The notes beneath the pieces were generated by a model. The model was not told the DNA's origin, searched no databases, and saw nothing but the letters and a program-made list of their open reading frames with translations. Below are positions 1-64,000 of a stretch of 64,000 nt of DNA, in pieces; the first letter of the stretch is position 1; each line of letters opens with the position of its first letter. Both the position numbers and the translations under genes were made by a program. The stretch comes from Crambe crambe (taxonomy: Eukaryota; Porifera; Demospongiae; Poecilosclerida; Crambeidae): assembly GCA_963924555.1 (NCBI GenBank), contig OZ004585.1, positions 2,121,488 to 2,185,487 of the forward strand, written 5' to 3'.

Positions 1-350
1 TAGTTTTGCTGATAGTTAATGTGCAACCTTTCAAAGCTCCAGTTGCTCATTACTCGAAGATCAATGCCACTTTTTTCTCACTCCTTCTCTTTATATACAT
101 TGTTATATGTGGTTGGGATGTAGCAAGTATCAAAGTACGATACCTTCTTCATTTTTTCTACATACTTTTGATTTTTTCTGCTATCATTCCTCTTCTCTAC
201 ACATTGCTATTGATTCTCCACTGGATCTACTCACACAGTGGATTAAAATTGAGGCTTGCTACTATGATCAGATTCAGGAGAAGAGGCTACAACTTGATAA
301 ATAGAAGTGGAGAGGAATTGTGTGACTCCACAGCTCATGTACGTACTTGA
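1..350 (+). CDS. C-terminal end of tandem multi-pass receptor family member, cut by window edge
   Basis: The reading frame is already open at base 3 and stops at TGA 348-350. It encodes the last ~115 residues of the receptor family described at 6434-8257. Visible are the conserved loop NVQPFKAPVAHYSKINATFF, the last two hydrophobic segments and a basic tail (RFRRRGYNLI). The tail ends in STAHVRT, as in the copy at 2064-3763, and lacks the longer HDHHSSGSLATFSQ type of tail. The missing 5' part lies outside the window, so it cannot be said whether the gene is intact. Function is unknown; a plasma-membrane receptor or channel-like role is inferred from topology only. Confidence 0.8.
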   Translation, partial: VLLIVNVQPFKAPVAHYSKINATFFSLLLFIYIVICGWDVASIKVRYLLHFFYILLIFSAIIPLLYTLLLILHWIYSHSGLKLRLATMIRFRRRGYNLINRSGEELCDSTAHVRT

Positions 351-2063
351 ATATCATAGCTAATTTGGCCACATTTACGTAATTATAGTGTGTACAAGGC
401 TTTCTTCAGTAGATAATAATTATGTTGCTAGCCAATAATTTTTTTAAAATTCCTATTATCAATATTGTCACTATTGATAATTATGGTGATGTGACTGCAA
501 GATATACGGTCAAGGTGGGGGGAAGGGGCTGAGGGGGGATATTCTCTCTGAGTTCTGTGGACTAGAATGATACTAACATTTTTTATTAAATTTAATATGC
601 TTTGATTAAGCTATTTTATAAAAATAATATCTCCCAAGATAAACAGGACTTTCACAGTGTCATAGTTAATACGTACATGCGTACGTGCTTCTTTCCCTTA
701 TGATTCCTGGCATCCTGCTGCTCCTGCATCTATGTAGATCTTGCTGTCCATCAATGTTTGAGTATTGATTGGGCCACCCTATGTAAAGTAGCTGCCATGG
801 ACCTACGTATATATGGACCATGCCTTATTGCATGTGTGGTCTCATTTGGGAGCTGGAACACGTTTATATACGTAGACTTGCACTGTTTGGAATGGATAAC
901 TAAGATAATGTACTTTTTGGAGATCTAGCAAATAGTAAACATAGCAACTCAAAGTGAATCATGTGCTCTCACAACACAAAGAGAAGTCTAATAACCATTT
1001 TGATATACATAAAGCTTGTACTTATTTAGAGAAGCTATAGAAAATTATAATCAAGAGACGATTAAATTTTGTGAATAGTGTGATATCATAACACAAAGAG
1101 AAATCTATAGTCAACATAGCTATTATACGTAGTCAAGATGCAATTTTGAAAATAAGCTTTGTTAAACATGCACTGCAGCATTATATGCACACTGAATTGT
1201 CCCAATACACATGCTATATGTACGTAGGTGTGCAGTATATGCACTAATTATCCCTAGCTAGCTACTGCACAGTAGCTATTCTGTGATAGGGAGGTCCCAG
1301 GCGAGGGGATCTTCTCTGAGTTATGTGAGGATAATATAATACCTATACTGTTTTAAGCTTAGCTAATCTTATCAAAATTAATGTGCTTTGATGGAGATAA
1401 TTGGTCTATAAAATTAACATAATGTACTTGACTTGTACTTGGTACTTTCATGGTCTCAGTACTTCACTTCTACGTACATGGATATTTTCACAGTTTAACT
1501 TCTACGTACCTGTTTCACATTCTGTACTTGACCTCTACCTGGTACTTTCACAGTCTGTGACTTCTACCTGGTACTTTCACAGTCTGTGACTTCTATCTGG
1601 TACTTTCACAGTCTGTTTCCTACCTGGTGAGTTCCCTTCTTGAAGGAACACTCTTGTAATTGCTGCTCCTGCAGCTAGTGATCTTACTGTTCTCAGTCTT
1701 AATTGACATACGTATTCGAAGCCTCCAGCTAGCTGGAATACGCACGTATGTATGTAAATGCCTTTTGGATCATGGATAACAAAAATGATGTATCTTTTGG
1801 TATGAATTGTGCTATCATAACACAAAGAGAAGTGTAATCACCATTTGATATACAGTAGCTTATCAAGAGGATCGAAATTGTCAACATTATTAATTGAAAG
1901 AGAATTTCATGAATAATGTGTTATCATAACATGAAGAGAAGTATATAAAGCTCACTTTCTAGAAATAGTCAACATTGCTATAATAGTCAAGAAGTAAAAT
2001 GCTATAGAAGTTTGAAAGAAGAACTAGCTATTACTACATATCATAATTAACTAGCTATCTGTC
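351..2063. other. AT-rich spacer with duplicated receptor 5' flank
   Basis: No gene seen. An upstream motif recurs at ~975-1030 and ~1818-1870 (ACACAAAGAGAAGT followed by ATAACCATTTTGATATAC or a close variant), so the 5' flank of the next receptor copy appears to be duplicated. A short minisatellite is listed separately. Confidence 0.5.
1424..1627. repeat. Degenerate ~30-bp tandem repeat
   Basis: Five to seven imperfect units of about 29-31 bp carry the core CTACCTGGTACTTTCACAGT. The last three units (about 1530-1615) are nearly identical. Confidence 0.7.
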
Positions 2064-3763
2064 ATGTACGTGGTACTATTGTTACTTGGTTATATGGTTG
2101 CAACTGCATTCCCAAAAGATACATACAGTGACCACAGTCAGAATTGTTCTGATAAATCAGAATTCAATATTCGACAGAATGCTTATGGAGGTGGTTTCTT
2201 GTCCAATGACTCTGGAATGGAGTGTCCTCCAGGACTCTTTTGTAACAATAGAACATGTACGTAAGTGTGCTCACTATCATTATCCTTATGACATCATCAA
2301 GTGTGATGAAGAAAAGGACACTTCTGTCATCTTGGATTGCTACTGTGCCACATTCGATGACAGCAAGAATATAACTCAAGTTGGTGCATGCATATATAAT
2401 TGTAATAATAATAAGAATGGTGTTGATAATGTGTATAACTCACTTACACAAAATGACTCTATAATGACATGCTCATCATTCAACAGAGCTGGAACACTAT
2501 GTGGAAGATGTCTGCCTGAACACTATCCTTTGGCATACTCTTTCAATTTGACTTGTCCACATGTTGGCTGGAACTGGGGTAGGTACATCATGGCAGCTTA
2601 TCTCCCACTGACACTATTCTGCTTCTTTGTTTTATTCTTCCAAATCAATGCTGCTACAAGTCACTTGCATCCAGTCATCTGGTTAAGTCAGTCTCTCTCA
2701 GCGCCAGCTTTGCCTCGAATGCTGTTCTTACATAATACTTTGCATAAACATATTGCAAAGATAGTATTGTCACTTTATGGAATATGGAACTTTGATTTCT
2801 TTAGGCCTTTTTACTCAGATATCTGTCTTGGAATAGGTTTTCTCCCCACCCTAGCTTTGGACTGTGATTGCTGTGTACCCTCTCCTCCTCATGGCTATCA
2901 CTTACCTACTCGTAAACCTGTATGATAAGAACTATAGATTCATTATTGCTGTGTGGAAGCCATTTCGAGCATTATGTGTCAAATTTCTCAGTGTGACATT
3001 TGACTTACTTGTCCCAACACAAATATACGAACTCCATCAAGATTGCTACAACTACACTTTTGGACTGTACTATTCAGGGGACATTGAATACTTTGGCAAA
3101 GAACATCTCCCCTATGCCATCCTGGCCATAATCACATCTACAGTCTTCGTTATCATACCAGTCACTGTTCTTGCTCTCTATCCTTTTGCTTTCTTCCAAA
3201 AGTTCCTGAATTGCATTCCTGTTCGCTGGCACATCTTGCACACGTTTATGGACTCTTTTCAAGGTGTTTATAAAGATGGGACAGAACCAGGCACTAGAGA
3301 TTGTCGATGGTTTGTAGCGGTCTTCTTCTTGGTAAAAGTGATTTGTCTCTTGGTTTATGCTTTTGCTCACAATGACATCTTCTTTTATCTTACTGCTATC
3401 ATTTTCTTGCTTCTAGTTTTACTGATAGTTAATGTGCAACCTTTCAAAGCTCCAGTTGCTCATTACTCAAAGATCAATGCCACTTTTTTCTCACTCCTTA
3501 TCTTTATATACATAGTTATATGTGGTTGGGATGTAGCAGGTATCAAAGTTCAATACCTTCTTCATTTTTTATATATACTTTCGATTTTTTCTGCTATCAT
3601 TCCTCTTGTCTACACATTGTTGATATTTCTCTACTGGATCTATTCACACAGCGGATTGAAATTGAGGCTTGCTAATATGATCGGATTCAGGAGAAGAAGC
3701 TACAACTTGACAAATAGAAGTGGAGAGGAATTGTGTGACTCCACAGCTCATGTACGTACTTGA
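2064..3763 (+). pseudogene. Tandem receptor family copy A, broken
   Basis: The start is ATG 2064 (MYVVLLLLGYMVATA, signal peptide). It matches the intact copy at 6434-8257 end to end but has four lesions. A 4-bp insertion (TACGTA context, ~2260) shifts the frame just after the NNRTC motif. A 9-bp in-frame deletion near 2553 removes one of the paired ectodomain Cys residues. A 2-bp deletion near 2863 shifts the frame again in the third hydrophobic segment. A 75-bp in-frame deletion near 2974 removes the KKNFDVRTSMIDSC region. The 3' half (2864-3763) is open and ends in STAHVRT like the copy at 1-350. Unless the indels are assembly errors, no full-length protein can be made. Confidence 0.85.
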
Positions 3764-4095
3764 AATTCTTGAATATCATTAAGCATAGCTAATTTGGCCA
3801 CATTTACATTTTTTAGTGTGTACATGATCATGTGATTCTGCGTGCACATGCATGATTACTTGGCTTATTCTGCCGTTCTGCTGTTTCAGCTTCCATTGAT
3901 TCCTTGGTTTCATGGTTCCAGATGCAATCTCTAAGTTGATTAGTGTAATCAAAAACACACACTATCATAAATTACTTAGCTATATCACATATTCTATTAT
4001 GGTACAAGGGAACACAAAGAATGTTAAGTATATGCATGCTCTTTGGCATGTGCTCCTTATCTTGCACATGAATCGTGTCATGACTTGCTGGTTCC

Positions 4096-4320
4096 ATAGA
4101 TACTGCTGGTTCCATTATTCCATGGGTCTCATAGGTTGGATGCGTTCTATGGGTTCCACTGGTTCTGTAGGTTCTGCTGCTTCCACTCCACATGTCCTGA
4201 CTAGCACTACAGCTACCAGCTATTTCAACTTCCCCCGTCTTCAAAACCACTTGTTCGAAAGTTGTTCCAGGCCCATAGGGGCTGGTTTCACTCTACATGT
4301 TGATGATTAAATACAACATG
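4096..4320 (+). repeat. Partial copy of the receptor upstream block
   Basis: GGTTCCA-rich imperfect repeats lead into CCACTCCACATGTCCT, AACTTCCC and a TACATGTTGATGATTAAATAC segment. The same order is seen at 15226-15480, 48418-48640, 52643-52850 and 57289-57510. Confidence 0.65.
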
Positions 4321-4419
4321 CAGCCATGATTAGCTATGTTTGTATGATAACGAAAATATGCACTTAGGTTACATTTATGTAACATACTCAACTGAAACCA
4401 AAGCTTAGCCAAACTACGT

Positions 4420-4492
4420 GCTAACTATTCCTACTTCACTCCCTGTATACTTCATCTTGGCCTATTATGGGAGTGAAGTAGGAATAGTTAGC
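4420..4492. repeat. 24-bp perfect inverted repeat
   Basis: The arms at 4420-4443 and 4469-4492 are exact reverse complements (arm contains CTACTTCACTCCC), with a 25-bp spacer. One arm recurs near 59871 next to the same GGTGATGGGTA segment, which suggests a dispersed element. Confidence 0.75.
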
Positions 4493-4604
4493 TTATAGTT
4501 TGATAATATTGGTGATGGGTAAAGGGTTACTTGACTGAAATTCACTTACTTGTTGCTGAACTTTTTTGAACTGCTCACAGCCATCCTTTTTATTTAGAAT
4601 TCTT

Positions 4605-4806
4605 TTACTCATTATGTATTATGACTGCAGCATTATATCATCCAAGCCTGACATGATCAGCTGCAGTCAAAGTACATAATCTAGCTAGATTTTGGGGCGG
4701 TTTGATAATGATGCTGCAGTCATAATACATATTGATTTTGGGGCTACACATGGCTTTTGATATGATGCTGCAGTCATAGTTCAGCTAAATTTTGGGGCCA
4801 TTAGCT
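4605..4806. repeat. Imperfect ~65-bp repeats with ATGATGCTGCAGTCAT core
   Basis: Three to four diverged units pair a CTGCAGTCA core with ATTTTGGGGC. They are non-coding. Confidence 0.55.
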
Positions 4807-4899
4807 AGTTAGCTCTTTGTTATTAATAGTTCTTTTTGGGGTTCGATAAATGAGTGACTATGGCATAACAGGCATAACACAAAGGGTTCCATCAGCTTC

Positions 4900-5280
4900 A
4901 CATTCTTTGATTTCATTGGTTCCTCTGGTTTCATGAATCTGCTTGTTCCATGGGTTCATATGAGTTTCCGTAGCTGTTTCCATGGGCTTCATAAGTTCTG
5001 GTTGGATGTGTTTTATGGGTTTCACTAGTTTCATGAATTCCATGGGTTCTACAGGTTCTGTAGGTTCTTCTATTTCCATGTATGGGTCTCACTGATTGTT
5101 CACTGGTACCAAGCCTGGTTCCATTAGTTTTATAATAGTAACCCATGGAATTGGTATAGAGCCAGTAGAACAAAACCCATGCATGGAACTAGTGGTACTA
5201 GCTCGGTGGAACCTGTGGAACCCATGGAACCAGTGAAACCCATGGAACCAGTGGAACCAGTGGCTATACGTAGGTGGGCA
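4900..5280. repeat. GGTTCCA / TGGAACC degenerate repeat in both orientations
   Basis: About 4900-5085 carries GGTTCCA-type 12-mers and 5160-5275 carries the reverse complement (CCCATGGAACCAGTGGAACC type), forming a loose inverted pair. Related tracts lie at 47745-47925 and 55075-55385 and inside each receptor upstream block. Confidence 0.65.
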
Positions 5281-6289
5281 CATTTCACTGTAACATGAAA
5301 GTTTATTGCATACTGGTATTTTGTCCCAATACACGCACTGTTTTTGTTTTTGGTGTGTGTATTGCAGTGTGCAGTACACACTTTCATGTTTACAGATATA
5401 TATGTTGATGAATGATGATGCCTACTTGCAGTTAAGATCAAAGTACTGAGCAACTGCTCTATATACATGAACCAACACATATTACGTACCTAGGATGTAG
5501 TAAGGGCAATATCAGGAAACCAATACATTTCCATCGTAGGCTTTATGCCTCACCCTTGTGCTGTACAGGATACATATATTGCCTTCACCCTCGGGCGTCA
5601 GGTGATATATCCCTTGTAGGCTATTACATACAGCCATAATTATGTTCGTATAATAATAAGAAAAATTTAATATGTGACGGTCCATGGGCATAGAGGTAAA
5701 TTTTGGTAAATGATTTATTTAGTGCAATCAACCTTGAAAAAGGGTAATGCATAGCAACCATGTACATGCTATTTACAAACGATTGCTGTACTTCCTGTTT
5801 GGTTATGTAAAATAGGAAATGAGTGAGTTCATAAATGGAAAATAAAATTACTCTTTAGGATTATTAGAACATGTTCTCTTTGTGTGTCCAGGTCTGTGGC
5901 AGTTACTGCAGGTATGTAACTAATCTTTTTTACGAGGTTTTTCACTTCTGTCAGCCAAACTGGATGCGTTTTTTTCCAAATCAGATGATTGGCAAGAAAT
6001 TTCATTAGCTGCATTTCCTGGTTTTGGCACTGAGGGTTTGGAACATATAAAATCACCTGCTAGTGTTGAATTACGATGGACAAATATTTTCATAGAGGTA
6101 CCACTGACACTGTGGACTAAGACCAGGAACTGTGGACACAACTACGTTTTTTTTATTTTTTAAACTGCTTATGAGAAGTGTAAGGGAGTCTATCAAAGAT
6201 GAACTCACCACTTGTGCCCTAGACCTTTAACTAAGAATTGAATTTTAAGTCTTATTTTTATTTTTCCACATATGCAGTTTCGTAAATGT

Positions 6290-6433
6290 AACATATACTG
6301 AAACCAAAGCTTAGTTGCTGTAATAATAACTATTAATAGTCCAAATGTCTAGCAACATACATTTAGAAAATCATTGGCTAAGTGAGAACACGAAGAGAAA
6401 TCTGTAATTTGCCATTACTTATAGCTAGCTCTC
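6290..6433 (+). promoter_or_regulatory. Proximal upstream leader of receptor copy B
   Basis: This contains CTGAAACCAAAGCTTAG at ~6298 and ends in AGCTCTCATGTACATGGC, where the ATG lies. The same GAAACCAAAG word sits ~130-150 bp before the start of the copies at 15665, 48836, 53057 and 57690, which is why it is proposed as core promoter or 5' UTR. There is no experimental support. Confidence 0.4.
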
Positions 6434-8257
6434 ATGTACATGGCTATATTATTGTTACTTGGTTATATGGTTGCTGTTGCATACACAGAAGACTACAGTC
6501 AAAGTTGTTCTGATAAATCAGAATTGAATATTCAACAAAATGTTTACCATGATGGCTTCTTTCCCAATGACTCTGGAATGGAGTGTCCTCCAGGACTCTT
6601 TTGTAACAACAGGACATGTAAGTGTGCTCACTATCATTATCCTTATGACAGCATCAAGTGTGATGAAGAAAAGGGCACTTCTGCTATTTTGGATTGCTAC
6701 TGTGCCACATTTGATGACAACAAGACTGTAACTCAAGTTGGTGCATGCATGTTTAACTGTAATAAGAATATGAGTGGTGGTGATAATGTGTATGACTCCC
6801 TTACACAGAATAACTCGATAATAACATGCTTGTCATTCAACAGAGCTGGAGCACTATGTGGAAGATGTCTGCCTGAACACTATCCCTTGGCATACTCTTT
6901 TAACTTGACTTGTATCAAATGTCCACATGTTGGCTGGAACTGGTGTAGGTACATCATGGCTGCCTATCTCCCACTGACACTATTCTGCTTCTTTGTTTTA
7001 TTCTTTGAAATCAATGCTGTTACTAGTCACTTGCATCCAGTCATCTGGTGCAGTCAGGCTATTTCAATGTCAGTTATGTCACGAATGCTGTTCTTACATA
7101 CAGGTTTGCAAAAGCACCCTATATATATGATAATCATAAAGATAACATTTACACTTTATGGAATATGGAACTTTGATTTCTTTAGGGCATTTTACTCTGA
7201 TATCTGTCTTGGAACTGGTTTTCTCCCTACCCTAGCTTTGGACTATGTCATTGCTGTGTACCCTCTCCTCCTCATGGCTATCACCCATCATCTTGTAAAA
7301 TTGTATGACAAGAACTACAGAGTCATCGTTATCATGTGGAAGCCATTTCGAGCATTATTTTCCCTTTTCAAGAAAAACTTTGATGTTCGAACGTCCATGA
7401 TTGACTCATGCGTTACTTTCTTTTATTTATCAAGTGTCAAATTTCTCAGTGTGACATTTGACTTACTTGTCCCAACACCAGTATACGAACTCCACCAGGA
7501 TGGCTACAACTACACTTTTGGACTGTACTATTCAGGGGACATTGAATACTTTGGCAAAGAACATCTCCCCTATGCTATCTTGGCCATAATTGTGTCAATA
7601 GTCTTTGTTGTCTTACCACTCACTGTTCTTGCTCTTTATCCTTTTCCTTTCTTCCAGAAATTCCTGAATTGCATTCCTGTTCGCTGGCACATCTTACACA
7701 CCTTTATGGATGCCTTTCAAGGTGTCTATAAAGATGGGACTGAACCAGGCACTAGAGATTGTCGATGGTTTACAGCTGTCTTCTTCTTGGTACGAGTGAT
7801 CGGTTTTGTGGTTTATGCTTTTGCTCACAATATCATCTTCTTCTATCTTGCTGCTGTCATTCTCTTACTTCTAGTTTTGCTGATAGTTAACGTGCAACCT
7901 TTCAAAGCTCCAGTTGCTCATTACTCAAAGATCAATGCCACTTTTTTCTCACTCCTTATCTTTATGTACATTGTTATATGTGGTTTGGATGAAGCACGTA
8001 TCAAAGTACACCAATTCGTTCATGTTTTCTATGTGCTTTTTATTATTGCTGTTATCATTCCTCTTCTCTACACATTGCTAATGATTCTCTACTGGATCTA
8101 CTCACATAGTGGATTAGGATCGATGCTTGCTAGTAGGATCAGATCCAGGAGAAGGGGCTACGAGTTGATAAATGGAAATGAAGAGGAATCATGTGACTCT
8201 ATGGCTCATGCACATGATCATCATTCAAGTGGTAGTTTGGCAACATTTTCACAATAA
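6434..8257 (+). CDS. Intact Cys-rich multi-pass membrane receptor-like protein (copy B, 607 aa)
   Basis: Single-exon reading frame of 607 residues. Residues 1-17 are a signal peptide (ILLLLGYMVAVA). Residues 18-171 form an ectodomain with about 16 Cys, N-glycosylation sites and the motifs ECPPGLFCNNRTCKC and FNRAGALCGRC. About nine hydrophobic segments follow (~172-194, 229-249, 262-289, 323-343, 380-406, 447-466, 467-486, 502-516, 530-556), with loops YSGDIEYFGKEHLPYA and FMDAFQGVYKDGTEPGTRDC. The tail is basic, then His- and Ser-rich. From memory, the FNRxGxLCGxC plus FxDAxxxxYKD pattern belongs to a large uncharacterised invertebrate membrane family expanded in sponges and cnidarians; this was not searched. 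Start ATG 6434 (MYMA) is conserved among copies. Ligand and function are unknown; cell-surface recognition is an inference from ectodomain and topology. Confidence 0.85.
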   Translation: MYMAILLLLGYMVAVAYTEDYSQSCSDKSELNIQQNVYHDGFFPNDSGMECPPGLFCNNRTCKCAHYHYPYDSIKCDEEKGTSAILDCYCATFDDNKTVTQVGACMFNCNKNMSGGDNVYDSLTQNNSIITCLSFNRAGALCGRCLPEHYPLAYSFNLTCIKCPHVGWNWCRYIMAAYLPLTLFCFFVLFFEINAVTSHLHPVIWCSQAISMSVMSRMLFLHTGLQKHPIYMIIIKITFTLYGIWNFDFFRAFYSDICLGTGFLPTLALDYVIAVYPLLLMAITHHLVKLYDKNYRVIVIMWKPFRALFSLFKKNFDVRTSMIDSCVTFFYLSSVKFLSVTFDLLVPTPVYELHQDGYNYTFGLYYSGDIEYFGKEHLPYAILAIIVSIVFVVLPLTVLALYPFPFFQKFLNCIPVRWHILHTFMDAFQGVYKDGTEPGTRDCRWFTAVFFLVRVIGFVVYAFAHNIIFFYLAAVILLLLVLLIVNVQPFKAPVAHYSKINATFFSLLIFMYIVICGLDEARIKVHQFVHVFYVLFIIAVIIPLLYTLLMILYWIYSHSGLGSMLASRIRSRRRGYELINGNEEESCDSMAHAHDHHSSGSLATFSQ

Positions 8258-8534
8258 AGGAATTGTGTGTGTACTAATTAAACTTTATTCAGTAGATGAT
8301 AGTGAGTTACTTCTATAGATAAAGCATTTACGTGAGATTTCTGGTTGATTTAGTACACTGCAGCCTGGGGGGAATCAGTTTTGATTTTAGGCTGTGTGAG
8401 TTAGTGGGGAACTTAATATGTTTCGGCTTAGGCTTTGGGGAAATCAGTGATTAAATAACTAAACACCTTTTATAGAGCACACAAAGGAAGTTTACCGCTC
8501 TCCAAATAACTGTGTAATAATTATCGCTAGCTAG

Positions 8535-8761
8535 CTACCTACGATTGCCGCCAGTGAAAGAAGGTGCACATTGTGTTGGATAAGTAAAGATTAAGGAAAG
8601 TACGTAGAAGAAGATGAAAGGCAAAATCCATACTGCAACTGTAGTGATGCCTAACACAACAGCCATTTCAACAAGTCTTCTAATCTTGCCTTTGATATTG
8701 TTGTTCCTTCGTTAATACTGGTGGTCAATGAGGAAGTAGAACTCTCATTTTTCAGAGACAT
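8535..8761 (-). pseudogene. Relic resembling exon 1 of the neighbouring 7TM receptor
   Basis: Read on the minus strand from CAT at 8759-8761, a hydrophilic start (MSLKNESSTSS) is followed, after a frame change, by RRLVEMAVVLGITTVAVWIL and PFIFFYVLS. This parallels exon 1 of the gene at 10350: a hydrophilic N-terminus, then LEIIGLCIAVTLVWG and LPFILFYFPK. A stop lies just upstream in the membrane-segment frame and a TAG ends it at 8535-8537. It is best read as a decayed inverted paralogue of that first exon. The similarity is short, so chance is possible. Confidence 0.4.
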
Positions 8762-8967
8762 GGTTGATCTCATAGTAGTCAGTTGTTGTTTTTTTTCGAT
8801 AACAGCTGTTACACATGCTAAATGAAGAATAGTCTAGCTAGTGAAGCTTTGCACATGCACATATCCGCTGTAGTTAATAGCGCATACGTATCTGTTTTAA
8901 CTTCTGCATTACAAAATTATTTGTGGACGTGGTGAATGGTTACATCACAGCTTGTTTCATAAGAGAA

Positions 8968-9158
8968 CAGTGAAACCTCCAAACAAGGGGACTCCGAAAA
9001 GCAGCCAAACTCTCCAAAATACCCAAACTGAATGGAATGAAATTACCTTTCCTATTATGCTATATTAGATAATAATATAACCTCCAAGAAGGGCCAACCT
9101 TTCTACAAAGGTCAAAAAAACCTGTCCTGAACTTTGCTTTTGTTGAGAGGTTCCACTG
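8968..9158. mobile_element. Short pogo-like element (CAGTGRAACCTC ends)
   Basis: The left end is CAGTGAAACCTCC and the right end GAGGTTCCACTG, with TA directly after the right end. Length is 191 bp with no coding capacity. Siblings at 12802-13013, 27298-27460 and 31599 onward share the ends. Confidence 0.65.
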
Positions 9159-9340
9159 TACAAACTGTTCTAAAATTTTCAGTGGCAGAGATACTTGGGG
9201 CTGATGGCATGTTAAACAATATTTCGCTATCGTATTTCCATGCACATTTTATCCTAGCTGCTACATGTTATGAGAAAGTTGAAGCAAATCAATAAATTGC
9301 TGCCACCTAAAATCCATAATCGCACCACCCCTTCCCTGGC

Positions 9341-9426
9341 CTGGCATTTCTGAAAATCAATTCTTTGTGATTGTTTTCTTCACTGGCATTTCTGCAAATC
9401 AATACTTTGTGATTACTTTCTTCATG
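9341..9426. repeat. 42-bp tandem duplication
   Basis: Two adjacent near-identical units each begin CTGGCATTTCTG and contain CTTTGTGATT, ending in TTTTCTTCA or ACTTTCTTCA. Confidence 0.7.
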
Positions 9427-9977
9427 AATAAGTTGTGAGAGTCCACACCAAGGTTCTCTCAGACCCAGCCTGCATGGTAGGAAAGCCCACCATTCAGCTT
9501 CCTTCACTTGCTGGCAAGCTCGATTCATCCTGCATGTGTCTCATACATTCACACATTCAAGAGAGGCTGTGTGGGTTTGCTGGACACAGGACACTGTCAC
9601 TACAGGGTATTAAATGAGCCTAAAAAACATAGTGAAGGAATCTATAACTTTTATATTTTCTGCATTATTTACTAAGAGTACTTTGCTTGTCATATTTTCT
9701 GAAACGGTAAGTTCCCTGGTCCCGAAACCTGTTCTGTACTCTGTAGTAGGCTCTAGTTGGCTGGATATTTATTCACAGTAGCTTTTGTTGAGTCCAAGTG
9801 GGTGAACTGGAGTTTCACCGTTGTATGTAGTTTTTGTATACATACGTATGTGGTGTCTGTGTCATCCCTATACTGCACTCTCTGATGTGAGATCAGAATA
9901 TTGGTTATTCCAATGGTTGTGTTGAACTCTTTTTAAATCAGACCCATCCCCATGTGGTATTGGAATTGTTTTAAGCT

Positions 9978-10250
9978 AGCTACATGAATAATTAGTGGGA
10001 GGATGAATACCATGCACATAACTTTATTATTATAGTGACTTCAATTTTATACTTCATTACTCACTGGCTGTTGTATAATTAGTGGAGAATGAACACCATG
10101 TATCTTTAGCAACACTATAGCTCTCTGTAATAGTAAACACATTTCCCAGTAATCCATACTATATTGACGGTGATAATTACAAACCTATGCGTAAATCAAT
10201 CACTGAATAATTAGTGGAGAATGAACACCACATATCTTTAGCAACTCTGA
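9978..10250. repeat. Direct repeats 5' of the 7TM gene
   Basis: Three copies of ATAATTAGTGG(G)AGAATGAA followed by ACCA and, in two, TATCTTTAGCAAC lie at ~9986, ~10077 and ~10206. Matching copies lie 3' of the same gene at 13785-13920. Confidence 0.65.
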
Positions 10251-10349
10251 ATGATTGCAATGGATTTCCCATGTCTATAAATTACATGTAGACAGCCACT
10301 GCATGCATATACGTAACTGACAAGCTTTTTCAGTAGAAGTAAAAAAAAA

Positions 10350-13563
<3,214 letters not shown>

Positions 13564-14238
13564 GCCCCTGAGGTCTAATTTATCCAGTGATTACACATCC
13601 ACATAAGTCAAAGAATGTTGGGAGTCCTATATGGATTGAACTATACACATTCTATTACACAATTAATTACACATTCTAATTAGCTACTTACAGTAGCTAA
13701 TATCTCAGTATCGTAATAATTATGTTATATCTTTAATATCTGCTTATGTTTTCTTTTTTGCATATCTGCTTATGGCTTAATATTAGTGGGAGAATGAATA
13801 CAATTTCATAGTTCATTACTCTGGCTGTTTCTAGCTAATTGGTGGGAGAATGAACACAACATATCTTTAGCAACTCTATATCTCTTTGTATAATTGGTGG
13901 ATGCTTAGCTACTTACTTTATAGTGAATAACTTCCCAGATCAGTCACATTTAGTTGTGCATTCATTTCTGCATCTTGTGTACGTAAGTTTCACAAGAATC
14001 CCAGAAAGGAGTATCTATCTGTTCAATAAAGGGAAGTATACGTACAGAGCTATGTCAGAGTCTAGTCTGCATGGATAGTCATTTCTCCCATGAGAGTGTG
14101 TCAGTACGTGGGTTTAAGTTAAAGTCTATTTGCATTCACCTTGCCCCTTGATCATTCATTATAGCAGAGAGAGTAGATAATCAGCTCTCTTTTCTGGTAG
14201 AATGTCAGTGCCTAATTAATATGCACACATTAACAAGG
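13564..14238. other. 3' flank of the 7TM gene
   Basis: This holds direct repeats of the AATTGGTGGGAGAATGAACA type (about 13785, 13840 and 13900) matching those 5' of the gene, plus a third copy of the intron-6 inverted-repeat arm (14136-14165). No gene seen. Confidence 0.5.
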
Positions 14239-14899
14239 GGAGCCTATAATATAATAAAAAATAACAATCTTAAAACGTCCATATCTTCATTATACTACCC
14301 CCTATAAGCTTGATTTAGGTATCAAAAGAGAGCTCTCTTTGAGAGCTTTCCAATGGTGTACTTAGTTACAACTTTACACCCCCCCATATATGGAAGACCT
14401 GACATGACCTCATTAATTTTAAAAATTCTTTTAAATTACCAAATACTTAGGAGGCCTTTGATACTCCTATCATAGCTTCTATGGGCCTAGCTGCTTTGAA
14501 TGAACTAAGGGATTTCAAAGGGGGGGGTATGGTTCCAAACATATGAAGGGAGATGTAAAAAAATGGCACTTTTTTCACTTTTTTCACATTTATCTTTTTT
14601 TCTTTGGAACTATACCCCCCCTTGAAATCCCTTCGTTCATTCAAAGCAGCCAGGCCCATAGAAGCTATGATAGGAGTATCAAAGGCCTCCTAAGTATGTG
14701 GTAATTTAAAAGAATTTTTAAAATTAATGAGGTCATGTCAGGTCTTCCATATATGGGGGGTGTAAAGTTGTAACTAAGTACACCATTGGAAAGCTCTACA
14801 AGAGAGCTCTCTTTTGAGACCTAAATCAAGCTTATAGGGGGTAGTATAATGAAGATATGGACGTTTTAAAATTTGTATTTTTTATGGTGTAGGCCACCC
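14239..14899. mobile_element. Large fold-back element, ~660 bp
   Basis: The left half (from AGCCTATAATATAATAAAAA) is nearly the reverse complement of the right half (ending TTTTTTATGGTGTAGGCC) over about 300 bp per arm. Paired landmarks include AAAACGTCCATATCTTCATT / AATGAAGATATGGACGTTTT and CCTTTGATACTCCTATCATA / TATGATAGGAGTATCAAAGG. The centre is a short T-rich loop near 14550-14600. No coding capacity; a clear target duplication was not found. Confidence 0.8.
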
Positions 14900-15225
14900 T
14901 TATCACAAGTGAGCTCTTCTCTCATGTATGTATAGGGATGGCATGGCTGTTTTACATGTATATGTACTGCAGCCTCAAATCACATGAAAACAAGCCCTAC
15001 ATTTATATCCACTGCATATAGCCAGCTAATAGCAGTTGTAAATATGAGGGCTTCTTTTCGCATGATCATGAGGCTGGAGTATATAATAGCTGAGCCAGAT
15101 TTTAGGCCATCCCCACATAAATTTTGGTGTTCACTTGTTTCTTTGTTTGCATACAAGTATATGCACGTTCTTAAGTGGGCATGCATGCCTTATCTTGCAC
15201 AATCATGCTTTTAATTGTGCATGTG
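14900..15225. other. Unassigned spacer
   Basis: Short open frames on both strands have no recognisable domain. Nothing supported. Confidence 0.4.
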
Positions 15226-15664
15226 CATTCCATAGGTTCTGTTCACTTCACCATTCCATGGATTTCACGATTTGTTCAATGAATTCCACTGGTTCAGTAG
15301 GTTCTGTTGTTTCCACTTCACATGTCCTAACAGCACTATAGCTACCAGCTATTTCAACTTCCCTAAGAGATCACCGTCTTAGAGACCATTGTTCCTGGCC
15401 CATAAGTGGGCACAATACATGCAAGTTTTTTACTGTACATGTCGATACTGCAGCCATTATCATGTTTGCATAATTTATTACTCATTGTCATCTTGTTATA
15501 GCTACATTTTCATAAATGTAACAAACTGAAGCCAAAGTTATGATAACAAAAATAGTTTCCTCAAGAAGTAGCTAGTTCAGCTTGCTAGCCAGTTTTGAGA
15601 TCATTAAAATTAATAACGAAGTGCTGTTTAAGAACACAAAGAAAAAAAATCAGCTCTCATCTAC
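15226..15664 (+). promoter_or_regulatory. Conserved upstream block of receptor copy C
   Basis: Order: GGTTCTGTTC / CACTGGTTC repeats, CCACTTCACATGTCCTAACA, AACTTCCCTAAGAGATCACC, CTGGCCCATAAGTGGGCACA, ACATGTCGATACTGC, AAACTGAAGCCAAAGTTATG, TTTCCTCAAGAAGTAGCTAG, then TTAAGAACACAAAG before the start. The same order precedes the copies at 48836, 53057 and 57690. It is proposed as the shared promoter and 5' leader. Confidence 0.45.
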
Positions 15665-17459
15665 ATGGCTATATTATTGTTACTTGGTTATATGGTGGTT
15701 GCTGTGACATGCACAGAAGACTATAGTCAAAGTTGTTCTTATAAATCAGGATTGGATATTCAACAGAATGCTTATGGCGGTGGTTTCTTGTCCAATGACT
15801 CTGGAATGGAGTGTCCTCCAGGACTCTTTTGTAACAACAGGACATGTAAGTGTGCTCACTATCATTATCCTTATGGCAGCATCAAGTGTGATGAAGAAAA
15901 GGGCACTTCTGCTCTCTTGGATTGCTACTGTGCTACATTCGATGAAGGCAAGACTGTAACTCGAGTTGGTGCATGCATGTATAACTGTAATAAGAATATG
16001 AGTGGTGATGATAATGTGTATAACTCTCTTACACGGAATAGCTCGATGATAACATGCTTGTCACTCAACAGAGCAGGAGCACTATGTGGAAGATGTCTGC
16101 CTGAACACTATCCCTTGGCATACTCTTTTAACTTGACTTGTATCAAATGTCCACATGTTGGCTGGAACTGGGGTAGGTACATCATGGCTGCCTATCTCCC
16201 ACTGACACTGTTCTGCTTCTTTGTTTTATTCTTTGAAATCAATGCTGTTACTAGTCACTTGCATCCAGTCATCTGGTGCAGTCAGGCTATTTCAATGTCA
16301 GTTATGTCACGAATGCTGTTCTTACATACCAGTTTGCAAAAACTCCATATATATATGATATTTATAAAGATAGCATTTTCACTTTATGGAGTATGGAACT
16401 TTGATTTCTTCAGGACATTTTACTCAGATTGGGATAGGTTTTCTCCCTACCCTAGCTTTGGATTATGTCATTGCTGTGTACCCTCTCCTCCTCATGGCTA
16501 TCACCTACCTACTTGTAAAACTGTATGATAAGAACTACAGAGTCATCATTATCATGTGGAAGCCATTTCGAGCATTATTTTTCCTTTTCAAGAAAAAATT
16601 TGAGTCCGAACATCAATGATTGACTCATGTGTTACTTTCTTTTATTTATCAAGTGTCAAATTTCTCAGTGTGACATTTGACTTGCTTGTCCCAACACCAG
16701 TATATGAACTCCACCAGGATGGCTATAACTGTACTATTCAGGAGACATTGAATACTTTGGCAAAGAACATCTCCCATATGCTATCCTGGCCATAACTGTG
16801 TCAATAGTCTTTGTTGTCTTACCACTTATTGTTCTTGCTCTCTATCCTTTTGCTTTCTTCCAGAAGTTCCTGAATTGCATTCCTGTTTGCTGGCACATTT
16901 TGCACACCTTTATGGATGCTTTTCAAGGTGTCTATAAAGATGGGACAGAGTCAGGCACTAGAGATTGTCGATGGTTTGCAGCTGTCTTCTTCTTAGTACG
17001 AGTCATGGGTTTTGTGGTTCATACATTCGCTCACAATATCATCTTCTTCTATCTTGCTGCTGTCGTTCTCTTGCTTCTAGTTTTGCTGATAGTTAACGTG
17101 CAACCTTTCAAAGCTCCAGTTGCTCATTATTCAAAGATCAATGCCATTTTTTTCTCACTCTTTATCTCTTAATATACATTGCTATATGTGGTAAGAGTGT
17201 AGCAGGTATCAAAGTTCGACGATTTCTTCAAGTTTTTTATGTACTTTTAACTTTTGCTGGCTTCACTCCTCTTCTCTACACATTGCTATTGATTCTCTAC
17301 TGGATCTACTCACATAGTGGATTAGGATCGATGCTTGCTAGTATGATCAGATTCAGGAGAAGAGGCTACAAATTGATAAATGGAGAGGAATCATGTGACT
17401 CTATGGCTCATGTACGTGATCATACCTCAAGTCGAAATTTGGCCACACTTTCACAATAA
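15665..17459 (+). pseudogene. Tandem receptor family copy C, broken
   Basis: The conserved MYMA start is altered (ATG to CTAC context), leaving MAILLLLGYMVV at 15665. The ectodomain and first membrane segments are open to ~16430. An 8-bp deletion (CAGATTGGGATAGG) shifts the frame there. A 1-bp deletion near 16605 and a 13-bp deletion near 16730 follow. The frame from ~16745 to 17170 then reads the fifth to seventh hydrophobic segments, with CRWFAAVFFLVRVMG intact. A further indel near 17165 precedes the C-terminal RNLATLSQ end (TAA 17457-17459). Four frame lesions make this a pseudogene. It pairs with copy E at 48836-50645 in a segmental duplication. Confidence 0.85.
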
Positions 17460-17654
17460 AGGAATGTCTACGTGGGTGTGTGTCTGTGTGTACTAAACTT
17501 TATTATAGCCAATACATATGTAGCTAGTTCATTATTATAATATTATTTTTTGGTGAGCATTGACTGTGTGACTTTCTGGCGTAACACTATAAAGAGCATG
17601 TGGACCGTGGCCTTGCTAAGGTAAAAAATCAGATGCTCTGCCTCTTTTTTACAT

Positions 17655-17815
17655 TTGAAATCATTCCTGAATTGCATTCCTGTTCGCTGGGACATATTGC
17701 ACACCTTTATGGACTCTTTTCAAGGTATCTATAAAGATGGAACAGCACCAGGCACTAGAAATTGTCGATGGTTTGCAGCTGTCTTCTTCTTTGTATGAGT
17801 CATGTGGTTTTGTGT
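17655..17815 (+). pseudogene. Isolated receptor fragment
   Basis: This encodes the loop from the FLNCIPVRW-type motif through FQGIYKDGTAPGTRNCRWF, then a TGA at 17796-17798 where intact copies have Arg (CGA). The matching fragment lies at ~50850-51000. Confidence 0.7.
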
Positions 17816-17817
17816 CT

Positions 17818-18386
17818 GGGGTGACTTGGGACACAGGTTAACTTGGGACGGTGGAGTCATATTTTAATTTTTTTTCGAAATTACTATGAGTTTCAAGATC
17901 TTATTTTGCACACATAAAAATTTATGCTTTGTCTCTCTCTGAAGCCAGTCTAGAGTGCTTTGGTTACTCTGTTTGTAATAAGCAGACCTAAACACTCTGC
18001 TGATTTTATAAGACCGCAAGAAAAAACTTAATAAACTAACTTCAAACTTACTGAACTGATTTATCAATATTCTACTCACTGAGATAATGCTGCATAATGA
18101 TCTCTGTGTTTTATAAAAGTGATCAGTCAGCAAAACATGCATAGCGCACTGTTTAAGCTTTATCAAAATTGCATGGACATGCAGTGTCCCAAGTTATCCT
18201 GAAAGGGATTTCTGCATACTACACATTGGCGAGTTGTAGCCAATTAATTAATAAGCAATATCAGTCATCTTTAGCTCAGCCTGGGACTAGAAAGATTACT
18301 CTATCTCTTGCAACTTAAAGCTTGTTTATAGCTAAAGCGGTTGCAGAGATATCATCATTTGTAGCAAGAGTGTCCCAAGTTACCCC
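17818..18386. mobile_element. Non-autonomous DNA element with GGGGTGACTTGGGACA ends
   Basis: The left end GGGGTGACTTGGGACAC and right end GTGTCCCAAGTTACCCC are inverted repeats with one mismatch. Subterminal copies lie inside (TTAACTTGGGACG, GTCCCAAGTTATCC). The duplicated locus near 51010 lacks this segment, which supports insertion. No transposase; superfamily not assigned. Confidence 0.75.
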
Positions 18387-18439
18387 AATCTACCTTACTG
18401 AATTTTTTTGAACTATACACATCGACAAGATCAATCAGA

Positions 18440-19164
18440 TTGCTTTCAGATTGCTTTCATGTGTTACTAGAGTGGGTCGACAGAGATTAAATGTCCGAGA
18501 CCTATGAGGGTTCAAAGGGGATGCTTATTAACTAAGTCTATAGCTAGGTACACAGCAATGGAATTATCAACATAAAGGGTCCAGAAATCATTGTTATGAA
18601 GTGAAAATATTGCTTATGTACGTACGTATAATATTATTCAGTTCCTCCAGATGTGCTGTCATTGGAGCAAGTCTATCGTGCCATTTTCTGGTTATCTTAA
18701 GTTGTTATCACTATGAAAAATAGCAGACCTGAAACCTTAATAAGGACATTCATAGGATACACAAGGGCACAGCATGTTTCCTTGTTTCCTATTTGAAATG
18801 TCATAAAATTATTATGTTGTGCCCTTGCATATCCTATGTACAAAAAATACACTGTATTTCCTTCAAGTTTCTCTTGGAAACATATATAGGGGAAATCTCT
18901 TATTTTTCACAGTGTGTGAAGTGTAAATAATTGTGTTTCCTGCTATTGATTCGTATGCCATTTCCTGAGTTATTGTGAAGTGAAAATAATTGTCTAATTG
19001 TGTAGCTATTCAGTTTCCTCCATGGTGTGATGTTAAGTCTATTCCATGATCACAATATAAGTTTCCTCCATTAGCTACATGTTATAGAGCCACATATTGA
19101 ATGAGATGTGGCAAGCTAGTGATCAGATGCCCTATCAAAATCAAGTTTCCTCCATGGTTCACTG
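18440..19164. repeat. Receptor-linked GTTTCCTCCAT repeat region
   Basis: Imperfect units of roughly 80-110 bp combine CCATTTCCTGGTTATCTTGA, GTGAAGTGAAAATAATTGC and AGTTTCCTCCATGGTGTG. Homologous stretches lie at 20640-20800, 51190-51920 and 60110-60520, always 3' of a receptor copy. Confidence 0.7.
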
Positions 19165-20475
19165 TCTAATTTCTCAGTGTGATATTTGACTTACTTGTCC
19201 CAACACCTGTATACAAACTCCACCAGGATAGCTACAACTACGTACACTTTTGGACTGTACTATTCAGGGGACTTGGCAAAGAACATCTCCCCTATGCTAT
19301 CCTGGCCATAATCGTGTCAATAGTCTTTGTTACATGTCTTACCAGTCACTGTTCTTGCTCTCTATCCTTTTGCTTTCTTCCAGAATTCCTGAATTGCATT
19401 CCTGTTCGCCGGCACATCTTGCACATCTTTATGGATGCCTTTCAAGGTGTCCATAAAGATGGGACAGAATCATGCACTAGAGATTGTCGATGGTTGCAGC
19501 TGTCTTCTTCTTAGTATGAGTCATTGGTTTTGTGGTTTATTCTTTGCTCATAATATCATCTTCTTCCATCTTGCTGCTTAATTCTAGTTTTGCTGATAGA
19601 TAATGTGAAGTTCCAGTTGCTCATTATTGATCGATGCCACTTTCTTCTCACGAGTCCTTATCTTAATATACATCGTTGTATGTGGTAAGGGTGTAGCAGA
19701 TGTCAAAGTTAATACTTTCTTCGTGTGATGGACTCATTGACAGTTTGTATGTGTGTAAGTGTGAGTTAAAATTATTATTCTGTAGTGTGGTTTAATTAGT
19801 TGTGCATATCTAAACCTGTTCTGCATTCTGCTGTCCTGTCATCTGTGTGGTTGTAATTTGTGTGCGAGAATTTTCCTGTTTTTCTGTATCAATGCGTGTT
19901 TTTTCATGTTAGTTGAGTTTTGTATAAAAGTAGAGTTCTAGAGTTTGTTTAGAGAGAGTTGTTTCAGAGTTTTAGAGAGTTTTAGTGAGAGAGTTTTTTC
20001 TAGCTAGTTGAGTTTTGTTAGCCCTTTGATTAAAATAGTTACTAATCTGATTCTGGGTAGCCTAGATCTCTAGTTGGTAGCATGCATGGAGCCGACATCC
20101 AGCATGCAAATTAATATTCATTTATAAACGCACACTAAAATGATTCATGCTTAGACCATATGACCTTTGCGTGACCTCTGAATACCATTGTGCAAGATCT
20201 TCAAGAATAAGAGAATGAAGAACTCATACTCGGTCTACTACACTTCGAGTTTTTAATGTACTTTTAATTTTTGCTGGCATTGTTCCTCTTATCTACACAT
20301 TTCTATCAATTCTCTACTGGATCTACTCATATAGTGGATCAGGATTGAGGCTTGCTAGTAAGATCAGATTCAGGAGAAGAGGCTATGAGTTGATAAATGG
20401 AGAGGAATCATGTGCCTTATGGCTGATGTACATGATCATAACTCAAGTGGAAATTTGTCCATATTTTCTCAATAA
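19165..20475 (+). pseudogene. Receptor relic D, interrupted by a solo LTR
   Basis: The relic starts at the SVKFLSV-type segment and runs through VPTPVYKLHQDSYNY with a TACG insertion, a deletion around the IEYFGKEH loop and several indels. It then continues with a TGA at 19517-19519 in place of the conserved Arg codon. A 519-bp LTR (19724-20242) splits the penultimate hydrophobic segment. The tail (20248-20475) ends like the intact copies. The parallel relic at 51925-52550 has no LTR and serves as the empty-site comparison. Confidence 0.85.
19724..20242 (+). mobile_element. Solo LTR of an LTR retrotransposon
   Basis: The segment begins TGTGATGGACTC and ends GTCTACTACA (TG...CA). It is flanked by CTTCG on both sides (19719-19723 and 20243-20247), a 5-bp target duplication. 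The paralogous relic near 52385 reads straight through (ACTTTCTTTGAGTTTTT), confirming insertion. A TATA-like GTATAAAAG sits near 19922. No internal retroelement genes flank it, so it is a solo LTR left by recombination. The plus orientation is inferred from the TATA position. Confidence 0.85.
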
Positions 20476-21711
20476 AGGAGTGTGTGGGTGTGCATGTGTG
20501 TGTGTTTATCAATATCAACGTCTAGCTACGTACAGTATAATTTTTATACCTTAGGAAATTTTTTTCAAGACAGTACAACCAACTACGTAGCTATGTATAC
20601 TATATACTGTACTCATGCCTATGCTGATATCATTTCCTGGTTGTTGTGAAAATAATTGCTTGTGTATTCAGCTTCCTCCATGGTGTGCAATTATCAGAGC
20701 AAGTTGAGTCCATAATCACAATCTACTTAGCTATGCCATTTCCTGGTTATCTTGAGTGGTCGTGAAGTGAAAATAATTGCTTGTGTATTCAGTTTCCTCC
20801 TATTTATATATATATAACCAATTCACCACCAAGTGGCTGATGAGGAATCTGAAATAGTAATAGGCTAATACTAGCAGGGCCCCCGGGACCAGTGTCTTCC
20901 GAATGATGCAGTGTTAGAGACACACCTCCTCAATTGAGGAGTGGAGCTGAGTGGACTCGAGTAGATCCTGCTTGGTAGGAGTGATGGTCTTCAACCTGCA
21001 CTGCAGGTAGAGGTCCACCAACTCACCACCATCCCACTTGCACCAGCCTTACCATGGGGTCACTCATCCATGTAGCTACTAGGCTGACCCAGCACTGCTT
21101 AACTAGCTTTGCTAGCAAGGAGAACAAACAGCATGATACATCATAATCTTGCTCAATGATGTGCTGTATCAGAGCAAGTTGATTCCATGGTAGCAGAAAT
21201 TCGATGGAAGAACAAGGTTTGATACGTCAACGAAATTAGCTATTAATATTTAACCCTAAGAGAATTAATTTCAGTAATCCATAGAATTCTGCACAGTCAT
21301 GTATGCCTGTATGCAGTGAATAATATACTTTTACCCATTTCCACATCTTGATTGTGATTTTAGTTTGGAAAATGTTTATCTGATGAATTGTAGGTGTTGT
21401 CTTAGGCAGCTTCTTGAGCTGATATTTATGCTACTTAAGAAGATTTTGCTGTCGAGTTATGTAAGTGGCAGGATACTGTAGAAAGCTATAGCTGTAATGC
21501 TTACCACAAAGCATTTAGCTACGTAGATACAATCCACTTAGTGTCAATCGCCTAGCCTGTGCTACTATTCTTCTTTTTTTTTAACCAAAAGAGAGGTTAA
21601 GTCAATTGTTTACAGTACGTATATAATTGGCAAATTAATACCCTGCATGCCACTCCCTGTAAACAGAAGATGAACTCTACCACTGATAAACCTGAGCTAC
21701 AGTAGCTACTA
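20476..21711. other. Spacer with a GC-richer island
   Basis: About 20640-20800 and 21160-21195 hold the receptor-linked repeat. About 20830-21090 is a GC-richer stretch (CCCCCGGGACCAGTGTC onward) without an open frame. Its minus strand has a GGTTGAAGACC word that only weakly recalls a tRNA-type B box, so a SINE is possible but unsupported. The remainder shows nothing. Confidence 0.4.
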
Positions 21712-21825
21712 TTGTACAACACAGTATCCTACAACACAGTATACTATCATACAACACAGTATACTATATCATACAACGCAGTATACTATCATAAAACACA
21801 GTATACTATCCTACATACAATAATT
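21712..21825. repeat. ~20-bp tandem repeat
   Basis: Five to six units of ACAACACAGTATACTATCAT with small variations. Confidence 0.8.
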
Positions 21826-22450
21826 TATTACATGCTTGTAGATCTGTTAAGTTTTAGGAGATGCATTGTGGCCACAGATGCCATGGCCTCACCACTTTTT
21901 TTGGCCAGGACCGGAAAAAGTTCACGCACTATCATCCACGATAGTCATGAAGCTGCTCAAAGATCTTAACCACACCACCCCTAATCACACCCAAAGCCTC
22001 TCCACTTTAATTTTGCTTCCTATGGATAAGCATTTTTACCTGGGTATGTGGTCTAGAAAGCAAACCCATTTTAGCTAGGCTTTAATTGGATTTTTAGCTA
22101 ATCCATTGGCACTATCCAACAGACATATGGCAACCTCCCTGCAAGTTACTGCAAGCATGAAAATGAGAGCATGAGCAGAGGATACTGAATGTAGAACATG
22201 CATCCTTCTCCCCAGTAGATTAGTGATGTCAGGTTTTGGATGCTTTGTTACAGCCATTTACAATTACAAGCACCTTGTTTCCCTTCTAGCTGACAAGCTG
22301 GCTAGGCTGTTGATCAATCCAAGCTCAAGATCCTCCAGCTGGCAGAACCATCTCCTCCCATTGACTGTGTGGTCACAAAGTCTCTGCTGTCTACTATGAT
22401 TCTATCATTGTCAAAATTCTTTTAGGACTTTATTCTATCATAAAAGAAGC
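21826..22450. other. Unassigned spacer
   Basis: No recognisable gene or repeat on either strand; short open frames lack domain features. Confidence 0.4.
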
Positions 22451-22453
22451 ATA

Positions 22454-22494
<41 letters not shown>

Positions 22495-22509
22495 AATAAT
22501 AATAATAAT
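22451..22509. repeat. ATG/ATA trinucleotide microsatellite
   Basis: About thirteen ATG units pass into ATA units. It truncates the adjacent transposase-like relic. Confidence 0.85.
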
Positions 22510-23236
22510 GCGAATGCCCGATACAGGGTTTTGCGTGATCTTTGCACATTTCTTTAGCCAATATTTGTGACATAGCATGATCATACCTTCCTTGAAAAAT
22601 TCAGCAAGAAAACATTTGCTTAGGATATCATTACTTGGGTGAGGATTTACAAGCAAGGAAAGTGAGGTACATTCAGTAGCTGTATTTGAGAGTGACAAAG
22701 CAGCTACGTAGTTGGGCTGATAGCCTTGCTTCAGTAACTCTTCTTTGACTTGAGATAAATCGTTCAATAGCTGAAATACATAAACCTTCTTTTACTAAAC
22801 CAATAACTTTGGTAATAAAAGTCTTTAAAAAACCAGTTTTATGTAATAGGATAAATGGTATACAATCAGGTGATATCAACTCTAATACATGAGGATCTGT
22901 GGTTAGATAGGTATGTCTATTACAGATATAAACAGATGATACAAGAATGGCAATTGAATCAATTCCATGTAGTAGATGAGGCTCGAAAGCTGCAGACTGA
23001 CCAAGTTTCCATGCTTGTCTTTCAATATTTTCATGACATATAATGCAAGTCTTATTCATGATCAAACCAGACATATATGGATCCCAAACAAGAACAGGAG
23101 GAAGAATAAGTTCATTAGGATTCTGGCTAGATATGGAATAAGGAGGAGGCAAAGGAATCACAGCACATTTTGCTGACCTACAAAGTACATAAATGAAATT
23201 GGTAATAAATTTAAAGATGATAATCCTGATAGCCAT
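22510..23236 (-). pseudogene. Relic of a transposon-encoded protein
   Basis: The minus-strand frame from 23236 shows PVLVWDPYMSG, a CIICHENIERQAWKLGQ stretch, then PHLLHGIDSIAILVSSVYIC, HVLELISPDCIPFILLHKTG and ISAIERFISSQRR. A frame change lies between ~22770 and 22675, after which NPHPSNDILSKCFLAEFF continues until the trinucleotide repeat. From memory this order matches the N-terminal region of a transposase-associated family common in sponges and cnidarians (KDZ-type elements, DUF6729-like); this was not searched. The C-terminal catalytic part is absent. Non-functional. Confidence 0.55.
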
Positions 23237-23469
23237 GGATAGCTATAGCCTAGGGAGAATTATATATCTAATTTCTGATACAGTTAAATTTGCAAACAAC
23301 TGATTTGTGTTTTCCTCATTGTACCTCATCTATAAGCTCATAATGATCACTCACTTAAAATGCTCCTGGATAATGCTATTAAAGTAAGTTATCCATTCAC
23401 TTGGAACTTTCATGATCACAGCTCGTAACTATAGGCGGCTAAGTAGAATGTCAACTGGAAAATAACTAA
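23237..23469. other. Short spacer
   Basis: Nothing recognisable between the transposase relic and the large minisatellite. Confidence 0.4.
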
Positions 23470-25925
23470 AGAGAGAGACTATGTGAGACTCAAGAGACTA
23501 ATTATAGTTAGAGACTATAGAGATTCAGGAGAGACTGATGAGATTATGGAGACTACAGAATACTAGAGACTTATAGAGATTCAGGAGAGACTTACGTAGG
23601 AGACTATATTAAAGATTCAGAAGAGACTGAGGAGACTATGGAGACTACAGAATACTATATAGAGATTCAGGAGAGACTTAGGAGACTATAGAGATTCAGG
23701 AGAGACTGATGAGATTATGGAGACTACAGAATACTAGAGACTTATAGAGATTCAGGAAAGACTTAGGAGACTATATTAAAGATTCAGAAGAGACTGAGGA
23801 GACTACAAAAGACTAGAGGAGACTAGAGATTCAGGAGAGACTGAGGAGACTATGGAGACTACAGAATACTATATAGAGATTCAGGAGAGACTTAGGAGAC
23901 TATAGAGATTCAGGAGAGACTGATGAGATTATGGAGACTACAGAATACTAGAGACTTATAGAGATTCAGGAGAGACTTAGGAGACTATATTAAAGATTCA
24001 GAAGAGACTGAGGAGACTATGGAGACTACAGAATACTATATAGAGATTCAGGAGAGACTTAGGAGACTATAGAGATTCAGGAGAGACTGATGAGATTATG
24101 GAGACTACAGAATACTAGAGACTTAGCTATAGAGATTCAGGAAAGACTTAGGAGACTATATTAAAGATTCAGAAGAGACTGAGGAGACTACAAAAGACTA
24201 GAGGAGACTAGAGATTCAGGAGAGACTGAGGAGACTATGGAGACTACAGAATACTATATAGAGATTCAGGAGAGACTTAGGAGACTATAGAGATTCAGGA
24301 GAGACTGATGAGATTATGGAGACTACAGAATACTAGAGACTTATAGAGATTCAGGAAAGACTTAGGAGACTATATTAAAGATTCAGAAGAGACTGAGGAG
24401 ACTACAAAAGACTAGAGGAGACTAGAGATTCAGGAGAGACTGAGGAGACTATGGAGACCACAGAAGACTAGAGGAGACTATATAGAGATTCAGGAGAGAC
24501 TGAGGAGACTATGGAGACCACAGAAGACTAGAGGACAATAGAGATTCAGGAGAGACTGAGGAGACTATGGAGACCACAGAAGACTAGAGGAGACTATAGA
24601 GATTCAGGAGAGACTGAGGAGACCATGGAGACCACAGAAGACTAGAGGAGACTATAGAGATTCAGGAGAGACTGAGGAGACTATGGAGACTACAGAATAC
24701 TAGTTATAGAGATTCAGGAGAGACTTAGGAGACTCTAAAGATTCAGAAGAGACTAGGAGACTACAGAAGACTAGAGATTCAGGAGAGACTGAGGAGACTA
24801 TGGAGACTACAGAATACTATATAGAGATTCAGGAGAGACTTAGGAGACTATAGAGATTCAGGAGAGACTGAGGAGACTATGGAGACCACAGAAGACTAGA
24901 GGAGACTATAGAGATTCAGGAGAGACTGAGGAGACTATGGAGATCACAGAAGACTAGAGGAGACTATAGAGATTCAGGAGAGACTGAGGAGACTATGGAG
25001 ACCACAGAAGACTAGAGGAGACTATAGAGATTCAGGAGAGACTGAGGAGACTATGGAGATCACAGAAGACTAGAGGAGACTATAGAGATTCAGGAGAGAC
25101 TGAGGAGACCATGGAGACCACAGAAGACTAGAGGAGACTATAGAGATTCAGGAGAGACTGAGGAGACTATGGAGACCACAGAAGACTAGAGGACAATAGA
25201 GATTCAGGAGAGACTGAGGAGACTATGGAGACCACAGAAGACTAGAGGAGACTATAGAGATTCAGGAGAGACTGAGGAGACCATGGAGACCACAGAAGAC
25301 TAGAGGAGACTATAGAGATTCAGGAGAGACTGAGGAGACTATGGAGACTACAGAATACTAGTTATAGAGATTCAGGAGAGACTTAGGAGACTCTAAAGAT
25401 TCAGAAGAGACTAGGAGACTACAGAAGACTAGAGATTCAGGAGAGACTGAGGAGACTATGGAGACTACAGAATACTATATAGAGATTCAGGAGAGACTTA
25501 GGAGACTATAGAGATTCAGGAGAGACTGAGGAGACTATGGAGACCACAGAAGACTAGAGGAGACTATAGAGATTCAGGAGAGACTGAGGAGACTATGGAG
25601 ATCACAGAAGACTAGAGGAGACTATAGAGATTCAGGAGAGACTGAGGAGACTATGGAGACCACAGAAGACTAGAGGAGACTATAGAGATTCAGGAGAGAC
25701 TGAGGAGACTATGGAGACCACAGAAGACTAGAGGAGACTATAGAGATTCAGGAGAGACTGAGGAGACTAATGGAGACCACAGAAGACTAGAGGAGACTAG
25801 CTATAAAGATTCAGGAGAGACTGAGGAGACTATGGAGACCACAGAAGACTAGAAGAGACTATAGAGATTCAGGAGACACAGAAGAATATGGAGACTGTAG
25901 AGATTCAGAAGACCAGAGAGACTTA
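23470..25925. repeat. 2.45-kb purine-rich minisatellite, ~59-bp unit with higher-order structure
   Basis: The dominant unit in the second half is ~59 bp and contains GATTCAGGAGAGACTGAGGA, then CTATGGAGACCACAGAAGAC and TAGAGGAGACTATAGA. The first half uses diverged variants (GATGAGATTATGGAG, ATATTAAAGATTCAGAAG) in longer blocks. A block marked by ACTAGAGGACAATAGAG near 24530 recurs near 25188, giving a higher-order period of about 660 bp. The plus strand is strongly purine-rich. No coding frame. Confidence 0.9.
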
Positions 25926-26365
25926 AGCTACTTAGCTATACATAGATAATGTCTATACTATTATAATATATATGATGTAATAAAAGTACATATTATATGA
26001 AGAAACAACCGGCAGGAGGCACAAGCATTCCAGTGGACCCAGAGAGACTTTCATTCTGATGCTGCGACAAGTGACGTTATCTTGCTGGAGAGGAAGAGGG
26101 AGATGTATTTTTAAGAGTTCAGTCATCGAGGGGACTCGGGAGGGGGATGATCTGGCTGATGATGATTGCTGAGATGAGGGGTGTGGTTCATGTGGAGAGG
26201 GGTGGAGTGGTCTCGTGGAGGGGGGATGTTATTGGGAGTTGATGAATGAGCATGAAGGGGAGATGAATGAGGTGTGATGTGTACAGGTGGTGGAGGAATG
26301 GAGGGAAGTTGTTGCTGCCTCTGCATAATAATAACAATTACAATTGCTATCATTAGCTAGTTGTA

Positions 26366-26565
26366 CAGTGGAGCCCCTCAATCTGGACTTCTATTATCAG
26401 GACATTGATTTATGATCCATTACGTAGCTCATCCTTGAAATTGGTAAAGAAAAGTTCAGATAGCTCAACTCAAACTTGTCGCTGAAGCAGTGAGTGTGGC
26501 TAGCAATTTGAGGACCCTTTACCTTAATAATCAGAGTGATATTGTGAAGCCAAAGTACAGTGTTA
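26366..26565. mobile_element. Pogo-like end with a locally inverted segment
   Basis: TA then CAGTGGAGCCCC at 26366 resembles the pogo-like end. The segment 26462-26563 is the reverse complement of 30905-31020 in copy 2. Element boundaries are uncertain. Confidence 0.35.
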
Positions 26566-27171
26566 GTTAGGATGATCCACTATAACATGCTCACATGTAT
26601 CTTGATGCACGAGAGAGGTGTCCTTAATGAAAGACACGAAATACTGTCAGGTCTCCAGTCTCCTGCTGTGTTCCTGGAGGATATGCACCCTCCCCTTATG
26701 CCGAGTTCCCGGCTCTGCTTCAAGGCTTCTTCTGCTCCAGCTGGAGCCTCCGAAGTAAACTGACGCTGTTCATGTGCTTCAAGTAATGTGACAAATTCCT
26801 AATATGGTAAGAGTTTCAACACATTTAAAAATTGCAGCTGCAAAAAATCTGACAATAAAAAATAAAAGCAAAAAACAAACAAACAAACAAACAAAACAAA
26901 AAACAAAATAAAGCTAGCTAGCTAACAATAGCAAAACAACTTTTGTTATAGCTACGAATGAATGTAATTCAAGAATGATAAGTCAGACACCACAGGGAAA
27001 GTAGCTAGAAACTTAACCATTATTAACTATGGCTAAACAAACTATAAAGTGATGCTGATCTTGCGGTTTCTTTTAGCTTATTGAGGGAAGCTTCCATGTC
27101 TAGAATTCCATTCTGGTTTGGTCGCACGAGGTGACCACGCCCAGTCTCGTCGATGGTCATGGAACTTGATT

Positions 27172-27231
27172 AGCCTCGTACCCAGGCCCGCTTTTTTTGC
27201 GGGGCAGTGGAAAAAAGCGGGCCTGGGTACA
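27172..27231. repeat. 20-bp perfect inverted repeat with a short loop
   Basis: GTACCCAGGCCCGCTTTTTT and AAAAAAGCGGGCCTGGGTAC flank a short GCGGGGCAGTGG loop, giving a strong cruciform or hairpin. It looks like a miniature fold-back insertion because copy 2 lacks it. Confidence 0.7.
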
Positions 27232-27297
27232 AGCTAGGAACTTGATTAGATATCATATTACCACTAAATCTGTAAAACAATTATGAAATTTTTAATA

Positions 27298-27460
27298 CAG
27301 TGGAACCTCCAATAAGGACCCTCTCCTAATTATAAAAACCCTTTTGGGCCTCTTTCCCATAGCATGCAGCTAGTACAGTTTTAACTTCCAAGAAAAGAAT
27401 AACCTCTCTACAAACTTGAAAGGCTGATCCCAAAGTGTCCTTCACTTGGAGGTTCCACTG
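27298..27460. mobile_element. Pogo-like miniature element
   Basis: The left end is TA followed by CAGTGGAACCTCC and the right end GGAGGTTCCACTG. Length is 163 bp; the right flanking TA is mutated. It has a partner at the same relative place in copy 2 (31599). Confidence 0.7.
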
Positions 27461-27955
27461 TGTATCACCTGCATACGGGGGTCACTGTTCTTTCCTACTC
27501 CTCCCCCTCCCCTGCCCCTCCTTTTCTCTTCCAAGTGGACCTCAGATCCTCAGTGACAGTGAACCGTTGTCCTGGATGATTTTATTCCCCATGCACGATT
27601 GGAAGACACCCCTCACATGGATCATATTGTTTTACTTTTCCTCTCAGGAGACCTGAAAATGCTTACATCAAGCTTGGGATCTCGTATTTGAGTCGGTTCA
27701 AAGAGTTCTCTGCTGATTCTTTTATTTGGATCTATTTCAGGTGTAGAAGAAATCCCTCATCTTTCTAGTGCATCGAAATATGCTATCGTCATAGGAAAAT
27801 TCTGACTATAGGTAGTACTGCTGGTTTTTGTATTTCTTAACAGACTCAAGTCCAATCTCCAATCCACTGCACAATAATTTTTTCTGTATAAAACTCCTTT
27901 CATTGATTACTTTTGTCCACACCAGGTAGTACTGTAATATAGCTAGCTAGCTACG

Positions 27956-28130
27956 CGATAAATGGTAAGATGCTTATCAAAGCACAGTGATGACGACTGC
28001 CTCAACTGATGGCGATCTGTTTGTGATATGTTGAAATCAATATTTGCCTGGAAGTGAACTGATGGTAGTGAAAGGGAAAGTGTATTCCCAATCTGAAGGA
28101 TATCTACAGCTATGTCCAATTACTGCAGTA
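27956..28130 (+). pseudogene. Kelch-gene tail relic, copy 1
   Basis: Fragments equivalent to HFDDGYFERWRSVC (here degenerate) and LPGSELMVV followed by KGKVYSQSEGYLQLCP resemble the 3' end of the kinase-kelch gene immediately downstream (HFDDGYFERWRSVC, LPATNELMVVGGE). It belongs to the same duplicated unit as 32214-32510. Confidence 0.55.
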
Positions 28131-28146
28131 CCATAATATTGTCCTA

Positions 28147-28158
28147 TGCGCATGCGCA
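28147..28158. promoter_or_regulatory. NRF-1-type palindrome upstream of kinase-kelch gene
   Basis: TGCGCATGCGCA is an exact match to the palindromic NRF-1 consensus, 49 bp before the ATG at 28207. An E-box-like TCACATGAC lies at 28172-28180. Such sites are common in animal housekeeping promoters; use here is inferred. Confidence 0.5.
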
Positions 28159-28206
28159 CGGCACATGCATATCACATGACTAGACAAGATACGCCCCCTT
28201 TTCACT

Positions 28207-30440
28207 ATGGATGTCCCTCCAGCTGCCAAGAAGCCTAGACTGGAAGCGAAATCTCTCTTTAAGTACGAAAAATTCGAAATTTACAAAGACAAGAAGCTTT
28301 TAGGGATGGGCTCTTTCGCGAAGGTTTACAGAGGCAAGTGTGACCAGCTCCCTTGTGCAGCCAAAGTCTTCTTCCATATCTTGGATTCTCAAGAGCCATC
28401 AGAGAAAAAGAAATATCAACAATTTCTACAAGAATGTGAGATCATGCGTACAATAAGGCACCCACATATTGTTCAGTGTTTGGGTGTTGAAAAAGATCCA
28501 GAGTCTGGAAACTTGGTTCTGCTGATGGAACTGATGGATAAAGATTTGAACTTTTTTCTTGGTGATTTCAAAAATTCATTGCCCTACAGCCTTGAGGTAG
28601 ATCTCTCTCATGACATCTGCATGGCCTTAGCTTATCTACACTTGAATGGCATCATTCATCAAGATTTATCATGTAATAATGTACTGATCACGGGAGGCAG
28701 GCGTGCCAAGATAACTGATTTCGGAATGCCAAAGATATACAGCAACTGTAATGTTACAACACTCACTTCCTGTCCTGGAATTACACACTACATGCCTCCT
28801 GAGGTGATAAAGCATCCTCCAGTCTATTCGTACAGCCTTGATTGTTTTTCCGTTGGTGTACTTATCATTCAGATCTGCACACGTAAGTGGCCTGATCCTG
28901 GTCCCTCCCATACTACCATACCATATGCTGAATCGGCCACTGGTACAGTTGATGTGCCAATGCTCGAAACCAAACGACGTCAAAACCACCTCAGTCTTAT
29001 TAGAGATGATAATCCATTACGACATATAGCTGTTGATTGTCTTGAGTATAAACCTGATGACAGGCCTACTGCTCCAGAACTGTGCAACAAAATGGAAAAA
29101 CTGAAGAAGGAGGTCAGGTACAGTCAGTCTGTGACTTCAAATCAAGTGTCGGCATCAAATTCTGAACAACAAGCAGTGCAGAATCATAGTGACAACTCGA
29201 TTCAAAAAGATGATTTGAAATCATATCAAGAAACTATCGAATCTATGAAATCAGACCTACAAGATAAGCAATGGCATAATGAATCGATGGAGGATAAAAT
29301 AAGGTCCTTAGAAAAGCAGTACCATGAAAGTCAAGCAACTATTAAATCATTGACATCTAATCTGCAAGAGAAACAAAACCATATTGTATCAGTGGAAGGC
29401 AGTTATAAAACCAAATTGGACCAACTTGAGCAGCAAATGTCCTTAACAAAGGATCAGCATGAATACATAGAAGAAACATTGAGATCTAATTTACAAAAGA
29501 AGCAAAGCCATATCGAATCAATTGAAGGTGAAATAATCCAATTGAACCAGCTTGAACTGCAAAATGAACATCTTAAGCAAAAGATAGAATTTATGCAAAT
29601 TGATCAATTTGGTACTCTTCAGTGGAGAGAGGAAAGTATTGCATGGTGTTATAACTTCTATGAAGGGACATCTATTTTAGTTGGAAACCATATATATTTC
29701 ATTGCAAAGGATGTATCTTATGTTTATGATACTGAAAGAAAGGTATGGAATATGGACTTCACTTGTCCTACTTATGATGGTGGTGTCGCACTTGTATATG
29801 GTCACCTAACGATATTCGGTGGAAGGTATAGATCTGGACATCGAACTTCCAAAGACATCCACTGGTACTGTGATCAAAAATGGATGAAATTACTTGACTG
29901 TTTACCACATGAGATCACCAGCAATCACGCTGTTGCACTTACCTCAAGGTATATCATCACCATTGCTGATTCAATATACATGCCAAGTATGAAACACATA
30001 ATGACTTTAGAACTGAATCATGGCGTCGTGTCGATTTAGAAGTATGTCCCCATATTGAAGAGATTATCATCTGCAAAAACATGATGTATATGAGAGATAA
30101 GTCAAGTGTTACAAAATGGTGGAAGTGTCTAGTAAAGCACTTTGATGATGGTTATTTTGAAAGATGGCGATCTGTATGTGCTTCTCCACTCAAGAATTCT
30201 GCTTATGTAGCAGTTGGTGAAAGAATACTTTCTGTTGGAGGAAAGGATCGTGATGGAGGAATTTCCAAAGATGTGTACTTGTATGACCCCTGCTTTGATT
30301 TGTGGTCCAAGATAAGTGAGATTAAGAAACCTCGATTTCACAGTCTGGTGGCTTTCTTACCAGCTACAAATGAACTAATGGTGGTGGGAGGGGAATATGA
30401 TTATGATAAATATTATGAAGTGGCTACTATTATCACATGA
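28207..30440 (+). CDS. Protein kinase-coiled coil-kelch fusion with one frameshift
   Basis: Residues ~22-300 form a protein kinase domain: glycine loop GMGSFAKV (33-40), AAK Lys53, HQDLSCNNVL (151-160), DFG 171-173, PPE 197-199, D212 and R287. The HRD Arg is Gln151+1 (HQD), while the catalytic Asp153 and Asn158 remain, so activity is plausible but atypical. Residues ~310-480 are coiled coil with repeated SxLQxKQxHxESxE units. Kelch-type repeats follow (TERKVWNMDFTCPTYDGGVA, LTIFGGRY). The first frame stops at 30037-30039. A single-base loss near 30005 explains this, because the next frame continues at once with DFRTESWRRVDLE and runs through ISKDVYLYDPCFDLW to TGA 30438-30440. An AATAAA lies at 30500. 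The fusion type is familiar from sponges; targets are unknown. The frameshift could be an assembly error. Confidence 0.8.
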
Positions 30441-30574
30441 TATACAATATGAGCAGCAGAACCTTGTCACACTGAATATTGATACAATATTAAATTATCA
30501 ATAAATTTTTTAAACAAGAGTGTGTTATAATAGCTATAGTGTTCGTTCTACACGTGTATTCTGCTGCTTTGCAA
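30441..30574. terminator. 3' flank of kinase-kelch gene with AATAAA
   Basis: AATAAA at 30500-30505, 60 bp after the stop codon, is a candidate poly(A) signal on the plus strand. Confidence 0.45.
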
Positions 30575-31990
30575 CTATTTGTGGGCACTCCCAGCCCTGG
30601 CAGGAGGTACAAGCATTCCAGTGGACCCAGAGAGACTTTCATTCTCGATGCTGTGACGAGTGATGTTGTCTTGCTGGAGAGACTCGGGAGGGGGATGATC
30701 TGGCTGATAATGATTGCTGAGATGAGGGGCATGGTTCATGTGGAGGGGTGGAGTGGTCTCGTGGAGGGGGGATGCCATTGGGAGTTGATGAATAAGCATG
30801 GAGGGGAGATGAGTGAGGTGTGACGTGTACAGGTGGTGGAGGGATGGAGGGAAGTTGTTGCTGCCTCTGCATAATAACGAATACAACTGCTGTCACTATT
30901 TATACAGTGGAACCCCAGTACTTTGGCTTCAAAATATCACTCTGATTATTAAGGTATAGGGTCTTCCAAATTGCTAGCCACACTCACTGCTTCAGCAATG
31001 AGTTTGAGTTGAGCTATGCAGGTCTCCAGTCTCCTGTTGTGTTCCTGGAGGACATGCACCCTCCCCTGCAGTGCCGAGTTCCTCTGCTTCAAGGCTTCTT
31101 CTGCTCCAGCTGGAGCCTCTGAAGTAAACTGGCGGTGCTTCAAGTGATGCGACAAATATGGCAAGAATTTCACATGCATGCACCTGCAACACATCAGCAA
31201 CTACTTAAACTGCAGCAGCTAAAAATCTGACAATAATGATGAAAAAACAAAAACAAAAAATAAACAAAACCAAACAAAACAAAACAACTTTTGTTATAGC
31301 TACGAATGAATGTAATGCAAAAACGATAATTCAGACACCAAAAAGATTACAGGGAAAGTAGCTAGCAAGAATCTTAACCATTGAGATTAACAATTAAAAA
31401 AACTTCTGAAGTGATGCTGACCTGGTGGTTTCTTTTAGCTTATTGAGGGAAGCTTCCATGTCTAGACTTCCATTCTGGTTTGGCCACATGAGGTGACCAT
31501 ACCCAGTCTCATTGATGGTCATGAAACTCGATGCAGCGAGCCTTGATATCATATTACCACCAAATCTGTATATAATTTTTTTATGAAGTGTATTAATACA
31601 GTGGAACCCCCCAACAATGGACAGCCTCTTTCCCATAGCATGTAGTACAGTTTTAACTTCCAAAAAAAAGACAACCTCTCTACAAACTTGAAAGGCTGAT
31701 CTCAAAGTGTGAGTGTATACTTGCATACGGGGGTCAATGTTCTTTCCTACTCCAGGTCCTCCCCCTCCCCCTTCTTCTCTCTTCCAAGTGGACCTCAGAT
31801 CCTCAGTGACAGTGAACCGTCATCCTGGATGATTTTCCTCCCTGTGGATGGAGTTGGCATGGTTGCAAGATAGCTACCCCTCGCATTTACTTTTCCTCTC
31901 GGGAGACCTGAAAATACTTGCATCAAGCTCGGGACCTCATATTTGAGTCGGTTCAAAGAGTTCTCTGTTTATTCTTTTGTCTGGATCTGC
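30575..31990 (-). pseudogene. Decayed coiled-coil gene C-terminus, copy 2 (dystrophin/dystrobrevin-like?)
   Basis: Minus-strand pieces in order. Around 31890-31990, RINRELFEPTQI then a TGA. At 31422-31568, MISRLAASSFMTINETGYG and WPNQNGSLDMEASLNKLKET, ending at a GTCAGC donor. At 30988-31186, a coiled-coil exon with EEALKQRNSALQGRV and HVLQEHNRRLETCIAQLKLI, ending at a GTGAGT donor. At 30575-30866, a Pro-rich last exon after a TGCAG acceptor, in phase. VLQEHNRRLE recalls the VLEDHNRQLE heptads of dystrophin and dystrobrevin C-termini; this is from memory. A 2-bp loss shifts the Pro-rich exon, and a 5-bp loss relative to copy 1 alters the start of the coiled coil. Probably non-functional; another coiled-coil family is possible. 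Confidence 0.5.
31599..31705. mobile_element. Truncated pogo-like element
   Basis: TA plus CAGTGGAACCCCCC marks the left end. The interior (ACTTCCAAAAAAAAGACAACC, CTACAAACTTGAAAGGCTGA) matches 27298-27460, but the right end is lost. Confidence 0.6.
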
Positions 31991-32213
31991 TTCAGCTCCT
32001 TTGGAAGGATTTGAAGAAATCCCTCATTTCATCTAGTGTGGTACTTACCTTGAAGTATGTTATAATTCTGATATTGTGGTTTCTGTATTTCTCTTAACAG
32101 ACTCGAGCCCAATCTCTAGTCCACAGCACAATTTAATTTTTTCTATTCTGAAACTCCATTTGTTGATTACACTTGTCCACACCAAGGTACTGTTAAGTGT
32201 ACTAACCAATATA

Positions 32214-32510
32214 CATGATAAATGGAAAGATATGGAAATGATTATCAAGCACATTGATGATGGCTGCCTCAACCGATGGCGATCTGTTTGTGATTTGCCT
32301 CTAGCTGTGGGTCAACAGTTACTATCTAGGTATCTATTGGAAGAATTAATCACAAAAATCAGTGTTCCAGAGACTTATGGTTTGAAATCAGTCGAATGGA
32401 GACACCTCAATCCTCCAGTATGGTAGTACAATTGCCTGGAAGTGAACTGATGTGGTAGTGAAAGGGAATGTGTGTTCCCGTTCTGAAGGATATCTACAGC
32501 TATGTCCAGC
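32214..32510 (+). pseudogene. Kelch-gene tail relic, copy 2
   Basis: IIKHIDDGCLNRWRSVCDLP parallels LVKHFDDGYFERWRSVCASP of the kinase-kelch gene. Downstream, LPGSELM parallels its LPATNELMVV. Several stops and indels. Together with the minus-strand coiled-coil relic it forms the second copy of a ~2-kb unit. Confidence 0.6.
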
Positions 32511-32654
32511 TTTTGCACAGTACATAATCATTACAATTCAATTCAATTCATGTTTGAATAAGCCACAGGGGCACAAACACGTAGGAGTGAAATAAAAGCC
32601 CCCGTCAGGTGGGCATAGTGGAAAACAGTGCAATGATAGGTGTAAGGTCCAGGG

Positions 32655-33712
32655 AAGGTGATGTAAGGGAGTAGTGCTGGTATTGTGAGTAGTGCTGGTA
32701 TTGGGAGTATTGCTGGTATTGTGAGTAGTGCTGGTATTGTGAGTAGTGCTGGTATTGTGAGTAGTGCTGGTATTGTGAGTAGTGCTGGTATTGGGAGTAG
32801 TGCTGGTATTGTGAGTAGTGCTGGTATTGTGAGTATTGTGAGTAGTGCTGGTATTGTGAGTAGTACTGGTATTGTGAGTAGTGCTGGTATTGGGAGTAGT
32901 GCTGGTATTGTGAGTAGTGCTGGTATTGTGAGTATTGTGAGTAGTGCTGGTATTGTGAGTAGTGCTGGTATTATGAGTAGTGCTGGTATTGTGAGTATTG
33001 TTACAATACCAGCACTACTCACAATACTCACAATACCAGCACTACTCACAACAATACCAGCACTACTTATAATACTCACAATACCAGCACTACTCACAAT
33101 ACTCACAATACCAGCACTACTCATAATACTCACAATACCAGCACTACTCACGATACCAGCACTACTCATAATACCAGCACTACTCATAATACCAGCACTA
33201 CTCACAATACCAGCACTACTCACAATACTCATAATACCAGCACTACTCACAATACCCACGATACTCACAATACCAACAATACCAGCACTACTCATAATAC
33301 TCACAATACCAGCACTACTCACGATACCAGCACTACTCATAATACCAGCACTACTCATAATACCAGCACTACTCACAATACCAGCACTACTCACAATACT
33401 CATAATACCAGCACTACTCACAATACCCACGATACTCACAATACCAACAATACCAGCACTACTCACAATACTCACAATACCAGCATTACTCACGATACCA
33501 GCACTACTCATAATACCAGCACTACTCATAATACCAGCACTACTCACAATACCAGCACTACTCACAATACTCACGATACTCACAATACCAACAATACCAG
33601 CACTACTCACAATACTCACAATACCAGCATTACTCACAATACAATACCAGCACTACTCATAATACCAGCATACTCACAATACCAGCACTACTCACAATAC
33701 AGTAGCTACTCA
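32655..33712. repeat. Minisatellite that switches strand at ~33003
   Basis: Units of 18 bp (TAGTGCTGGTATTGTGAG) with extra GTATTGTGAG half-units run from 32655 to 33002. From there the array is the reverse complement (CTCACAATACCAGCACTA type) to 33712, so the whole is an imperfect giant palindrome. The long open frames on both strands are repeat translations (Ser-Ala-Gly-Ile-Val or Ile-Pro-Ala-Leu-Leu). It may lie in the intron upstream of the exon at 33738. Confidence 0.9.
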
Positions 33713-33737
33713 CAGTCGGGCGTGCAATTAGCATCAG

Positions 33738-34129
33738 CAATACTACCACGAGGAGAGGTCAAAGTACAAGGCTCAGCCAGCGATTATTCCTGCACATACT
33801 GGGATCGGTGTCGAATGTGACGTGTTGAACGAATGTGTTGAACAGTATCGGAATCCTACAATGATTCAGTACAGAGAAGCACTCGTTTCCAAAAAATCAG
33901 ATTCAGAAGCGGCGAATCTAATCAAACCATTGGAACCAAGCCAGCTGGAACCAGTAAGTTCTATAATTAGTTATAGTGCCATCATTATAGCTGTAGGATA
34001 TGCCAACTTTTATTATTGGGGCGGGGAAGGGAAAGGGTCGATCTGGTCACATTTCATAGTAAACTTGTTCATTAGCCAACACAATTTGTCTTTCAGGAAC
34101 CTGGGAAAGTGTGCTTTCACAGTTTCTAA
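33738..34129 (+). CDS. Last two exons of an unidentified gene
   Basis: Exon 33738-33953 follows a CATCAG acceptor and ends at a GTAAGT donor. It is 72 codons, phase 0 at both ends, starting QYYHEERSKYKAQPAIIPAH and ending LEPSQLEP. Exon 34097-34129 follows a TTTCAG acceptor and reads EPGKVCFHSF then TAA. The joined frame is soluble and hydrophilic, without a signal or membrane segment. I do not recognise the family. Upstream exons would lie beyond the flipped minisatellite or are lost. Possible real gene end or relic. Confidence 0.45.
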
Positions 34130-35080
34130 CTATAGTTGTGCCAGTCATAGCAATGCTGCATGATGATATAGAATGAACCTTGGTATACATTAATTACTGA
34201 CTATATGAACGTGACCAGACCCTTTTCTCTCCCACTGCCCCAAGGTAAAGGGTCAGACTGTAAGACCATAAACTTTTCTGTTTCTATACATTAAATTACT
34301 TGATTATCCTGTGGTCATGCCACATTGATGTGTGGTTATCTATGAATGAACAGTTTACACAAAAACTAACCACTTCATGGCTAGATAAAACTTTCATAGT
34401 TACAAGTTAGTCTTTAAAAAGACTTACGCCTCGGCACTGGTAGCTAGCTATATGGAACAATGACACTGTTGAAATTCAAATTTGAAGGGTCTATGTTAAA
34501 TAAATCAGATGATTCAAATGTCAATTCCTGTGATGAATTTACTTGTGTCTCAGTGCCCTTCTCAAATGCTCACTTCCGTGCAAGGCCTGTATAGTCTTTG
34601 ATTTCATTGCTCTTGCCTTTCCTGATGTCTAGCTGATCACATGTGATCGCCTCTGGCTTGTAGTCGTTCTCTCAGTGGTCCTGGCTTTCTTATTCAACTA
34701 GATATAGACTGTTGTCTTTGCTGTTACTTTCTGATAATCCTGGCTTTGACTAGACTGTTGTCTCTGCTGTTACTTTCTGGCATGTAGTCGGTGTTCTCTC
34801 ACGCTCTTAGCCTTTCCTGTTGAGTGTTGCCTGGTGTGGCCTGTAGGATGCACATACATGTATCGCCTAGACTGTCGTCTCTGCTGTTACTGTCCGTTAC
34901 TTTCTCGCTGTCTCTCCATCGATTCTCTGAGATTTCTACGTGTAAATCTATAGTGGCTAGGCCTACTCCATTTTTTTTTCAATTGCACGTGTGCGTGCAA
35001 TGTATTGCGTGGGTGTACATGAACGCGCAGTGTGCTACTATTAAGACGTACATACCACGCATAGTCGATCCCAGCACTGC
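34130..35080. other. Spacer with imperfect repeats
   Basis: About 34660-34910 holds three diverged copies of CTAGACTGTYGTCTYTGCTGTTACTTTCT. A GCCTCGGCACT word at 34428 matches the arm of the hairpin at 35081. No gene seen. Confidence 0.45.
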
Positions 35081-35104
35081 GCCTCGGCACTTCGGTGCCG
35101 AGGC
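35081..35104. other. Perfect 10-bp stem with TTCG loop
   Basis: GCCTCGGCAC, TTCG, GTGCCGAGGC, followed by an A-rich tract (AAAAAACAACAACAAAATAC). In RNA this would be an extra-stable UUCG tetraloop hairpin. It could be the 3' end of a mobile element or part of an RNA; neither is shown. Confidence 0.5.
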
Positions 35105-35171
35105 AAAAAACAACAACAAAATACACACAAAAACAACTAATGATAATATAAAGTATATGAAAAGTAATTAA

Positions 35172-35972
35172 GGGGGCTCCGACATCCCGCCCACGTGCTT
35201 ATTTTGCAGGTTGCTAGGGACTGATATCGAGACTACCGACACTTGCAGAGATAAGCTACAAAGACCACAGTGGAGGACTTGTCTATGGTCACTGATCTCC
35301 CAAGAACTAGGAAAAACAGGGCAGTTACCGAGAGGCTAGCACCGCTTGAAGCTAAAAGGACTAAAATTAATACTTCTTTTTTTGTGCTAAACTTACAGTG
35401 TTGAAAATAGTTTCACATCCTACGGATCGAATTGTCTATATATAATCTAGCTTCCTAGATACACGAATTTCTAGCTTTAGAATGCACTACTGAAAGCGCT
35501 GATCACTTCAGTTTTTGAAGATTTCCTAATTCCATCCGTAGCTGTCTACCCCAGACCATGAGGAAACAACATGCCAAGTACGGACTCTTCTGGATTTACG
35601 GGCATCTGCAAGTGTACCGATACACAGCCCCACCCCTGCCCCACCCACTATATCTGGCAGGATGCTGATTCTTTCTACCGTTGGTCGAGTGATCGCTCAT
35701 GCCACGGTGAGGTGGCCCTGATTGTGGATCCAGGAGAGTCTGGCTCTCTCTCTCAACGCTATACTTCGGACTCGTCTGGATCTCAACACCTCTTTGTACC
35801 GGAGATCTGCTAGCCCAGACTAGCTCTGGAGTTAGTCTCGCTCGGGCCAGACTCTTCCGGTGACACTGGCTCTGGAATAGGCTCTGAACCTGGCGCTGGA
35901 AATAATTATACATTGCCTACATTATTCATTATTTTTCTTCAGGAATGCGCACGTAGTCATGTCGGAGCCCCC
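35172..35972. mobile_element. 801-bp TTAA-flanked non-autonomous element
   Basis: The ends GGGGGCTCCGACAT and ATGTCGGAGCCCCC are perfect 14-bp inverted repeats, each bordered by TTAA (35168-35171 and 35973-35976). TTAA duplication fits piggyBac or Kolobok elements. The inside lacks a transposase; a small plus frame at 35571-35813 is not convincing. It adjoins, and probably inserted into, the transposon-like minus-strand relic beside it. Confidence 0.8.
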
Positions 35973-35976
35973 TTAA

Positions 35977-37549
35977 TACTTTTTTTCTTTTTGCATTGTT
36001 GGAAGTTGCAGAGGGAATGGTATGCTTCCTCTTTGAAATGAGTGGCTTTTTGTCTGAAAAACATGGCTTGCAAATAGGATACTTGTCCTGAAATTCTGGT
36101 GAGTCTTCACTGAAAATATTAAGAGACCCACAATGAAAACACGAAGGTTCATGATTGGTATTATAGTAGGGAATTTCAATTGGTGATCGACAACTCAAGT
36201 TCATCCATGTGAACACTTTATGTAAGACTGAAATGTCATCATGCTCAATCTCCTGAACACCACTTCCACATGAATACTGAATATCTTGTAGTATTGAATT
36301 CAGTTCAACTTTTCCCCTTCATGCAATAAATCAGTCGCCGTTTGTCATACTCACTGAATTACATTGCTAGCATTCTTGGCAAACTGTGCTGTTGGGATAA
36401 AAGGCATCCCACTACTCTTGTTTTCTCCTCCTTCAGTGAGGGGCGGTGCTCTTCTGTGGTTTCCACCTTTCCATATAGTGACTTGAAATCTTTATAATGC
36501 TCCCCATTGGGTATAGGATCAGGTAAATGAAATAACGACATCCACTGGCAATCTAGGGGGCTTGCATACACATGAGGATGTCTTGTACTTTTTTATACTA
36601 AATATATAGTGGTGCACCTTGCAGTGATGCTTAATAAAATCCTTGTATTTTTTCTTCGATTCAATTTCCACTTTAGTTGAAATTTCAGGAGTAAAAGTTT
36701 CATCAACAGTAAGAATATTCTTCCATAATTCATCCATCTGGGACTTTGATGCAGCTTCAAAGATTTGGAAATTGGTACCCTTTAATTGTAATCAGACAAA
36801 GAGATGTTGTAGGAGAGCTTTTGTTGGGGCCACTCCATCAAGAATTTCAGTTGATCCAGTTATGTTTTCAGGGATATCGATAAAAAGACTAACACTAGGT
36901 GTCATGGAAAACTTGGTAAAATCATGGTCTCCTATAGTGAGCTTTTGGGCAGGAGATACGAGAACTTGCTACCCTCTTTCGACCCCTACCGCAGGGTAAC
37001 CTGGCTCTCCGACTTTCACAACGTGTTTGTCATCCATGCTAATCTCTATATTGGATATAGCAAATTCTCGAAATAATGCTGATGCATAATGATAATCAAT
37101 GTGGAATTTACAAAATTGCCGTGCTTGTACCATAAACTTGATGAGAAGGTGGCCTTTATGAGGAATACCAGCAGCTGAAGCAACGCGCTCACTGGTTCCA
37201 TATGACTGCCAATATTGTATTCTTACTGCCTCTATGAGTTATTGCCATCTCTCTGTTTCAGTCTAATGGGCCAGTCTAATGGCCACACTCAACCATAATA
37301 AAAAAGGTATGATACAAGGGGATCTTCTTGCTCAGAAGTAAGGGCAGTAAGTGGGCCAAGATTGGTGCCATGCCGTACTAGACCCTTTTCCAAAGTCTTA
37401 CGGGGAATATTGAACTTGGCAGCAGCAGAGTAGTTGTTCACTGCTGACATTGCAGAAATCATCTTCATTCTTCCACTGCTTATGCTCAGCCATCCTGCAC
37501 AAAAAGAACAGCGATAGGAGCTCTTTCTTACCACCAATCGAAACTGCAA
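35977..37549 (-). pseudogene. Relic of a large transposon-like gene with psq-type HTH
   Basis: Minus strand, in order. 37549-37289 has NNYSAAAKFNIPRKTLEKGL then TALTSEQEDPLVSYL, typical of a pipsqueak-type helix-turn-helix. 37035-36795 has MDDKHVVKVGEPGYPAVGVE, a stop, then LTIGDHDFTKFSMTPSVSLF. 36737-36359 has MDELWKNILTVDE, KHHCKVHHYIFSIKKYK, PPRLPVDV, HLPDPIPNGEHYK and TTEEHRPSLKEEK. 36216-35977 has CFHCGSLNIF, YPICKPCFSDKK and a basic end. Stops and frame changes separate the pieces. From memory similar proteins are multi-copy and transposon-like in sponges and cnidarians; class not assigned. Dead. Confidence 0.55.
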
Positions 37550-37575
37550 TCTATCAGTTACACAATGGCAGTGGT

Positions 37576-38048
37576 CAGGTGCGTAGCCAGGATTTTATCA
37601 TAGGGTGCTTAGAAATATCCGCGCACTGGCGTGTGGAAATTCTTTCTAGCCATGCCCACTTCCCTAACCACACCCTTTTGGATAAACTGCGCCCACTTGA
37701 TGTACACTAGCAAACCAAGATCTAGTTAAGAATGTTGGAGAATTGTAGATGATGAGGGTGACGTGTGGCAAACTCTTCTACTAGCTACTTCCTCTGTGAA
37801 TGCAGAGCATGGTTGATTAGCTTACCGTCCTAGTCGACCTTTGAACTCATAGTAGCTAGCTATAGTGTTAGCAGAAGTATATAGTTAGCTACAAAACAAA
37901 CATAGTTTTTACAGTTTAGCTCAATTTAAGCTTGGGAGAAAATTATTAGTAAGATTATTAGTAAGTACGTAGATCGGTAAATCTCGGTCTGTTAGCTATT
38001 TACACATCCTGCTTGAGCCCCCTGAGCCCCTCCCTGGCTACGCACCTG
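37576..38048. mobile_element. Non-autonomous element with CAGGTGCGTAGCCAGG ends
   Basis: The left end CAGGTGCGTAGCCAGG and right end CCTGGCTACGCACCTG are perfect 16-bp inverted repeats. Length is 473 bp with no gene. A clean target duplication is not visible. The ends resemble those of the element at 61414-61577, where a 7-bp duplication suggests hAT. Confidence 0.75.
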
Positions 38049-38476
38049 CGGGGTGGCATTAGCCTAGGATCTCCTTGGGTCTGATCGCCAAAACCGCAAG
38101 CTGGAGAGAAAAAGCACCCCTTCTTTCAACGCTCACCTAGACTTCAGCTAACACACTACTTATTGGTGTCAAAATGAAGCCCATCCCATGCTGTTTAAAA
38201 TGTCCATGCTCTCAAATCTCCACTGACAACTGTTAATGAGATACAATTGAATGAGCTTATCTTTAACTGGCAATAATAGGCATATTTACGCTACTGGTGT
38301 GGTTCTTGAGTTTGGTGATGGGTACACATACTTACCAACCATCCAGATTTCCCTGGGATTGGATGTCTTATCCAGATATCCCGGAAACAACAGAAAAATC
38401 CAGGGAACGTTAATATGATACGCACGCATGGGAGCATGATCACGTAGGTGCTCTTTAATTGGATTGTTTGTTAGAC

Positions 38477-38821
38477 AATGGTTATGCTACCAGCAGATCC
38501 TGCTTTGAAGAAGCCTAAGATTGCATGTGAATACAAAGCTGAGTGGTCTAAGCCAAGTAAGAAAGGAATTAATTATGCTTTTTGTACTGTGTGTAATGTG
38601 TTGACCTTTCTACTGCTGGAGGAGGACAACATAAAGTGGAGCGCCACCTAAAGACTACTAAACACATGAATCTGCTTAGCCAGATGAAGACTCAACCTTC
38701 TTTGCCTATGATTTTGGAACGTGCAGCAGGTAAAAGCATAGAAGATCAAGCAATGGCAGCAGAAATTTACTTTGCTAAGTTTGTTGCAGAACAAAAAAAG
38801 ACTGGGACAGGTGATTATTGA
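38477..38821 (+). pseudogene. hAT-type transposase N-terminus relic with BED-like zinc finger
   Basis: YKAEWSKPSKKGINYAFC-type sequence leads to a CTVC pair. After a frame change it continues HKVERHLKTTKHMNLLSQMK and LERAAGKSIEDQAMAAEIYF, ending in a stop at 38819-38821. Cys-Cys then His-x-His spacing fits a BED/TTF-type finger at the start of hAT-like proteins. The catalytic region is missing. Confidence 0.55.
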
Positions 38822-39591
38822 TTCATTAGTTTCAACAAGTGGCCGAAAAGAAGTGAAGACCTATGGTGAGAAGATATGGTATGAGGAAAATAATCTGGTC
38901 TAAAATTGGTGCCTTACGCTAGTTGTGCCCTGCTGCAAGGAGTAGTTCGGATTCACTATAATATACTGCAGAAATTTTGAAATTTAATATGCGCATACTT
39001 GAAGCCATATATAATGCTGATAGCCTAAAAAACTCCTCTTGGTGGCTTGAATGCATATATTTTTTCTGCCTCAAAGGCTATCAGTTAATTCGATCCTGCC
39101 AAATATTATAGATTGCACGTACGTTTGATCCATCAATAATCATTATTACCTTCCCATTTGCTGAACGAGGTTGTGCACCTAAGGCTAGTTGCCACAGGCT
39201 TATCATGCACATGTACTGCTATATTTAGCTATAAAGCTCATTCAGGTGATATAAAGTATATTAGTACATGCAGTGGGACTTTTAATAAAGGATTAGCTAT
39301 TATGAAGAAGATTCTCTATATAGAGGCAACTTACTTTTGAAAGGTGTCCTTTGTTATTGTACGTACCCTTCCTTTATTGGAGGTTCCATTGTGGAGTAGG
39401 AACAGGGCAGGCCAGGGGGGGCCTACCCCCCCCCCCCCCCCCCCCCCCCACCAATATCTTAGAAGGAGGGCTGGCCCACCCAATAATTGCCCAGCTACTT
39501 ACTAAGGAAGAACTTTTTTGGACATTACTGGCTGTGACACATGATTATAACATTTTGCTAAGTTATTTGCATGCCAGTGCGTTTGTTTAGT
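38822..39591. other. Spacer with a poly-C tract
   Basis: No gene seen. A run of about 28 C lies at ~39424-39451 (i-motif / G-quadruplex potential, likely slippage-prone). Confidence 0.5.
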
Positions 39592-39675
39592 ATGGCCACA
39601 GTTTCACCCACAGACCCTCATGAAATAATTTCTGCTCTGCTGGAAAGTCACAAAGCCATTTTACATACTCTTGGA
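39592..39675 (+). CDS. Possible 5' exon of the PARP gene
   Basis: ATG 39592 opens MATVSPTDPHEIISALLESH and continues to HTLG before a weak GTCAAT donor at 39676; unspliced it stops at 39685. A phase-0 splice to the acceptor before 40100 would give an in-frame start for the PARP gene. The donor is poor, so this is only a candidate. Confidence 0.25.
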
Positions 39676-40099
39676 GTCAATATCTAATTATCAACAAGAC
39701 TATGAATGACATGTTATTAGATTATTGACTTTATGAATACTCATAACATACGTAGCTACTAGTTATCATAATCCCTACAACCCTACAACCTTTTCTTAAA
39801 GCTTTACTTTTGGTTTCCTCCATTTCCTCCATTTCTGCCATTCCGCTTTTTCTCCTTGCCCCCTCTATTACTTGTTATCTAGGCACTACATGTTATCTAA
39901 GTGACCCATGTACAAGAAACTAACCACTTCTTGTTTGCTAGCTGTTCAGCAGGTTCTTTCCCCCCTAAAGTTGCTAAGCAACTAGCTAATAAAAAAAAAA
40001 TGCACTGTGCTGATAAGTGCCCAAGAGCAGGTGCTGACCAGTGATATAAGACACTGGTTTTTCTACTAAGCTATGATCTAATAATTATTTATCTAATAG

Positions 40100-43000
40100 A
40101 CTCCTCATAGTCAGTCAGAACAGTCTGTATCCCACGTATCTAATCCTGAGGGTATACCAACATTTGGTCAGTCAGCAGAACATTTACGGGCATCAGTGGG
40201 AGCTAATAATTTCAGTCCAACAATTAAAAATATATTCCCTGCAAATGGGATGTCTCATCCTCAAAATCAGACAAGTCTACAGAGCAGTATGCATTCAAAA
40301 CCACCCATTGACTCTAAAGCATTGATGACAGAGCTAGCATCAGAGGCAGTCGCTTTTTATCGAAGTCGAACAAGATCACAGAGCTTTGTTGATTCCAAAT
40401 CATCCATTCCTTCCAAACCGGAGTCATCTTTAGTGGAAGTTATTTCTAATCAAAGTCGAACAAGATCACAGAGCTTTGTAGATTCTAAACCTTCCAAACC
40501 ATTGATCACAGGGTCATCATCAGCAGAAGTCACTTCTATTCAAAGTCGAACAATATCACAGGATTCGAAACCATCCATTCCTTCCAAACCATTGATAACA
40601 GAGTCGTCATCAGTGGAGGTCACTTCTAATCAAAGTCGAACAAGATCACAGAGCTTTGTTGATTCCAAATCATCCATTCCTTCCAAACCGGAGTCATCTT
40701 CAGTGGAAGTTACTTCTAATCAAAGTCGAACAAGATCACAGAGCTTTGTGGATTCAAAACCATCCATTCCATCGATAACAGAGTCATCATCAGTGGAAGT
40801 CCTTTCTAATCAAAGTCAAACAAGATCACAGAGCTTTGTTGATTCCAAACCATCCATTCCTTCCAAACTGGAGTCATCTTCAGTGGAAGTTACTTCTAAT
40901 CAAAGTCGAACAAGATCACAGAGCTTTGTGGATTCAAAACCATCCATTCCTTCCAAACCATTGATAACAGAGTCATCATCAGTGGAAGTCACTTTTAATC
41001 AAAGTCGAACAAGATCACAGAGCTTTGTGGATTCCAAACCATCCATTCCATTGATAACGGAGTCATCATCAGTGGAAGTCACTTCTAATCAAAGTCGAAC
41101 AAGATCACAGAGCTTTGTAGATTCAAAACCATCCATTCCATTGATTACGGAGTCATCATCAGTGGAAGTCACTTCCAATCAAAGTCGAACAAGATCACAG
41201 AGCTTTGTAGATTCCAAACCATCCATTCCTTCTAAACCATTGATAATGGAGTCATCTTCAGTGGAAGTCACTTCTAATCAAAGTCAAACAAGATCACAGA
41301 GCTTTGTGGATTCAAAACCATCCATTCCTTCCAAATCATTGATAATGGAGTCATCTTCAGTGGAAGTCACTTCTAATCAAAGTCGAACAAGATCACAGAG
41401 CTTTGTGGATTCAAAACCATCCATTCCTTCCAAACCATTGATAACAGAGTCATCATCAGTGGAAGTCACTTCTAATCAAAGTCGAACAAGATCACAGAGC
41501 TTTGTGGATTCCAAACCATCCATTCCATTGATAACGGAGTCATCATCAGTGGAAGTCACTTCTAATCAAAGTCGAACAAGATCACAGAGCTTTGTAGATT
41601 CCAAACCATCCATTCCTTCCAAACCATTGATTACAGAGTCATCATCAGTGGAAGTCACTTCCATTCAAAGTCGAACAAGATCACAGAGCTTTGTGGATTC
41701 CAAACCATCCATTCCTTCCAAAACATTGATTACGGAGTCATCATCAGGGGAAGTCACTTCTAATCAAAGTCGAACAAGATCACAGAGCTTTGTAGATTCC
41801 AAACCATCCATTCCTTCCAAACCATTGATAATGGAGTCATCTTCAGTGGAAATCACTTCTAATCAAAGTCAAACAAGATCACAGAGCTTTGTGGATTCAA
41901 AACCATCCATTCCTTTGGATTCAAAACCATCCATTCCTTTCAAACCATTGATAACAGAGTCATCATCAATGGAAGTCCTTTCTAATCAAAGTCAAACAAG
42001 ATCACAGAGCTTTGTGGATTCAAAACCATCCATTCCTTCCAAACCATTGATAACGGAGCCATCTTCAGTGGAAGTCACTTCTAATCAAAGTCAAACAAGA
42101 TCACAGAGCTTTGTGGATTCCAAACCATCCATTCCTTTCAAACCATTGATAACAGAGTCATCATCAGTGGAAGTCCTTTCTAATCAAAGTCAAACAAGAT
42201 CACAGAGCTTTGTGGATTCAAAACCATCCATTCCTTCCAAACCATTGATAATGGAGTCATCATCAGTGGAAGTCACTTCTAATCAAAGTCGAACAAGATC
42301 ACAGCATTCAAAACCACCGATTTACTCCAAACCAGCCATCATGGAGTCATCAACTTCCATTCAAAGTCGAATGATATCACAGAACTTTGTGCATTCCAAA
42401 CCACCCATTCCATTGATCACAAAGTCATCATCAATGGAAGTCACTTCTATTCAAAGTCGAAATATATCACAGAGCATTGTGCATTCCAAACCATCCATTC
42501 CATTGATTACAGAGCCATTATCAGTGGAAGTCACTCATCTCCCTACTACCATAACAAATGTACAAGAGAAATTATATCATCATTTCAAAATGGTAGGGGG
42601 AATCAAAGGCCAGCCTGCTGTTCACATCACTGATGAAGCACAGTATGCTTGCATTAATTTTCAAAATACACAATCAGCTCAAAAAGCTGTTTCTATGCTG
42701 AATGATAGCATAATGGATGGTATGACAATCGAAGTCAAGATGATACATGTCAGTCCAAATGCCTTATCCTCTGAGCAGAATTGCAAAAAGATTCTGAAAT
42801 TGGATCCCTGTCAATGGAACACTTGGATGCTTGTAAATCCGATCAGTGGAACAACTATGTTTCGAGATACAATGTCACCTTTTGATAGCAACCCAAATGT
42901 GGTTGTTGAACCAGCTTATGATGAACAGAGTATAATATTTTCAGGCAAGTCTGATGCTGTCAAACATGCTTATTCAACTCTTGAGCGACATTTGAATAAA

Positions 43001-46000
43001 TACCTCCATATGGACAGGTAGGTTTTCAGTCCGACAGCTGCTAGCTATCTGTGTAGGCAACCCTTTACCAATTATATATTTATTATGCATTCATATTATA
43101 CACTATAGCCTAATGAAGGAAGCTCTGGTGAAATTGAAGCCATCCTTGCCAACTGATATCAATCAGAAATTTGGTGTGTATATTGTTAACTATCAGAAAA
43201 GTGAGTCGAGTATTCAACTTGAGGGTCCCATATCTCTCATTGAGAAGGCTCATAGTGACATTAAGAATCTCGTGGGAAGATTGCTTTCTAAAGAAGTGTT
43301 TTTTGAAACAGAGTATCAAGTTCATCATCTCAAAAAGGCAATGGAACAAATCAAAGCTCCAATTCACATTGGTTGTCCAGAGTCATCACAGAGAAAGCGG
43401 GTAGTATTGTTTTCGTTTGATTCCATCAGCCTTCAGAATTCAGCTCACCAAATAACTCAACTTCTTTCCATTATTTCTTCACCTCTTGGATGCAAGCCTG
43501 AAAAAACCAAGTACTTGGAGTTATATAAAAAGGATTTTTTATCCAAGCTTCCTGCTAAAGTCACTTTCTGTGAAGATAGTGTGATACTCACTGGGATATA
43601 TAGTGAAATTCAGGAATCAAAGAAAGAAATTGATACTCAAGTCTTTTGTGGATTATACAGTGGAAAATTTTGTTATCATGGGAAACCTTTTAGTGAATTA
43701 ATTGAAGAAACCGTTCTTAAGCCTTTCAAATCGAGAGAATCGACATTCCAATATGATATCTCTGTACCACCTGTTCAAGATAAAAGCAGTAAGCAAGTAA
43801 TAACCATACATGTTTTCTGCAGAAATCGTGATATTTGGGAGCAAATATGTCAGTCACTTGAAGACTTAAATCCTAGCTCTCAGTTCTATCATTTACCACA
43901 CATGGATGCTGAAAAATTAATTAACAATGTGAAAGAGCAACTTGAAAACAAGTATCAAGTCAGAATCATGAAAAACCGAGCTTCTTCTATTACTATTAGT
44001 GGTTTGAGCAAAAAAACAACGCAACAATGTTATGATGAGATAGAGCAGTTAATCGAGTCAAAATTGATCATTGAAAAATACATACCTGTTGACTCCCAAG
44101 CATATAAGCTCTTGGAGTTATATCAAATAGAGCTTGCAGAGTTGAGGAGAGAGTGCTCAGAACTAACTGTCCTTCCTCCAGATAAGGATGCTAAGAGTAG
44201 CATAAGAATCAAGGGATTGAGCAGCCAAATCAGGCATGCCATTGAGGAACTCAGTAATTCCTTTATACTTCTTGATAAAAACCTATCTGTCATTGAATTT
44301 GACCTCTCCTGCCCATCTATACTGTTTGAAATGTGGAGCCGAAGATGGAATCGAATGAAACAGCAAGTTAAAAGATCTAAAATCTATTTTACTTTCAGCA
44401 AGTTGACTCAGGCTGGCAGTGATGATCACAAGATTAATATCAAATTTGAAATTCTTGGAAGTGAAAAAAATAAATTAGAAGAATTTTCTACTGCTATCCA
44501 GTCTGAAAGTGTTCAGACTGAAGAAAGGGTTATCACTTTATCACCTAACGGCACAAAATGCTTGCTTAAAGAAAAAGCTGTAAATACTATGAATTATCTG
44601 TATACTGTTATCAATTTTAGTATTGGAAAAATTGATGAAGACTCTAATAAAGTCACTATATACGTCCCCAAGAAAGACAGTAAGAATCTTAATGAAGCTG
44701 AGAAGCTGATTCGTAATCTTGTAGATGGCCTTGTTGATATTAACGATTATATAGATTTTGATGATCCAGTCATTGGATTCATATTGCTCTCACCAGTTGA
44801 ATCAAAGCCTTGCATTGAGTCTGCCAATGCTATTGCTAAACTCCGTCAGGTCTCTGTGCAAGTGGTGGAAGAGCCACATGTACGCCTTCGCATCAATGGT
44901 TCAGAGTCTGGTATAGCTCATGTGAAACCACTGATAAAGTCTGCTGTAATTGAAGTGATAGAGAAGAGTATTGGACAGATACAGTTTGCTATTGATCCAC
45001 TTTATACACCTTTGCTTTCAGCATCTAGCTTTTCAAGATACCAGTCTAAACTTGAAAGGGACTGCTGTGTGGTTTGCTCTTACCCTAAACCTGAGTCTCT
45101 TCCCAAGCAAATAAGTATATCTGAAACTCCTCAAGGATCTATTTCTTCAGACTTTCAATGGCGGTATGAAGATGATAGTCATGAATTAGTACTTTACTCT
45201 CCTGAAGATTCAAGAACCATTGAGAGTATGTATCAAGCAAAATCCCCCCGTTGTTTGGTTATCAACAAAAAGCAGTATACATTCAATTTCACTGATATGT
45301 ATCAAATTAATACATCCACTCGATTTAAACGTAGAATTGATCGAATTCGAGTCACTACTTCTGAATATCCTCTGGGTACTCAAGGACATGTACCTTCAGT
45401 TCATTGGCGATACGAAAATGATAGTCAAGTATTCGTAGCATACACTCCTGAAGATTCCAGAGATATCGAAAGGATGTATCAAGCAAAATCCCCCTGTTTA
45501 TTGATCATAAACAGAAATGTGTACAGCATTGATTTCACTCAAATGCATCAGATCAATACATTTACTGGGTTTAAACGTAAAATTAATCGACTTGAAACCG
45601 TTCCACTACCTAAAATGAAACAAAAAGAAAAAGATGAAGAAAATGAAAGGGAAAAGCAGTCAAATGATATTATACCTTTTACTCTACGAGGTCTTGAAAA
45701 AAACCTTCCCACTGCAAAAGAGAAGTTATATGCTGCACTGGAGAAAAGATTAGAGTCTAAAGTGTTCCAGTCCCTTCCAAAAAATATAACTCCAGCCCTA
45801 AGAAAAAAACTCCAGGAGATTGCAAGTCAGAACTTTGTAGTATCTTCATTTGAGAAGAGATCAGATGGAAATGAAGTATTGAAACTAAAAGGGGTTAAAT
45901 TCAAAGTTTCAGCTGTAATCCATGAAATCCATGAGGAAATAATCACATCATCAGGATTTGAAGATGTCCTGGACTTTGCATTTCCACCAGAATGGGAGCA

Positions 46001-46598
46001 ACAAGTTGATAACTGTGAAATCTTCCCAGTAGGTAAAGAAACTCCAGAATGGAAAGATATTGAGAAAATATTTGATATACCATTTCACAAAATTTGTTCT
46101 ATCACTCGTATACAGAATAAATGGCTATGGGAGAAGTATGCTATTCAAAAGAAACGATTAGATCGAAAGAACGGAGGATGTGTGAATGAGAAAGAGCTTT
46201 TTCATGGCACAAGAAAAAATGATCCAAAGTTGATATACAATGGTGAAGATGGCTTTGATATGCGATATGGAGCCAAGGGAACGTGGGGTGTGGCTAACTA
46301 CTTTGCAGTTAAAGCTGAATACTCTCATGGTTATGCTTACTCAGCCTCTCCTGATGGAGCCAAAGAAATGTTTCTAGTCAAAGTGCTGACAGGTGATAGC
46401 TACGAGTCAAAACCTGACTGTACTCTGCGCATGCCTCCAGCCAAGCCAACAACTAAAGCTCAGGGAGGTGACGTCCAGTTTGCTCAGATGAAATACGACA
46501 CTGTAAAAGGTCATACTCGTGGCTCTGATGTGTACATGACGTATGATAATGACAAAGCCTACCCTGCATACCTCATCAAATATTATAATGCTAGCTAA
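40100..46598 (+). CDS. PARP-family ADP-ribosyltransferase with Ser-rich repeats, RRM-like, KH-like and tandem WWE domains
   Basis: Exon 40100-43017 follows an AATAG acceptor and ends at GACAG then GTAGGT. Exon 43109-46598 follows a CTATAG acceptor; phases match (6408 nt, 2135 aa plus a missing 5' start). Order: 23 tandem units of ~30-33 residues (SRTRSQSFVDSKPSIPSKP type; 40361-42535), an RRM-like domain (~42536-42750), a long middle with KH-like repeats ending in SAIE- or SDIK-type helices (~42770-45100), two WWE domains (~45145-45350 and ~45395-45595), and a catalytic domain (~45960-46590). Catalytic marks: ELFHGTRKNDP, YGAKGTWGVANYFAVKAEYS, and YPAYLIKYY where polymerising PARPs carry Glu. 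With Ala there, mono-ADP-ribosylation is expected from family knowledge. RRM + KH + WWE recalls PARP10/14-type proteins of innate immunity, but no macrodomain is seen. Confidence 0.85.
40361..42535 (+). repeat. Coding minisatellite, ~23 units of 90-99 bp
   Basis: Units encode S(R/Q)TRSQSFVDSKPSIP with or without SKPLI, then TESSSVEVTSNQ. Length variation is in whole codons, so the frame is kept. The last three units are diverged. Unit 17 holds an internal DSKPSIP duplication. Confidence 0.9.
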
Positions 46599-46650
46599 AC
46601 TACAATAACAACAAAAAAAGAAAAACAAGAAATAAAAAAACCAACAAATT

Positions 46651-46656
46651 AATAAA
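46651..46656 (+). terminator. Candidate poly(A) signal of the PARP gene
   Basis: AATAAA 53 bp after the TAA stop; a second AATAAA lies at 46631. Confidence 0.5.
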
Positions 46657-47084
46657 GAAGCCAAAAAATAATAATAATAATTGTGTGGTGTAATTTACAT
46701 GCAACTTATGTTTTACATATTAGTGTTGTTGTAATTTCCATTATTAGCTACTGTAGTAGCTAATTCATTTTTTTGTGCAATATTTGTTTTATATTAGGCC
46801 AGTGTTAATGATATTCATGTTTCTGGTCAACCGCCCGCATTGGAAAATTGCCACTGCTCCAGAAGCCATTATTGTATTATTTATAGCTGAAAACGAGAAG
46901 CATATGCCGATATAATTGAGCATGGCAGCCACTGGGCATGGTGTTGCCTATTATGTATGCCTGCTATACGTGTCCACCACAAAGTCAAAGTGGTGTTACA
47001 ATAATAACACAACATGATTTTATCACACTATAGAATTTGATGGACTTTCTTGCCAGAATAATAAATGGTTTTTTGGGGGAATAA
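46657..47084. other. Spacer 3' of the PARP gene
   Basis: AT-rich; nothing recognisable. Confidence 0.4.
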
Positions 47085-47750
47085 TTACCAACTTTTATGA
47101 ATAATAAAAGGAAATAATATGGCAGGGCCTACTGACGTGATAGTTATGCAGGGGCATAGCAGAATGACCATTCCAATGTTGAAGAAAACCTTTCTACTAG
47201 AGGAGGTCAGCTCGTGCACCTGTGCTGAGATGGAAGAGTGAGCACTGCTGAGTGAGGAGAACAGTTGCCAAAGAAAGGTCCTGCCGTGCTTGACAACTGT
47301 AGCTGCATGAGACTGGTGACCCAAAGTGATTCCAGCTCATTTCTACAGCAGTGTCTCTTTGCACACCAGGAATCTAAATGAGCCTGGAGCCGGGTAAGCT
47401 TCTCTTCAGGCAATCAAAGTTTGAAGTTGTGAGTGTCTATTACATATAATACTAAGGAAGACTGATATGGTGTCAGGACCCTCAGTTTTGTGCACAGCGA
47501 TAGAGATTCCCAGGGTGCAGAAAACCTTTGAAACTGTCTCTAGTGCCCTAACTGCCTCATCTGAGTAGGGGGCACCAGGAAAACTGTCAAGATAGTGGGC
47601 AATTGTATGATTGTAGGCACAAGCCAAAAGGGAGTGACTGATCAGAAAATACAGAATGCAGAATACACCAAGGAGGTGATAATCATCTGGGTGGACTGGG
47701 ACTAAGCTGTATGTGTCCTTGAAGTCGATTTCACTTGCCTGATGAAACCA
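47085..47750 (-). pseudogene. Reverse transcriptase relic (DIRS-like)
   Basis: Minus strand from 47740: EIDFKDTYSLVPVHPDDYHL leads, after a deletion of the RT core, to IAHYLDSFPGAPYSDEAV, GISIAVHKTEGPDTISVFL, MPEEKLTRLQAHLDSW and, after a frame change, HAATVVKHGRTFL. The order VPVHPxDxHLLG, HYLDxF, KTEGP, LPxxKLxxL, HAxxVVxxGRxFL is that of DIRS-type reverse transcriptases known from animals. LDS replaces the catalytic LDD. Non-functional. Confidence 0.65.
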
Positions 47751-47925
47751 GTGGAACCCATGAACCCTTGAAACTAGTGGGAACCCATGGAACCAGTGGA
47801 ACCCATGAAACCAGTAGAACCCATAAAATCAGCAGAACTAATCACCAGTGAAACCCATGGAACCAGTGGAACCCAAGGAACCATTGAAGCCAACAGAACT
47901 CCTGGAATCATTTGAACTCGTACTT
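47745..47925. repeat. TGGAACCCA / TGGAACCAG degenerate repeat
   Basis: About fourteen imperfect 12-bp units (GTGGAACCCATGGAACCA type). Confidence 0.75.
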
Positions 47926-48417
47926 CACCATGTCCTCTATTATGCAGTAGGACTGAGAGCAGTTCCAATGAGGTTTAATGTGTAAAGTCCTGATTAGAGG
48001 GCGGGGTCCAGATTAGAGGATCCAGTGGATCACAAGAGGAGGTACTAGGGGTACAAACTAGAACTAACTATACGTATGCTAAAAATGTACTTACAGTATT
48101 TCGCGGATACTTGTTAACCTGGAAACATCATACATGTATTTGCAGGTTTCGGCAAGCAAAGGTGACCTATAACTAGACAGGAAGGGAAGTTTTATTTTTT
48201 GTTGTTGTGCTTATGTTTAAGACCCATGCTGGTTTCATCATTATATCTCTTCTTTACGGACTACCCCCAAAAAGTAGAACAAGATACTAGCTGTGTCCTG
48301 AAGAAATTTTTTGTGCTCACTTGTTCTTTATTTGTAAGTATATGTGCATTCTTAAGTGGGTGTGCACACCTTAATTATCTTGCACATGCTTTTAATTATT
48401 GAATTATTATGACTGTG
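47926..48417. other. Unassigned spacer
   Basis: Short open frames only; no domain or element recognised. Confidence 0.4.
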
Positions 48418-48835
48418 CATGCCAGTTCCATAGATTTTGCTGGTTTCATCATTCCATGGGTGGATTTGTTCCATGCCGGGTTCCACTGGTTCTGTAGGTT
48501 CTGCTATTTCCACTCCACATGTCCTAACTAGCACTACTATTTCAACTTCCCTAAGAGATCACCGTCTTCAAGACCACTTGTTCTTGGCCCATAGGTGGGC
48601 AGGTTTCACTATACATGTTGATGATTAAATACTGCAACCATAATCATGATTAATAATGTCACCTTGCTATCATAAAATGTAACAAACTGAAACCAAAGTT
48701 ACATATAGTCGCTGTGATAACAAAAATAGTTTCTTCAAGAAGTAGCTAGTCCAGCTTGCTAGCTAGCAACACAGCTTTGAGATCATCAAAAACTAAGTGC
48801 TGTTTAAGAACACAACGAAAATGTTATTAGCTCTC
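48418..48835 (+). promoter_or_regulatory. Conserved upstream block of receptor copy E
   Basis: Same element order as at 15226-15664, including CCACTCCACATGTCCTAACT, AACTGAAACCAAAGTTAC, TTCTTCAAGAAGTAGCTAGT and TTTAAGAACACAACGAAAAT. Confidence 0.45.
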
Positions 48836-50645
48836 ATGTACATGTACATGGCTATATTATTGTTACTTGGTTATGGTTGCTGTGTCATGCACAGAAGACT
48901 ACAGTCCAAGTTGTTCTTATGAATCAGGATTGAATATTCAACAGAATGCTTATGGCGATGGTTTCTTGTCCAATGACTCTGGAATGGAATGTCCTCCAGG
49001 ACTCTTTTGTAACAACAGGACATGTATGTGTGCTCACTATCATTATCCTTATGACAGCATCAAGTGTGATGAAGAAAAGGGCACTTCTGCAATCTTGGAT
49101 TGTTACTGTGCCACATTCGATGACAGCAAGAATGTAACTGAAATTGGTGCATGCATATAATACTGTAACATTAATAAGAGTGGTGATGATAATATGTACA
49201 AATCTCTTACATGGAATGACTCAATAATAACATGCTCATCATTCAACAGAGTTGGAACACTGTGTGGAAGATGTCAGCATGAACACTATCCCTTGGCATA
49301 CTCTTTTAACTTGACTTGTATCAAATGTTCTCACATTGGTTGGAACTGGGGTAGGTACATCATGGCAGCTTCCCACTAACACTATTCTGCTTCTTTGTTT
49401 TATTCTTTGAAATCAATGCTGTTACTAGTCACTTGCATCCAGTCATCTGGTGCAGTCAGGCTCTTTCAATGTCAGCTATGTCACAAATGCTGTTCTTACA
49501 TACAAGTTTGCAAAAAATACATGATATTCATAAAAACAACGCTTGCACTTTATGGACTATGGAACTTTGATTTCTTCAGGACATTTTACTCAGATATCTG
49601 TCTTGGGATAGGTTTTCTCCCGACCCTAGCTTTGGACTATGTTATTGCTGTGTGCCCTCTCCTCCTCATGGCTATCACCTACCTACTTGTAAAACTGTAT
49701 GACAAGAACTACAGAGTCATAGTTATCATGTGGAACCCATTTCGAGCTATATTTTTCCTTTTCAAGGAAAACTTTGACGTCCGAACATCAATGATTGATT
49801 CATGTGTTACTTTCTTTTATTAATCAAGTATCAAATTTCTCAGTGTGACATTTGACTTACTTGTCCCAACACCAGTATACGAACTCCACCAGGATGGCTA
49901 CAACTACACTCTTGGACTGTACTATTCAGGAGATATTGAATACTTAGGCAAAGAACATCTCCCATATGCTATCCTGGCCATAATTGTGTCAATAGTCTTT
50001 GTTGTCTTACCACTCACTGTTCTTGCTCTTTATCCTTTTGCTTTCTTCCAGAAGTTCCTGAATTGCATTCCTGTTTGCTGGCACATCTTGCACACCTTTA
50101 TGGATGCCTTTCAAGGTGTCTATAAAGATGGGACAGAATCAGGCACTAGAGATTGTCGATGGTTTGCAGCTGCCTTCTTCTTGGTATGAGTGATCAGTTT
50201 AGTGGTTTATGCATTCGCTCACAATATCATCTGCATCTATCTTGCTGCTGTCGTTCTCTTGCTTCTAGTTTTGCTGATAGTTAACGTGCAACCTTTCAAA
50301 GCTCCAGTTGCTCATTACTCAAAGATCAATGCCACTTTTTTCTCACTCCTTATCTTAGTGTGCATTGTTGTATGTGGTAAGGGTGTAGCAGGTATCAAAG
50401 CTCAACAATTTCTTCAAGTTTTTTTTGTACTTTTAACTTTTGCTGCCATCACTCCTCTTCTCTACACATTGCTATTGATTCTCCACTGGATATACTCACA
50501 TAGTGGATTAGGATCAAGGCTTGCTAGTAGTATGATCAGATTCAGGAGAAGAGGCTACAAATTGATAAATGGAGAGGAATCATGTGGCTCTATGGCTCAT
50601 GTATGTGATCATACCTCAAGTCGAAATTTGGCCACACTTTCATAA
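48836..50645 (+). pseudogene. Tandem receptor family copy E, broken
   Basis: ATG triplets at 48836, 48842 and 48848 open the usual MYMAILLLLG start, but a 2-bp loss (GGTTATGGTTGC) shifts the frame in the signal peptide. Further lesions: a shift after GAC in the ectodomain (stop ~49158), a 4-bp deletion in the first membrane segment (GCAGCTTCCCACTAAC, ~49370), a shift near 49822 and a TGA at 50187-50189 replacing the Arg of VRVMG. Long open stretches between them, including 50190-50645, show recent decay. It pairs with copy C. Confidence 0.85.
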
Positions 50646-51924
50646 TAAAGGAATGTCTACGTGGGTGTGTGTCTGTGTGTACTAAACTTTATTATAGCCA
50701 ATACACACGTAGTTAGTTCTTTGTTATATTATTTTCTTGGTGAGCATTGATTGCGTGACTTTCTGGCGTAACACTAAAGAGCATGTGGACCATGGCCTTG
50801 CTAAAGTAAATAATCAGATGCTCTGCCTCTTTTTTGAATTTGAAATCAATTCAATTAATTCCTGAATTGCATTCCTGTTCGCTGGGACATATTGCACACC
50901 TTTTTCAAGGTATCTATAAAGATGGGACAGCGCCAGGCACTAGAAATTGTCGATAGTTTGCAGCTGTCTTCTTCTTAGTAGGAGTCATGTGGTTTTGTGT
51001 CTCATGCATATGTGATTTACTTTCATTATTCATTAAAAAAATTTATTTATACTTTGGCAAAGTAATTTTAAGACTGTAGCTACAACCAACTACATGCTAT
51101 ACAGCTACTTATATCTATACCATTTCCATGACAGGGAGTTTTGTGGTGAGATCTTGTTACTGAACTGTTTTGAATGGTACACATCAACGACTAGTGCAGC
51201 TGCGACGATCAATCAGATTGCTTTCATGTGTGCAAGCTAGAGAGAAAATTGAGTTACTAGAGTTCAACAGAGATTAAATGTCCGAGACCTACGTATGAGG
51301 GTGTAAAGGGGATGGGATATTGATTAACTAAGTCTATAGGCACACAGTCATGGAATTATCAACATAAAGGGTCCAGCAAATCATTGTTGTGAAGTGAAAA
51401 TATTGCATGTGTACGTATATTCGCAGATGTGCTGTCATTATAGGATAGCAATCAATCTACAAATACTTACTGTATGCACTTGTGCCATTTTCTGGTTATC
51501 TTGAGTTGTTATCACTATGAAAAATAACAGGCCTGAAACCTTAAGGAAACCTGATAAGGAAATTCATAGAATACACAAGGTTATGGCATATTTCCTCGTT
51601 TCCTATTTAAAATGTCATAAAGTTATTATGTCATGCCCTTGCATATCCTACATACAAAAAATACATTGTGTTTTCTTCAAGTTTCTCTTGGAAACATAGG
51701 GGAAATCTCTTATTTTTCATTGTGTGTGAAGTGAAAATAATTGCTTAGCTAATTGTGTAGCTAGCTATTCAGTTTCCTCCATGGTGTGATGTTAAGTCAA
51801 TTCCATGATCACAATAATTATAAGTTTCCTCCATTACATGTTATAGAGCAACATATCGAATGAGATGTGGCAAGCTAGTGATCAGATGCCCTATCAGAAT
51901 CAAGTTTTTCCTCCATGGTTTACT
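50646..51924. repeat. 3' flank of copy E: receptor fragment and GTTTCCTCC repeats
   Basis: About 50850-51000 is a receptor fragment matching 17655-17815 with an internal 15-bp loss and GGA at the Arg/TGA position. About 51190-51920 holds the same repeats as 18440-19160. The order and spacing identify the segmental duplication. Confidence 0.7.
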
Positions 51925-52550
51925 GTCAAATTTCTCAGTGTGACATTTGACTTGCTTGTCTACAACTACGCTTTTGGACTGTATTACTGAGGGGACATTG
52001 AATACTTTGGCAAAGAACATCTCCCCTATGCTATCCTGGCCATAATTGTGTCAATGTTGTTGTCTTACCAGTCATAACTGTTCTTGTTCTCTATCCTTTT
52101 GGTTTCTTTCAGAAATTCCTGAATTGCATTCCTGTTAGCCAGCACATCTTGCACATTTTTATGGATGCCTTTCAAGGTGTCCATAAAGATGGGACAAAAT
52201 CATGTACTAGAGATTGTTGATGGTTACAGCTGTCTTCTTAGTATGAGTCATTGATTTTGTGGTTTATTCTTTGCTCATAATATCATCTTCTTCTATTTTG
52301 CTGCTATCATTCTCTTAATTCTAGTTTTGCTGATAGTTAATGTGAAGTTCCAGCTGCTCATTATTGATCAATGCTTAATACTTTCTTTGAGTTTTTAATG
52401 TACTTTTAATTTTTGCTGGCATTGTTCCTCTTATAAGATCAGATTCTGGAGAAGAGGCTATGAGTTGATAAATGGAGAGGAATCATGTGACTTATGGCTG
52501 ATGTACATGATCATAACTCAAGTGGAAATTTGGCCATATTTTCTCGATAA
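51925..52550 (+). pseudogene. Receptor relic F
   Basis: This starts at VKFLSVTFDLLV and carries many indels, including loss of the PTPVYELHQDG region, a TGA at 52244-52246 at the conserved Arg position, and collapse of the KINATFF and penultimate membrane regions. It ends like copy D. It has no LTR and is the empty-site counterpart of relic D. Confidence 0.8.
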
Positions 52551-52642
52551 AGGAGTGTGTGTGTGCATGTGTGTGTGTTTGTCAAACGTGTAGGTACGTA
52601 CGTACAGTATAATTTTTATACCTTCATTATTCATTTTTAAAG

Positions 52643-53056
52643 GAAAGCTTCATCATTCCATGGATTTCACAATTTGTTCCATGGGTTCCACTGGTTCTGT
52701 AGGTTCTGCTGTTTCCACTTCACATGTCCTATAACAGCACTATATTAAACTTCCCTAAGAGATCACCGTCTTAGAGACCATTGTTCCTGGCCCATAAGTG
52801 GGTACAATACACGCAAGTGTTTTACTGTACATGTCGATACTGCATGTTTGCATAATTTATTACTCATTGTCATCTTGCTATAGCTACATTTTCATAAATG
52901 CAACAAACTGAAACCAAAGTTATGATAACAAAAATAGTTTCTTCAAGAAGTAGCTAGCTAGTCCAGCTTGCTAGCTAGCAACACACAGTTTTGAGATCAT
53001 TAAATAACTAAGTGCTGTTTAAGAACACAAAGAAAAAGTTATTAGCTCTCATATAC
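52643..53056 (+). promoter_or_regulatory. Conserved upstream block of receptor copy G
   Basis: Same order as at 15226-15664: GGGTTCCACTGGTTCTGTAG, CCACTTCACATGTCCT, AAACTGAAACCAAAGTTATG, TTCTTCAAGAAGTAGCTAGC and TTTAAGAACACAAAGAAAAA before the start. Confidence 0.45.
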
Positions 53057-54873
53057 ATGTACATGGCTATATTATTGTTACTTGGTTATATGGTTGCTGT
53101 TGCTTGCACAGAAGACTATAGTCAAAGTTGTTCTTATAAATCAGGATTGGATATTCAACAGAATGCTTATGGCGATGGTTTCTTGTCCAATGACTCTGGA
53201 ATGGAATGTCCTCCAGGACTCTTTTGTAACAACAGGACATGTAAGTGTGCTCACTATCATTATCCTTATGACAGCATCAAGTGTGATGAAGAAAAGGGCA
53301 CTTCTGCCATCTTGGATTGCTACTGTGCCACATTTGATGAAGGCAAGACCGTAACTCGAGTTGGTGCATGCATGTTTAACTGTAATAATAATAAGAGTGG
53401 TGATGATAATGTGTATAACTCACTTACACAGAATGACTCTATAATGACATGCTCATCATTCAACAGAGCTGGAGCACTATGTGGACAATGTCTGCCTGAA
53501 CACTATTCCTTGGCATACTCTTTTAACTTGACTTGTATCAAATGTTCTCACGTTGGCTGGAACTGGTGTAGGTACATCGTGGCAGCTTATCTCCCACTAA
53601 CGCTGTTCTGTTTCTTTGTTTTATTCTTTGAAATCAATGCTGTTACTAGTCACTTGCATCCAGTCATCTGGTGCAGTCAGGCTATTTCAATGTCAGCTAT
53701 GTCACGAATGCTGTTCTTACATACAAGTTTTCAAAAACACCCTATATATCTGATAATTATAAAGATAACACTTGCACTTTATGGAGTATGGAACTTTGAT
53801 TTCTTTAGGACATTTTACTCAGATATCTGTCTTGGAATAGGTTTTCTCCCCACCCTAGCTTTGGACTATGTCATTGCTGTGTACCCTCTCCTCCTCATGG
53901 CTATCACCTACCTACTTGTAAACCTGTATGACAAGAACTATAGATTCGTTATTGCCATATGGAAGCCATTTCAAGCAATATTTTTTATTTTCAAGAAAAA
54001 ATTTAACATCCGAACGTCCATGATTGACTCGTGTGTTACTTTCTTTTATTTATCAAGTGTAAAATTTCTCAGTGTGACATTTGACCTACTTGTCCCAACA
54101 CCAGTATACGAACTCCACCAGGACGGCTACAACTACACTTTTGGACTGTACTATTCAGGGGACATTGAATACTTTGGCAAAGAACATCTCCCCTATGCTA
54201 TCCTGGCCATAATTGTGTCAATAATCTTCGTTGTCTTACCACTCACTGTTCTTGCTCTCTATCCTTTTGCTTTCTTCCAGTGAATTGCATTCCTGTTCGC
54301 TGGCACATCTTGCACACCTTTATGGATGCCTTTCAAGGTGTCTATAAAGATGGGACAGAACCAGGCACTAGAGATTGGCGATGGTTTGCAGCTGTCTTCT
54401 TCCTACTACGAGTCATGGGTTTTGTGATTTATGCTTTTGCTCACAATATCACCTTCTTCTATATTGCTGCTATCTTGCTCATACTTCTAGTTTTGCTGAT
54501 AGTTAACATGCAGCCTTTCAAAGCTCCAGTTGCTCATTACTCAAAGATCAATGCCACTTTTTTCTCACTCCTTATAATTATATACATTGTTGTATGTGGT
54601 TTGGATGTAGCAAGTATCAAAGTTCAACAATTTCTTCAAGTTTTTTATGTACTTCTGATTTTTGCTACTATCATTCCTCTTCTCTATACATTGCTAATGA
54701 TTCTCCACTGGATCTACTCACATAGTGGATTAGGATCAAGGCTTGCTAGTAAGATCAGATCCGGGAGAAGAGGCTACAACTCCATAAGTAGAAATGGAAA
54801 GGAATCATGTGACTCTATGGCTCATGTACGTGATCATCATTCAAGTGGTAGTTTGGCAACATTAACACAATAA
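53057..54873 (+). pseudogene. Near-intact tandem receptor copy G with one 7-bp deletion
   Basis: ATG 53057 gives the conserved MYMAILLLLGYMVAVA. The frame is open through the ectodomain and the first five hydrophobic segments to FAFFQ, where loss of AAGTTCC (TTCCAGTGAATTGC, 54278-54286) creates an immediate stop. The remaining ~195 codons (54280-54873) are open and end RDHHSSGSLATLTQ. This is the only disabling change seen, so it could be a recent null allele or an assembly error. CGATGG(TGT to TGG) also changes RDCRWF to RDWRWF. Confidence 0.8.
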
Positions 54874-56090
54874 AGGAATTGTGTGTATTGAGTAGATGAT
54901 GGCTAGGTATTGCTCTTTAGCTCTTTGTTATCATACTTATTATTATTGGTGAGATCACGGGTTTGATTAATGAGACTTTGGACAATGATCATGTGACTCT
55001 GACATAACCTAAGGGCACATGCACAATAACTTAGCTGGTTCTTCTAGCTAGTTCCATCAGTTCTGTTCCATTGGTTCCTATGGTACCAGCAAACTATTAA
55101 TGAACCAGCAGAACCTACAGAACCTGTGGAACCCATGAAACCAATGGAACTAGCAGACCCATGGTACCACATAACCAGTGGAACCCAGGAACCCATGGAT
55201 TGAACCAGCAGTACCCATGGAACCCAAGGAACTCATAGAACAGAAGTAATGGAACCCATGTAACAAGAAGAATCCAAGGAACCAGCGAACCTATGGAACC
55301 AGCGGAACCCATGGAACCAGCAGAATCCATGGAACCACCAGAACCCATGGAACCAGTGGAACCCATGGAACCAGTAGTCAGCCACACCCCAAGTGCAAAG
55401 CACGAGGGGGAGAATCAGGTAACGATACTTTGAGTTGTCAGATAGGAATTTCCACGGTCAGCTCGTGGTCATGGCAGTAAGTAATAAAACAACATGTGGT
55501 TATATGCTGCAGTGTAATATAATAAAATGATTGTTTATCTGCTATGATTGTGGAAAAGAAGTATGACAGGACTGTCAGAAAAATGGCTGGCCTTTTAGCA
55601 CCTCAATGATGAGCTTGCATACGTGATTGGAATTCTAAATAAAGTGATCTGATTGGTCCCACAACTATTGTTGCGGCTGCACAAGTCGTGTATGCTTAGA
55701 AGTCCAAACCAGAGGGAAATATGGTAAAGGGTTGGCTATGCCAGACTAGTGGAACCCATGAAACCCATGGAACTGGCATAGAAGTTTGTATTTTAGTTTA
55801 AAATATCAATTTCATAACATACTGAAAGTAGCTATAGCTAATGATAATAAAAGTTTCTTCAAGTTTTGGCTAGGGCTAGGGCTATAAGCCATGGAAAATG
55901 TGGAGCCCATGTCACATGATATTCCACTAGCTATATCCTAATAAAACTACCTCCCTAAGAGATTACCATTCTTGTTCCTGACCCATATATATGTAGGTGG
56001 GCACAGTAAGCAGGCTTCACTTACACATGTTGATGATTAAAATACTAATTATGTTTGTATGATAGCAACAGTTTCATAAATATACCTTAA
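54874..56090. other. Spacer between copy G and nested elements
   Basis: About 55075-55385 is a dense TGGAACCCA / TGGAACCAG repeat (about 24 units of ~12 bp). About 55980-56080 matches part of the receptor upstream block (CCCATATATATGTAGGTGGG, ACATGTTGATGATTAAAATA). Nothing else recognised. Confidence 0.5.
55075..55385. repeat. TGGAACCCA / TGGAACCAG 12-bp repeat
   Basis: Longest and most regular tract of this repeat in the window, most regular at 55265-55380 (CCCATGGAACCAGTGGAACC). Confidence 0.8.
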
Positions 56091-56611
56091 GGTGGGTATT
56101 ATTGGCGGCTACTAATTTTAGCGTTTTAAGGGGATACTGTATTTGGTAGTCTCGCGGGCCCGACCCTTTACCAACCGCGAGGTAAAGGGTCGGGCCGCGA
56201 GACTATGTATTTGGTGGGTATTAATTTTAGCTATTTTGAGCTTTGTAATAGCTATATTTAAATGTATAGTTTCGTATGAAGTTGCTTCAAGAATATCAGG
56301 CATGAACATTATTGTGTCAGTAACTATCTAGTTTTTGTAGATTGAACAAAAAGGATCTTCACTGGGAATAGTGATACTTCAATCTATCACACCTGTCACT
56401 CCTACTGCTTCCTGCCTTTTTCCACCCTACTGCTTCTTGAGTCCATGAAATCAGAAGTATCTGAAACAGACACTGATGAAGATAATAGCGATCTAGCTAG
56501 CTGCCAGGACACTCAAACAGTTCAATATTACTTCTAATTATACGACATTTTATTATTAGCGCGTGCTTATATTAGCGGCCTACTCGCTAAATTCGCAAGT
56601 CGGTACCCACC
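56091..56611. mobile_element. 521-bp TTAA-flanked non-autonomous element
   Basis: The ends GGTGGGTA and TACCCACC are bordered by TTAA (56087-56090 and 56612-56615). Subterminal inverted similarity continues (GGCGGCTACTAATTTTAGC versus GCTAAATTCG...). There is no transposase. A small fold-back (56146-56206) is nested inside. Confidence 0.7.
56146..56206. repeat. ~25-bp-arm inverted repeat, possible miniature insertion
   Basis: AGTCTCGCGGGCCCGACCCT and AGGGTCGGGCCGCGAGACT (one extra base) flank a short loop, bordered by TA on both sides. GC content is far above the surroundings. Confidence 0.7.
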
Positions 56612-56616
56612 TTAAG

Positions 56617-57210
56617 CATAGGCGGAGGAACCATGGGGGCAGTGGGGGCATTTGCCCCCGTACAAAATACAGGTGTGATATATTAATACATTTATGCATA
56701 TGGCTACATAAAAAGAGAGAAAAAAAAAAAAGACCAGGAACAAGTAAGGGAAAAAACATTTCCGTGAAATGGAAAAAAATGTAGGGACGACCATTGCTCA
56801 AAAAGTAAGGTAGGGAGTGGAAATGGATCAATCTTTGTTCTGTAGTATATCCAGCTAACAATCCCTACATAATTATACGTACACTATAATCTTAAGCTAC
56901 GTACCCGATGTATATGTAGGGATTGTTGGCTGGATATACAGAACAAAGATTGATCCCATTTCCACTCCCTACCCTTGTTTCCTTACTTTTTTGAGTAATG
57001 GTCATCCCTACATTTTTTTTTATTTTTTTTTTCATTTCATGGAAAAAATTTTTTTTGTTATTTGGCTTTTTGTAGTCTGAAATGGGCATCCAGTATTCAA
57101 TAATACTCAAAGCTTCCCGCACTCTCCCCCTCGCAGCGGCCTCTGGCCGCGCGTTATGGAAACCTTGTTAGTATTGCCCCCATACTCAAAATCATCTTCC
57201 TCCGCCTATG
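56617..57210. mobile_element. 594-bp fold-back element with TTAAG direct repeats
   Basis: The ends CATAGGCGGAGGA and TCCTCCGCCTATG are perfect inverted repeats. TTAAG flanks both sides (56612-56616 and 57211-57215). Long internal arms pair (GGATCAATCTTTGTTCTGTA / TACAGAACAAAGATTGATCC). No gene. It abuts the previous element, so the two share the TTAA between them. Confidence 0.8.
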
Positions 57211-57288
57211 TTAAGGTAACCTCAGTTGCTGTAATAGCACAAATAGAAGAACTAATAAGTAGTCCAGCTGGCTATCATGTGCACTTCC

Positions 57289-57689
57289 ATTCCATAGGTT
57301 CTGTTCGTTCCATCATTCCATGGATTCATGATTTGTCCAACTGGTTCTGTTGTTTCCACTCCACATGTCCTATATAACAGCACTATAGCTACTAACTATT
57401 TCAACTTCCCTAAGAGATAACCGTCTTCAAGACCATTTTGTTCCTGGCCCATTGGTGGACACAGTAAGCAGGTTTTACTTACTGTGCATATATGTTGATG
57501 ACTAAAATACTACAGCCATATTATGTTTGTTTGATAATAAAAAATAACAAACTGAAACCAAAGTTACGTAAGAATGGTTTCTTCAAGAAGTAGTCCAGCT
57601 TGCTAGCTAGCAACACACAGTTTTGAGATCATTAAAAACTAAGTGCTGTTCAAGAACACATGCGTATTGCTTATAGCTACGTAGCTCTC
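57289..57689 (+). promoter_or_regulatory. Conserved upstream block of receptor copy H
   Basis: Same order as other copies: CCACTCCACATGTCCT, AACTTCCCTAAGAGATAACC, AACTGAAACCAAAGTTACGT, TTCTTCAAGAAGTAGTCCAG, TTGAGATCATTAAAAACTAA and GTTCAAGAACACATG. This copy lies before an intact gene, which makes it the best candidate for a working promoter. Confidence 0.5.
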
Positions 57690-59513
57690 ATGTACATGGC
57701 TACATTATTGTTACTTGGTTATATGGTTGCTGTTGCATGCACAGAAGACTACAGTCAAAGTTGTTCTTATGAATCAGGATTGAATATTCAACAGAATGCT
57801 TATAGTGATGGTTCCTTGTCCAATGACTCTGGAATGGAGTGTCCTCCAGGACTCTTTTGCAACAACAGGACATGTAAGTGTGCTCACTATCATTATCCTT
57901 ATGACAGCATCAAGTGTGATGAAGAAAAGGGCACTTCTGCAATCTTGGATTGTTACTGTGCCACATTCGATGACAGCAAGAATGTAACTGAAATTGGTGC
58001 ATGCATATATAACTGTAACATTAATAAGAGTGGTGATGATAATATGTACAAATCTCTTACATGGAATGACTCAATAATAACATGCTCATCATTCAACAGA
58101 GCTGGAACACTGTGTGGAAGATGTCAGCATGAACACTATCCCTTGGCATACTCTTTTAACTTGACTTGTATCAAATGTTCTCACATTAGTTGGAACTGGG
58201 GTAGGTACATCATGGCAGCTTATCTCCCACTAACACTGTTCTGTTTCTTTGTTTTATTCTTTGAAATCAATGCTGTTACTAGTCACTTGCATCCAGTCAT
58301 CTGGTGCAGTCAGACGATTTCAATGTCAGCTATGTCACGAATGCTGTTCTTACATACCAGTTTGCAAAAACACCCTATATATATGATAATCATAAAGATA
58401 ACATTTTCACTTTATGGAGTATGGAACTTTGATTTCTTTAGAACATTTTACTCAGATATCTGTCTTGGAATAGGTTTTCTCCCCACTCTAGCTTTGGACT
58501 ATGTCATTGCTGTGTACCCTCTCCTCCTCATGGCTATCACCTATCATCTTGTAAAACTGTATGATAAGAACTACAGAGTTATCGTAATCATGTGGAAGCC
58601 ATTTCGAGCATTATTTTTCCTTTTTAAAAAAAACTTTGATGTCCAAACGTCCATGATTGACTCATGTGTTACTTTCTTTTATTTATCCAGTGTCAAATTT
58701 CTCAGTGTGACATTTGACTTAATTGTCCCAACACCAGTATATGAACTCCACCAGGATGGCTACAACTACACTTTTGGACTGTACTATTCAGGGGACATTG
58801 AATACTTTGGCAAAGAACATCTCCCCTATGCTATCCTGGCCATGATTGTGTCAATAATCTTTACTGTCTTACCGCTCACTGTTCTCGCTCTCTATCCTTT
58901 TGCTTTCTTCCAGAAGTTCCTGAATTGCATTCCTGTTCACTGGCACATCTTGCACACTTTTATGGATGCCTTTCAAGGTGTCTATAAAGATGGGACAGAA
59001 CCAGGCACTAGAGATTGTCGATGGTTTGCAGCTGTCTTCTTCTTAGTACGAGTCATGGGTTTTGTGGTTTATGCTTTTGCTCATAATATCATCTTCTTCT
59101 ATATTGCTGCTGTCGTTCTCTTACTCCTGGTTTTACTGATAGTTAATGTGCAACCTTTCAAAGCTCCAGTTGCTCATTACTCAAAGATCAATGCCACTTT
59201 TTTCTCACTCCTTATCTTTATGTACATTTCTGTATGTGGTAAGGATATAGCAGGTATCAAAGTGCAACAATATCTTCAAGTTTTTTATGTACTTTTAACT
59301 TTTGCTGGTATCACTACTCTTGTTTACACATTTCTATTGATTCTCTACTGGATCTACTCACATAGTGGATTGGGATCGAAGCTTGCTAGTATGATCAGAT
59401 CCAGGAGAAGAGGCTACGACTCGATAAATAGAAATGGAGAGGAATCATGTGACTTTATGGCTCATATACATGATCATAATTCAAGTCGAAATTTGGCCAC
59501 ACTTTCACAATAA
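57690..59513 (+). CDS. Intact Cys-rich multi-pass membrane receptor-like protein (copy H, 607 aa)
   Basis: Start ATG 57690 (MYMATLLLLGYM) is chosen because it matches the conserved start of other copies. An in-frame ATG at 57660 would add ten residues before the signal peptide and is less likely. The full frame has the same layout as copy B: signal peptide, ectodomain with ECPPGLFCNNRTCKC and FNRAGTLCGRC, about nine hydrophobic segments, YSGDIEYFGKEHLPYA, FMDAFQGVYKDGTEPG, VRVMG with Arg intact, and the HDHNSSRNLATLSQ end. It differs from B mostly in the ectodomain (ESGLNIQQNAYSDGSLSND, SKNVTEIGACIYNCNINKSG) and near the last membrane segments. Function unknown, as for B. Confidence 0.85.
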   Translation: MYMATLLLLGYMVAVACTEDYSQSCSYESGLNIQQNAYSDGSLSNDSGMECPPGLFCNNRTCKCAHYHYPYDSIKCDEEKGTSAILDCYCATFDDSKNVTEIGACIYNCNINKSGDDNMYKSLTWNDSIITCSSFNRAGTLCGRCQHEHYPLAYSFNLTCIKCSHISWNWGRYIMAAYLPLTLFCFFVLFFEINAVTSHLHPVIWCSQTISMSAMSRMLFLHTSLQKHPIYMIIIKITFSLYGVWNFDFFRTFYSDICLGIGFLPTLALDYVIAVYPLLLMAITYHLVKLYDKNYRVIVIMWKPFRALFFLFKKNFDVQTSMIDSCVTFFYLSSVKFLSVTFDLIVPTPVYELHQDGYNYTFGLYYSGDIEYFGKEHLPYAILAMIVSIIFTVLPLTVLALYPFAFFQKFLNCIPVHWHILHTFMDAFQGVYKDGTEPGTRDCRWFAAVFFLVRVMGFVVYAFAHNIIFFYIAAVVLLLLVLLIVNVQPFKAPVAHYSKINATFFSLLIFMYISVCGKDIAGIKVQQYLQVFYVLLTFAGITTLVYTFLLILYWIYSHSGLGSKLASMIRSRRRGYDSINRNGEESCDFMAHIHDHNSSRNLATLSQ

Positions 59514-61413
59514 TTAAAGGATTGTCTATGTGGGTGTGTGTCTGTGTGTACTGAACTTTAAGTATACGTAGCTACATAGTTATAATATTATTTTCTTGGT
59601 GAGCATTTTTCGTGTGTGACTCTGGCATAACACGAGAGCACATACACAATGGCCTGGCTACGGTATAATCAGATGCTCTGCCTCTTTTTCGCATTCTGAC
59701 AGTCTAATGTCTCAGTCTCATCAATTTGAGCATATACGTATATGTATTTTACTTTCATTATTCATTTTTTTAAAAGAATTTTTTATACTTTGGCATAATT
59801 TCAAGACAGTGCAACCTATAGAGCTACTCATACCTGTATCATTTCCATGATGGACCAGGATTAGATTTAAAGGGAGTGAAGTAGGAATGGTGTGGTTCTT
59901 GAGTTTGGTGATGGGTACGGGTAAGGGATCTTGTTGCTGAATTTTTTTGAACCGTACACATTCACAGCTTGTGCAGCTAACGTGTGCAAGCTCAAGAGAA
60001 ATTGAGTTATGTACTAGAGTGGGTCAATGTTCAAGACCTACATATGAGGGATTCTTATTAACTATGTCTATAGGCACACAGCAATAGAATTATCAGCATA
60101 AAGGGTCCAGCATTTCATTGTTGTGAAGTGAAAATATTGCTTGTTTCCTCCAGATAACATGTGCTGTCATCAGAACAAGTCGATGCTACTTATGCCATGA
60201 GTTGTTGTGGAGTGAAAATAATTGCTTGTGTATTCAGTTTCCTCCATGATGATCAAGCTGTTATCGACGATTAATTTTTTGTTACGTATTTCCTGGTTAT
60301 CTTGTGAAGTGAATAATTGCTTGTGTATTCAGTTTCCTCCTCCATGATGTGCTGTTAAGTCAATTCCATGATCATAATCTAGCTAGTTTCCTCCATTACA
60401 TGTTATAGATCAGATTTATTCCACATGCTGAATGAGATGTGGCAAGCTAGTGACCAGATGCCCTATCATAATCAAGTTTCCTCCATGATTTACTGTTATC
60501 AGAGCAAGTTGATTCCACATGTGACGAAAAAAATTTTCCATCATGATTTTTTCGTGGTAGCTGACCTCCAGCTCTTGGTTGCTGTTCATTAACTTACTGA
60601 ACTGCCCATGTTACATGTACCTCCTGTGATACTTCACACAATCAAAGCTGCATGTACTGGAGATATTTATATATGCCCTCCACAAATTTAATGAATATCT
60701 TGAAAGTCTGGGAAGTCATAATGGCCAGGGAATAGAAGTAGTAGCTAGCTACATGCTTGTGTGTTTGTTTATGTATCCAGTCAAACGATGAGTTTTTTTT
60801 TAGCTAACCAGGCCACCCAGTAATACACAAGTCCATTCCTCTATCAAGGCCACCTGTTTAACTAGACGAAGGCAAAGGCAAATGTTCATGCTCTGTTTAC
60901 CAAGGGTCATCACGCAAAGAAACTCCAATGATAGGCCTCACTTCACCATGTTCCCAACAGCTGTTTCCTAATGAGACCACCTCTGTCTGCATGGCTTCCC
61001 AACCTACTCAGCTGGCCTTTCAGGACATATAAACTGGGATATAGCAGAATATTAATACAGAAAGAAATACTATCTAGCATGTAGCTAGCTGTAGCTAGAT
61101 GAATAGCTAGTGTCGACTGTCAAATGATTAGTTCAAGTGGCAGATCTTGGAAATCTTCACCATGAGCTAATCTTGTCACTAAGCAATCACAGACAGTAGT
61201 TGGATCAAGATTTCTCCTCTGTTTCAATCTTCTGAACCATACTGAAAATGTAGCTATTAAACAGTACAGTTATACAGTATAATATATATACGTACCACTA
61301 ACCAGCAATATTCAAGACTTTAATAGCTATACAATATTCAAAATATCAGGACAGACCACAAAATTCAGTAGCTATACTGTTCTGGATAGATGGAACTCTG
61401 CTAAGCCCTGGTC
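59514..61413. other. 3' flank of copy H and spacer
   Basis: About 59870-59960 matches the GTGAAGTAGGAAT...GGTGATGGGTA segment of 4469-4560. About 60110-60520 holds GTTTCCTCCATG / GTGAAGTGAAAATAATTGC repeats. 60521-61413 shows no gene or clear element. Confidence 0.5.
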
Positions 61414-61577
61414 CAGTGGCATACGTAGCCAAGCCAGGGCCTGTCAGAGCACATGCCCTGCATGGGAATAGCTAATAACTTCACCAGAAAATAGCGAATC
61501 TTAAAGCACAATTTCATGCAGTCCAACATGAAACATAGCTGTGTCCTGGAAATGAAAATAACCTGGCTACACCACTG
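61414..61577. mobile_element. hAT-like miniature element with 7-bp target duplication
   Basis: The ends CAGTGGCATACGTAGCCA and TGGCTACACCACTG are imperfect inverted repeats. CCTGGTC occurs directly on both sides (61407-61413 and 61578-61584). Length is 164 bp, no gene. Confidence 0.7.
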
Positions 61578-61953
61578 CCTGGTCTCGATCCACTAGCTAT
61601 GTCATTGTCAGAAATGTAGCTTGCTATGTATTCCAGTTTGTTATAGAATGCTGCAACCACATAAAAGCTTGCTATGATAACAAAATGGTGTCCTTTGTGA
61701 AAATTTTATGAATTAGCTGGTGCTAGTATAGCTATCATAACATGAAGAAATTCCAATAATTAAAGCTAGAAAATAGTCAACATATACATTGTACAATTTC
61801 GTGAATTAGCCAAAATTATTCAGAAGAAAGTCTACAAAAAGATAATGATTTCTAGATTTCTCAGAAAATAGAATGAGAATCATGCACTGTTAAAAGCATG
61901 GTAGAGAAGCCTTGAAAGACAATTACTTATTACAGTTTAGCTACATAGCTATC
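61578..61953. other. 5' flank of copy I
   Basis: No clear copy of the C/E/G/H upstream block. It more closely resembles the 5' flank of copy A (CATAACATGAAGA..., TAGTCAACAT...), so A and I may form a second regulatory subclass. Confidence 0.4.
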
Positions 61954-63744
61954 ATGTATGTGGTAATATTGTTACTTGGTTACATGGTTGCAACTGTATG
62001 CACAGAAGATAAATACTGTGACTACAGTCAGAGTTGTTCTGATAAATCAGAATTGAATATTCAACAGAATGCTTATGGCGATGGTTTCTTTCCCAAAGAC
62101 TCTGGAATGGAGTGTCCTCCATGGAGGACTCTTTTGGGACAACAGAACATGTAAGTGTGCTCACTGTCATTATCCTTATGATATCATCAAATGTGATGAA
62201 GAAAAGGGCAGTTCTGCTCTTTTGAATTACTACTTTGCCACATTCGATGACAGCAAGAATGTAACTCGAGTTGGTGCATGCATAATTATTACTGTAATAA
62301 TACGAGTGGTGATGATAATGTGTACAACTCCCTTACATGGAATAACTCGATAATTAATATGCTTGTCATTCAACAGAGCTGGAGCACTATGTGGAAGATG
62401 TCTGCCTGAACACTATCCCTTGGCATTCTCTTTTAACTTGACTTGTATCAAATGTTCTCACGTTGGTTGGAACTGGGGTAGGTACATCATGGCAGCTTAT
62501 CTCCCACTAACGCTGTTCCGTTTCTTCTTTGAAATCAATGCTGTTACTAGTCACTTGCATCCAATCATCTGGTGCAATCAGGCTATTTCGATGTCAGCTA
62601 TGTCACGAATGCTGTTCTTACATACCAGTTTGCAAAAACACCCTATACATATGATAATTATAAAGATAACACTTGCACTTTATGGAGTATGGAACTTTGA
62701 TTTCTTTAGGACATTTTACTCCTATATCTGTCTTGGAATTGGTATTCTCTCCACCCTAGCTTTGGACTATGTCATTGCTGTGTATCCTCTACTCCTCATG
62801 GCTATACTTACCTGTATGACAAGAACTACAGATTCATTATTGCTGTTTGGAAGCCGTTTCGATCATTTTTTTTTTCAAAATTTTTTTTGATGTCCAAACG
62901 TCCACGCTTGACTCGTGTGTTACTTTCTTTTATTTATCAAGTGTCAAAATTCTCAGTGTGATATTTGACTTACTTTTCCCAACACCAGTATACGAACTCC
63001 ACCAGGATGGCTACAACTACAGTTCTGGACTATACTTTTCAGGGGGACATTGAATACTTTGGAAAAGAACATTTCCCCTATGCTATCCTGGCCATAATTG
63101 TGTCAATAATCTTTATTGTCTTACCACTCACTGTTCTTGCTCTCTATCCTTTTGCTTTCTTCCAGAAATTCCTGAATTGCATTCCTGTTCGCTGGCATAT
63201 CTCACACACCTTTATGGATGCCTTTCAAGGTGTCTATAAAGATGGGACAGAACCAGGCACTAGAGATTGTCGATGGTTTGCAGCTGTCTTCTTCCTACTA
63301 TGACTCATGGGTTTAGTGGTTTATGCTTTTGCTCATAATATCATCTTCTTGTATATTGCTGCTGTCGTTCTCTTGTTCCTAGTTTTACTGATAGTTAACG
63401 TGCAACCTTTCAAAGCTCCAGTTGCTCATTACTCAAAGATCAATGTCACTTTTTTCTCACTCCTTATCTTTATATATATTGTTGTATGTGGTTGGGATGT
63501 AGCAGGTATCAAAGTACACCAATTTCCTACGTATGTACTTTCATTTTTTGCTGCTATACTGTTCCTCTTTTCTACACTTTTCTATTGGATCTACTCACAT
63601 AGTGGATTAGGATTGAGGCTTGCTAGTAAGATCGGATCCTGGAGAAGAGGCTACAACTTAATGAATGGAGAGGAATCATGTGACTCTATGGCTCATGTAC
63701 GTGATCATCATTCAAGTGGTATTTTGGCCACATTTTCTCAATAA
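61954..63744 (+). pseudogene. Tandem receptor family copy I, broken
   Basis: ATG 61954 gives MYVVILLLGYMVATVC, close to copy A (MYVVLLLLGYMVATA). Lesions: an insertion in CPPGLFC (CCATGGAGGACTC, ~62120), shifts near 62285 and 62355, loss of TLFCFFVLF residues in the first membrane segment, a shift near 62808, T-run expansion near 62865-62890, an extra G near 63045 (AGGGGGACATTG) and TGA 63301-63303 at the conserved Arg. The last part (63307-63744) is open with internal shortening and ends HSSGILATFSQ. Clear pseudogene. Confidence 0.85.
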
Positions 63745-64000
63745 AGAACTCTATATCAGTGAATATAATTATCTGTGTGCATGTTGTATTTTATACAAAA
63801 CTTTCTTCACTAGATAATAGCCAGTTAGCTGAGAGCTAGTTCAATGGTCCTTAATGTTATAGTTGATTATATGTAGCTATAATTATTATGTATTCTTCCT
63901 ATATGATGTTCATGGATGAAGAACTACGTACATGAATAATACATTTACAAAGTGGACAATAATAAGGATGGTAATGGTGGTGACTGCACATCTGACATTC
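63745..64000. other. 3' flank of copy I
   Basis: No gene seen before the window end. Confidence 0.4.

Follow-up and report, generated by a model that had tools for sequence, protein, structure and literature searches.

A PARP14-lineage gene of the sponge Crambe crambe with tandem WWE domains, a 23-unit repeat array and no macrodomain match

Related enzymes and layout of the gene

Human PARP14 (BAL2/ARTD8) unites the writing, reading and erasing of ADP-ribose within a single polypeptide, and the purpose of its attached eraser is hard to probe in vertebrates. PARP14 is interferon-induced and antiviral and has been duplicated repeatedly, including in sponges (PMC13224862, PMC4245714), and the macrodomain is described as the key domain of PARP9, PARP14 and PARP15 (PMC4245714). 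Six PARP14-like proteins have been reported from the sponge Amphimedon queenslandica, each of which carries one macrodomain or more (Perina et al. 2014, PMC4245714). Two adjacent WWE domains are found in human DTX1, DTX2 and DTX4 and in PARP12, the last of which is tabulated with four zinc fingers and two WWE domains (PMC9189837).

We analysed a gene of Crambe crambe that lies in the window (the whole stretch of 64,000 nucleotides of contig OZ004585.1 under analysis) and that the first-pass annotation had likened in architecture to PARP10 and PARP14. This likeness was borne out: an RRM and WWE domains precede a PARP domain whose best solved match is PARP14, and the gene groups with PARP14-like genes of its own genome and shares an intron with three of these on C6. 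A triad of the H-Y-hydrophobic type is a further point of agreement with human PARP14, and a conserved, tentatively KH-like region stands where PARP14 has its KH repeats. However, the gene has no macrodomain, of which PARP14 has three; it has two WWE domains where PARP14 has one, and one RRM was found where PARP14 has three; it adds a long Ser-rich array; and its third triad residue is Val rather than Leu. Human PARP10 likewise combines an RRM with an H-Y-hydrophobic PARP domain and has no macrodomain, but it matched less well in sequence (E 4e-5 to 6e-5) and differs in its UIM, for which neither window ORF gave a match at E up to 1; to our knowledge, PARP10 carries no comparable array. The paired WWE domains are shared with the Deltex proteins and PARP12, although Deltex is a ubiquitin ligase. 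As in Amphimedon, the genome has several paralogs of PARP14-like type, of which some have WWE domains and some have an RRM, but the Amphimedon proteins differ in their macrodomains, and no repeat array is mentioned for them in the parts of that paper drawn on here (PMC4245714). The enzyme type is already known, and the arrangement (no macrodomain, with an array) is an unusual variant of it; no PARP14-type gene combining such an array with the lack of a macrodomain was found in the literature searched, which comprised mainly titles and abstract openings, most subscription journals and preprints lying outside it.

Positions 40100..46598 had been taken as one gene. The gene itself stood, but its span proved to consist of two long open frames on the forward strand, 40100-43021 and 42996-46598, with an intron between them. 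A frameshift between the two ORFs was ruled out by this intron, which is common to paralogs, and joining exon A to exon B gave 2135 codons from 40100 with zero stops. The features of the gene are as follows.

40100..43017, + strand: coding exon A, with a short lead-in, the 23-unit array, the RRM and a conserved post-RRM segment
40364..42523, + strand: 23-unit array, with units 24-41 aa long (30 or 33 in most), consensus NQSRTRSQSFVDSKPSIPSKPLITESSSVEVTS
42530..42730, + strand: RRM (Pfam RRM_1)
43018..43108, + strand: intron of 91 nt, GT-AG, phase 2, shared in position and phase with the twin copy and three C6 paralogs
43109-46598, + strand: exon B, with the KH-like stretch, two WWE domains and the PARP catalytic domain
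43110..45089, + strand: conserved KH-like region of 660 aa, with sub-threshold KH matches and without GxxG
45090..45146, + strand: 19-aa linker, at the site of the macrodomain (about 215-290 aa with linkers) in four paralogs
45153..45344, + strand: WWE domain 1 (Pfam WWE)
45399..45590, + strand: WWE domain 2 (Pfam WWE); the tandem pair spans the two WWE domains of human DTX1 in the profile alignment
46089..46583, + strand: PARP catalytic domain, with PARP14 and PARP15 as its closest solved structures
46203..46205, + strand: triad His (HGT), H2005, by alignment to PARP14
46299..46301, + strand: triad Tyr (ANYFA), Y2037, by alignment to PARP14
46530..46532, + strand: third triad position, Val (SDVYMTY), V2114, opposite PARP14 Leu1782
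46566..46568, + strand: Ala of YPAYLI, aligned with the Glu of PARP14 YPEYLI; not the catalytic position

Continuous homology with the twin copy set in 19 nt before 40100, where both copies have a TAG resembling a splice acceptor, and farther upstream the matches between the two were short and scattered (41-48 nt, at 39409-39577). Position 40100 probably marks a predicted splice acceptor (...AG) rather than the start of the gene, and because exon A follows this likely acceptor, at least one further 5' exon, carrying the start codon, is expected; none was found in the comparison of the two copies upstream of 40100.

Binding domains and the catalytic triad

The predicted RRM-like domain scored 24.2 bits against RRM_1 in the isolated segment, above the Pfam cut-off of 20.7, whereas the score in the whole ORF (20.5 bits) was just under it; all six members of the paralog alignment matched the domain, as the earlier description of an RRM would have it. 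This was the one RRM found on the N-terminal side of the gene, where the sister genes give two or three stretches. Pfam searches of both ORFs revealed no further upstream RRM and no hidden macrodomain, and tblastn with six paralog N-terminal ORFs against positions 30001-43100 of the window (E up to 0.5) matched nothing beyond the RRM segment already found and the sequence flanking it, four of the six queries giving this match.

A KH-like domain had also been proposed, and here the support stayed below threshold. The 660-aa region at the start of exon B has homologues at the same place in the twin (93% identity) and in four further paralogs (34-52%), and it gave sub-threshold Pfam matches, the best being KH_PARP14_8 (E 0.004, 17.4 bits against a cut-off of 27) and KH_11 (E 0.019), with KH_1 touched by three of the six alignment members. 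However, nothing reached threshold and no GxxG motif was present in the region. A six-paralog profile of this part, compared with solved structures at E up to 1, gave two non-significant hits, the better one to a plant protein that is not KH (E 0.43) and the other to a KH chain of vigilin (E 0.62); comparison of the profile with itself gave a single weak match (probability 20.6%); and the single-sequence AlphaFold model of the KH-like part was unusable, with a mean pLDDT of 34.8, that of the WWE-PARP part having 32.4. Since the KH-like domains of DTX3L are described as being without GXXG, and that of PARP14 as having been discovered by structure prediction (PMC11080071), a weak sequence signal is to be expected, though it is no proof. 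The KH label for 43110-45089 is plausible, and the region probably comprises several KH-like domains.

Pfam recognised WWE in two stretches, both over threshold (101.6 bits), in agreement with the tandem WWE domains described before, and the six-paralog profile spanned both WWE domains of human DTX1 (E 1.3e-12). Ligand contacts of WWE domains are reported for Trp, Gln and Arg type residues (PMC11269756), and both domains have Trp, Gln and Arg in the motif region of these contacts, as judged by eye and with no stacking Trp singled out. Macrodomains, which had been said to be lacking, gave no Pfam match in the window ORFs at E up to 1 (HMMER filters drop most matches above 0.1), and the 19-aa linker stands in their place.

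The PARP domain scored 45.6 bits in Pfam (cut-off 26.7), and PARP14 chains were its best solved match, with E about 1e-20 for the single sequence and 5e-34 for the profile, so that its identification as a PARP was sustained. The Ala of YPAYLI, which had been read as occupying the catalytic Glu position, is not the catalytic residue. Its partner in the PARP14 alignment is the Glu of YPEYLI, which lies 12 residues past the triad site, and three C1 enzymes of the same genome carry PTIFV[VI]F...AYPEYLI, in which the YPEYLI Glu stands alongside Ile at the triad site; the YPEYLI Glu is not the catalytic Glu, and a likely misreading is thereby corrected. PARP14 is H-Y-L, with Leu1782 replacing the catalytic Glu (PMC9189837), and its length is given as 1801 residues (PMC13224862); we placed Leu1782 in SLFVAF by counting back, which presumes that residue 1801 is the last of the 193-residue chain in the alignment. 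Because this alignment puts Val46530, and no Glu, opposite Leu1782, the triad of the gene is H-Y-V (H2005-Y2037-V2114, counted from the first codon of exon A), and that of the twin is also H-Y-V.

With its PARP domain, its His and Tyr kept and a hydrophobic residue in place of Glu, the gene has a pattern of the clade-3 type, and H-Y-V is the pattern of a mono-ADP-ribosyltransferase, for which activity is predicted. Active human mono-ARTs are tabulated with I, L or Y at the third position, or with E in PARP3 and PARP4 (PMC9189837); Val is not among the residues listed for them in that table. Human PARP13 has Val there and is inactive (Y-Y-V; PMC9189837), which raises the alternative that H-Y-V is unable to transfer ADP-ribose and that the protein is a catalytically dead pseudo-PARP that acts as a binder. 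We consider this unlikely, since the inactivity of PARP13, which also lacks the His, is ascribed to that missing residue (PMC9189837), whereas the sponge gene keeps it. The nicotinamide-pocket residues are kept as well: PARP10 Gly888, Ser927 and Tyr932 are named in the same source (PMC9189837), and the residues at the corresponding spacing are Gly, Ser and Tyr here, the correspondence being based on spacing. Finally, among 12 PARP ORFs of this genome that were compared the third position is Val in ten and Ile in two (by eye), so Val appears to be a feature of the family and not of decay in this gene, and we retain the reading of a predicted active mono-ART.

A twin copy and macrodomain-bearing sisters

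A twin of the gene, in the same orientation, follows some 69 kb downstream (C8:2230763-2236941), is 93% identical to it and has 20 array units. Outside the array the two copies gave dS 0.054, dN 0.032 and dN/dS 0.59 (Fisher p 0.007, on rounded counts), and by segment the ratio was 0.50 for RRM and KH-like parts, 0.86 for the WWE pair (13 changes) and 0.73 for the rest. Against two of the C6 sisters it was 0.25 and 0.32, with dS over 1.2. The ratio of 0.59 is high, no 5' exon was found, and continuous homology stops about 19 nt upstream of exon A, all of which would suit one or both twins being decaying, functionless duplicates. We judge this decidedly unlikely, as dN/dS was significantly under 1, and in both copies the frame stays open for more than 2000 codons and the splice sites agree. 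Judging from its sequence, the gene is genuine and probably functional.

The sister genes, three on C6 and one at C19:5.50 Mb, have a clear macrodomain (90-107 bits) between the KH-like region and the WWE domains. They resemble the window gene in the PARP region, the KH-like region and the RRM, with identities of 28-57% (RRM segment), 34-52% (KH-like region) and 39-56% (WWE-PARP region), and the three C6 genes have the intron in common with it. However, they differ in that the macrodomain is kept, the first ORF holds two (L011 and L013) or three (L012 and L016) RRM stretches, and the array was not found. In a midpoint-rooted tree of 12 own-genome PARP ORFs, these four genes, the window gene and the twin came together (97/98), and the latter two formed a pair (100/99), with the inner order of the group left unresolved; a tree of the KH-like region placed the pair beside the three C6 genes.

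The macrodomain is thus present in four of the six members of a supported group and absent from the window gene and its twin, and on the midpoint-rooted tree the simplest reading, which these data suggest, is a loss on the branch leading to this pair. Absence of a macrodomain is not unique in this genome, as PARP ORFs outside the group are likewise without a Macro hit: none was seen up to E 0.1 in the C12 gene, two C19 genes (L015) and a C19 gene (L018). The C13 PARP gene gave a weaker macrodomain match (40.5 bits). Because the sisters have two or three RRM stretches, upstream RRMs were probably lost too. Since the sisters keep the macrodomain and only the window gene and its twin were found to have the array, these two seem to form a branch of the PARP14 lineage in which the macrodomain was lost, upstream RRMs were probably lost and the array was gained.

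As to which macrodomain is concerned, that of L011, the only one of the four compared, scored highest with the first macrodomain of the two-macrodomain PARP14 chain 3vfq (97 bits; the second gave 60), and we take this first macrodomain to be MD1 of PARP14. MD1 is described as the hydrolysing macrodomain of PARP14 (PMC13224862). Related genes with and without a macrodomain in the same scaffold, in one genome, offer a natural comparison.

The repeat array and a proposed function

The Ser/Pro/Lys repeat described by the first-pass annotation was counted at its stated 23 units, which are 33 aa long in ten cases and 30 aa in nine, and which are imperfect, 21 of the 23 differing in amino acids. The two motifs it had named recur in the lead-in and array, SQS 21 times and SKPSIP 19 times, along with TRSQSF (19) and RxRxxS (14). 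This segment is 28% Ser and 9% Pro with zero Trp or Cys, a composition that suggests disorder. SQ is present in 23/23 units of the window gene and 19/20 of the twin. The basophilic-kinase pattern is RxRxx[S/T] plus a hydrophobic residue, and RTRSQSF fits it; the fit recurs because the unit recurs, and it is therefore not independent evidence. RxRxxS is absent from 10 of the 23 window units and 13 of the 20 twin units, an Arg-to-Gln change abolishing it in many. Enrichment of motifs over shuffles was discarded as evidence, since a tandem array inflates it. When the exon-A protein was compared with the whole genome, the array was detected only in the window gene and its twin (47 of 52 candidates scored, within the limits that low complexity sets).

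We examined the reading frame of the array with DNA anchors that were placed blind to frame, 22 in the window gene (by spacing, 21 of the 23 units and one degenerate upstream match) and 19 in the twin (19 of the 20 units). All anchors lay in one frame, with spacings that were multiples of 3 in 21/21 and 18/18 cases, respectively. Between units, pN/pS in frame was 0.58 (window gene) and 0.49 (twin); one wrong frame gave 1.08 and 1.19, the other 0.67 and 0.66. The array is coding, and the substitution signal is real but modest, because one wrong frame also yields 0.66-0.67. An earlier dN/dS on units chosen by amino-acid pattern was biased low and was dropped in favour of this DNA-anchored test.

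This coding bias within the array bears on whether the array could go untranslated, either skipped in the splicing of the main mRNA or part of its 5' untranslated region, which would leave a plain RRM-KH-WWE-WWE-PARP enzyme as the mature protein. The first exon-A Met common to both copies is that of SSMHSKPP, and with the upstream exon not found such an arrangement is conceivable, but we rate it as very improbable: in each copy array and RRM are joined in a single unbroken frame, and the two length differences that lie before the SSMHSKPP Met preserve it (by eye).

A weightier alternative, to which we give a substantial but less than even chance, accepts the same enzyme and holds the array to be a neutral coding minisatellite, a flexible spacer between the upstream exon and the RRM whose kinase motifs were inherited by chance from an ancestral unit. 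Such a spacer would be in keeping with an array seen in this recent pair only, with the turnover of its units, whose length and order differ between copies, with the many units that lack RxRxxS and with an in-frame ratio only moderately under 1. However, the frame is kept in every measured spacing of both copies, in-frame substitution is biased, and SQ is retained in nearly every unit.

With moderate confidence, we favour instead a reading of the gene, predicted from its domains and motifs, as a clade-3 (PARP14-lineage) mono-ART that would join RNA- or protein-binding and ADP-ribose-reader modules to a disordered array of repeated basophilic-kinase-type sites, with no attached eraser. In this model, the RRM and KH-like part would bind RNA or partner proteins, the PARP domain would put single ADP-ribose groups on itself or on neighbouring proteins, and the two WWE domains would read ADP-ribose; without an MD1-type eraser, the mark would be removable only by other enzymes. 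The array would serve as a disordered multivalent tail, many of whose units would offer a basophilic-kinase-like site (RTRSQSF) together with acidic and Ser acceptors, and phosphorylation or self-ADP-ribosylation along it might tune the recruitment of partners, the gain or loss of units altering its valency. The kinase step is rated below the rest of this mechanism because the Arg-to-Gln change removes the site in many units.

The first-pass annotation had seen in the array a likely kinase or modification scaffold and in the protein a possible immune-type effector, both of which are putative roles. From family likeness to PARP14 only, we infer a possible role in stress or innate immunity. It is a doubtful further step, which we think improbable, that a PARP14-lineage immune enzyme of an early-branching animal has swapped its eraser (macrodomain 1) for an expandable, kinase-controlled docking array. 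If this were true, the protein would be a writer and reader whose mark escapes self-erasure, and its multivalency would follow from the number of repeats, which differs between the tandem duplicates and perhaps between individuals. That the array is able to change in length, as had been suggested, is supported by its 23 units in one recent duplicate and 20 in the other, and the pair thus shows a repeat array joined to an ADP-ribosyltransferase with its length already differing between recent copies.

Further PARP genes in the same genome

Additional PARP sequences, and one more relative of the window gene, were located elsewhere in this genome:

C1:7.31-7.39 Mb, loci L003, L004 and L005, which form a cluster of PARP domains of the mono-ART type
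C19:3.96 Mb, PARP gene (locus L018)
C18:5.60 Mb, PARP gene (locus L019)
C6:6490136-6491158, two short frames that make up another, incomplete relative of the window gene

In the C1 cluster, the PARP domains of all three loci carry Ile at the triad site, and YPEYLI is present. Judged by eye from the sequence, L018 and L019 seem to retain decayed macrodomain sequence ahead of the WWE part; a Pfam scan of L018, the one of these two loci scanned, returned no Macro match. The partial relative on C6 is possibly a truncated copy.

The Cys-rich tandem family

A tandem family encoding Cys-rich proteins of about 600 aa was observed in the window and elsewhere on contig C8, at these positions:

Window 1-3760, 6422-8241, 15645-17417 and 19163-19722
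Window 48826-50606, 51957-52344, 53052-54857, 57674-59501 and 61924-63732
C8:2187747-2195804, outside the window

DNA identity among the matches listed was 81-93%. The two copies that were scanned had no Pfam match (E up to 0.01), and the proteins are probably multi-membrane-spanning.

Other features of the window

23510-25876, purine-rich GAGACT-type array, about 2.3 kb
28180-30039, protein kinase ORF (Pfam Pkinase, 145.8 bits)
32669-33001, 18-nt tandem array 1
33025-33714, 18-nt tandem array 2

Strong GC skew and AT skew (0.40 each) were found at 24-26 kb, the region of the purine-rich array. The two 18-nt arrays lie side by side, and their units are mutual reverse complements, so that together they form one large inverted repeat spanning about 1 kb. 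The protein kinase ORF also contains a long coiled-coil-like stretch, and its C-terminal tail looked kelch-like, though only by eye.
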